This document shows, one piece after another, positions 1 to 36,895 of a DNA stretch of 36,895 nucleotides. Position numbers and translations under genes: made by a program. Within the stretch, counting starts at the first letter, position 1; each line of letters opens with the position of its first letter. Location of the stretch: positions 1 through 36,895 of the forward strand of contig JAURZN010000125.1 of assembly GCA_030653355.1 (NCBI GenBank), read 5' to 3'. This DNA comes from Gallionella sp. Lineage in GTDB: Bacteria; Pseudomonadota; Gammaproteobacteria; Burkholderiales; Gallionellaceae. The notes beneath the pieces are model-generated. The model was given only the letters and a program-made list of their open reading frames with translations, was not told the origin of the DNA and did no database searches.

Positions 1-1
1 C

Positions 2-253
2 TTGGGCAATTTGCAAAATAGAAATATTGTTCTGGGTGCTTTGCAGAATCTGCCACAGGTTGCAGCAGCTTCAGATGATGAGGCGCTACATTTCATCGAG
101 AATAATGCACTTTTTGGTACTGGAATCGGATACATCGATGCGCATCTGTTGGCTGCTGTGCGGCTCTCTCCAGGTGCGTTGCTGTGGACACGTGACAAAC
201 GGTTGTTGGCAGAGAGTGCTCGGCTAGGTTTGTGCGTGAATTTGACGCATTGA
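2..253 (+). CDS. PIN-domain (VapC-like) ribonuclease, C-terminal part
   Basis: The frame is open to the window edge, so only the C-terminal ~83 residues are visible; the TTG at position 2 is probably internal. The sequence GIGYIDAHLLAA followed by LLWTRDKRLLAESARLG is the usual C-terminal half of VapC-type PIN domains: the Asp of YIDAHL and the Asp of WTRDKRL are the expected acidic metal-binding residues. Known members are Mg2+-dependent RNases acting as toxins with a small VapB antitoxin upstream. The antitoxin gene, if present, lies outside the window. The length fits a normal C-terminus, with no sign of truncation at this end. The family is likely; the toxin role is inferred. Confidence 0.72.
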   Translation: MGNLQNRNIVLGALQNLPQVAAASDDEALHFIENNALFGTGIGYIDAHLLAAVRLSPGALLWTRDKRLLAESARLGLCVNLTH

Positions 254-331
254 TTAGGGTTGATTAAATCGTCCTGCCTTTAGCAGTGAATGGGAGTGAA
301 GTAGGAAGTGTGGCGGGAGCAGTGCGAAGCG

Positions 332-429
332 ATCCAGAGTTTTGCTGAAAACCTCTGGATTGCCGCAGCCCTTCGGGTTTCGCAATGACGACGCGGATTG
401 CCACAGTCACTCGGGCTTCGCACTGAGCG
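332..429. repeat. Intergenic repeat: hairpin plus two imperfect direct units
   Basis: The gap 254-480 between the PIN gene and rfbB holds repeat-like DNA. An 8-bp inverted repeat (ATCCAGAG at 332-339, CTCTGGAT at 353-360) is followed by two related ~35-bp units at 357-390 and 395-429. Each unit starts GGATTGCC and carries a CGGG..TCGCA core. It resembles the dispersed short intergenic repeats with TTCGCAATGACG-type ends found in many proteobacteria. No ORF is supported here. The rfbB promoter must lie in or just after it. Confidence 0.55.
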
Positions 430-480
430 TGCGAATAAATTGGTAGCTACAGGAGTCATTTTAATCGGGGTGTTAGAGCT

Positions 481-1641
481 ATGATTTTAGTAACGGGCAG
501 TGCAGGTTTTATCGGGTCGAATTTCGTTCTGGACTGGTGCGCGCAGCACGATGAAGCAGTTGTCAGCTTGGACAAGCTGACCTACGCGGGCAATCTGGAA
601 AGCCTCGCTACGCTGAAGAATAATCCGCGCCATATCTTCGTGCAGGGCGACATCGGCGATGCGGAGCTGGTGGGCAAGCTGCTGGCAGAGCATCGACCGC
701 GTGCGGTGGTCAATTTTGCGGCGGAAAGCCATGTGGATCGCTCCATTCACGGCCCCGAAGACTTTATCCAGACCAATATCGTCGGCACCTTCCATCTACT
801 GGAGGCGGTACGCGCCTACTGGCAGAAGCTCCCCTCCCCCGTGAGCGGGGGAGGGGTTGGGGGAGAGGGCGCTACCAAAACCGACTTCCGCTTTCTGCAT
901 GTTTCTACCGATGAAGTGTATGGCTCGCTCGCAAAGGATGAACCTGCCTTTACGGAAACGCACCGTTACGAGCCTAACAGTCCGTATTCGGCCAGTAAGG
1001 CGGCCAGCGATCATCTGGTGCGCGCCTATCATCACACCTATGGCTTGCCGGTACTCACTACCAACTGTTCCAACAACTACGGCCCCTATCACTTTCCCGA
1101 AAAACTCATCCCGTTGCTGATCGTCAACGCTTTGGCGGGCAAGGTGTTGCCAGTCTATGGCGATGGCCAGCAAATCCGCGACTGGCTGTACGTGAAGGAT
1201 CATTGCAGCGCAATCCGCTGTGTGCTGGAAAAAGGCAAGTTGGGCGAGGTTTACAATGTCGGCGGCTGGAATGAAAAAGCCAATCTCGATATCGTCCATA
1301 CCGTCTGCGACCTGTTGGATGAGCTGCGTCCCATGAAACTGGTAAGTAGTGAGTGGTCAGTGGCAAGTGGAGAGACTCACCACTCACCACTGACCACTGA
1401 CCACTCACGATCTGCCACTTACCGCTCTTTAATCACTTTCGTCACCGACCGCCCCGGTCATGATCGCCGTTATGCTATCGACGCACGCAAGATAGAACGC
1501 GAACTGGGCTGGAAACCGGCGGAAACCTTCGAGACCGGCATCCGCAAGACGGTGCAGTGGTATCTGGACAATCAGGACTGGGTGAATAACGTGTTGTCGG
1601 GCGATTACCGAAACTGGGTTGAGAAGCAATATGGGAAGTAG
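481..1641 (+). CDS. rfbB: dTDP-glucose 4,6-dehydratase (RmlB/RfbB) with two in-frame insertions
   Basis: Converts dTDP-glucose to dTDP-4-keto-6-deoxyglucose, the branch point for dTDP-rhamnose and for dTDP-Fuc4NAc. This is an extended SDR protein: NAD-binding [11 protein letters not shown] at residues 5-15, STDEVYGSL with the catalytic Asp/Glu, [10 protein letters not shown] with the YxxxK pair, and [15 protein letters not shown]. Its 386 residues are about 30 more than usual. The excess is two stretches foreign to the family: residues ~117-130 (Pro/Gly-rich, from a GC-rich palindrome) and ~291-312 (Ser/Thr/His-rich, from a heptamer array). Both fall between conserved blocks, just before [11 protein letters not shown] and before [14 protein letters not shown], so the enzyme could still fold. 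First gene of the rfbBDAC group; ATG start at 481. Confidence 0.95.
829..870. repeat. GC-rich palindromic element inserted in frame in rfbB
   Basis: About 42 bp with a perfect 10-bp stem (CCCCTCCCCC at 831-840, GGGGGAGGGG at 847-856) and a GTGAGC loop, followed by a G-rich tail. It is a multiple of three and adds about 14 residues ([14 protein letters not shown]) at a loop where RmlB homologues have none. Its reverse-strand translation ([12 protein letters not shown]) resembles a peptide often produced by dispersed palindromic repeats in proteobacterial genomes. Confidence 0.75.
1349..1408. repeat. Heptanucleotide array with inverted arms, inserted in frame in rfbB
   Basis: The left arm GTGAGTGGTCAGTGG (1349-1363) is perfectly complementary to the right arm CCACTGACCACTCAC (1394-1408). 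The right arm consists of 7-bp units: CACTCAC, CACTGAC, CACTGAC, CACTCAC (1381-1408). The segment is translated in the rfbB frame as a Ser/Thr/His-rich loop absent from normal RmlB. The same unit family appears at 2634-2754 and 3115-3163. Confidence 0.8.
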
Positions 1642-1706
1642 TGTACCCGCAAGGGGTAGGCCGTGCGGTTCCCGTAGCTTGCGCTACGACCGCCACGCTC
1701 AGTGGT
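1641..1706. repeat. 66-bp repeat, copy 1
   Basis: Begins GTGTACCCGCAAGGGGTAGG and ends CGCTCAGTGGT. It matches 2655-2720 at 63 of 66 positions. It contains the small palindrome GTAGC-TTGC-GCTAC. It starts on the last base of the rfbB stop codon and fills most of the rfbB-rfbD gap. The reverse strand is open in one frame in both copies, with a conserved [12 protein letters not shown] peptide, but no gene is supported. Confidence 0.85.
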
Positions 1707-1734
1707 GAATGGAAAGCAAAGCCAGAAAAATCAT

Positions 1735-2637
1735 ATGAAAATTCTGTTACTCGGTAAAAACGGTCAGGTCGGCTGGGAATTACAGCGCAGTCTGGCGCCG
1801 TTGGGAGAAGTCATTGCGCTTGCATCAGACAACCTGGAATATTGCGGCAATCTGACTGATTTGGCCGGCCTCGCCGAGACCGTTCGGGCCATAGCACCCG
1901 ACGTCATTGTAAACGCGGCCGCGCATACCGCTGTGGATAAGACTGAAAGCGAGGCGGGTCTGGCGCGTACCATCAACGCGCTCGCGCCCGGCGTGTTGGC
2001 TGAAGAGGCTAACAGATTGAATGCATGGCTGATTCATTATTCGACAGATTATGTGTTTGACGGCAGCGGTGATCAGCCATGGGTGGAGACCGATCCGGTC
2101 GGCCCGTTGAGTGTGTATGGCGCGACCAAACTGGAAGGCGAACAGCTGATCCGGCAATCGGGTTGCAAACATCTTATCTTCCGCACCAGCTGGGTTTACG
2201 GCGCGCGCGGCGGCAACTTTGCCAAGACCATGTTGCGGCTGGCGCAGGAGCGCGACAGTTTGAAGGTCATCGATGACCAGATCGGTGCGCCAACCGGTGC
2301 GGATTTGCTGGCCGATGTGACGGCTCACGCAATACGCGCATCCCGACAACACCCGGAAGTTTCCGGACTGTATCATCTGACCGCCAGCGGCGAGACATCG
2401 TGGTATGGCCATGCCAGCTTTGTGCTCGACTATGCACGGCGTGCGGGCGTTGCGCTCAAAGTTGCACCAGATGCGATTGAAGCCGTGCCGACCTCAGCCT
2501 TTCCAACACCCGCCAAACGTCCGCATAATTCGCGACTTAATACAGATAAATTACAACAATCCTTCGGGCTGTATCTGCCACACTGGCACGCAGGCGTGAC
2601 AAGAATGCTTACCGAAGTGCTGGATGGGGAATGGTGA
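1735..2637 (+). CDS. rfbD: dTDP-4-dehydrorhamnose reductase (RmlD)
   Basis: NADPH-dependent reduction of dTDP-4-keto-L-rhamnose, the last step to dTDP-L-rhamnose. Motifs: GKNGQVGWELQ dinucleotide-binding loop at the N-terminus, STDYVFDG, YGATKLEGE with the YxxxK pair, RTSWVYG, and DDQIGAPTGADLLAD. The start is taken at ATG 1735 (MKILLLGKNG), 300 codons, because the upstream extension to 1702 is translated repeat DNA and RmlD proteins begin at this point. The TGA stop (2635-2637) lies inside the first heptamer of the downstream repeat array, so the last residues may be repeat-derived. Separated from rfbA by a small four-helix-bundle gene, which breaks the usual compact rml order. Confidence 0.95.
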   Translation: MKILLLGKNGQVGWELQRSLAPLGEVIALASDNLEYCGNLTDLAGLAETVRAIAPDVIVNAAAHTAVDKTESEAGLARTINALAPGVLAEEANRLNAWLIHYSTDYVFDGSGDQPWVETDPVGPLSVYGATKLEGEQLIRQSGCKHLIFRTSWVYGARGGNFAKTMLRLAQERDSLKVIDDQIGAPTGADLLADVTAHAIRASRQHPEVSGLYHLTASGETSWYGHASFVLDYARRAGVALKVAPDAIEAVPTSAFPTPAKRPHNSRLNTDKLQQSFGLYLPHWHAGVTRMLTEVLDGEW

Positions 2638-2657
2638 GTAGTAAGTGGTAAGTGGTG
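2634..2657 (+). repeat. Heptamer array after rfbD, G-rich orientation
   Basis: Units GTGAGTA, GTAAGTG, GTAAGTG, GTG; more AGTGGTA-type units follow the 66-bp repeat at about 2715-2754. It contains the rfbD stop codon. It is similar, in inverted orientation, to the C-rich array at 3115-3163 on the other side of the small gene: three consecutive units match its reverse complement at 18 of 21 positions. Confidence 0.75.
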
Positions 2658-2720
2658 TACCCGCAAGGGGTAGGCCGTACGGTTCCCGTGGCTTGCGCTA
2701 CGACCGCTACGCTCAGTGGT
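2655..2720. repeat. 66-bp repeat, copy 2
   Basis: Second copy of the element at 1641-1706, same orientation, three mismatches. It is embedded in AGTGGTA-type heptamers on both sides between rfbD and the four-helix-bundle gene. The palindrome in this copy is GTGGC-TTGC-GCTAC, with one mismatch relative to copy 1. Confidence 0.85.
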
Positions 2721-2754
2721 AAGTGGTAACTATTGACCGAGAATGGAGTGGTGA

Positions 2755-3111
2755 ATGGGTAGTAAGCCGCACGAACAATTGGAGGCGTGGAGAATTTCCA
2801 TGCAGTTGGTGAAAGCCGTATATCAATTGACGGCTGATTTTCCGGCTGAAAAGCGTTTCGGATTGGCGCAACAAATGAGGCGGGCGGCAGTGTCCGTGCC
2901 AAGTAATATTGCCGAGGGTGCCGGACGGAACGGTGCAAAGGAATTTTTGAATTTTATGGGTATCGCGCGTGGATCATTGGCAGAATTGGAAACACAGCTA
3001 CAACTAGCGGTCATGCTGGACTTTATTACTCCTGACTACGTTGCTTTTGAATTAACAGAACGCACCGGAAAGTTACTGACCGGCCTACACAAAAAATTGA
3101 GCACAACATGA
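2755..3111 (+). CDS. Four-helix-bundle protein of the 23S rRNA IVS (S23) family
   Basis: A 118-residue protein with the family signature: [17 protein letters not shown], then [21 protein letters not shown], then [19 protein letters not shown]. Four amphipathic helices are expected. The family is named after ORFs in 23S rRNA intervening sequences, but many copies sit elsewhere, often in surface-polysaccharide loci. The biochemical role is not established. The gene is bounded by heptamer repeat arrays in opposite orientations (2634-2754 and 3115-3163), and its TGA overlaps the rfbA ATG, so the two are probably translationally coupled. It looks like an insertion into the rfb operon. Start ATG 2755 is the only sensible one. 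Confidence 0.88.
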
Positions 3112-4046
3112 ACCCACTCACCACTCACCACTCACCACTTCCCACTTCCCACTCACCACTGACCAGAAAGGGCATCATTCTCGCCGGCGGTTCCGGTACG
3201 CGTCTGCACCCGGTCACGCTGGCGGTTTCCAAACAGTTGTTGCCGGTGTATGACAAGCCGATGATCTACTATCCGCTGTCCACGCTGATGCTGGCCGGGA
3301 TACGCGACATTCTGATCATATCCACCCCGCAGGACACGCCGCGTTTTGAGCAATTGCTGGGCGACGGCAGCGCGTGGGGATTGAATCTGCAATATGCCGT
3401 ACAGGAATCTCCGGACGGACTGGCGCAGGCCTTTATCATCGGCCGCGAATTCATCGGTAAGGATCCTTCTGCGCTGGTGCTGGGCGACAATATTTATTAT
3501 GGGCATTCCTTTCAGGCACAACTCAACAAGGCCGCCGTGCGGACCGACGGTGCGACCGTGTTTGCCTACCATGTGCGCGACCCGGAACGCTATGGCGTAG
3601 TGGAATTTGACAGGTCGGGTCGTGCCGTCTCGCTGGAGGAGAAACCTGTAAAACCCAAATCCAGCTACGCCGTCACCGGGCTGTATTTTTACGATAACGA
3701 CGTGCTGGATATCGCGGCTGACCTCAAGCCTTCGCCGCGCGGCGAGCTGGAAATCACCGACATCAACCGTATTTATTTGGAGCAAAATCGCTTGTCGGTG
3801 GAAATTATGGGGCGCGGCTTTGCCTGGCTGGATACCGGTACGCACGAATCGCTGCTTGAGGCAAGCCAGTTCATCCAGACCGTCGAGCGTCGCCAGGGGC
3901 TGAAAATCGCCTGCCCTGAAGAGATTGCTTTCAACAAGGGTTTTATTAATGCGGAACAACTGGAAAAACTGGCCATGCCGTTAATCAAGGGAGGTTACGG
4001 TGCGTATCTGATGCAAGTTCTCCGAGAAGGAAAAATGTTCGCATGA
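3108..4046 (+). CDS. rfbA: Glucose-1-phosphate thymidylyltransferase (RmlA) with repeat-derived N-terminus
   Basis: Makes dTDP-glucose from dTTP and glucose-1-phosphate, the entry step to dTDP-rhamnose and dTDP-Fuc4NAc. Motifs: [15 protein letters not shown] (nucleotide loop), [31 protein letters not shown] with the metal-binding Asp, EEKP, and [17 protein letters not shown]. Family members begin at MKGIILAGG or similar. Here the only usable start is ATG 3108, about 19 codons earlier, and those codons (Thr/His/Ser/Pro) are heptamer repeat 3115-3163. The usual initiator seems to have been displaced by the array. The start overlaps the stop of the preceding gene (ATGA). The rest is of normal length. 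Confidence 0.95.
3115..3163 (+). repeat. Seven-unit heptanucleotide array at the start of rfbA
   Basis: Seven perfect-length units in a row: CACTCAC three times, CACTTCC twice, CACTCAC, CACTGAC. Translated as the N-terminal leader of RfbA. Because 7 is not a multiple of 3, gain or loss of one unit would put the start codon out of frame with the enzyme; only changes of three units keep it. Confidence 0.9.
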
Positions 4047-4588
4047 AAGCGACTCCAACGGACATATCCGGTTTGCTGATTATTGAACCCAAAGTATTTA
4101 GTGATGACAGGGGGTTCTTTTATGAAAGCTTTAATCGCCTGAAATTTGTTGAATTAGCAGGGCGTGAAGTTGATTTTGTGCAGGATAATCATTCACGCTC
4201 CGTGCAGCACGCGTTACATGGCTTACACTATCAAATTAAACATCCGCAAGCCAAACTGGTGCGTGTGGTGCAGGGAGCGGTGCTGGATGTGGCGGTGGAT
4301 ATCCGTAAGAGCTCGCCTACCTTCGGCCAGCATGTCGCAGTGGAATTGTCCGCCGAAAACAAACGCATGTTCTGGATGCCGGAAGGGTTTGCACACGGCT
4401 TCGTGGTACTGTCCGGTACTGCGGATTTCCTCTACAAGACCACGGATTACTGGTTCCCCGAACACGAGCGTTGTTTGCGCTGGAACGATCCGGCATTGGC
4501 GATAGACTGGCAGCTGAAAGAAACGCCCGTGCTTTCTGCCAAGGATCAACTAGGCAAAATTCTTACCGAAGCGGAGTTGTTTGATTGA
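4043..4588 (+). CDS. rfbC: dTDP-4-dehydrorhamnose 3,5-epimerase (RmlC)
   Basis: Epimerises dTDP-4-keto-6-deoxyglucose at C3 and C5 to the L-rhamno form. A small cupin protein, 181 residues, normal length. Motifs: [19 protein letters not shown] followed by [21 protein letters not shown] with the catalytic His, [13 protein letters not shown], and [14 protein letters not shown]. Start ATG 4043 overlaps the rfbA stop by 4 bp. Its presence with rfbD means dTDP-rhamnose itself is made, in addition to any use of the shared intermediate by WecE. Confidence 0.96.
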
Positions 4589-4626
4589 ACCAAATGAGTA
4601 CAGGAAATCCAGCTCGTGAACCACGG

Positions 4627-5733
4627 ATGAAAATCCTCGTCGTAAGGCTGTCGTCACTGGGCGATATTCTGCATTTGTTCCCGGCCATCAGCGATCTGCG
4701 CCGCCATTTTCCCGATGCGGAAATTCACTGGCTGGTGGAACCTGCCTTTGCTGAAATGGTGGGTTGGCATTCGGCCGTCAGCAAGGTGATACCGGTGCCG
4801 CTGCGCAGCCACAAAAAAAACTGGTGGAGGCTGCCGCGTTTGCTGCGTGGTTTGAAGCAACAACTCAGAGCGGAGCATTACGACATTGTGCTGGATGCGC
4901 AGGGTTTGCTTAAGAGTGCGCTGCTGGCGCGTCTTGCGGGGGTGGATATATATGGTTTCCATGCCGATAGCGCGCGCGAACCCCTGGCGGCAAGGTTTTA
5001 TCTGAAGACCGCCAGCGTAGCCCGCGGCTTGCATGTTATCGAGAAGAATCGCCAGCTTGTGGCCAAACTGTTTGCCGCAGATGTGTCGCAAGCTGCTGAT
5101 TATGGTTTGTATGCTTTTCATCAGCGGCAATTGGCAGAAAATCTGCCTAAGGCAATCGCAGGTTTGGTCGGTCAGCGCAGCATTGTGCTGTTGCACGGCA
5201 CAACCTGGAACAGCAAATACTGGCCGGAGTCGTCGTGGATGGAGCTGGTAGGTTTGCTGGCCGAACAGGGCTGGTTGTGTCTGTTGCCCTGGGGCAATGC
5301 GCAGGAACACCAGCGCGCTCAGCGTTTGCAGCTTGCCGGAGGCGCGCAGGCACGTGTATTACCCAGGCTGACATTGACTGAATTGATGAGTGTGCTGCTG
5401 CACGCTCATGCCTTCGTCAGCGTTGAATCAGGCATAGGCCATCTGGCTAGCGTACTGGATATCCCGGGCATCATGCTGCATGGCCCGACGGATCCGGGCT
5501 ACAGCGGCATTCCGGGCAAAGCATGTCAGCACATCAGCAGTGGCCTGGATTGTTCACCCTGTTTTAAACGCGACTGTCCCAAACTGGCATCCAAATTGGA
5601 TATGCCGCCCTGTCAGCGGGAAATCAGCGCGCAGCGTGTGCTGCAGCTATGCCTGCAATTGCCGGATAACACCTGCTGGGATGCGAACATCGTAAAGGGT
5701 GGCGCGCAAACTGATAAAATTGACATCGTTTAA
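4627..5733 (+). CDS. waaC: Lipopolysaccharide heptosyltransferase I (GT9)
   Basis: Transfers the first L,D-heptose from ADP-heptose to Kdo of the inner core, at the cytoplasmic face. GT9 features: N-terminal MKILVVRLSSLGDILHLFP, IHWLVEPAFAEMV, DIVLDAQGLLKSALLARL, and C-terminal LLHGTTWNSKYWP (nucleotide-binding region), FVSVESGIGHLASVLDIPGIMLHGPTDP. These fit WaaC better than WaaF. The start is set at ATG 4627 because WaaC proteins begin MKILVV or MRVLIV; TTG 4585 and ATG 4594 are alternatives adding 11-14 residues. Follows rfbC directly. The C-terminal Cys-rich DCSPCFKRDCP stretch is common in the family. Confidence 0.88.
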   Translation: MKILVVRLSSLGDILHLFPAISDLRRHFPDAEIHWLVEPAFAEMVGWHSAVSKVIPVPLRSHKKNWWRLPRLLRGLKQQLRAEHYDIVLDAQGLLKSALLARLAGVDIYGFHADSAREPLAARFYLKTASVARGLHVIEKNRQLVAKLFAADVSQAADYGLYAFHQRQLAENLPKAIAGLVGQRSIVLLHGTTWNSKYWPESSWMELVGLLAEQGWLCLLPWGNAQEHQRAQRLQLAGGAQARVLPRLTLTELMSVLLHAHAFVSVESGIGHLASVLDIPGIMLHGPTDPGYSGIPGKACQHISSGLDCSPCFKRDCPKLASKLDMPPCQREISAQRVLQLCLQLPDNTCWDANIVKGGAQTDKIDIV

Positions 5734-5749
5734 TCCACGATAGCGCCGC

Positions 5750-6730
5750 ATGACCTACTATTCCCCGCTGATTTCCGCATTGGTCACACTGTTACTGACG
5801 CTGATTTTGACCATGCACAAAGATCGGATGATTCAGGACATCCCCAACGAACGCTCCTTGCATGCCGAACCCGTTCCGCGTACCGGGGGTATTGCCTTGA
5901 TGGCGGGCATAGTGAGCGGCTGGGTGTTCCTGCCCTGGTTGTGGTGGATTGTCTTGCCGGTGCTGGGATTATTTGTCCTGTCGCTGGTTGACGATGTGCG
6001 CAGTTTAACGCCGGGGACACGACTGATAGGCCACTTTGCCGCCGCCTCGTGTGTGTTGCTGGGAAGCGGAATAAGCGGGATATGGATGCTGCCTGCATTG
6101 TTGTTCATGGTGTGGATGATCAATTTGTATAACTTCATGGATGGCTCGGATGGGTTGGCAGGCGGCATGGCACTGTTCGGTTTTAGCTTCTACGGGATGG
6201 CCGGATGGATGAACGGTGATCCGGCTTTTGCCCTGATGAACTTTTCAGTGGGCGCAGCAGCACTGGGTTTTCTTTATCATAATTTCCATCCGGCCAAAGT
6301 GTTTCTGGGCGATGCCGGTTCCATCCCGCTCGGTTTCCTCGCGGCGGCTTTTGGCGTATGGGGTTGGCAGCAGGGATACTGGCCATTCTGGTTTCCGGTT
6401 CTGGTGTTCTCACCGTTTGTGATGGATGCAACCCTGACGCTGGTAAAACGCGCGCGCAATAAGGAAAAACTGACGGATGCGCATCGCAGCCATTATTATC
6501 AACGCCTGGTGCAAATGGGCTGGGGGCATCGCAATACCGCCATTGCGGAATATGCGCTGATGTTGCTGGCGGGCATGTCGGCATTGGCAGGCCTTGCTCT
6601 GGATGGCAAGGTTCAGGTTGGTGTGTTGCTCTGCTGGGCTGCGATTTATCTGGGTATGGGCTTGTGGATAGATAGACGCTGGCGTTTGTATCAAAACACA
6701 AACAAAGAGAAGAGTCGTAATGCTGCTTAA
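5750..6730 (+). CDS. Polyprenyl-phosphate sugar-1-phosphate transferase (WecA/WbpL-like)
   Basis: Starts O-antigen synthesis by moving an N-acetylhexosamine-1-phosphate from its UDP-sugar to undecaprenyl phosphate at the inner membrane. 326 residues, about ten membrane segments. Motifs in order: RSLHAEPVPRTGGIA, SLVDDVRSL (DD motif), NLYNFMDGSDGLAGG, KVFLGDAGSIPLGF and HRSHYYQRLVQMGWGHR. The last resembles WbpL more than WecA, and the next gene is a WbpM-like dehydratase, the same wbpL-wbpM pairing as in Pseudomonas aeruginosa O-antigen loci. The substrate (QuiNAc/FucNAc-type versus GlcNAc) cannot be read from sequence. Overlaps the next gene by 11 bp. Confidence 0.88.
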   Translation: MTYYSPLISALVTLLLTLILTMHKDRMIQDIPNERSLHAEPVPRTGGIALMAGIVSGWVFLPWLWWIVLPVLGLFVLSLVDDVRSLTPGTRLIGHFAAASCVLLGSGISGIWMLPALLFMVWMINLYNFMDGSDGLAGGMALFGFSFYGMAGWMNGDPAFALMNFSVGAAALGFLYHNFHPAKVFLGDAGSIPLGFLAAAFGVWGWQQGYWPFWFPVLVFSPFVMDATLTLVKRARNKEKLTDAHRSHYYQRLVQMGWGHRNTAIAEYALMLLAGMSALAGLALDGKVQVGVLLCWAAIYLGMGLWIDRRWRLYQNTNKEKSRNAA

Positions 6731-8693
6731 ATCAAACGTACGCACTGTGCTGGCAATCTTGCATGACATCGCGGCAGCCATCCTCTCGTGGCTGCTCGCC
6801 TATTTGTTGCGCTTCAATTTTGATTTGCCGCCGGATTTTAGCGCTGAAATGTTACAGACATTGCTGTGGGTCGTCCCGCTGCAAGTGGCGATATTCTGGA
6901 AATTCGGCCTGTACCGGGGCATCTGGCATTACGCCAGCCTGAACGATTTGCGCCGCATCGTGCTGGCTGTGCTGCTGGCAGCTACCATTATCCCTTTTGT
7001 ATTGTGGATGCTGCGCAGTAATCTGGTTGTACCTCGTTCCGTGCTGGTATTGAATCCACTGCTGCTGATTTTATTCATGGGCGGCAGCCGTATTCTGTAC
7101 CGGATGTGGAAAGAAACCCGATTTCACGGGCGCATGAAGCTGTCCAGCGAGCCGGTGCTGGTGCTGGGTGCCGGTGATGCGGGAGTCATGCTCTCCAAGG
7201 ATCTGGCGAAAAATCCCGAATGGCAACTGGTGGGCTTTCTGGATGATGATGTTGATAAGAAAAACTGCATTCTCAACGGTGTAAAAGTGTTGGGCACGCT
7301 GGATGAATTGAAACGCTGGGTTGATCATTTCGGCATTAAACGCGTAATCATTGCCATGCCAGCACGCTCGCACCAGATGCGTCAACGCGCCATTCAGTTG
7401 TGTAATGAGGCGCGGGTAGAGGCGCTGACCGTGCCCTCCTTTGATGATCTGATGAGCGGCAAGGTTGCCGTGTCGCAATTGCGCGCGATCGAGCTGGACG
7501 ATTTGCTGGGGCGTGATCCGGTGGCGCTGGACAATGCGGGCTTGCAGGAGCTGTTGACCGGCAGCGTCGTGATGGTGACAGGCGCGGGCGGCTCGATAGG
7601 TTCCGAGCTGTGCCGCCAGATTGCCCGTTTTACGCCCGCCAGACTGGTGTTGTTTGAATCCAGTGAATTTGCGCTCTATACGCTGGAGCAGGAACTGCAG
7701 CGTGTCTTTCCTGCCTTGAGCTATGTGTGCCTGATGGGCGATGTGCGCGATGCGGAGCGCGTAGGCGAAGTCATGCAAGGCTATCAGCCTGCTGTGGTGT
7801 TTCACGCCGCGGCTTACAAACACGTGCCGCTGATGGAACAGCACAATGCCTGGCAGGCTGTTCAGAATAACGTGCGCGGTACCTGGACGGTGGCACGCGC
7901 CGCCCAGCTGCACGGGGTAGGCAAATTTGTGATGATTTCGACCGACAAGGCGGTGAATCCGACCAATGTGATGGGGGCTTCCAAGCGACTGGCCGAGATG
8001 GTCTGTCAATCATTGCAACCCTCTCCAGTCCCTCACCACAATCCTGATGAAACGACTAGCCATTCGACTAAGCTGCCAAAAGGCAGCAGCCAAGTCGCTG
8101 GTTATCTCCCGCAAGCGGGCGAGGAGGCAAACGAGAAAGTCACCTCTAAACTTTCCACGCAGTTTGTCATCGTTCGTTTTGGCAATGTATTGGGCAGTAC
8201 CGGTAGCGTGATTCCGAAATTCCGGGCGCAGATTGTACAAGGCGGCCCGATTACCGTCACTCACCCTGAAATCACCCGCTATTTCATGTCCATACCGGAG
8301 GCGGCGCAACTGGTTCTGCAAGCCGGGCTGATGGGTCAGGAGGGGGAAATATTCGTGCTGGACATGGGCGAGTCGGTGAAGATAGTGGATTTGGCAAAAC
8401 AGCTGATACGTTTGTCCGGTTTTACCGAGGATGAAATCAGGATCGAATTTACCGGCCTGCGTCCCGGCGAAAAACTTTACGAAGAGTTGCTGGCGGACAA
8501 TGAACACACCCTGCCGACTCCGCATCCGAAACTGCGTATTGCCCAGGCGCGTGCGGCTGATGCCGCGTGGCTGGAGCAACTGTTGGCATGGAGTGCTGTG
8601 AGTACCATGCCCGATATGCAGGTGAAGGCGGCGTTGCAGCAATGGGTGCCCGAATATCAGCCCGACCAGTCGCAACCGGGTGTTCAGTCGTGA
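6720..8693 (+). CDS. WbpM/CapD-like UDP-N-acetylhexosamine dehydratase with in-frame insertion
   Basis: Membrane-bound nucleotide-sugar 4,6-dehydratase of the FlaA1/WbpM/PglF family, acting on UDP-GlcNAc to make UDP-4-keto-6-deoxy sugars. Layout: four N-terminal membrane segments (residues ~10-120), a first Rossmann region with VLVLGAGDAGVML near residue 146, and the catalytic SDR domain with TGAGGSIGSELCRQI near residue 283. STDKAVNPTNVMGASKR near 405-422 carries the Ser-Met-Lys triad typical of long WbpM proteins. Residues ~434-480, between AEMVCQSL and FVIVRFGNVLGS, are foreign to the family and come from repeat-like DNA at 8022-8160. All catalytic motifs are intact. Likely supplies the substrate of the preceding transferase. 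Confidence 0.92.
   Translation: MLLKSNVRTVLAILHDIAAAILSWLLAYLLRFNFDLPPDFSAEMLQTLLWVVPLQVAIFWKFGLYRGIWHYASLNDLRRIVLAVLLAATIIPFVLWMLRSNLVVPRSVLVLNPLLLILFMGGSRILYRMWKETRFHGRMKLSSEPVLVLGAGDAGVMLSKDLAKNPEWQLVGFLDDDVDKKNCILNGVKVLGTLDELKRWVDHFGIKRVIIAMPARSHQMRQRAIQLCNEARVEALTVPSFDDLMSGKVAVSQLRAIELDDLLGRDPVALDNAGLQELLTGSVVMVTGAGGSIGSELCRQIARFTPARLVLFESSEFALYTLEQELQRVFPALSYVCLMGDVRDAERVGEVMQGYQPAVVFHAAAYKHVPLMEQHNAWQAVQNNVRGTWTVARAAQLHGVGKFVMISTDKAVNPTNVMGASKRLAEMVCQSLQPSPVPHHNPDETTSHSTKLPKGSSQVAGYLPQAGEEANEKVTSKLSTQFVIVRFGNVLGSTGSVIPKFRAQIVQGGPITVTHPEITRYFMSIPEAAQLVLQAGLMGQEGEIFVLDMGESVKIVDLAKQLIRLSGFTEDEIRIEFTGLRPGEKLYEELLADNEHTLPTPHPKLRIAQARAADAAWLEQLLAWSAVSTMPDMQVKAALQQWVPEYQPDQSQPGVQS
8022..8160. 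repeat. In-frame repeat-like insertion in the wbpM-like gene
   Basis: About 140 bp coding for a Ser/Pro/Thr/Lys-rich stretch where homologues have only a few residues. It contains several small palindromes, for example GCTGCC-AAAA-GGCAGC and CCCGC-AA-GCGGG. No obvious match exists elsewhere in the window, so calling it a dispersed repeat is inference; that it interrupts a conserved protein is clear from the flanking motifs. Exact edges are uncertain by about 10 bp. Confidence 0.6.
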
Positions 8694-9979
8694 GGCCTGC
8701 CACCGGTTTGCACGATGGGTCAATTGACGGTTTGCAACGCACTGCGCTTTCGTCGTTGCGCGCGAGCACGATACTGCTGGGATTTACCGTGCCGATTTCT
8801 GTGGCACTGGACAACGTGTTGTTGGCTATTCTGTTGTTGGGTTTATTGTTCAATGCGCGTGCGGTATGGCAGATTGCCACGCAAAATCCTGTCGCGCGCG
8901 CCGCGTGCCTGCTGTTTGTCGCACTTTTTGCGGCCATTTTTTACGGTGTAACACCGTTGCGCGAAGCCGCAGGCGCTTTGGGAAAATATATCGATCTGGT
9001 TTTTATTCCGATGTTCATGCTGATGCTATCCAATGAGGTTTTGAGGCGTCGGGCGCAGGGGGCTTTTCTTGCTGCGATGGGGCTGACTTTGTTGTTGTCG
9101 TATCTGGTCGGTTTGCACGGCTTGCCGGTTCAGCCGTGGATGAGTGTAGCCGCCACACCCGATAATCCGGTTATTTTTCACAGCCACATTACGCAAAACA
9201 ATATGATGGCATTCGCTGTATTCCTTGCTTTGCCTAATTTGCGCGACTCGGCTACGCGCGCGGTTCAATGGGCATGGGGTTTGTTTGCCGTGCTGGCGGG
9301 CATCAACGTGCTGTTCATGGTGCAGGGCAGAACGGGTTACATTATTTTACTGGTGTTGCTGGGCTGGTTTGCCTGGACTACGCTGGCGCGTTATATGCGG
9401 GAGCGTGGCAGCGCATGGGGCTGGCGGCAAGGCGCAGCGCTGATGTTGTTGTTAGTCGGCCTGGTGGCGGCAACCTATTCGGCTTCGCCGCGTCTGCATG
9501 ACCGTGTGGGTTTGATCGTCTCCGAATTTCACGCGTGGCAACCGAATCACGGCAAGGATACTTCGACCGGGCAGCGTCTGGATTTTTACTATAACAGCCT
9601 GAAAATTGTGCAACAGCAGCCATTTTTTGGCGTGGGGACGGGGGGATTTGCTGCGGCATTTGCCAGTCAGACGCAAGGCACGGAAGTGCTGCAAACGCCC
9701 AATCCGCATAACGAATATTTGATGATTACCACGCAATCCGGGCTGATCGGTCTGGCAATGTTGCTTTATTTGTTCTACACCCTATGGCGTTATGCGCCAT
9801 TGCTGGGCACGGTTTTTGAGCAGGATGCGGCGCGCGGACTGGTGCTGGCCTACATGGTCAATGGTGCATTTAATTCTGCATTGCACGATCATGCCGACGG
9901 GCTGTTTTTTGCGTTCATGGCGGCTGTGCTGTTCGCCGGGCTCAAACCTGTTCAGCGCGCTGTCGAGGAGGTGGCATGA
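8690..9979 (+). CDS. O-antigen ligase / polymerase family membrane protein
   Basis: About 429 residues with some ten to twelve membrane segments and the Wzy_C/WaaL periplasmic region: MVQGRTGYIILLVLLGW, a long loop with RLDFYYNSLKIVQQQPFFGVGTGGF, then TPNPHNEYLMITTQSGLIGL, whose His is conserved in ligases. WaaL joins undecaprenyl-linked O-antigen to lipid A-core in the periplasm; Wzy polymerases share the fold, so the split is by context. Neighbours waaC and a WaaE-like core transferase favour ligase. The start is taken as GTG 8690, overlapping the previous stop (GTGA); the longer frame from 8567 would overlap the wbpM-like gene by 127 bp. Confidence 0.82.
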   Translation: MRPATGLHDGSIDGLQRTALSSLRASTILLGFTVPISVALDNVLLAILLLGLLFNARAVWQIATQNPVARAACLLFVALFAAIFYGVTPLREAAGALGKYIDLVFIPMFMLMLSNEVLRRRAQGAFLAAMGLTLLLSYLVGLHGLPVQPWMSVAATPDNPVIFHSHITQNNMMAFAVFLALPNLRDSATRAVQWAWGLFAVLAGINVLFMVQGRTGYIILLVLLGWFAWTTLARYMRERGSAWGWRQGAALMLLLVGLVAATYSASPRLHDRVGLIVSEFHAWQPNHGKDTSTGQRLDFYYNSLKIVQQQPFFGVGTGGFAAAFASQTQGTEVLQTPNPHNEYLMITTQSGLIGLAMLLYLFYTLWRYAPLLGTVFEQDAARGLVLAYMVNGAFNSALHDHADGLFFAFMAAVLFAGLKPVQRAVEEVA

Positions 9980-10719
9980 CGAAGCTCTCGGTCATCATCA
10001 TAGTCAAGAATGAGGCGGGTAACATCGGCGCGTGTATCGCATCAGTCGCGTGGGCGGATGAAATCATCGTGGTGGACTCGGGCAGCAGTGATGGGACTGT
10101 GGAGATTTGCCGCGAGCTGGGTGCAAAGGTGTTCGTGCATGACTGGCCCGGCTACGGGCCGCAAAAAAACCGCGCGCTGGATTACGCCAGCCATGATTGG
10201 GTGCTGTCGCTGGACGCGGACGAGCGGGTCACGCCGGAATTGCGCGCCGAAATTGAATCCGTGTTGCAAAATCCACAGGCAGACGGCTACGAAATTTCCC
10301 GGCTTTCCAGCTTTTGTGGTCGCTTCATGCTGCATTCCGGCTGGTCTCCCGATTATGTGCTGCGCCTGTTTCGCCGTGACAAGGGACGCTTCAGCGATGC
10401 GCTGGTACATGAATCCGTGCAGATGCGGGGCAGTAGTGCGCGCTTGCAGCAACGCTTGCAGCATTACAGTTACCGGGATTTTGAGGATGTGCTGGGCAAG
10501 CTGAACAATTACTCAAGCGCAGCGGCTGTCATGCTGGAACGCAAGGGGAAAAAGGGTAGCCTGACACAGGCCGTGCTGCATGGTATGTGGGCGTTTTTTC
10601 GCACCTATATTCTGCGCGCGGGTTTTCTGGATGGGCGGGAGGGTTTCATGCTGGCCGTAATGAACGCCGAGAACAGCTATTACCGCTACATCAAACTCTG
10701 GCTGAAACAGCAGCGCTGA
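9976..10719 (+). CDS. GT2 glycosyltransferase, WaaE/KdtX-like (LPS core)
   Basis: 247-residue GT-A enzyme: LSVIIIVKNEAGNIGACIASV, ADEIIVVDSGSSDGTVEI, YGPQKNRALDYASHDWVLSLDADERVTPEL (DxD-type Asp), then DYVLRLFRRDKGRFSDALVHESV. This pattern is typical of WaaE/KdtX, which in enterobacteria adds a beta-glucose to heptose I of the inner core. Start ATG 9976 overlaps the ligase stop by 4 bp. It is the last plus-strand gene before the minus-strand acyltransferase. Family strong; exact acceptor inferred. Confidence 0.86.
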   Translation: MTKLSVIIIVKNEAGNIGACIASVAWADEIIVVDSGSSDGTVEICRELGAKVFVHDWPGYGPQKNRALDYASHDWVLSLDADERVTPELRAEIESVLQNPQADGYEISRLSSFCGRFMLHSGWSPDYVLRLFRRDKGRFSDALVHESVQMRGSSARLQQRLQHYSYRDFEDVLGKLNNYSSAAAVMLERKGKKGSLTQAVLHGMWAFFRTYILRAGFLDGREGFMLAVMNAENSYYRYIKLWLKQQR

Positions 10720-10738
10720 TCGTCATCTGGTGTCGTGC

Positions 10739-12781
10739 TCAGGGCGTCAGCTTATCGATCACCGTCAGCATGTCCCGCGCGATTAGCGTATTGGCATAGT
10801 CGGAAATATGGTCGCCATAGCTGTATAGAAATTTACCCTCATGGCTAATGGTGCACAGGTTGCGGGGAATATCGCAGAGTAAGGGCGTGGGATCATAGAC
10901 TGTCAGGCCGGGATGACGCTGTTGCAATGCCCCGATGAATTGCCGATAGGCTTGCGTGCCGGCAAGGTGGTCGGTATAGCGTATCGTGCAAAGCGGATTT
11001 TCCTTGCGCCGCAGGAATTGGTTCAGCAAGGGGCTGGAGGTCGCTCCCCCGCTGATGCAACTGGTGGGGTCGGGGAAAGTCGGGTTGTCGATGACGAATA
11101 CCACATGCTTCCCAGCTTGTTCCAGCAACTGTATGGTTCGACTATAGTCAGCCGTTCTGTCGGTGGCAGGGGCGGCAGTGATGAATCCCGTGTTGCTATC
11201 GACCGGAAAAATACCGCGCAAGGCTACAGTCAGGGCAACGACTTTGATGTCCGGGTTATTAATGACTGTTTCCAGCGCGAGCCGATTTTTTATTTGCTGG
11301 TGATCATCGGCTGACGCCTCCCGTTCCTGAGGGAAAACCGAACCTATCATCATCCATTGTCTGCCCGGCTTCGATTCCCGTACCAGGCCGTAGAAAAGCG
11401 CCTCGGCCTTGCTATCCCCCAGCAAGGCGTAACGCGCTTCTGCCGTGCCGCCCTTCAGACAATATTGAAAAGCGGATTTCTGTGCCTCGGCAAGGCCGCA
11501 TTCGTGGTGCAATTTTCCGCGATCGGCCCCGAGCTGCATGGAGCTGTAATCGCCGTTCAGCATTGAAAACTGGCGTGACTTGAAGCCGTCCTGTTTTTTG
11601 ATCGTCAGTCCGATAGCGCCGAGCACCAGCATGCTCAAACAGAGCATCCATATAAGCTTTCGGGATCGGGGTCTGGCGCGTATCGGGCGTTCGAGGAGTT
11701 GATAAGTCAGCCAGGCCAGTAGAATGCTTGCTGCAATCAGCCAGAGCCGGACTGTAACCGTGGGCGTGCCGGATTCCATGATTCGTGCGAAAGAAAGCAA
11801 GGGCCAGTGCCACAGGTAAAGCGGATAACTGATGAGTCCGAACCAGACCAGTAAACGATGCGACAGCACTTGCCGGTTCAACCAGGTTTGCTCGCCGGCA
11901 TAGATCAGGCATGCCGCGCCCAGCGTGGGCAGCAACGCCCATGCGCCGGGGAAAGCGTCATCGCGGTTGACGATAAGGATGGCACTCAGTATCAGGCACA
12001 ACCCGACCCAGGAGATGAGGGAACGATTCACTGCGCTCGTTACGGGTTTACGCGCGGCGAGATACGCCAGTCCGGCGCCCAACGCCAGTTCCCAGAAACG
12101 GGTCAGGGGGGAATAAAAGTCGGCCACGACATCGTGCTGTACAGTCATCAGGCTGTAGCTCAGTGAAATCCCCAGCACGCCCATGAATGCCCAACCCAGG
12201 TGGCGGGAATAGCGCCAGAAGAAAGCCAGAAACAAGGGCCAGACGATATAGAACTGCTCTTCAATGCCTAAGGACCAGAGATGCAGCAGGGGTTTGGTAT
12301 CGGCCGCATTATCGAAATATCCCGCTTCCTTCCAGAGGATGAGGTTGGATATGAACGCGACTCCTGCGACGACATGCTTGCCCAGTTGTTCATATTCGCC
12401 CGGCGTCAGTATCACCCAGCCCATCACCACGCAGGCGAGCAGTACGACACTTAACGCCGGAAAGATGCGCCTGACCCGGCGAGCATAGAAGGTCTTGATG
12501 CTGAATTTTCCGGCAGCTAACTCTTCCCAGATATGTTTGGAAATCAGGAAGCCGGAAATGACAAAAAATATGTCCACGCGGACGAATACCCCATGTAGCT
12601 GCGAGGGAAAGGCGTGGAAGATCACTACCGCGAGCACGGCAATGGCCCGCAGGCCGTCGATGTCGGGCCGGTAATCGCTGCGGCTGGAGCGCGCTTCGCC
12701 GCGTGCGGGGACGCTGGCTGGCGCAGCTATGGAGCCGAAGATGAGCGATCTGAGTTTTTGCACAGGCCGTATATCATTCAT
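10739..12781 (-). CDS. OafA-type acyltransferase with C-terminal SGNH domain
   Basis: 680-residue inner-membrane protein that O-acylates (usually acetylates) surface sugars. The N-terminal acyltransferase-3 domain (~residues 35-380) shows YRPDIDGLRAIAVLAVVIFHAF with the conserved His, VDIFFVISGFLISKHIW, and LWSLGIEEQFYIVWPL, within about ten membrane helices. The C-terminal periplasmic SGNH domain (~430-675) has LLGDSKAEALFYGL (block with Ser) and YSYGDHISDYANTL (Asp-His pair), so it looks catalytically complete. Typical architecture of OafA/Oac-like proteins. It stands alone on the minus strand, divergent from the GT4 gene at 12871 and convergent with the WaaE-like gene. Target sugar unknown. 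Confidence 0.9.
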   Translation of the reverse strand: MNDIRPVQKLRSLIFGSIAAPASVPARGEARSSRSDYRPDIDGLRAIAVLAVVIFHAFPSQLHGVFVRVDIFFVISGFLISKHIWEELAAGKFSIKTFYARRVRRIFPALSVVLLACVVMGWVILTPGEYEQLGKHVVAGVAFISNLILWKEAGYFDNAADTKPLLHLWSLGIEEQFYIVWPLFLAFFWRYSRHLGWAFMGVLGISLSYSLMTVQHDVVADFYSPLTRFWELALGAGLAYLAARKPVTSAVNRSLISWVGLCLILSAILIVNRDDAFPGAWALLPTLGAACLIYAGEQTWLNRQVLSHRLLVWFGLISYPLYLWHWPLLSFARIMESGTPTVTVRLWLIAASILLAWLTYQLLERPIRARPRSRKLIWMLCLSMLVLGAIGLTIKKQDGFKSRQFSMLNGDYSSMQLGADRGKLHHECGLAEAQKSAFQYCLKGGTAEARYALLGDSKAEALFYGLVRESKPGRQWMMIGSVFPQEREASADDHQQIKNRLALETVINNPDIKVVALTVALRGIFPVDSNTGFITAAPATDRTADYSRTIQLLEQAGKHVVFVIDNPTFPDPTSCISGGATSSPLLNQFLRRKENPLCTIRYTDHLAGTQAYRQFIGALQQRHPGLTVYDPTPLLCDIPRNLCTISHEGKFLYSYGDHISDYANTLIARDMLTVIDKLTP

Positions 12782-12870
12782 TCAGCAAGGTGGTTTTTCT
12801 GCGGGTACTTGCTTACTATTCGGGTCTTTGCGCCGGGAGCCGGATTATAGCGGCTTTAATTCGAAAACTG

Positions 12871-13956
12871 ATGACTGCGACTATCGACAAGAAACTGAAA
12901 CTGCTGCATGTGGTGCGCCGCTACGGCCCGGTGGGCGGCATGGAGCGTTACGTGTGGGAAATCACCCGCGAGTTGCGCGATCTCGGTCATCAGGTCGAAG
13001 TGATCTGTGAAGAATGTTTGGCTGAAAAACCTGCGGGTATTGTCGTTCATGAGCTGGGAACGATTGCGCCGCGCCCGCGCTGGCTGGCCTTGCTGCGCTT
13101 TGGCAAGCGGGTGGCGCGCTGGCTGGAGACGAATCCGCGCCCGGGCAGTGTGATCCACAGCCACGAGCGCCTGAGTTCACATCACATCACCACCTTTCAC
13201 GGCCCGCCTTTCGCCACCGTTTTTGAAAAACCGTGGTGGCGACTGATTTCCTTGCGCGTGGCGATGCAGTTATTTCTGGAACGGCGCGAGCTCTCAGTCG
13301 CGACACATATCGTGCCCAATTCGCAATTCATCAGCAAACAGCTGGCGCATTACTACCCCGAGCTGGCGCACAAGTTGACGGAACCTGTCGTGCCGGGCGT
13401 GACGGTAACGGTGTTGCGCGAACCGCGTCGTGTTGCCGTTGATGGCGGTATCATCGGATTTGTCGGCAGAGAGTGGCAACGCAAGGGCTTGCCTCTGGCC
13501 GTGAAAATCGTTGCACAAATGCGCCGCGAACGGCCTGATTTGCAACTGCGTGTGGTGGGGCCGGAAGTTAAGGAGGTACAACATCTGTTTGCCGACTGGC
13601 ATGGCGGCTATCAGCTATTGGGTTGGAGCGATCAGGCTCACTATGCCGAATTTGACGTGTTGCTGCACCCCGCACGGGCGGAACCTTATGGCATGGTCAT
13701 CAGTGAAGCGATGGCGACCCGGGTGCCGGTGGTAATCTCAGATGTATGCGGTGCCGCGCCGCAAGTTACGGCGGATGCGGGCGCGGTATTGCCGCTTGCC
13801 GCTACGACTGCGGAATGGGCGGACGCGGTTGAAGGACAATTGCGACGCGGCGACGAGCCGCCCCGATTCCTCCGAAGCTGGCAGGATGTGGCGCTTGAAT
13901 ATGAGATAATTTACCGGGAATTCTTGACGGGGCAATCAACGCTTCATCCACAGTAG
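12871..13956 (+). CDS. GT4-family glycosyltransferase
   Basis: 361-residue GT-B enzyme, cytoplasmic. The N-terminal half has LLHVVRRYGPVGGMERYVWEI (acceptor-side Gly-rich loop) and VIHSHERLSSHHITTFHGPP. The C-terminal half has IIGFVGREWQRKGLPLAVKI and HPARAEPYGMVISEAMATRVP, the EX7E donor-binding motif. The start is set at ATG 12871 (MTATIDKKLK) because upstream in-frame residues are not family-like and would occupy the promoter region shared with the divergent acyltransferase. Likely a core or O-antigen glycosyltransferase; donor and acceptor cannot be named. First gene of the block leading to the ArnC-like, WecD-like and ArnE-like genes. Confidence 0.82.
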   Translation: MTATIDKKLKLLHVVRRYGPVGGMERYVWEITRELRDLGHQVEVICEECLAEKPAGIVVHELGTIAPRPRWLALLRFGKRVARWLETNPRPGSVIHSHERLSSHHITTFHGPPFATVFEKPWWRLISLRVAMQLFLERRELSVATHIVPNSQFISKQLAHYYPELAHKLTEPVVPGVTVTVLREPRRVAVDGGIIGFVGREWQRKGLPLAVKIVAQMRRERPDLQLRVVGPEVKEVQHLFADWHGGYQLLGWSDQAHYAEFDVLLHPARAEPYGMVISEAMATRVPVVISDVCGAAPQVTADAGAVLPLAATTAEWADAVEGQLRRGDEPPRFLRSWQDVALEYEIIYREFLTGQSTLHPQ

Positions 13957-13994
13957 CCTTCATTTCGCGACCAGCGTGAGTAAATAAGCAAAAA

Positions 13995-14942
13995 ATGAGC
14001 CATCCTGCACCCCTGCTTTCCGTCGTCATTCCGGTATATAAGGCCGAGCACTGCCTCGATGAATTATATCGACGTCTTAAAACCGCGCTGGAGAGCATCT
14101 CGCCGGAGTTTGAAATCATACTGGTCGAAGACTGTGGCGGCGACGGGTCGTGGCAGGCGATTACACGGCTGGCCGCCGCCGATGCGCGCGTGCGCGGTAT
14201 CCAGTTCAGCCGTAATTTCGGCCAGCACTACGGTATCACTGCCGGGCTGGATCACTGTCGTGGCGACTGGGTGGTGGTGATGGATTGCGATTTGCAGGAC
14301 AGGCCGGAAGAGATACCGCGCCTGTATGCACGGGCTCAGCAGGGCTTCGATGTTGTGCTGGCGCGGCGCGGCAAGCGCCAGGATCCGCTGCTCAAACGCT
14401 TTACTTCGTGGCTGTTCTATCGACTGTTCAGCTATCTTGCCGATATCGACTACGACGGGCAGACGGGCAATTTCCGCATCATGTCGCGCAAGGTCGTGGT
14501 CAGTTTTTTGCGCATGCGCGAACAATTGCGCTTTTTCGGCGGTCTGGTGCAGTGGCTGGGTTTTCCTACCGACAGCATAGAGGTGGCGCACGCCGAACGT
14601 TTCGAGGGTAACTCCACATATACTTTTTCCAAACTGTGGAAGCTCGCCGCCGAAACCATCATCGCGTATTCCGACAAACCGCTACGGCTGGCGGTGCGAT
14701 TCGGCTTCATGATGGCCTTCTTCTCCTTTTGCTATGGCATGTACATACTGGGACATGCCTTGTTATACGGATCACCGATTCCAGGCTGGAACAGTCTGAT
14801 TGTCTCGTTGTATTTCATTGGCGGCATCATCATATCCATACTCGGTATCATCGGCATTTATCTGGGCAAGACGTTCGATGAAAGCAAGAAGCGGCCGTTG
14901 TATATCGTCAGGCGGGCTACCTTTGATGAACACGTTGATTAA
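13995..14942 (+). CDS. ArnC/GtrB-like polyprenyl-phosphate glycosyltransferase
   Basis: 315 residues. The N-terminal GT2 domain has LSVVIPVYKAEHCLDELYRRL, IILVEDCGGDGSW, FSRNFGQHYGITAGL and VVMDCDLQDRPEEIP (DxD-type). Then comes GNFRIMSRKVVVSFLRMRE and FEGNSTYTFSKLWKLA, followed by two C-terminal membrane helices (~residues 233-255 and 268-292). This is the architecture of ArnC, GtrB and dolichol-P-mannose synthase-type enzymes, which load one sugar on undecaprenyl phosphate at the cytoplasmic face. The next three partners (WecD-like, ArnE-like, and WecE plus ArnT-like on the other strand) point to Fuc4NAc as the sugar; that part is inference. Its end overlaps the next start by 17 bp. Confidence 0.87.
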   Translation: MSHPAPLLSVVIPVYKAEHCLDELYRRLKTALESISPEFEIILVEDCGGDGSWQAITRLAAADARVRGIQFSRNFGQHYGITAGLDHCRGDWVVVMDCDLQDRPEEIPRLYARAQQGFDVVLARRGKRQDPLLKRFTSWLFYRLFSYLADIDYDGQTGNFRIMSRKVVVSFLRMREQLRFFGGLVQWLGFPTDSIEVAHAERFEGNSTYTFSKLWKLAAETIIAYSDKPLRLAVRFGFMMAFFSFCYGMYILGHALLYGSPIPGWNSLIVSLYFIGGIIISILGIIGIYLGKTFDESKKRPLYIVRRATFDEHVD

Positions 14943-15624
14943 GCCTACGCCGTGGGATGCGGCGGCGTTCGGTATCAACACCTGGGAGCTGCTCGACTAT
15001 TCCGAGGCCGCGTTGCAACAGGCGGCGCAGACGGCAGGCCATCACACTCTCAAGGTCGATCCTCTGGCGGACAAGCGTCTGCTGCACGAATACGGTTTTT
15101 ATTACTGCGACACGCTGGTGGAACCGCATTGTGATGCGGCTCGCTTACGCAAGCGGCAGCATGCAGATGCAACCATTTCCAGGGTGGTTGATGTTGAACA
15201 GGCAGTGTCGATTTGCCATGGTGCGTTTGCGCACGGTCGTTTTCACCGGGATTTCAACTTGCCACGGGCAGGCGCCGACCTGCGCTATGACAATTGGCTG
15301 AGGCAATTGCTCGCAGCCGGGCAGGTTTACGGCTTGTATTGGCAGGGTGAATTGGCGGGGTTCATCGCTTGCAGCGGCAATAATCTGTTGCTGCATGCGC
15401 TGGCTGAACAGCATCGCGGCCGTGGCCGGGCAAAATACTGGTGGAGTGCAGTGTGCGGTGAATTGCTGGCGCTGGGGCATGAGGAAGTGAAAAGTTCGGT
15501 TTCCGCCAGCAATCTCGCCGTGCTCAATCTGTATGCTTCGCTGGGTTTTAGTTTCAAACATCCGCAGGATATATACCATCGCATGACGCAAACTATAGAT
15601 GAAACAAACGGTCGGCCCGCATGA
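14926..15624 (+). CDS. WecD-like dTDP-4-amino-4,6-dideoxygalactose N-acetyltransferase
   Basis: 232-residue GNAT protein. The N-terminus (TPWDAAAFGINTWEL) matches the WecD-type opening where a W-(D/E)-xx-FG motif precedes the GNAT fold. The region GAFAHGRFHRDFNLP and the acetyl-CoA loop AEQHRGRGRAKYWWSAV (R/Q-x-x-G-x-G/A pattern) follow, then SVSASNLAVLNLYASLGF near the C-terminus. WecD acetylates TDP-Fuc4N to TDP-Fuc4NAc. A WecE gene lies 0.4 kb downstream on the opposite strand, which supports the pairing. The start is ATG 14926, inside the end of the ArnC-like gene; an earlier start at 14800 would overlap it far more. Overlaps the next gene by 4 bp. Confidence 0.78.
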   Translation: MNTLIKPTPWDAAAFGINTWELLDYSEAALQQAAQTAGHHTLKVDPLADKRLLHEYGFYYCDTLVEPHCDAARLRKRQHADATISRVVDVEQAVSICHGAFAHGRFHRDFNLPRAGADLRYDNWLRQLLAAGQVYGLYWQGELAGFIACSGNNLLLHALAEQHRGRGRAKYWWSAVCGELLALGHEEVKSSVSASNLAVLNLYASLGFSFKHPQDIYHRMTQTIDETNGRPA

Positions 15625-15983
15625 GCTATTTTTATATCTTCATGACCATTTTGCTGACCGTGTACGGTCAGATCGCAATTAAATGGCAGGTACTTAAAGT
15701 CGGCGCCTTGCCCGAAGGGACGGCAGAAAAGGTCAGCTTTTTGCTGCATCTGTTGCTCAATCCCTGGATTGTGAGTGCGCTCGCCGCCGCCTTCCTCGCC
15801 TCGTTCTTCTGGATGGCAGCGATGACCCGGCTGCAGCTCAGCCATGCCTATCCCTTCATGGGCCTGACCTTCGTGCTGGTGCTGCTGGCCAGTGGCTTGT
15901 TCTTTCAGGAACCCGTCACCCTGCTCAAGGTCGTGGGCGTCGCGCTGATAGTGCTTGGCCTAGTGGTGGCGAGCCAGGGTTGA
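15621..15983 (+). CDS. Small four-TM transporter, ArnE/EmrE (SMR/EamA) type
   Basis: 120 residues with four predicted membrane helices. The first helix holds TILLTVYGQIAIKWQV, the usual SMR-like opening with the small-residue/Gln pattern seen in ArnE/ArnF. The last helix ends VVGVALIVLGLVVASQG. In the L-Ara4N pathway ArnE/ArnF flip the undecaprenyl-linked sugar to the periplasm. Position directly after the ArnC-like and WecD-like genes suggests flipping of an undecaprenyl-phosphate amino sugar here. Whether it works alone or needs a second subunit encoded elsewhere is unknown. ATG 15621 overlaps the previous stop. Convergent with wecE after only 20 bp. Confidence 0.8.
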   Translation: MSYFYIFMTILLTVYGQIAIKWQVLKVGALPEGTAEKVSFLLHLLLNPWIVSALAAAFLASFFWMAAMTRLQLSHAYPFMGLTFVLVLLASGLFFQEPVTLLKVVGVALIVLGLVVASQG

Positions 15984-16003
15984 TCCTGCCGGAGCGGGAC
16001 GCG

Positions 16004-17134
16004 TCAGCTGATGAAGAATTCGCGGATAGCGGCGGTGATGCGCGCGATGTCCTCGGCGTTCATCTCATAAAACAGCGGCAGTCGCAGCAGACGTTCGCTC
16101 AGGTCGTCCGTTACCTGCATGCAGCTGCCTTTGCGTCCATATTGGCGTCCGGCCGGCGAGGAATGCAGCGGCACATAATGAAATACCGGATTGATTCCCT
16201 GCGCCTTGAGGTGCACGATTAATTTGCTGCGCGTAGTCAGGTTGTCGAGCAGGACGTAGAACAGATGACCGTTGCTGTCGTCATCGAAGTCCGCGATGCG
16301 TAACTTGCCGGATTGTTGCAACGGAGCGAGTTGCATCGCGTAGGCGCTACAGATGCTGCGCCGCTTGGCGATGATCTCGTCGGCGCGCTCCAGTTGCGCG
16401 TAGAGGAAGGCACTGACCAGTTCGCTGGGCAGATAGGATGAACCGATATCCATCCAGGTGTACTTGTCCACTTCTCCCCTGAAGAACTGGCTGCGGTTGG
16501 TGCCCTTCTCGCGGATCACCTCGGCGCGTTCGGCAAATCGCGCGTCATTTACCAGCAGTGCGCCCCCCTCACCACTGATGATATTTTTGGTTTCGTGGAA
16601 ACTCAGGCAGCCGAAATGTCCGATGCTGCCCAGTGCGCGGCCTTTATAGGTAGAAAGCAAGGCCTGCGCGGCATCTTCCACCACCAGCAGCTTGTGTTTT
16701 TCAGCAATCGCCATGATGCGATCCATCTCGCACGGCACGCCCGCGTAATGTACGGGTACGATGACCCGTGTCCTGGGGGTTATGGCGGCTTCAATCAGTT
16801 CCTCGTCGAGGTTCAGCGTGTCCGGGCGAATATCCACAAATACCGGCACGGCGCCGCGCAGCACGAAGGCATTGGCGGTGGAGACAAAGGTGTAGGAGGG
16901 CAGAATGACTTCGTCGCCGGGCTGGATGTCGCACAGTATTGCGGCCATTTCCAGCGCGCCGGTGCAGGAGTGGGTGAGCAAAGCCTTGCGGCAGCACAGT
17001 TTTTCCTCAAACCAGCGATGGCAGTGCTTGGTGTAGGCGCCATCGCCGGAGAGATGGCCTTGTGCAACGGCATCGGCGATCAGCGAGAGTTCGCGACCGA
17101 TGATGAAAGGTTTGTTGAACGGAATGGGTTTCAT
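16004..17134 (-). CDS. wecE: dTDP-4-amino-4,6-dideoxygalactose transaminase (WecE/RffA)
   Basis: PLP-dependent aminotransferase that converts dTDP-4-keto-6-deoxyglucose, the product of RfbB, to dTDP-Fuc4N using glutamate. Very close to enterobacterial WecE: HSCTGALEMAAILCDIQPGD, PSYTFVSTANAFVLRGA, IVPVHYAGVPCEMD, VVEDAAQALLSTYKGRALG and FHETKNIISGEGGALL, with the PLP Lys in the HETK motif near residue 183. Start ATG 17134 (MKPIPFNKP) is chosen by analogy with the WecE start; GTG 17143 is an alternative. Last gene of the minus-strand operon that begins with the MBOAT gene. With the WecD-like enzyme it completes the dTDP-Fuc4NAc route, although other enterobacterial-common-antigen transferases (WecG, WecF) are not in the window. 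Confidence 0.93.
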   Translation of the reverse strand: MKPIPFNKPFIIGRELSLIADAVAQGHLSGDGAYTKHCHRWFEEKLCCRKALLTHSCTGALEMAAILCDIQPGDEVILPSYTFVSTANAFVLRGAVPVFVDIRPDTLNLDEELIEAAITPRTRVIVPVHYAGVPCEMDRIMAIAEKHKLLVVEDAAQALLSTYKGRALGSIGHFGCLSFHETKNIISGEGGALLVNDARFAERAEVIREKGTNRSQFFRGEVDKYTWMDIGSSYLPSELVSAFLYAQLERADEIIAKRRSICSAYAMQLAPLQQSGKLRIADFDDDSNGHLFYVLLDNLTTRSKLIVHLKAQGINPVFHYVPLHSSPAGRQYGRKGSCMQVTDDLSERLLRLPLFYEMNAEDIARITAAIREFFIS

Positions 17135-17159
17135 AGGGCGCACGCAGGGAACAATGAAC

Positions 17160-18557
17160 TCATTTTATCGTTAATCCGGTCTGGCAGGCAGTCCCGCGAC
17201 ACAGCAAATAAAGCTTGTCTCCACCGAGCTGGTACGCTTTGATGTTTCTTTCTGTTTCGGGGGCAGCCGTCATGGAAATGATAAATCCGGATGCCAGATC
17301 GGGCGGCGGAAATTGCAGCGCCTGAGCGGGATAGCGTTGCTGGTTGATGTAGGCCGCCACGTTCAGACCATTACTAGTCACGTCGTTAATATAGAGGGGC
17401 TGCTTCCCGGTGAGGGTGATGATGTCGGTGGCGGTCATTGCGTAGTTTTCGCCACGGTATTGATGCTGGTAATAGGGGAAAACCACCAGGCCCAGAATAA
17501 AGTTGAACGCGATGGCGGCGGTCAGCCAGCGGCGGGTGATGACTAAGGCCGGATTGCCCGCGCGCCAGATCAGTCGTGCGGCAAGCAATGCGAATAGCGG
17601 ATAGATCGGCATTAAATAACGTATCCCGCTGTGCGGTGCGAGCCAGTAAGGCAGAAAATTCAGCACCGCGATCAGCAGTGCGTTGCGAAAGTGCAGAGGC
17701 TGAACTTCGTCCTGTGTGATCCGTCCGCGCAGTGCGAAATAAGCGACCAGTATGCCGGCTGGCAGTAAGCCCGACCAGACTTCCAGCGGGTATTGCAACA
17801 GTTTGCCGAGGTAGTCACCGATGTTGGGCAGGGCAAGTTTGGTGAGGATTTCATCGAACATGCGCCCGCTTTGTCCGTGCCCTGCGGGGATAATGGCGAA
17901 CCAGATCAACGGTGCAGCCAGCATGACGGCATGCGCGGCCAGCGACACGGGGCTGAGCAGAACCTTGCGATAGGCGGCGACGCGCGCGAGTACCAGCAGG
18001 CTGATACCGTAAAATACATAGGCGGTGAATGCCTTGCTTAGAAATGCACAGCTCAGTGCGATAGCCGCGAGCCATAGCAGATTGCGGCGTTGTTCTGTGC
18101 AAGCGACCCATAGCGTGGCGATGGACGTGAAGATGAATAGTGCAAACAACGGATCCACGTAGGCCAGCCAGCCGTGGTACATCAGCACATCGTCGAAAGT
18201 CAGATAAATCAGCGCGGCAAAGACAGCAAAGCTGCGATCAAGAAATAAGCGCAAGACCAGCCAGTACAACACGGCGGCCGTGGCCAGCGTTGCGCTGAGG
18301 GTCAGCCCGCGTGCCACCTCCAATACATGAGGCCAGCCGAACAGATAGGCACAGGCGATGATCAGCCAGTTGAACAGCGGATTGTGCTGAACATCGCCGC
18401 CATACAGATACTGCTTGAGCCATACGCCACGCTGCCACATTTCCATGGAGGTGATCGGGAAGATGGCCTCTTCGCCGACGTAATAATGGTTGAATGCGGT
18501 GAGCATACTCAACGCGGCTGCAAGGAACAGCAGGGAAAAGGAGCGGGTTGGGGTCAT
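17160..18557 (-). CDS. ArnT-like GT-C glycosyltransferase (GT39/PMT superfamily)
   Basis: 465-residue integral membrane protein, roughly ten to twelve helices, with a soluble C-terminal tail. The first periplasmic loop has YYVGEEAIFPITSMEM, where the acidic pair (E29-E30) takes the place of the catalytic Asp/Glu of ArnT/PMT enzymes. The loop continues with VQHNPLFNWLIIACAYLFGWPHVLEVAR, like the KPPLxYW region of ArnT. Such enzymes take a sugar from an undecaprenyl-phosphate carrier in the periplasm and put it on lipid A, LPS or protein. Neighbours wecE (17 bp or more downstream) and the convergent ArnC/ArnE-like genes suggest an Und-P-Fuc4NAc donor; this is inference. ATG 18557 overlaps the preceding stop by 4 bp. 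Confidence 0.8.
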   Translation of the reverse strand: MTPTRSFSLLFLAAALSMLTAFNHYYVGEEAIFPITSMEMWQRGVWLKQYLYGGDVQHNPLFNWLIIACAYLFGWPHVLEVARGLTLSATLATAAVLYWLVLRLFLDRSFAVFAALIYLTFDDVLMYHGWLAYVDPLFALFIFTSIATLWVACTEQRRNLLWLAAIALSCAFLSKAFTAYVFYGISLLVLARVAAYRKVLLSPVSLAAHAVMLAAPLIWFAIIPAGHGQSGRMFDEILTKLALPNIGDYLGKLLQYPLEVWSGLLPAGILVAYFALRGRITQDEVQPLHFRNALLIAVLNFLPYWLAPHSGIRYLMPIYPLFALLAARLIWRAGNPALVITRRWLTAAIAFNFILGLVVFPYYQHQYRGENYAMTATDIITLTGKQPLYINDVTSNGLNVAAYINQQRYPAQALQFPPPDLASGFIISMTAAPETERNIKAYQLGGDKLYLLCRGTACQTGLTIK

Positions 18558-19756
18558 GGTTTCAGGCCTGCCGATGGTAGCGATAGGGTGCCATCCGGGC
18601 GCAATGCATCGCGCCAGAACGACTGAAAGATTTTGTTGTAACAGCTTGATACGGCATGGTGCGGGTCAAGAAATTCATCGGGCCGGCAAGCAAAGCGTTC
18701 TGATTGTCCTGCGTCCAGCATGGTCAGCTGGTTTTCTTTGGCCCAGCCAGCCAGTGTTTGTTTGGTTCTTTGCAACGCAGGCATAAGTTGCGGGTGGCGG
18801 AGAAATTCGACCTCCATTCCCGGCAACAGAGGCGGTAAAAATAAAATCAGCCCTCCGCCGTTCTGTTTTGCCTGCTTGCCCAGTTCGGCGAGGCGTTGCA
18901 AAAAGATCGGGTTGGGTGAGCCGTCAGCCGATAGCAGGCTATGGCGGTATTGAGAATGGGATGAGGTCGAGGCAAGAATCAGTGAAAGCGGATTGCCAAC
19001 CCGGGACGAATTTGCGAAAGTGGCGCTGCCGTCGTGGCGGAACCCCGTGCAGGTGCCGCGATGTATGGTGTCGAAATCTTTGCCGGGCGTGCCGTCGGCG
19101 CAACGGTAATCATTGCTTGCGTCTTGCAGGAAATAGCCGTTGAAAGCAGCGGTTTTGTCATCGGCGCGACGAATGTTATTTAATATTTCAAACAGGCTGC
19201 TGATGCGCGGATAGGACAGTGCATCGCGTATTCTTTCCAGCAGCGGGACCGATTTTATTTGCGCCTGTGTTGCCTGCATGGCGGTTGTTGCGGAAAGATC
19301 GGCATCGGGCGGAGTGCCCTGTTGATAGATGAATCCCAATGACCAATCCAGTGGAATGACCAGCCATTTTACGTTTGCGGAATGACGCTGAATATACTCC
19401 GCCTCACCGATGACCGAGCTGAGCGCGTGTCCGGTTTGTGCATAGTTGTACAGATGCAGCGCGTCTGGAAAGGCCTGCTGCGCGATGCCCAGAGCGGTGG
19501 AAGAGCCGAATACGACGGTGTTAATTTCCGGCAGGCGATCAAGCAGGCGCAGTGTCTTGAACAGATGGGTGTCGCTCAGGGTCGGTGCGTAAGTGATACC
19601 CTGCGTGCGCTGCTGCCACTGGCTGGCAAGCAGCACTTTCTGATTGTTGCCCAGGGTGTCGTTGAGCAGAATCATATTCAGGACAAGAACAGGCAGCAGC
19701 GTCGCGCAAAAGCTGATTATCAGTATCCGGAAATAATGTTTATGCCGTATGTTCAT
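18554..19756 (-). CDS. Membrane-anchored SGNH/DltD-AlgX-like protein, MBOAT partner
   Basis: About 400 residues with one N-terminal membrane helix (~residues 9-31) and a periplasmic domain. NTVVFGSSTALGIAQ (~80-94) looks like the SGNH block with nucleophile Ser, and DEFLDPHHAVSSCYN near the C-terminus gives the Asp-x-x-His pair, so a complete hydrolase-type site is plausible. Proteins of this type (AlgJ/AlgX, DltD, PatB) work with an MBOAT membrane acyltransferase, here the gene immediately upstream (2-bp gap). They hand the acyl group to a surface polymer. The start is set at ATG 19756 directly after the MBOAT stop; the longer frame would run into that gene. I cannot name the acceptor. Confidence 0.72.
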   Translation of the reverse strand: MNIRHKHYFRILIISFCATLLPVLVLNMILLNDTLGNNQKVLLASQWQQRTQGITYAPTLSDTHLFKTLRLLDRLPEINTVVFGSSTALGIAQQAFPDALHLYNYAQTGHALSSVIGEAEYIQRHSANVKWLVIPLDWSLGFIYQQGTPPDADLSATTAMQATQAQIKSVPLLERIRDALSYPRISSLFEILNNIRRADDKTAAFNGYFLQDASNDYRCADGTPGKDFDTIHRGTCTGFRHDGSATFANSSRVGNPLSLILASTSSHSQYRHSLLSADGSPNPIFLQRLAELGKQAKQNGGGLILFLPPLLPGMEVEFLRHPQLMPALQRTKQTLAGWAKENQLTMLDAGQSERFACRPDEFLDPHHAVSSCYNKIFQSFWRDALRPDGTLSLPSAGLKP

Positions 19757-19758
19757 AT

Positions 19759-21360
19759 TCAGAATTGAAAGTACAGAAACGCCGACTGCTTGCTCAGGTT
19801 GATGATCGCGATAAAGCCGAGCAGCCATACGATGAGCGCGGCAGGTGCCGAAGGTCGCCACGACAATCGTGTGCGGCTTTCAGGCATATCCAGCGCGGGT
19901 TTATAAGCTGCCATGATCTGCTGGGTGTTGGGTGCGAACCAGACGATGAGCAAGGAAATCCATATCCAGTTGATGGCACCACCCATGATTAAATCATTGG
20001 TTGCGCCGAAAGAGACGCCCTGCGCGGATAGCCATAGACCGAACGCTCCCCATTTGGGCAGCCAGGCATCCGGCAGGACAAAACCGTTCAGGCCGGACAT
20101 GGCACTGAGCATGGCGGTGGCGGAACTCAGGTTATCGGCGCGGAACACGACCCATGCCGATACTACAGCAAGGAAGGTGAGCAGCACGGCGGCCGCTCTT
20201 GCCGGTTGGGATGGCAGTGCTTGGGTATTCTGCCCCAGCGCGCGACGGAGTGCATGCCAGCCGTGATTGATGATCAGATACAGGCCGTGCAGCCCTCCCC
20301 ACAGCACAAAGGTCCAGCCTGCGCCGTGCCACAGACCGCCCAGCAGCATGGTAATCATCAGATTCAGGTAGCGCTGTGCCGCGCCTTTGCGGTTGCCGCC
20401 CAGCGGGATGTACAGGTAGTCGCGCAGGAAACGCGACTGGGTCATATGCCAGTTGCGCCAGATTTCGATGATATTCACCGCTTTGTACGGAGAATGAAAA
20501 TTAAGCGGCAGGGTTACACCAAACATGCGCGACAGGCCGATGGCCATATCCGAATAGCCGGAGAAATCGAAATACAGTTGCAGCGTGTAGCACAATGCGC
20601 CACCCCAGGCATCAATGAAACTGAGTTCAACACCGGCTGCCGAGGCATCGAAAACCGGGCCGACATAAACGGCCAGTCCATCCGCCAGAATGACCTTTTT
20701 GAATAGCCCGATGAGAAAAATGGTCATGCCCACCGACATGTTTTCGTAGTTGAAACGATAGGTTGAGGCGAGCGCGAACTGCGGCATCATCTCCTTGTGA
20801 TGCAGTACCGGTCCGGCGATCAGGTGCGGGAAATAGGTCACGAACAGCAGGTAATGCACGAAATTGTATTCCTTCACCTTGCCCTGATAGGTGTCCACCA
20901 GATAAGCGATCTGGGTGAATGTAAAGAAGGAGATGCCCAGCGGCAGGATGATATGCGCCAGATTCCAGTCCGTACCCAGCAGCGGATTCAGGTTGCCGAC
21001 AAAGAAATTGGCATACTTGTAATAGCCCAGCAAAACCAGATTGGCAGCAATCGCCACGATCAGCAGACGTTGAGGACTAAGTGCTGAGGACTGAGTGTCG
21101 GGCGCTGATGCCTCAGTCCTCAGTCCTCGTTGCTCAGCCCTGACTCTGGCTTTTGCGATCCACATCCCGAACGCGTAGTTGCATACGATGGACATGAGCA
21201 GCAGCCCGACGTAGGCCGGATTCCAGTAGCCGTAGAAAAATAGTGAGGCAAATGCCAGCCAGGCCGCCGCGTAGCTGTGGTTTATCCGCCCGAGCTGAAA
21301 GAAACCCAACAGCACCACAGGCAGGTAAAGAAAAATGAAGCCGTAGGAATTAAATAACAT
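19759..21360 (-). CDS. MBOAT-family O-acyltransferase (AlgI-like) with in-frame insertion
   Basis: 533-residue multi-pass protein that would pass acyl (usually acetyl) groups across the inner membrane. Typical motifs: MLFNSYGFIFLYLPVVL start, FGYWNPAYVGLLL-like second helix, LGYYKYANFF, LPLGISFFTFTQIAYLVD, YFPHLIAGPVLHHKEMMPQF, DFSGYSDMAIGLSRMFG, and GGLWHGAGWTFVLWGGLHG with the two conserved His. Residues ~75-98 (Arg/Ser/Thr-rich, between IAKARVRAE and LLIVAIAANL) are not family-like and derive from a heptamer palindrome at 21071-21145. Core motifs are intact. First gene of the minus-strand operon; divergent from apaH. Confidence 0.92.
   Translation of the reverse strand: MLFNSYGFIFLYLPVVLLGFFQLGRINHSYAAAWLAFASLFFYGYWNPAYVGLLLMSIVCNYAFGMWIAKARVRAEQRGLRTEASAPDTQSSALSPQRLLIVAIAANLVLLGYYKYANFFVGNLNPLLGTDWNLAHIILPLGISFFTFTQIAYLVDTYQGKVKEYNFVHYLLFVTYFPHLIAGPVLHHKEMMPQFALASTYRFNYENMSVGMTIFLIGLFKKVILADGLAVYVGPVFDASAAGVELSFIDAWGGALCYTLQLYFDFSGYSDMAIGLSRMFGVTLPLNFHSPYKAVNIIEIWRNWHMTQSRFLRDYLYIPLGGNRKGAAQRYLNLMITMLLGGLWHGAGWTFVLWGGLHGLYLIINHGWHALRRALGQNTQALPSQPARAAAVLLTFLAVVSAWVVFRADNLSSATAMLSAMSGLNGFVLPDAWLPKWGAFGLWLSAQGVSFGATNDLIMGGAINWIWISLLIVWFAPNTQQIMAAYKPALDMPESRTRLSWRPSAPAALIVWLLGFIAIINLSKQSAFLYFQF
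21071..21145. repeat. TGAGGAC-type heptamer palindrome in frame in the MBOAT gene
   Basis: Tandem 7-bp units (TGAGGAC and variants) on one side and their complement on the other: TGAGGACTGAG at 21085-21095 pairs perfectly with CTCAGTCCTCA at 21112-21122. The design (heptamer arms facing each other) is the same as at 1349-1408, with a different unit. It adds about 25 residues to the acyltransferase. Boundaries are approximate. Confidence 0.75.
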
Positions 21361-21477
21361 CAGGCGGCGAAATTGATGGGGACGGGAAGATTATCACGTA
21401 AAAGCGGCATGGATTTCATCGGAGAACCATAAAAATCTGGTACGCTATTTTATCAGGATATTTTGCTGGGAAACGCG

Positions 21478-22302
21478 ATGGCGATTTATGCAGTGGGAGA
21501 CATCCAGGGCTGTCACACGGAATTGGTACAGTTGCTGGAAAAAATACGTTTTGATCCGGACTTGGACAAACTGTGGCTGGTTGGTGACCTGGTCAATCGC
21601 GGCCCTGATTCCTTGCAGGTGTTGCGCCTGGTCAAGTCGCTGGGCGACTCCGCAATTACCGTGCTCGGCAATCACGACCTGCATTTGCTCGCGGTCGCGG
21701 CGGGAACGTCCAGGTTGTATCGTGGCGATACATTGGATGAAATATTGCGCGCACCGGATCGCGAGGAATTGCTGACCTGGCTGCGCAACCAGCGTTTGCT
21801 GCATGCAGAAGGCGACTTTGTGCTGGTACATGCCGGGTTGTTGCCGGGCTGGTCGGTAGCGCAGGCCGTCAGTCTGGCGGGTGAGGTCGAAGCGGCGCTG
21901 CGTGGCCATGACTATGTGGACTTTCTCGCGCACATGTACGGCAACAAACCCGATGCCTGGGACGACGGGTTAACGAACTATAAGCGTTTGCGGGTGATTA
22001 CCAATGCGTTGACAAGAATGCGCATCTGCACCGATAGCGGTGAGATGGAGTTTGATTTCAAGGCGGAGAAGCACAAGATTCCGCAAGGTTATTATCCCTG
22101 GTTCAACATTCCCGAACGTGCCAGTCGTGAGTCAACCGTGATATTCGGCCACTGGTCGGCGTTGGGTTTGATGATCAAGCCCAATGCTATCGCACTGGAT
22201 ACCGGCTGTTTGTGGGGCGGGCCGATGACAGCGATCCGTCTGCAAGACCGCGAGGTGATACAGGTGGCTTGTGCGAATCCCTCCGTGGCCAAGCACTGGT
22301 GA
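21478..22302 (+). CDS. apaH: Symmetrical bis(5'-nucleosyl)-tetraphosphatase ApaH
   Basis: Hydrolyses Ap4A to two ADP. Calcineurin-like phosphoesterase with metal-binding motifs IYAVGDIQGCHTEL, LVGDLVNRGPDSLQVL and VLGNHDLHLLAVA, then HAGLLPGWSV and FGHWSALG with a C-terminal His. 274 residues, family-typical. The start is ATG 21478 (MAIYAVGD); TTG 21463 would add five residues with no family support. Stop overlaps the waaA start by 4 bp, so the two are likely co-transcribed. Divergent from the MBOAT operon; the shared upstream region is 21361-21477. Confidence 0.95.
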   Translation: MAIYAVGDIQGCHTELVQLLEKIRFDPDLDKLWLVGDLVNRGPDSLQVLRLVKSLGDSAITVLGNHDLHLLAVAAGTSRLYRGDTLDEILRAPDREELLTWLRNQRLLHAEGDFVLVHAGLLPGWSVAQAVSLAGEVEAALRGHDYVDFLAHMYGNKPDAWDDGLTNYKRLRVITNALTRMRICTDSGEMEFDFKAEKHKIPQGYYPWFNIPERASRESTVIFGHWSALGLMIKPNAIALDTGCLWGGPMTAIRLQDREVIQVACANPSVAKHW

Positions 22303-23564
22303 GATTTCTTTATACATTCTTGCTGTGGTTGCTGCTGCCTTTCATTTTCGTGCGTCTGGCGCTGCGCGCGCGCAGACAGCCTGAATACTGGCAGCATCTG
22401 GGCGAGCGTTTTGGTTTTTACCATCCCACTGATAGGGGGATGGCTGGGGAGGGAGTGATCTGGCTGCATGCGGTTTCGGTCGGCGAGACGCGCGCGAGCG
22501 CGAGTCTGGTCGCCAGATTAGGTGCCGCGTATCCGGACCATCAAATCCTGCTGACCCACACCACCCCGACCGGGCGCGCCACCAGCGCGCAGTTGTATGG
22601 TGATAGCGTGCGGCGGGTGTATTTGCCCTACGATTATCCGTTCGCGGTGCAGCGCTTCCTGCGCCACTTCAGGCCCGCAGTCGGTATCCTCATGGAAACC
22701 GAAATCTGGTTCAACCTGATTCACGAAGGGCGTGCGGCGGACGTTCCCATGTTGCTGCTCAACGCGCGCCTGTCGGAAAAATCGGCCAAGGGCTATACGC
22801 GGTTCGCCAGCCTGACCCGCAACGCACTGCAACAACTCGATGCTATCGCCGCGCAGACCCCGGATGACGCAGCGCGTCTAGGCCAGCTTGGTGCCGAAAA
22901 AGTATCCGTGATGGGCAATCTCAAATTCGATATCGAACCGCCGCCTGCGATGCGGGAACTGGGCAAGGCGCTGCGCCGGCAGTTCGGCGCGGACAGAAAA
23001 ATCCTGCTGACCGCCAGCACCCGCGAGGGCGAAGAAGCACTATTGCTGGATGCGTTTATGGCGCAGAGTGCCATGAAAGATGTTCTGCTGGTCATTGTGC
23101 CGCGCCATCCGCAACGCTTTGACGAAATCGCGGAGCTGCTTGCCAAACGCGGTTTGCGCTATCAGCGCCGCAGCGAGAACCGGGAAGTCGGGGCGGATGT
23201 TCAGGTGGTGCTGGGCGATAGCATGGGCGAGATGTTCGCCTATTACGTCGCCGCTGACATCGCCTGCATCGGCGGCAGCCTGCTGCCGTTCGGCGGCCAG
23301 AACCTGATCGAAGCCTGTGCGGTCGGCACACCGGTGCTGATCGGGCCGCACACGTTTAATTTCACCGAGGCAACCAGGCTTGCGGTCGAGGCCGGTGCCG
23401 TGTTGCGGGTGAAGGACGCGAGTGAATTGTTCCGAACTGCGTACGCGTTGCTAAATGACGCCAGCGCGCTGGATGAGATGAGTAAGCAGGGCGTGCGCTT
23501 CGTCGCCGCTCATCGGGGTGCGACGGACAAGGCGATGGGAGTGATTCAGGCTGTGATCGGCTGA
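22299..23564 (+). CDS. waaA: 3-deoxy-D-manno-octulosonic acid (Kdo) transferase
   Basis: Adds Kdo to lipid IVA at the inner membrane, the step before heptosyltransferase I. GT30 features: one N-terminal membrane anchor (FLYTFLLWLLLPFIFVRLAL), GVIWLHAVSVGETRASASL with the catalytic Glu, LLTHTTPTGR, VYLPYDYPFAVQRFL, GILMETEIWFNLI, TASTREGEEALLLDAF, IVPRHPQRF, GDSMGEMFAYY and GGSLLPFGGQNLIEACAVGTPVL. GTG start 22299 overlaps the apaH TGA (GTGA); upstream in-frame residues are antisense to nothing but lie inside apaH and are not family-like. 421 residues, normal. Shows that the locus covers inner-core as well as O-antigen functions. Confidence 0.95.
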   Translation: MRFLYTFLLWLLLPFIFVRLALRARRQPEYWQHLGERFGFYHPTDRGMAGEGVIWLHAVSVGETRASASLVARLGAAYPDHQILLTHTTPTGRATSAQLYGDSVRRVYLPYDYPFAVQRFLRHFRPAVGILMETEIWFNLIHEGRAADVPMLLLNARLSEKSAKGYTRFASLTRNALQQLDAIAAQTPDDAARLGQLGAEKVSVMGNLKFDIEPPPAMRELGKALRRQFGADRKILLTASTREGEEALLLDAFMAQSAMKDVLLVIVPRHPQRFDEIAELLAKRGLRYQRRSENREVGADVQVVLGDSMGEMFAYYVAADIACIGGSLLPFGGQNLIEACAVGTPVLIGPHTFNFTEATRLAVEAGAVLRVKDASELFRTAYALLNDASALDEMSKQGVRFVAAHRGATDKAMGVIQAVIG

Positions 23565-23648
23565 CGGGGCCTTTATTCTTCACCCGTCACATCTTTGTCA
23601 CAATAGCGCGCTAACGTGCGAGTATTAAAAAGATTACGGGAATACTTC

Positions 23649-25511
23649 ATGTTAGCCACGTTGCCAGTTGAACATCATCATTTGAGCTCCCATACGCCGT
23701 GCGCGCAATTTCGGGGCAATCTCATTCTGGCGCCAGAGCCGGTCATGACGCCGCTCCAGGAAATTATCGCACAACGCAAATTGAGCGCCCTGTTTCAGCC
23801 CATCATTGATCTCAAGAGCGGAGAATTTCTCGGTTTTGAGGGTCTGATACGCGGCCCGGCGGATAGCACTTTGCATTCGCCCGCCAATTTATTTTGTGCG
23901 GCCGGGCAGCAGAATTTGTCGCTGGAAGTCGAAATGCTGTCGCGCCAGATTGTTCTGGAGGCGTTTTCCAGACAAAAATTGCCGGGCAATCTGTTCCTTA
24001 ATATCAGCCCGGAAGCCCTGGCTCATCCCAGTTTTAAAAACGGGCAGACGCTGGAATTCATGCGTTCGCTTAATATCGATCCGGCGCGGGTCGTGATGGA
24101 AATCACCGAAAATCAACCGACCTTTGATTTTGTAGCGATGCGCAGCGCGCTGCTGCACTATCGTGCGATGGGTTTCAAAATCGCCATCGATGATCTGGGT
24201 GAGGGCTTTTCCAGTCTGCGCTTGTGGTCCGAGCTGCGTCCGGAATACATCAAGATCGACATGCATTTCGTGCAGGGCGTGGATTACGACCCGATCAAGT
24301 TGCAATTCCTCAAGTCCATACAGCAGATCGCCGAGAGTTGCGGTACGCGGGTGATCGCCGAAGGGATAGAAACCGAAGGTGAGTTGCGCGTGGTAAAGGA
24401 CATCGGCATCGCGCTGGGGCAGGGGTATTTCATCGCTCGTCCGAGCCCGACGCCGCCATTGCTGGCTTCCATCGAAACCGGCAGCATCATCAACTCATCC
24501 AATATCGCCATTTTCCCGAGCACTGATCTGGGGAGGCGTTCGCAGATAACGGCCCAGAAGTTGCTAAGCTATGTGGAGCCGGTGCAGCCTGAGACACCAA
24601 ATGATCAGGTGTTTGAGCGTTTTGCCAGCAACCCCGCCTTGCATATCATTCCGGTGGTTAAGGGCGGGGTGCCGGTTGGAATTATCAACCGTTATCAGTT
24701 CATCGACCGCTTCGCCAAGCCGTTTCAGCGTGAATTGATGGGCAAGAAGCCGTGTGAGGGCCTGGTGCAGAATGAGCCGCTGCTGGTGGAAAAGAGCATG
24801 CCGATAGAGGAACTGAGCCATTTTCTGGCGGAGGCGGACAGCCGGTATTTCGCCGACGGCTTTATCATCACCGAGAATCAGCGCTATATCGGTGTGGCTT
24901 CCGGGCAGGATTTGTTGCGCGAGCTGACCAAGATGCAACTGGAGGCGGCGCGCTATGCCAATCCGCTGACTCTGCTGCCGGGCAACGTGCCGATCAACGA
25001 GCATATAGAACGCCTGCTGCAGGCGAACACTCCCTTTGTTGCCTGTTATTGCGACCTCGATCATTTCAAGCCTTTCAACGACAGTTACAGCTATCGCAAA
25101 GGCGATGAGATGATACAGCTCACCGGGCGGCTGCTAGGCTGGGCCTGCGACCAGAAGCAGGACTTTATCGGCCATATCGGCGGTGATGATTTCATCCTGC
25201 TGATGCAAAGCCGCGATTGGAAGACGCGTTGCGAGCAGGCGCTGCGCTCGTTCGAACAGGCCGCCTCCCTGTTGTTTAAGGCGGCGCATCTGGCCGAAGG
25301 AGGCTATGCTAGCGAAGGACGCGACGGGCAGGTCACGTTTCATCCGCTCACCAGTCTTTCCATTGGTGCGATTCAGGTATGGCCCGGGCAGTTCGCGTCG
25401 CACCACGAAGTCTCGGCTGCCATGTCTGACGCCAAGAAGATGGCGAAGAAAATCTCAGGCAACAGCCTGTTTGTCGAGCAGCGCGATCTTTACGCGGGAG
25501 CCCCGTCATGA
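23649..25511 (+). CDS. EAL-CBS-GGDEF cyclic-di-GMP protein
   Basis: About 620 residues, soluble. The EAL domain (~35-270) has GFEGLIRGP, MEITENQPTFD, IAIDDLGEGFSSLRL, YIKIDMHFVQG and RVIAEGIETEGEL, so the metal and catalytic acids look present. CBS-like pair ~315-430 (FASNPALHIIPVVKGGVPVGIINRYQF; ADGFIITENQRYIGVASGQDLL). C-terminal GGDEF domain with YCDLDHFKPFNDSYSYRKGDEM and GHIGGDDFILL (GGDDF, an allowed variant). EAL-first order with a CBS linker is a known architecture; whether synthesis or breakdown dominates cannot be told. The start is uncertain: ATG 23649 is used, GTG 23616 and ATG 23745 are possible, and all keep the EAL domain. It overlaps the next small ORF by 4 bp. Confidence 0.87.
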   Translation: MLATLPVEHHHLSSHTPCAQFRGNLILAPEPVMTPLQEIIAQRKLSALFQPIIDLKSGEFLGFEGLIRGPADSTLHSPANLFCAAGQQNLSLEVEMLSRQIVLEAFSRQKLPGNLFLNISPEALAHPSFKNGQTLEFMRSLNIDPARVVMEITENQPTFDFVAMRSALLHYRAMGFKIAIDDLGEGFSSLRLWSELRPEYIKIDMHFVQGVDYDPIKLQFLKSIQQIAESCGTRVIAEGIETEGELRVVKDIGIALGQGYFIARPSPTPPLLASIETGSIINSSNIAIFPSTDLGRRSQITAQKLLSYVEPVQPETPNDQVFERFASNPALHIIPVVKGGVPVGIINRYQFIDRFAKPFQRELMGKKPCEGLVQNEPLLVEKSMPIEELSHFLAEADSRYFADGFIITENQRYIGVASGQDLLRELTKMQLEAARYANPLTLLPGNVPINEHIERLLQANTPFVACYCDLDHFKPFNDSYSYRKGDEMIQLTGRLLGWACDQKQDFIGHIGGDDFILLMQSRDWKTRCEQALRSFEQAASLLFKAAHLAEGGYASEGRDGQVTFHPLTSLSIGAIQVWPGQFASHHEVSAAMSDAKKMAKKISGNSLFVEQRDLYAGAPS

Positions 25512-25618
25512 CACTGCAGGCGCAATTGCGCCTGATCGCACTCATCACTCTGCTCAGCCTGTCCGGCGTCATTCTTTCAGATTCAAACGCATGCTCTGGA
25601 TTGTTGCATCACCCATAG
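25508..25618 (+). pseudogene. 5' remnant of a membrane-protein gene
   Basis: An ATG overlapping the EAL-GGDEF stop (ATGA) opens 36 codons: MTLQAQLRLIALITLLSLSG begins like the N-terminal signal/anchor helix of membrane sensor proteins (histidine kinases, GGDEF or MCP proteins). After about 24 residues the sequence turns uncharacteristic and stops at 25616. The translational coupling suggests a former operon partner whose body was deleted. It could also be a short functional leader; no database check was possible. Confidence 0.45.
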
Positions 25619-25847
25619 GGCCGATCAGTTCATGTCGTTATTTATTTTCTTTCGTGACTTTCGTGTTTTTGCGAGTTGATGCCAAACGATGTAAAACGGC
25701 ATCATCCCTGCTAAAACCTCTTCATGGATAGAAAGCTCTTTTTAGGTTAAATGATTGATTGATGGGTGCGCGCTGGCGCGCATCATAATTGAAATATTGC
25801 AGAAATATTAGGCGCGTACACTGCTTTGTTTCAGGAACGAGCTCATC
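25619..25847. other. Non-coding gap before dgkA
   Basis: 229 bp without a supported gene, more AT-rich than its surroundings. It contains an oligo-pyrimidine direct repeat (CTTTCGTGACTTTCGTG near 25651-25668) of a kind seen in dispersed intergenic sequences, and a hairpin TGCGCG-CTGG-CGCGCA (25767-25782). It has a twice-repeated GAAATATT 11 bp apart at about 25791-25808, close to where the dgkA promoter should be. No function is assigned to these. Confidence 0.4.
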
Positions 25848-26219
25848 ATGGAAAGTCCATACAAGGGAAAAACAGGGTTGCGGCGTCTGTGGAATGCGTT
25901 CGGCTATTCAATCGCCGGATTTCGCGCGGCGTATAAGCACGAGGATGCGTTTCGTCAGGAGGCCCTGCTCGCGGCGATTTTGATCCCCGTGGCCTTCTGG
26001 CTGCCGGTCGGCTTTGTCGGCAAGGCGCTGATGATAGGTAGCGTGCTGCTGGTCATCATGGTCGAGTTGCTCAATTCGGCCATCGAGGCAACAGTGGATC
26101 GCATCTCGCTGGACAGGCACGATCTGGCCAAGCGTGCCAAGGACATAGGCAGCGCGGCGGTGCTGGTCAGCCTGATCAATGCAATCGTGATCTGGAGCCT
26201 GGTTCTGATGGCGTCATAA
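25848..26219 (+). CDS. dgkA: Diacylglycerol kinase DgkA
   Basis: Small integral membrane kinase, 123 residues, phosphorylating diacylglycerol (or undecaprenol-type lipids in some relatives) to recycle lipid headgroup leftovers. An N-terminal amphipathic segment (GLRRLWNAFGYSIAGFRAAYKHEDAFRQE; shown in pieces: GYSIAGFRAAYKHEDAFRQE) is followed by three helices. The signature VELLNSAIEATVDRISL carries the active-site Glu and Asn, followed by HDLAKRAKDIGSAAVLVSL. Normal length and start. It stands at the head of a small group with a glycosyltransferase and a PAP2 phosphatase. Confidence 0.95.
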   Translation: MESPYKGKTGLRRLWNAFGYSIAGFRAAYKHEDAFRQEALLAAILIPVAFWLPVGFVGKALMIGSVLLVIMVELLNSAIEATVDRISLDRHDLAKRAKDIGSAAVLVSLINAIVIWSLVLMAS

Positions 26220-26248
26220 ATTCTTCAAAAAAAGTTAATTTAAGTTTC

Positions 26249-27481
26249 ATGCCTGGCTTGCACGATGCAGGCATGAAAACACTAAACGAAATCATCCCGG
26301 CATCGGCGTCCTTGTATATGGCGCTGGTCAGCGAAACCTGTCTGCCCGAGGTGAATGGCGTTGCCATCACCCTGGGCCGCATGGTGCAAGGCTTGCGCCA
26401 GCGCGGACATGTCATACACATGATACGTCCGCGCCAGCATAAGCAGGACATTGCCGCGGAAGAGCAAAACTACCGCGAGACGCTGGTGGCGGGCATGTCG
26501 GTTCCCGGTTATGCCGGGCTTAAATTCGGCCTGCCCGCACGCGGTCTGCTGTTGCAGCTGTGGAAGCTGCATCGCCCGGACATCGTGCATATCGTCACCG
26601 AAGGCCCGCTGGGCTGGTCTGCGTTGTCCGCCGCACGCGAATTGAACATTCCGGTCAGCACAGACTTCCACACCAATTTTCATAGTTACACGCAACACTA
26701 CGGCATCGGCTTGTTGAAGAAGCCGATTGCCGCCTATCTGCGCCATTTTCACAACAAGGCGGCCTGCACACTGGTCCCCACCGCCGAGTTGCAGCAGCAA
26801 CTGGAGCAGGAGGGATATCGCAACGTGATGGTGGTCGCGCGCGGCGTGGATACCGAGCTATTTCATCCGTCCAGGCGCAGCAGGGCATTGCGTACTTCCT
26901 GGGGCGTGGATGATTCCGATCCGGTGGTCATGGTGGTGAGCCGCATTGCAGCGGAAAAGAATCTGCATGTGGTTATCCGCGCCTTCGAGCTAATGTGGGC
27001 GATGAATCCGCTGGCGAGGCTGGTGATGGTGGGTGATGGCCCCGCGCGCGCAGGGCTGCAAAAACAGCATCCCAATGTGATTTTTACGGGTATGCAAACA
27101 GGTGAGGCGCTGGCGGAACATTACGCATCCGGTGATATTTTCCTCTACCCCAGCATGACCGAGACCTACGGTAACGTCACTATCGAGGCGTTGGCCAGCG
27201 GTCTGGCCGCCATCGCCTACGATTACGCGGCTGCACGTCAACATATCACCCATAACACTGACGGCATCCTGGTGCCGCCGGGTGACACGCAGGCGTTTCT
27301 GATGCAGTCCAGGGCGCTTGTCACTGATATGGCACGCGTCGGATACTTGCGCCACGCCGCTCGTCACGCAGTGAAAGACCTGACCTGGGAACACGTCATG
27401 GGACAGATGGAAGCCGTGCTGATCAATACCGTGCACGCAGTGAAGCATGAACAGCCTGAACTCGCAGCTGCAACGGATTAG
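26249..27481 (+). CDS. GT4-family glycosyltransferase (MgtA/SqdX-like)
   Basis: 410-residue GT-B protein. The N-terminal LVSETCLPEVNGVAITLGRMV (given here as LVSETCLPEVNGVAITLG) is characteristic of the group including alpha-mannosyltransferase MgtA and sulfoquinovosyl-diacylglycerol synthases, which glycosylate diacylglycerol. STDFHTNFHSYTQHYG follows. The C-terminal half has VVSRIAAEKNLHVVIRAF, VGDGPAR and YPSMTETYGNVTIEALASG with the EX7E donor motif. The dgkA and PAP2 neighbours both act on diacylglycerol/phosphatidate-type lipids, so a glycolipid role is plausible but inferred. Start uncertain: ATG 26249, 26273 or 26318. Its end overlaps the PAP2 gene by 35 bp. Confidence 0.82.
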   Translation: MPGLHDAGMKTLNEIIPASASLYMALVSETCLPEVNGVAITLGRMVQGLRQRGHVIHMIRPRQHKQDIAAEEQNYRETLVAGMSVPGYAGLKFGLPARGLLLQLWKLHRPDIVHIVTEGPLGWSALSAARELNIPVSTDFHTNFHSYTQHYGIGLLKKPIAAYLRHFHNKAACTLVPTAELQQQLEQEGYRNVMVVARGVDTELFHPSRRSRALRTSWGVDDSDPVVMVVSRIAAEKNLHVVIRAFELMWAMNPLARLVMVGDGPARAGLQKQHPNVIFTGMQTGEALAEHYASGDIFLYPSMTETYGNVTIEALASGLAAIAYDYAAARQHITHNTDGILVPPGDTQAFLMQSRALVTDMARVGYLRHAARHAVKDLTWEHVMGQMEAVLINTVHAVKHEQPELAAATD

Positions 27482-27980
27482 CGATTGCGATACGGCACTC
27501 TGCTTGTTCTGCAACCGGCAGAGCCGCCATTTATTGATACGCAACGCGTTCCGCCTGATCAGCCGTCTGGGAGACGGGGTGTTCTGGTATGCGCTGATGG
27601 CGGCGCTGCTGTGGCACGATCAGGCCTATGCACTGCCCGCCGTGCTGCATATGCTGGCCGTAGCCCTGGCAGGCACTCTGATCTACAAACTCATCAAGGC
27701 CAAAACGCTGCGTCCGCGCCCGTTCAACGTCCATCCGGCCATAATCTGTACCGGCAATGCGCTCGACCAGTTCAGCTTTCCGTCCGGGCATACCCTGCAC
27801 GCCGCATCCTTCAGCATCATCATCGTATTTTATTTCCCCGGTCTGGCCTGGCTGGTGTTGCCGTTTGCCGCCCTGGTCGCCTTGTCGCGCCCGATACTGG
27901 GCCTGCATTATCCCAGTGACGTGCTGGCTGGCGCTGCGCTCGGGGCATCGATCGCCGTCGCTTCGTTCTGGCTGGTCTGA
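27447..27980 (+). CDS. PAP2-family membrane phosphatase
   Basis: 177 residues with about five membrane helices. All three PAP2 signature blocks are present: KLIKAKTLRPRPF (KxxxxxxRP), FSFPSGHTLHAASF (PSGH) and LSRPILGLHYPSDVLAGAAL (SRxxxxxHxxxD). Such enzymes remove phosphate from phosphatidic acid, undecaprenyl pyrophosphate or related lipids on the outer side of the membrane. It opens inside the end of the glycosyltransferase gene, which indicates translational coupling, and is followed by an intrinsic terminator. Confidence 0.9.
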   Translation: MNSLNSQLQRISDCDTALCLFCNRQSRHLLIRNAFRLISRLGDGVFWYALMAALLWHDQAYALPAVLHMLAVALAGTLIYKLIKAKTLRPRPFNVHPAIICTGNALDQFSFPSGHTLHAASFSIIIVFYFPGLAWLVLPFAALVALSRPILGLHYPSDVLAGAALGASIAVASFWLV

Positions 27981-28080
27981 AGCCGGCCGATCGCGGCTAT
28001 CTCCATCCGGCTATGAACCTGCAAAAAATAAATCGCTATTCCCCTCAAGAAAATTCCCGCGTTGCCGATAACCCTGTCTG

Positions 28081-28103
28081 AAAACGGTGGAAACCGTTTT
28101 TTT
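28081..28103 (+). terminator. Rho-independent terminator after the PAP2 gene
   Basis: Perfect 8-bp stem AAAACGGT / ACCGTTTT (28081-28088 with 28093-28100), GGAA tetraloop, and a run of seven T at 28097-28103. It sits 100 bp after the PAP2 stop and separates the lipid group from the chemosensory operon. Confidence 0.85.
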
Positions 28104-28278
28104 GTTCAATTTCTGTGCTGTCAGCTCGGTCAGGGCTTGACGACCGTGCCGCAGTTGAGGCCTACTCAAGCATTGGCCGTTCGCAGAGACCGATTGCTAT
28201 AAGCCACACACGCCCGACAAGAGGGTGCCTGGATTGATATTTTTTGGCCGTGAGCGGCGCAGCAGCGGGGGGTAATGC
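28104..28278 (+). promoter_or_regulatory. Probable promoter region of the chemosensory operon
   Basis: 175 bp between the terminator and the HD-GYP gene with no ORF. The promoter of the operon should be here by position. I see no convincing sigma-70 pair. CTCAAG (about 28166-28171) and GACCGATTG (28187-28195) recall a flagellar sigma-28 promoter but the spacing and -10 are imperfect. No operator is assigned. Confidence 0.4.
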
Positions 28279-29355
28279 ATGATTTCAGCATTGAATGCAA
28301 ATGTGGAGACGGCCAGAATACTCGCCGTTGATGATATGGCGACCAATCTCAAGCTGCTTGGTTATGTGCTGAGGCCGCCTGAGTATCAGATCGTCGAGGC
28401 GATGGATGGCATGCAGGCGCTGGAAATATTGCGTCATGAAAAATTCGACTTGGTATTGCTGGATGTGATGATGCCGGGTATCGATGGTTTTGAAACCTGT
28501 CGCCGTATCCGTCAGGAACTCGGGCTGAAGCTATTGCCAGTCATCATGGTGACTTCAATGGGGGCGCCTGATGATGTGGCAAGTGGCATGGACGTGGGTG
28601 CGGACGATTATGTCACCAAGCCCTTTAACAGCATCGAGCTGATAGCGAGGGTCAAGGCCGCGATCGAGCGCAAGCATCTCACTGACCAGCTGGACGACGC
28701 AGAAACGGTGTTGCTCTCGCTGGGGCGCATGGTCGAGGCGCGTGACCGGGATACCGGGGATCATTGCGACCGCCTGGCGCACACCGGCGTGCTGTTCGGC
28801 AAGGCGCTGGGGCTGGAACATGAAGATCTCGAGGCGCTTCGCCGTGGCGGGGTGCTGCACGACATCGGCAAGCTGGGCATACCGGATAATGTGCTGCTCA
28901 AGAAAGGCAAACTGGATGCGGATGAATGGCAGGTCATGAAGCAGCACACGGTAATCGGTGCTGCGCTGTGCAGCCCGTTGCGGACCATGTCGCGTACTGC
29001 CGACATCGCGCGTTGCCATCATGAAAAATGGAATGGCACGGGCTATCCGGCCGGACTGAAAGGCGAGGAAATCCCGCTGGTGGCGCGCGTGTTCCAGATC
29101 GTCGATATCTTTGATGCCTTGTCTAGTGAACGCCCGTACAAACCCGCTTTTCCGCGCGAAAAAGTCGTCTCCATCATGGAGCAGGAGACGGCAGCCGGAT
29201 TTTGGGATCCGCAGTTGATGGCGGTATTCCTGAAGATTGTCCGTGAACGTCCTGATGATCTGGTACTACCCGAACAAGGTATTGCCGATCGCAGCATTGA
29301 TGTGCTGGAAGACATCCGGAGCAGCGGTGTGATGGAATGGTATGCGAAGGACTGA
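28279..29355 (+). CDS. Response regulator with HD-GYP c-di-GMP phosphodiesterase domain
   Basis: 358 residues. The receiver domain (~13-130) has AVDDM, phospho-acceptor Asp62 in LVLLDVMMPGIDG, and Lys in YVTKPF. The HD-GYP domain (~150-340) has HCDRLAHTG, LHDIGKLGIPD (HD at 194-195), CHHEKWNGTGYPAGLKGEEIP with an intact GYP, and DIFDALSSERPYK. All metal ligands and the GYP triplet look present, so hydrolysis of c-di-GMP is expected once phosphorylated, presumably by the CheA encoded 5 kb downstream. First gene of the operon. It takes the place held by the diguanylate cyclase WspR in Wsp systems, although at the opposite end. Confidence 0.93.
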   Translation: MISALNANVETARILAVDDMATNLKLLGYVLRPPEYQIVEAMDGMQALEILRHEKFDLVLLDVMMPGIDGFETCRRIRQELGLKLLPVIMVTSMGAPDDVASGMDVGADDYVTKPFNSIELIARVKAAIERKHLTDQLDDAETVLLSLGRMVEARDRDTGDHCDRLAHTGVLFGKALGLEHEDLEALRRGGVLHDIGKLGIPDNVLLKKGKLDADEWQVMKQHTVIGAALCSPLRTMSRTADIARCHHEKWNGTGYPAGLKGEEIPLVARVFQIVDIFDALSSERPYKPAFPREKVVSIMEQETAAGFWDPQLMAVFLKIVRERPDDLVLPEQGIADRSIDVLEDIRSSGVMEWYAKD

Positions 29356-29358
29356 GTG

Positions 29359-29829
29359 ATGATGGCCGAAGCGGATGACACCCCCGTCGTATGCGACACC
29401 TGCCAGGTTCTGATGATCAGGCTGGACGGTTTGCTGGCCTGTGTTGATCTGAACAGCGTGGAACGCACCCATTCGCTGGTAGCCATGCAGGCCATGCCGG
29501 GTTGCGCGCCGCATGTTGCTGGCATCATGAATTATGCCGGCAGCAGCCTGGTCGTGATCGATCTCGCCATTCGCCTGGGATTGCCCTCATCGCCCTATAC
29601 GCTGGATACCGTCATCATGATATGCACGCACGGCGGGCAGCGCATCGGCGTGATCGTGCCGGACATCATCGGCGTTCAGGATTTGCATGAGCAGGATCGC
29701 CAGCTCACTCGTGAGTTTGCCCGTTATGGCGCGGCGTTTCGTGCTTCCGCGCATACCGACCTGGGGTTGGCCCTGCTGCTGGACGCGGCGTGGCTGACAC
29801 AGGCCGAACTTTATCCACTTGCAGCGTAG
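29359..29829 (+). CDS. CheW-like coupling protein (WspB-like position)
   Basis: About 156 residues, a single CheW domain: CQVLMIRLDGLLACVDLNSVERT, HVAGIMNYAGSSLVVIDLAIRLGLP and TVIMICTHGGQRIGVIVPDIIGV. Links chemoreceptor and CheA in the signalling array. ATG 29359 is preferred over GTG 29356 and ATG 29362 because AAGGA (29347-29351) lies 7 bp before it. It is one of two different CheW genes in the operon; this short one, just before cheR-TPR, corresponds to WspB by order. Confidence 0.88.
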   Translation: MMAEADDTPVVCDTCQVLMIRLDGLLACVDLNSVERTHSLVAMQAMPGCAPHVAGIMNYAGSSLVVIDLAIRLGLPSSPYTLDTVIMICTHGGQRIGVIVPDIIGVQDLHEQDRQLTREFARYGAAFRASAHTDLGLALLLDAAWLTQAELYPLAA

Positions 29830-29831
29830 CG

Positions 29832-31334
29832 ATGACTAGCACGCTGCCCTCTGCACATGGACAAGATACCGATTTCGAAGCGGCTTGCGAAGAGGCATTT
29901 TGCCGGCTGATTGCGCAGCGCACCGGCATCGTGCTGCAGGATCATCAGTTGCACAATCTGCGCGACACGGCACACCGTGGCTGTGAACGTTTTGGCTACG
30001 GCGATTGCGCCCACTATCTGCATGAGCTTCAGCAATCCCAGGGATTGACTGCGCAGCTTGAATATTTGATCGCGGGGATCACGGTAGGCGAGAGCTATTT
30101 TTTCCGGGACAGCGAGCAAATTGAGTTGTTGCGCAACACGCTCTTGCCCGAGATGATCGCCGCCAAACGGGCGAGCGGAGATCTGTCATTGCGCGTCTGG
30201 AGCGCGGGGTGTTCGGAGGGGCAGGAAATCTACACCCTCGCGCTGCTGTTGCACGAACTGATTCCGGATATCAAAAAATGGCGCATACACCTGCGTGGCA
30301 CCGATATCAACAGTGAAGTAGTGTCCAGGGCCATTGCGGGGCGCTATTCAGAGTGGTCGTTCCGCGCCACGCCGCAGACAGTGCGCGAGCGCTGGTTTGT
30401 GCCTGCAGGGAACGCGTATGAAATCCGTCCGGAAATCAGGCAAATGGTGCACTTTTCCTATCTCAACCTGGCGGCGGATATATACCCGTCGATCTTGAGT
30501 GAAACCAATGCGCTGGATTTGATTCTGTGCCGCAATGTGTTCATTTATCTTGATCGCGAAACGGTTCAGCGATGCATGTCGCAATACGCAGATTGCCTGC
30601 TGGATCAGGGCGTGTTGATGCTGGGCGCGTCCGACCCGATGTATCACAGGCATACCGGGCTTGAGCTGGTGCAAACGAAGTATGTAGGCTATTTCCATAA
30701 AGGCGGGGTACAGGGTTTGTCCGGTGACGGACGTGTCGCTCAGGCGAACCCCTTTGCGCAGGCGATTGCGGATCATCAAGTACGACGGCCTGTTTCTCAG
30801 ACGCAACTGCCCGCATCGGAGCATTCGCTTCAGCCGGACATGGCAGGGATTATAACGTTGCTGAAACGCTCCGACTGGGCAGCGGCACTGGTGCAACTGG
30901 ATAAAGTTTGCCAGCCCGGCAGTGAAAGCAGTGATTTATGGCAAATGAAGGCCAAAGTGCTGGCGAACATGGGGCGCGCGGAGCTGGCGCTGCAAGCGTG
31001 TGAGCGCAGCCTGCAACTGGACGCCGTCAATAAACACAGCTATTTGATGCAGGGCATGATACTCGCGGAACTGGATCGCGGCCCGGAGGCTGAGGAGGCC
31101 TTTCGCAGGACGCTGTATCTGGACAGGTCTTTTCTTGAGGCGCATTATGAGCTGGCCATGTTGCGCGTGCGCGCCAGGGACTTGCCTGGCGCACTTAAAA
31201 GCCTGGCGAATGCCCTGAAGATTGCACAGGCTGGCGACCCGCAACGCGAATTGCACAACGCGGCGGGCATGACTTATCAGCGCTTCGCACAGGTGTTGCA
31301 GAATGAAATCGAAATGTTGCGCGATGCAAAATAG
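29832..31334 (+). CDS. CheR-type methyltransferase with C-terminal TPR repeats (WspC-like)
   Basis: 500 residues. CheR N-terminal helical part, then the SAM-dependent methyltransferase: GITVGESYFFRDSEQIELL, LRVWSAGCSEGQEIYTLALL near residue 120, and LDLILCRNVFIYLDRETV. A linker leads to three or so TPR units (~365-480), e.g. LWQMKAKVLANMGRAELALQ and EAEEAFRRTLYLDRSFLEAHYELA. CheR methylates receptor glutamates; the TPR extension is typical of WspC/FrzF-type enzymes of alternative chemosensory systems. Start ATG 29832, two bases after the cheW stop; the longer frame from 29790 runs into cheW. Confidence 0.92.
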   Translation: MTSTLPSAHGQDTDFEAACEEAFCRLIAQRTGIVLQDHQLHNLRDTAHRGCERFGYGDCAHYLHELQQSQGLTAQLEYLIAGITVGESYFFRDSEQIELLRNTLLPEMIAAKRASGDLSLRVWSAGCSEGQEIYTLALLLHELIPDIKKWRIHLRGTDINSEVVSRAIAGRYSEWSFRATPQTVRERWFVPAGNAYEIRPEIRQMVHFSYLNLAADIYPSILSETNALDLILCRNVFIYLDRETVQRCMSQYADCLLDQGVLMLGASDPMYHRHTGLELVQTKYVGYFHKGGVQGLSGDGRVAQANPFAQAIADHQVRRPVSQTQLPASEHSLQPDMAGIITLLKRSDWAAALVQLDKVCQPGSESSDLWQMKAKVLANMGRAELALQACERSLQLDAVNKHSYLMQGMILAELDRGPEAEEAFRRTLYLDRSFLEAHYELAMLRVRARDLPGALKSLANALKIAQAGDPQRELHNAAGMTYQRFAQVLQNEIEMLRDAK

Positions 31335-31406
31335 TTGCGGCGTAGCCGGTTCCCGTTTTCACGGTTCTCTTGCATCGGGGCGAACGCGTTTGACAGTGAG
31401 GTTGGC

Positions 31407-32057
31407 GTGGGACGCATCATAGGCATCGTTCAGGTTAAAGGCGGCGTAGGGCGCTCCACGCTGGCGACCAATCTGGCTGCTGCGCTGGCACGGCATGGTC
31501 GCACTGCGCTGATTGATGCGGATGTGCCGCAAGGCACCAGCGCATCATGGGGAAAATTGCGTGAAGATAGCGGGCGGCTGGGACAACTGACCGTGGCGGG
31601 TGTGGCGGACTATCGCGCGCTGGTGAGCAAAGCCCGCGAACTGGTGGCGGTTAATGATTTTGTTGTCATTGACGGTCCGCCCCGCCTGGCTGAAGTGACG
31701 CGGGCCATCATGGTGATGAGTCGCCTGTGCCTGATTCCGCTGGGGGCGAGCGCGGCGGAAATCTGGGCAACGGCCGATCTGGTGACAACGATCAAAGAGG
31801 CGAGCGCACGACGTCTGGATATCAATGCGCGCATCGTCTGGAACCGTTTTCGCGAACATACCCGTTCGGCGCGCGAACTGGGTGAGGCGGGTGAGAAGCA
31901 ATTGGGACTGACGGCTTTGCATAGCAAGCTGGGTTATCGGGTGGCCTACTCAGAGGCGCTGGCGCGAGGTTTGTCGGTCGCGGAATGGCCGGATCGTCAT
32001 GCGCAGGAAGAATTCGCCGCGTTGGTTGCGGAAATCAAACAACAACTCGGCGTATAA
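31407..32057 (+). CDS. ParA/MinD-family ATPase within a chemosensory operon
   Basis: 216 residues. GIVQVKGGVGRSTLATNLAAAL is the deviant Walker A (KGGVGRST), IDADVPQGTSASW follows, FVVIDGPPRLAEVTRAI is Walker B, and PLGASAAEIWATADLV follows. Short ParA-like ATPases of this type position cargo on the nucleoid or pole; PpfA of Rhodobacter and ParC of Vibrio place chemosensory arrays. The same job here is inference. The start is set at GTG 31407 because GAGG (31398-31401) sits 5 bp before it and the upstream codons to 31335 are not family-like. No ParB or ParP partner is visible in the window. Confidence 0.84.
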   Translation: MGRIIGIVQVKGGVGRSTLATNLAAALARHGRTALIDADVPQGTSASWGKLREDSGRLGQLTVAGVADYRALVSKARELVAVNDFVVIDGPPRLAEVTRAIMVMSRLCLIPLGASAAEIWATADLVTTIKEASARRLDINARIVWNRFREHTRSARELGEAGEKQLGLTALHSKLGYRVAYSEALARGLSVAEWPDRHAQEEFAALVAEIKQQLGV

Positions 32058-32070
32058 CAGGGCAGGCAAG

Positions 32071-32781
32071 ATGGCTAAACGAAAAGTAAAGCAGAACCAG
32101 GATGCGGCATTGGGCGATGCGATATTGGCCAAGCCGGATTTTGAACAGGCGCTGGCTTTTGCCGAGAGCATGAAACAAACCGAGGGCGCTTCGCAGCTCG
32201 AATCCCGTTTGCCCGAAGCAGCGGAATGGCCTGTTGTCGTGATGCAGTCTGCTGTTGCGCTGATGCCGCAGGACGCGGTGTCGCGCCGCATCCTGGCGGA
32301 GCGCGCCCGGGCGATGTCCAAGCCGTTGAACCAACAGCAGCATGAGACGCGCGATCAGTATTTGCGTTTTCGTCTCGGGGCTGTGGAGCGTTATGGCATC
32401 CCTTACACCTGTCTGGAGGAATTGCTCTACGTTGGCAATCTGGCACGCGTGCCTTGTACACCGGCGTTCGTGTCCGGCGTGGTCAATTATCGGGGAGAGT
32501 TGCTGACGATACTCGATCTCAAGCAATTTTTTCGCATGCCCGCCATCGCGATGAGCGATGAGGCGCGCATCATCGTGGTCAGGCATGAGGGCATGCGCAC
32601 CGGCCTGCTGGTGGATGGTGTGGATGGAAATATTGCGTATCAGGATACGGAGGTCTCGCCACCGTTAAGCTCGGAAGGGGTGTCGAACATGGAGTATGTG
32701 CTGGGCGTACATGACGGCAGTGTCGCGCTGTTGAATATGAAGGCATTGCTGAATGATCCGGCCTTGCAGGTGCATCGTTGA
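32071..32781 (+). CDS. CheW-like protein with N-terminal extension (WspD-like)
   Basis: 236 residues: ~110 residues of Lys/Ala/Gln-rich N-terminal extension (MAKRKVKQNQDAALG...), including RILAERARAMSKPLN, then a full CheW domain with YLRFRLGAVERYGIPYTCLEE, FVSGVVNYRGELLTILDL and TGLLVDGVDGNIAYQ. WspD, the second CheW of the Wsp system, is likewise longer than WspB and lies after the CheR-TPR gene. ATG 32071 is the start; a frame from 31999 overlaps the ParA-like gene and is not used. The 66-bp gap to the MCP gene holds no ORF. Confidence 0.9.
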   Translation: MAKRKVKQNQDAALGDAILAKPDFEQALAFAESMKQTEGASQLESRLPEAAEWPVVVMQSAVALMPQDAVSRRILAERARAMSKPLNQQQHETRDQYLRFRLGAVERYGIPYTCLEELLYVGNLARVPCTPAFVSGVVNYRGELLTILDLKQFFRMPAIAMSDEARIIVVRHEGMRTGLLVDGVDGNIAYQDTEVSPPLSSEGVSNMEYVLGVHDGSVALLNMKALLNDPALQVHR

Positions 32782-32847
32782 GCAGGATGCGAATGGTAAG
32801 TAGTGATCAACGCTGATTAGCGTTTCTGAAATTTACGGGAGAGCAGC

Positions 32848-34389
32848 ATGAAGGATATGAACACACAGTCGCTGACCCAGTCCATGGGCATAGATGCGAA
32901 TGAGCAGGCATCGCGCAAGAAGTTTGTTGATTTTACTGACGAAGACGTGCGCGCGCTCAAGGCGCTGCGCCCCATTATCCAACAACACGCGGATGCCATC
33001 GTCGATGTATTTTATGCAAACGTCGAGCGCTATAAGGAGCTGATGGTCGTTATCAAGGATGCGGGATCGAATATCGACCGCCTCAAGGCATCGCAGAAAC
33101 GCTATTTGCTGGAAATGTTCGACGGGGATTATGGCGATGCCTATTTTGAACGGCGCCTCAAGATCGGTGTGATACATAACCGGATCGGCCTGACTCCGCG
33201 CTGGTATCTGGGCAGTTACAGTGTGTACAGTTGCGAGATTGTGAAACTGGTTCAGAGCCAGTACCGCTGGAGTGCACGCAGCCGTGAGGCGGCCTTGCAA
33301 GCCGTGCATAAAATCATTTCCATCGATTCACAACTGGCCATGGATACCTATATACATGGCCTGATGACCGATTTGCGCGGTGTGAGCATGTCGAAGGAGG
33401 ATCTTGAAACCCGACTGGCAACCTACCAGATTTTTATCGCCAGCGTGGCCCAAGGCGATCTGAGCAAACGACTCGATGTCACGGGCGATGATGATCTGGC
33501 GCAATTGGGGCGCAATCTCAACACCATGACGGGAAGCCTGGCGGGTGTGGCATCGGGCACCCGAGAGGCGATTAACACCATTTACAGCACGCTGGAACAG
33601 TTGCAGAGCTCGATCAACGGCCAGTCGGCGGGTGCTTCTGAACAGGCGGCGGCGGTCAACCAGACCACAACTTCGCTGGATGAGATCAAGGCGATGTCGG
33701 CGCAGACCATGGAGAAGGTGCAGGTGCTGGGCGAAGCGGCGGAACGCAGCCGGCGCGAGAGCGAGCAGGGTGGCGTGGCGGTCGAACAGGCTATTAGCGG
33801 CATGAATTCGATTCGCGAGCGCGTGGAAGGTATTGCGCAGACCATACTGGCGCTCAGCGAACAGACTCAGCAGATCGGTGAAATCACCGCCGTGGTGACC
33901 AATCTGGCACAGCAGTCCAAGATGCTGGCGCTGAATGCCTCGATCGAGGCGGCCAAGGCGGGCGAGGCAGGCAAGGGCTTCGCGGTCGTGGCGGCGGAAG
34001 TGCGTGAACTGGCGGAACAGTCGCAGCAATCCACCGCGCAGGTGCAGAAAATATTGCAGGACATACGGCATGCCACGGATCGCGCCGTGATGGCGACTGA
34101 GGAGGGCAGTAAAGGTGTGGATGCCGGGATGGTGTCGGTGCAGCGCAGTGGAGAGTTGATGAATCAGTTGGGCGAAGTGGTGCGCGAAACGGCCATGGCC
34201 AGCCAGCAGATTACCGCTGTGGTGCGTCAGGGTTTTATCGGGCTGGACCAGGTGACCATGGCGATGAGGGAAATCAACAAAGTGACGGCGCAATTTGTCA
34301 GCAGTGCCAAGCAGAGCAAGGATTCGTCCGAGGATCTGCGCCGTGTGGCAGAGCGTCTGCGCGATAGTGTAAGTGTCTATAAACTGTAA
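32848..34389 (+). CDS. Soluble globin-coupled methyl-accepting chemotaxis protein
   Basis: 513 residues without membrane segments. The N-terminal protoglobin sensor (~25-180) has ALRPIIQQHADAIVDVFYANV, the LKASQKRYLLEMFDGDYG region and IGVIHNRIGLTPRWYLGSY, where His110 is the expected proximal haem ligand. A HAMP-like stretch (~185-235) is followed by a methyl-accepting signalling domain with the conserved hairpin tip LALNASIEAAKAGEAGKGFAVVAAEVRELAEQS (key part NASIEAAKAGEAGKGFAVVA). Globin-coupled receptors such as HemAT sense O2; CO and NO binding is possible. No CheR/CheB-binding pentapeptide at the C-terminus. GGGAGA about 10 bp upstream supports ATG 32848. It is placed where the transmembrane WspA receptor would be expected to belong functionally. 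Confidence 0.93.
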   Translation: MKDMNTQSLTQSMGIDANEQASRKKFVDFTDEDVRALKALRPIIQQHADAIVDVFYANVERYKELMVVIKDAGSNIDRLKASQKRYLLEMFDGDYGDAYFERRLKIGVIHNRIGLTPRWYLGSYSVYSCEIVKLVQSQYRWSARSREAALQAVHKIISIDSQLAMDTYIHGLMTDLRGVSMSKEDLETRLATYQIFIASVAQGDLSKRLDVTGDDDLAQLGRNLNTMTGSLAGVASGTREAINTIYSTLEQLQSSINGQSAGASEQAAAVNQTTTSLDEIKAMSAQTMEKVQVLGEAAERSRRESEQGGVAVEQAISGMNSIRERVEGIAQTILALSEQTQQIGEITAVVTNLAQQSKMLALNASIEAAKAGEAGKGFAVVAAEVRELAEQSQQSTAQVQKILQDIRHATDRAVMATEEGSKGVDAGMVSVQRSGELMNQLGEVVRETAMASQQITAVVRQGFIGLDQVTMAMREINKVTAQFVSSAKQSKDSSEDLRRVAERLRDSVSVYKL

Positions 34390-34405
34390 TGCTGGTTAAA
34401 CAATC

Positions 34406-36724
34406 ATGGCCCTAGGACTGGATCAGGAATTGATGCGCATGCTGATGGATACCTTTGCCATCGAGCTGGACGAGCAGCTACAGATGATTACCGATGGGCT
34501 GCTGGTACTGGAAAAAGGCGTGGAAGGTGACGAGCAGCGCCAGATGCTGGAGGGCGTATTTCGCGCGGCGCACAACATCAAGGGCGCGGCACGCGGGGTG
34601 GAAGTGACGGATGTCGCCGACATCGCCCATCATCTGGAGAGTATTTTTGCGGTACTGAAACGCGAGAACCGCAGCCCTGACGGCGCGGTGACGGATCTCG
34701 TGCTGGAGTCGCTGGACGCGATGCGGCAGGCAATGACCGCGTTCAGCGCGCAGCAGCCGCTGGGTCTGGATAAGGATGCGTTGGTTGCCAGGCTCATGGC
34801 GATGGCATCACAGGTAGAACAGCCGTCCGTGGTTCAGCATCAGGCTGTTGCACCCGAACCCGAACCCGAACCCGAACCCGAACCCGAACCCGAACCCGAA
34901 CCCGAACCAACACCAACACCAACACCGGCACCGGCACCGGCACCGGCACCGGCACCGGCAGTACGCGCAGCGACCGAATCCAGCAAGCCAGTCGCAGGTG
35001 AGCAGCGACCTGCCGCAGATGTGGTTCGTGTGAATGTGGATAAGCTGGAGAGCCTGTCTGCGATGATGGAAGAATTGCAGGTCGCCAAGATCGAAATGGA
35101 TGAGCATCTGGTCAGCATGCAGCAACTGCGCAACAGGGTGCAGGAGTTGACGTCGGGCTGGCACCGTGCGACGGTCGGAACATCGCAGGCAGACAGGGAT
35201 AGCTGGTTGAAACGCAGCGCGGACACGGTCGTAGAACTGGATATGGCGAGTGCGCGGGCGCACCGTGAGATGCGTTCGAGTGCCAGTCGTCTTGGAATAC
35301 TGGTGGAATCCCTGCAGGATAATGTGCGCATGATGCGGTTGGTGCCCGTGGCCACCCTGTTGCGTCCGATGTCGCGCTCGGTGCGCGATATCGCGCGTGA
35401 ACTGGGGAAGAAAGTTGATTTCGAGATCAGCGGTGATGATATCGAAATAGATCGCATGGTGCTCGATGGCATACGCGATCCGCTGGTTCATTTGCTGCGC
35501 AATGCGCTGGATCATGGCATAGAGGCACCGCAACAGCGACTGAGCAGGGGCAAGCCTGTCGAAGGGCGGCTGCGTATATCGGTCGGCAGCGAAGGCAGGC
35601 AGATCGTGCTGACGGTGCAGGATGATGGCAGCGGTATCTCGGTAGACGAGATCGCCGCCAGCGCCCGGAAGAAGAAGCTCGTCAGCGAGGCTGAACTGGC
35701 CGCGATGGGGCGCGACGAGATTCTCGGTCTGATCTTCCGGCCGGGTTTTTCCAGCAAGGAGATCATCAGCCGTATTTCAGGGCGCGGCGTCGGTCTGGAC
35801 GTGGTCGTGATGAATCTGCGCAAACTCAAGGGTTCGGTGCAGGTGGAAACCGATGAAGGGAAGGGTACTCGTTTCATCCTCCGGCTGCCTATCACACTGG
35901 CCACTGATCACGGGGTGCTGGTGCGGGCGGGCGGGGCGGTATTCGCTGTTCCCACCTCGGCGGTGGATCGCATCATGGAGATCAGGCCCGATCAGATAGT
36001 CGAAGTCGAAGCCAGTCATGCCATTACGTACCAGGGTCGCAGCATACCGCTGCGCGATCTGGCGGTGACGCTGGAGCTGGAAACGCAGGAACGCATCAAC
36101 AAAAAAATACTGCCGGTAATGGTGGTCGCCAAGGGTTGGGACAGTGTGGCATTTCTGGTGGATGAGGTGATAGGTGAGCGTGAAATCGTGGTCAAGCCGT
36201 TCCGCTCGCTATTGCAGAGCGTGCGCAATATTACCGGCGGCACGCTGACGGGCAACGGCTTGGTGATCATGGTGCTCAATCCGTCCGACCTGGTGGATTC
36301 AGCGATGCGTGGCGGTCTGGCGCGTCTACAACGTGTCGAGGGCGATGCGGATGCGGAAAAAGCGCAGCACGTACTGGTGGTGGACGATTCCATCACGACA
36401 CGCAGTCTGGAGAAAAGTATCCTCGAGCATTCAGGTTATAATGTCAGCGTGGCGGTGGATGGCAAGCAGGGGTGGGCGTTGTTGCAAGAGCAGGAGTTTG
36501 ATCTGGTCGTGACGGATGTTGAAATGCCGGGAATGGATGGCTTTGAACTGACGGCGCTGATCAAGCAGAGCGAGCGTCTGAAACGGTTGCCTGTCGTCAT
36601 CGTGACATCACTGGCCAGGGAAGAAGACAGGAAGCGCGGCATTGAAGTGGGTGCCGATGCCTATATCGTCAAGGGGAAGTTCGAAACCAAGGTATTGCTG
36701 GATGTGGTGGGTCAGCTGATTTAA
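34406..36724 (+). CDS. Hybrid CheA histidine kinase with C-terminal receiver (WspE-like)
   Basis: 772 residues. HPt domain (~5-110) with phospho-acceptor His56 in RAAHNIKGAARGV; a Pro-Glu/Pro-Thr/Pro-Ala linker (~150-185); dimerisation helices (~205-325); an HATPase domain with HLLRNALDHGIEAPQ (N box), DDGSGISVDEI and GRGVGLDVVVMNL. A CheW-like domain follows (~510-640), then a receiver domain (~655-772) with VLVVDDSITTRSLE and phospho-acceptor about Asp704 in VVTDVEMPGMDG. The CheA-REC fusion is typical of WspE/FrzE/PilL-class kinases. Likely targets are its own receiver, CheB and the HD-GYP regulator. ATG 34406 follows the MCP stop by 16 bp. Confidence 0.95.
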   Translation: MALGLDQELMRMLMDTFAIELDEQLQMITDGLLVLEKGVEGDEQRQMLEGVFRAAHNIKGAARGVEVTDVADIAHHLESIFAVLKRENRSPDGAVTDLVLESLDAMRQAMTAFSAQQPLGLDKDALVARLMAMASQVEQPSVVQHQAVAPEPEPEPEPEPEPEPEPEPTPTPTPAPAPAPAPAPAVRAATESSKPVAGEQRPAADVVRVNVDKLESLSAMMEELQVAKIEMDEHLVSMQQLRNRVQELTSGWHRATVGTSQADRDSWLKRSADTVVELDMASARAHREMRSSASRLGILVESLQDNVRMMRLVPVATLLRPMSRSVRDIARELGKKVDFEISGDDIEIDRMVLDGIRDPLVHLLRNALDHGIEAPQQRLSRGKPVEGRLRISVGSEGRQIVLTVQDDGSGISVDEIAASARKKKLVSEAELAAMGRDEILGLIFRPGFSSKEIISRISGRGVGLDVVVMNLRKLKGSVQVETDEGKGTRFILRLPITLATDHGVLVRAGGAVFAVPTSAVDRIMEIRPDQIVEVEASHAITYQGRSIPLRDLAVTLELETQERINKKILPVMVVAKGWDSVAFLVDEVIGEREIVVKPFRSLLQSVRNITGGTLTGNGLVIMVLNPSDLVDSAMRGGLARLQRVEGDADAEKAQHVLVVDDSITTRSLEKSILEHSGYNVSVAVDGKQGWALLQEQEFDLVVTDVEMPGMDGFELTALIKQSERLKRLPVVIVTSLAREEDRKRGIEVGADAYIVKGKFETKVLLDVVGQLI
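34853..34960 (+). repeat. Eighteen hexanucleotide repeats in the cheA linker
   Basis: Uninterrupted tandem hexamers: CCCGAA nine times (34853-34906), CCAACA three times (34907-34924), CCGGCA six times (34925-34960). They encode (PE)9(PT)3(PA)6 between the HPt and dimerisation domains. Unit gain or loss changes linker length by two residues and never breaks the frame. Confidence 0.97.
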
Positions 36725-36790
36725 ACCGGCGCAACGTCACGCTGCGCTCATTGAGAAGCAGACACCGCCGTAACAATAGAGAAAGTAGTT

Positions 36791-36895
36791 ATGTTACGCA
36801 TCCTGATCGTGGAAGATTCATCAGTCGTTGCGCTGCTGCTCAAGGCGATTTTTCAACAACAGCCTGATATGCAAGTGGTCGGTCACGCAAAGAAC
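36791..36895 (+). CDS. cheB: CheB-type receiver protein, N-terminal fragment
   Basis: 35 codons before the window ends: MLRILIVEDSSVVALLLKAI is the start of a receiver domain with the acidic pair ED and the S/T-rich first helix typical of CheB (RVLVVDDSA type). Position directly after the hybrid CheA (66-bp gap) matches wspF/cheB, a receptor methylesterase regulated by CheA. The methylesterase domain is beyond the window, so a stand-alone CheY-like regulator cannot be excluded. Confidence 0.7.
   Translation, partial: MLRILIVEDSSVVALLLKAIFQQQPDMQVVGHAKN

Follow-up and report, generated by a model that had tools for sequence, protein, structure and literature searches.

A candidate gene module for extracytoplasmic transfer of Fuc4NAc in Gallionella sp.

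Which sugar do the ArnC-, ArnE- and ArnT-like proteins encoded on contig JAURZN010000125.1 of Gallionella sp. (assembly GCA_030653355.1) handle, and where is this sugar delivered? The window, i.e. the whole stretch of DNA that was analysed, comprises 36,895 nt of the forward strand, and the genome assembly is 89% complete. The original prediction described five ORFs at 13995-18557, three on the plus strand that converge with wecE and a GT-C gene. All five were confirmed, with 20 nt between the stop codons of the arnE-like gene and wecE. Plus-strand genes overlap by 17 nt (ArnC-like/GNAT) and by 4 nt (GNAT/ArnE-like). Two genes of the same wecE/GT-C run had been overlooked and encode SGNH-like and MBOAT proteins. 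The features are as follows:

13995..14942, plus strand: ArnC/GtrB/PgfS-like GT2 polyprenyl-phosphate sugar transferase (Pfam GT2, 97.9 bits)
14926..15624, plus strand: GNAT N-acetyltransferase, WecD fold (Pfam Acetyltransf_1, 27.9 bits, cut-off 20.7)
15621..15983, plus strand: ArnE/F-like small membrane protein (EamA, 28.4 bits, cut-off 28.2)
16004..17143, minus strand: WecE, dTDP-4-keto-6-deoxyglucose 4-transaminase (NCBIfam PRK11706, TIGR02379)
17160..18557, minus strand: ArnT-fold GT-C glycosyltransferase (Pfam PMT, 33.5 bits, cut-off 22.7)
18554..19861, minus strand: putative SGNH-like/DUF1574-like protein, start uncertain (DUF1574, 22.5 bits, below the cut-off of 29.1)
19759..21360, minus strand: MBOAT O-acyltransferase, DltB/AlgI-like (Pfam MBOAT, 118.3 bits)
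481..1641, plus strand: RmlB/RfbB dTDP-glucose 4,6-dehydratase (TIGR01181, 510.3 bits, cut-off 365.1)
3108..4046, plus strand: RmlA/RfbA glucose-1-phosphate thymidylyltransferase (TIGR01207, 525.4 bits, cut-off 360.65)
4585..5733, plus strand: WaaC heptosyltransferase I (TIGR02193, 293.7 bits, cut-off 185.3)
22212..23564, plus strand: WaaA Kdo transferase (NF004386, 587.8 bits, cut-off 524)

Our results indicate that these genes probably encode a three-component (Gtr/Arn-type) extracytoplasmic glycosylation system that has its own sugar supply and is charged with dTDP-Fuc4NAc. They support the earlier reading, in which Und-P-Fuc4NAc was predicted to be flipped and then transferred in the periplasm. 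Donor, flipping and acceptor of the pathway are what we infer from the genes.

RmlA and RmlB yield dTDP-4-keto-6-deoxyglucose. Supply by RfbA and RfbB had been predicted, and both rmlA and rmlB were indeed found in the window with scores above the cut-offs. From their sequences it is proposed that the two enzymes would supply the substrate of the pathway, the RmlB product being shared with rhamnose; in two other loci (L137, L141) rmlA abuts the ArnC-like gene. WecE would aminate this product to dTDP-Fuc4N. Its identity was borne out, as the protein passes both curated cut-offs, with 603.1 bits on the NCBIfam equivalog PRK11706 (cut-off 375) and 572.9 bits on TIGR02379 (cut-off 434.85), and it matches PDB entry 4piw with 479.9 bits. 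The WecE proteins of relatives lie above the curated cut-offs in all seven scanned (Proteobacteria, Cyanobacteria, Bacillota), and in the window as well as in the scanned relatives the WecE models outscore those of DesI, ArnB and PseC by far.

The GNAT enzyme would then acetylate dTDP-Fuc4N to dTDP-Fuc4NAc. The designation 'WecD-like' holds by fold and fails by sequence. More specifically, the protein scores 19.6 bits on the WecD model (cut-off 219), phmmer with its sequence does not return WecD among the matches, and its profile finds in the PDB only other GNAT proteins (E 0.02-0.04) with WecD not listed; the claim of kinship with WecD therefore rests on the fold. The predicted structure (pLDDT 90.9) has the WecD crystal structure 2fs5 as best PDB match (Foldseek rank 1; Z 19.3, rmsd 2.8, 206 residues aligned of the 222-residue chain), 3.8 Z ahead of the runner-up (Z 15.5). 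Based on the modelled WecD fold and the linkage to wecE, it is proposed that the enzyme is a dTDP-Fuc4N N-acetyltransferase. Similarity to it was used to pick 80 named loci, 58 of which come from outside the contigs of the family set.

The ArnC/GtrB-like enzyme would place Fuc4NAc onto undecaprenyl phosphate, and we propose it as the Und-P-Fuc4NAc synthase. The prediction of an ArnC/GtrB-like transferase proved right with respect to the GT2 domain and the similarity to PgfS, ArnC and Sll0501: the match is near full-length on the PgfS and ArnC models and on the Sll0501 structures, as expected by sequence of a GT2 synthase. The best NCBIfam model is PgfS (223.9 bits, cut-off 500). On the ArnC model the protein reaches 181.5 bits, below the cut-off of 529, and is thus not ArnC itself; in the PDB, 5ekp scores 211.6 bits and the ArnC structures 165-169 bits. 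In a quick tree it falls among further copies that are linked to an acetyltransferase and lies away from the ArnC of the same genome (the ArnC-like trees were restricted to ORFs of 280 to 480 residues, and the acetyltransferase-linkage tree holds 72 of the 76 linked copies).

It is proposed that the ArnE/F-like protein is the Und-P-sugar flippase, which would bring Und-P-Fuc4NAc to the periplasmic face; in relatives GtrA would do so. The protein had been called ArnE-like. Since it misses the cut-offs of both ArnF (51.3 bits of 99) and ArnE (36.8 bits of 92), we name it ArnE/F-like, which is as far as the designation stands for the window, and in many relatives a GtrA family protein (PF04138) fills the slot instead. 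The ArnE-type profile gave only weak SMR matches in the PDB (E 0.06-0.07). A flippase-type gene occurs in 26 of 27 Gallionellaceae loci (9 ArnE-type, 12 GtrA, 5 divergent GtrA; the GtrA of locus L048 was counted from L087, whose contig is equally long), and in the 27th the contig ends at the flippase position. Among the named loci 62/80 have such a gene, either ArnE/F-type or GtrA-type. The candidate is missing in 18, three of which have less than 1.5 kb downstream, and at one locus (L098) an unrelated LPG_synthase_TM protein sits in the slot. On the quick ArnC-like tree the flippase class switches six times, two of the switches being forced by well supported branches. That the slot holds either ArnE/F-type or GtrA-type proteins is as expected of one functional slot.

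The last enzyme was predicted to be an ArnT-like GT-C transferase, and its fold agrees with this. Pfam PMT is the sequence match of the protein; no NCBIfam model was found at E up to 0.001 and no PDB sequence with its profile at E up to 0.1, so that sequence gives no proof of kinship with ArnT. For the predicted structure (pLDDT 79.5) the best PDB matches are ArnT (5f15/5ezm), with Z 27.8 and an rmsd of 3.5 across 421 residues for ArnT with bound undecaprenyl phosphate, and the next family follows 5.4 Z lower at Z 22.4. Residues of ArnT are described in PMC5377068, as far as its excerpted text goes. We propose the enzyme as the periplasmic transferase, although this particular GT-C family is present in only 35/80 named loci. 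The SGNH-like and MBOAT genes lie upstream of the GT-C gene and belong to the set, and the SGNH-like gene is located between mboat and gtC both here and in relatives. The MBOAT protein reaches 175.1 bits on the DltB model (cut-off 375). 'SGNH-like' is our tentative name for its neighbour, which is proposed to be the MBOAT partner in periplasmic O-acylation; the pair would probably O-acylate the product or its acceptor.

Judging from the neighbouring genes, the GT-C enzyme would transfer Fuc4NAc onto a surface glycan, most likely the lipid A-core or the O-unit of LPS. Directly upstream of the module msbA is found in 25/80 named loci (one member checked scored 791.8 bits, cut-off 602), and waa genes lie near 13 of the 80 copies, 12 of them from Gallionellaceae contigs; in the window, waaC and waaA provide such an LPS context. 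These neighbours make LPS the likeliest acceptor. An unlikely but serious alternative keeps the pathway and replaces LPS by a protein (pilin or S-layer) or an exopolysaccharide. It draws on the 43/80 loci with neither an adjacent msbA nor a waa gene and on the resemblance of the GT-C model to protein mannosyltransferases as well (Pmt4, Z 21.6), whereas the msbA and waa neighbours and ArnT as the best fold match argue for LPS.

The identity of the sugar can also be questioned. It is rather doubtful that the carrier bears a close relative of Fuc4NAc, for instance Qui4NAc or a Fuc4N with another N-acyl group, a methyl group or an O-acyl group, the rest being as proposed. In sequence the GNAT enzyme is remote from WecD, methyltransferase genes accompany the set in several loci, either inside it or next to it, and hexapeptide or WbqC genes occupy the GNAT position in some wecE loci. 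Eleven family genomes have wecE and no GNAT gene; the ArnC-like gene is on the fetched stretch in 6 of them and absent from it in 5, and in 4 of the 6 a hexapeptide acetyltransferase-type gene is near it. Against a different sugar speak the WecE models, matched far above DesI, ArnB and PseC, the dTDP-Fuc4N acetyltransferase as best fold match, and a Pfam scan that found no methyltransferase among the ORFs of the window's own set.

Alternatively, two neighbouring pathways could be present, with WecE and GNAT feeding a cytoplasmic transferase for an Und-PP-linked O-unit while the ArnC-like protein, flippase and GT-C enzyme handle another sugar. Family scans found GT2, GT4, WecA-like and O-antigen-ligase-like genes in the window, which would suit this arrangement. 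So would the single-contig genome G011, in which the ArnC-like, GT-C, SGNH-like and MBOAT genes are present and wecE and the GNAT gene are absent, and the 4/80 loci whose fetched stretch lacks an ArnC-like gene, which indicate that the GNAT enzyme also serves other routes. We nevertheless consider a split into two pathways quite improbable, as the genes overlap in the window and the ArnC-like gene is directly adjacent to the GNAT gene in 75/80 named loci. Moreover, wecE is present in 30/32 family genomes with the ArnC-like clade, and gene order varies (wecE-arnC-wecD in L164) while the set stays.

The conservation check suggested with the original prediction was run, and the genes of the proposed Fuc4NAc module co-occur widely: besides the ArnC-like and flippase-type genes counted above, wecE lies within 7 kb of the GNAT gene in 68/80 named loci. 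The 58 loci outside the family set include 53 with the ArnC-like gene, 49 with wecE and 40 with a flippase-type gene. In Gallionellaceae the ArnC-like gene adjoins the GNAT gene in 27/27 loci (a contig end truncates two of them; L062, a weak and partial match, is excluded), and the fetched stretches carry wecE in 23/27 and the GT-C family in 16/27. Fisher tests on 158 family genomes gave p values of 3e-24 (ArnC-like/acetyltransferase), 1e-22 (ArnC-like/wecE) and 2e-20 (acetyltransferase/wecE), which are indicative only because the genomes are relatives; from the 28 genomes with the acetyltransferase G122 was left out (the same match as L062), and G009, a partial match at a contig end, was kept. 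A class-wide draw found the GNAT enzyme in 2/369 genomes, including the window's own (E 1e-30 or better), so the trait is patchy. WecE together with the WecD-fold enzyme also occurs in loci labelled as beta- and zetaproteobacterial and in cyanobacterial and Bacillota isolates. The gene set is conserved in a Gallionella-like iron-oxidiser and in many unrelated bacteria.

The remaining candidates, a degenerate Arn (Ara4N) locus or a remnant of enterobacterial common antigen synthesis, are hardly credible and were rejected: single components do score on the ArnC, ArnE/F and WecE models, but the genes are intact and conserved, no ArnA or ArnD is among the window ORFs scanned, an Arn-type operon with ArnD-like and split ArnA-like genes is located elsewhere in the genome (contig C47), and WecF (PF07429), which if present elsewhere would have spoken against the original prediction, gave no match in the 89% complete genome, a search in which only E. 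coli matched among 14 control genomes.

As a broader and tentative reading, the Und-P-Fuc4NAc pathway may be widespread and modular across several phyla, the sugar being added to lipid A-core right after the MsbA flip as a second Arn-like LPS modification. Strains would differ in the acyl group, an acetyl added by enzymes of the GNAT or hexapeptide type, in methylation and O-acylation, and in the class of flippase and the GT-C enzyme, these parts being exchanged between strains to vary the surface. Among the open-licence PMC papers listed in our searches no title or abstract opening on Und-P-Fuc4NAc was found and the term 'und-p-fuc4nac' has 0 occurrences, which is no proof of absence; we found no description there of the rare sugar Fuc4NAc being used on Und-P for surface attachment. 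According to the excerpted text of a survey of 12,939 genomes, Fuc4NAc is found only in Gammaproteobacteria (PMC7725333). If our reading is true, the range of this sugar extends beyond that given in the survey excerpt, and a likely cause of the gap is that WecD sequence models miss so divergent an acetyltransferase. The set, whose genes are inherited together, also makes it possible to test how flippases from two unrelated families perform one job, and gives access to LPS chemistry in iron-oxidising and methylotrophic bacteria.

Enterobacterial common antigen synthesis shares with the module WecE, a WecD-fold acetyltransferase and the same predicted nucleotide sugar. There, WecF adds Fuc4NAc in the cytoplasm to an Und-PP-linked unit, whereas no WecF was found in the 89% complete genome studied here. 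The Arn pathway (ArnBCADTEF) brings Und-P-Ara4N to lipid A. It resembles the module in its ArnC-like, ArnE/F-like and ArnT-fold proteins and in an amino sugar on Und-P (predicted here), and differs in being UDP-based where the module is predicted to be dTDP-based; acetylation, predicted here in place of formylation and deformylation, would explain why ArnA and ArnD are not in the set. For the ArnC-like enzyme streptococcal PgfS is the closest model and Synechocystis Sll0501 the closest structure, although the PgfS cut-off is missed and different partners are expected here. Because GtrA replaces the ArnE/F-like protein in many relatives, the three-component Gtr type, rather than Arn, is the closest among known systems. 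Such systems are GtrA-GtrB-Gtr(type) of Shigella and Salmonella and the pentofuranose systems of Citrobacter, and the sugars named for them in the excerpted text of PMC11127046 are Glc, Gal and pentofuranoses. As in these systems, a polyprenyl-phosphate sugar synthase, a flippase and a GT-C enzyme are encoded together, here judged from the genes. Unlike them, the module is predicted to carry Fuc4NAc and contains wecE and the WecD-fold acetyltransferase, and if this is true, an N-acetylated 4-amino-4,6-dideoxy sugar joins the sugars handled by three-component systems.

The original prediction read this region as an Arn-like lipid-carrier pathway loaded with Fuc4NAc, and our computational evidence from fold, linkage and gene swaps supports this reading. 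All five genes it named were found in place. Since the MBOAT and SGNH-like genes lie in one run with the GT-C and wecE genes, the set consists of seven genes rather than five:

13995–14942, plus strand, ArnC/GtrB-like GT2 gene (ArnC-like)
14926–15624, plus strand, GNAT acetyltransferase gene
15621–15983, plus strand, small membrane protein gene (ArnE/F-like, flippase-type)
16004–17143, minus strand, wecE, transaminase gene
17160–18557, minus strand, GT-C gene
18554–19861, minus strand, SGNH-like gene
19759–21360, minus strand, MBOAT gene

On the plus strand the acetyltransferase gene shares 17 nt with the ArnC-like gene and 4 nt with the ArnE/F-like gene; the minus-strand run ends with wecE and its gaps are small or overlapping. 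Upstream of the set are rmlB, rmlD, rmlA, rmlC, waaC and WecA-like, PglF-like and O-antigen-ligase-like genes, and downstream are apaH and waaA. The genome assembly has 2.6 Mb in 224 contigs and is 89% complete. An AT3 acyltransferase fused to an SGNH domain (10739–12781, minus strand) lies beside the module and is also present in relatives (e.g. L063, L089, L092). A four-helix-bundle protein of the 23S rRNA intervening-sequence family (PF05635) is encoded between rmlD and rmlA (2755–3111), and a CheA-like gene contains perfect 6-bp repeats, ACCCGA and CACCGG (34852–34960).

The transaminase can securely be called WecE on sequence: it scores 603.1 bits with the WecE equivalog model (cut-off 375), and its match to structure 4piw, a dTDP-4-amino-4,6-dideoxygalactose transaminase, reaches 479.9 bits. 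Linked transaminases exceed the WecE cut-offs in all seven relatives scanned, Anabaena, Dolichospermum and Caenibacillus among them. Over its full length the ArnC-like protein is a GT2 polyprenyl-phosphate transferase; PgfS and Sll0501 resemble it more than ArnC does. The acetyltransferase, a GNAT protein according to Pfam, had been described as WecD-like, which holds for the fold but not for the sequence. Its score with the WecD model is 19.6 bits (cut-off 219) and WecD is absent from its phmmer and profile search matches, whereas its confident predicted structure (pLDDT 90.9) has WecD as the best PDB match (Foldseek rank 1, Z 19.3, rmsd 2.8, 206 residues; next 15.5). No NCBIfam name was obtained for the GT-C protein. 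Its predicted structure (pLDDT 79.5) bears out the ArnT-like description, the best fit being ArnT with bound undecaprenyl phosphate (Z 27.8, rmsd 3.5, 421 residues) and the second family ALG12 (Z 22.4). A common fold does not prove the function of either protein.

Among 158 Gallionellaceae genomes the ArnC-like clade occurs in 32 (E up to 1e-120), the acetyltransferase in 28 (29 with a weak match in G122) and wecE in 38 (E up to 1e-100). ArnC-like and acetyltransferase genes occur together in 27 genomes, ArnC-like and wecE in 30, acetyltransferase and wecE in 27, and all three in 26. In the family loci analysed (27; 28 were fetched and L062 was omitted) the acetyltransferase is always adjoined by the ArnC-like gene, two loci being cut by a contig end; wecE is present on 23 and the GT-C family on 16 of these stretches. 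Downstream of the acetyltransferase gene, the next slot is taken by an ArnE-type gene in nine loci and by a GtrA-type gene in 12 (three scanned with Pfam, that of L048 seen through L087). In five further loci a GtrA-type gene lies divergently upstream (two scanned with Pfam), and in the 27th the contig ends at this slot. In the class the trait is rare, which speaks against the proposal: only 2 of 369 genomes drawn from it carry the acetyltransferase, one being the window's own.

The gene set is also conserved across named genomes, a check that the original prediction had proposed. Among the best 80 of 142 confirmed candidate loci for the acetyltransferase (22 family contigs, 58 others) 75 have the ArnC-like gene next to it and 62 have a flippase-type gene. 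A wecE gene stands no more than 7 kb away in 68, is incomplete in 2 and is missing from 10. Eight of the ten loci lacking wecE have <1.5 kb of sequence downstream of the acetyltransferase. L128 starts at a contig edge; L097, L102, L121 and L133 have the acetyltransferase and no ArnC-like gene, which is a point against the proposal. With at least 3.5 kb downstream (66 loci), the ArnC-like gene is found in 62, wecE in 64, a flippase-type gene in 52 and all three in 51. Outside the family contigs the corresponding numbers for single genes are 53, 49 and 40 of 58. The flippase class in these best 80 of 142 is ArnE-type in 41, GtrA-type in 21 and none found in 18. ArnE-type calls are partly weak. 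In a Pfam scan of five, one from the window and the others from four relatives, those of the window, L137 and L107 are just above the EamA cut-off, L094 has no family and L071 has a sub-threshold SMR match only. In some betaproteobacterial loci, L107 and L112 for example, msbA, ArnC-like, acetyltransferase, ArnE-type, wecE, MBOAT, SGNH-like and GT-C genes follow on one strand, with a methyltransferase gene ahead of wecE in L107. MBOAT genes occur in 25 and SGNH-like genes in 21 of the best 80 of 142. Isolates include Methylobacillus flagellatus, Pseudomethylobacillus aquaticus, Methylovulum psychrotolerans, Methylomicrobium, Anabaena, Dolichospermum and Caenibacillus; many other loci carry MAG labels, some apparently wrong (e.g. 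Bordetella parapertussis, Chitinophaga).

Flippase and acetyltransferase appear to be exchanged between loci, which counts in favour of the proposed function. On a quick ArnC-like tree (58 rows) the flippase class changes six times, twice forced by well supported branches. A second quick tree (81 rows, long branches) places 71 of 72 acetyltransferase-linked ArnC-like proteins, with those of L152 and L154, in one supported group. The Caenibacillus protein falls outside it, as do the ArnC of the window's genome, three paralogues and the WbqC- or sulfotransferase-linked copies. We examined the wecE flanks in all 11 family genomes with wecE but without the GNAT gene. Six stretches have an ArnC-like gene and five, several of them short contigs, have none. 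A hexapeptide acetyltransferase-type protein is encoded beside the ArnC-like gene in L146, L152, L157 (by Pfam) and L154 (82% identical to that of L152), together with a WbqC protein in L146 and L157 and a methyltransferase in L152 and L154. The neighbour is a methyltransferase in L155 and a sulfotransferase in L156, thus two of the six loci show no acetyltransferase. Note that in L146 and L157 the WbqC-family gene (PF08889) and the hexapeptide sugar acetyltransferase gene lie beside a flippase-type gene and wecE; this group is possibly a second form of the carrier pathway that differs in its acyl group and has a separate ArnC-like branch. In Methylovulum psychrotolerans (L098, 10769–11896) an LPG_synthase_TM protein (PF03706) follows the acetyltransferase in the ArnE/GtrA place, possibly a third flippase class.

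Fuc4NAc is the probable donor sugar. By established chemistry dTDP-Fuc4N would be made via RmlA, RmlB and WecE; fold, linkage and swaps suggest that it is then acetylated, loaded on undecaprenyl phosphate (Und-P), flipped across the membrane and transferred to an acceptor. In L137 and L141 the ArnC-like gene has rmlA right next to it; in L088 rmlA and rmlB are about 3.4 kb away from it. In the window, tandem ACTCACC repeats lie just inside the rmlA start (3114–3165), where they are in frame with an N-terminal extension. The heptamer is also repeated inside rmlB (1375–1427). Three-unit copies give 30 overlapping matches on nine contigs of the genome. Through phase variation, the repeat at the rmlA start could turn the supply of dTDP-sugar on and off. 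As the acceptor, LPS is proposed from the neighbouring waa and msbA genes, with less confidence than the donor sugar. Among the best 80 of 142 named loci, waa genes occur in 13 (12 family contigs), msbA lies directly upstream in 25 (no family contig; one confirmed as MsbA, L085 a weak match) and 43 have neither.

Two further observations speak against the proposal. The single-contig genome G011 has GT-C, SGNH-like, MBOAT and ArnC-like genes in a row beside apaH, and neither wecE nor the acetyltransferase was found in it. Either these transferases serve another sugar or the supply genes are located elsewhere. Moreover, the window's GT-C family is present in 35 of the best 80 of 142 named loci; many of the remaining ones have large membrane proteins nearby, some being MsbA and none of the others identified as GT-C.

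The window's genome also has an Arn-type operon, on contig C47, with ArnD-, ArnA-decarboxylase-, formyltransferase-, ArnC-, ArnF- and ArnT-like genes, the last reaching the contig end. A PseC/ArnB-like transaminase is encoded there too. Among these matches only those to the decarboxylase-type and formyltransferase-type models are above cut-off. The operon's ArnC-like protein scores 354 bits with the ArnC model versus 181.5 for that of the window, therefore the set in the window is a second pathway, distinct from Arn. The C47 operon also contains a gene for an RlmN-like RNA methyltransferase (6093–7208). Enterobacterial common antigen uses the same nucleotide sugar as predicted here, put to a different use. 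According to the original prediction, WecF/WecG-type transferases elsewhere that use all the Fuc4NAc would tell against it; WecF was not found in the 89% complete assembly. Our search of open-licence papers, by their listings, found none on a Und-P-Fuc4NAc pathway, and one survey assigns Fuc4NAc to Gammaproteobacteria only (PMC7725333). Three-component systems are described for Glc, Gal and pentofuranoses (PMC11127046), and the window's set is of the same kind.
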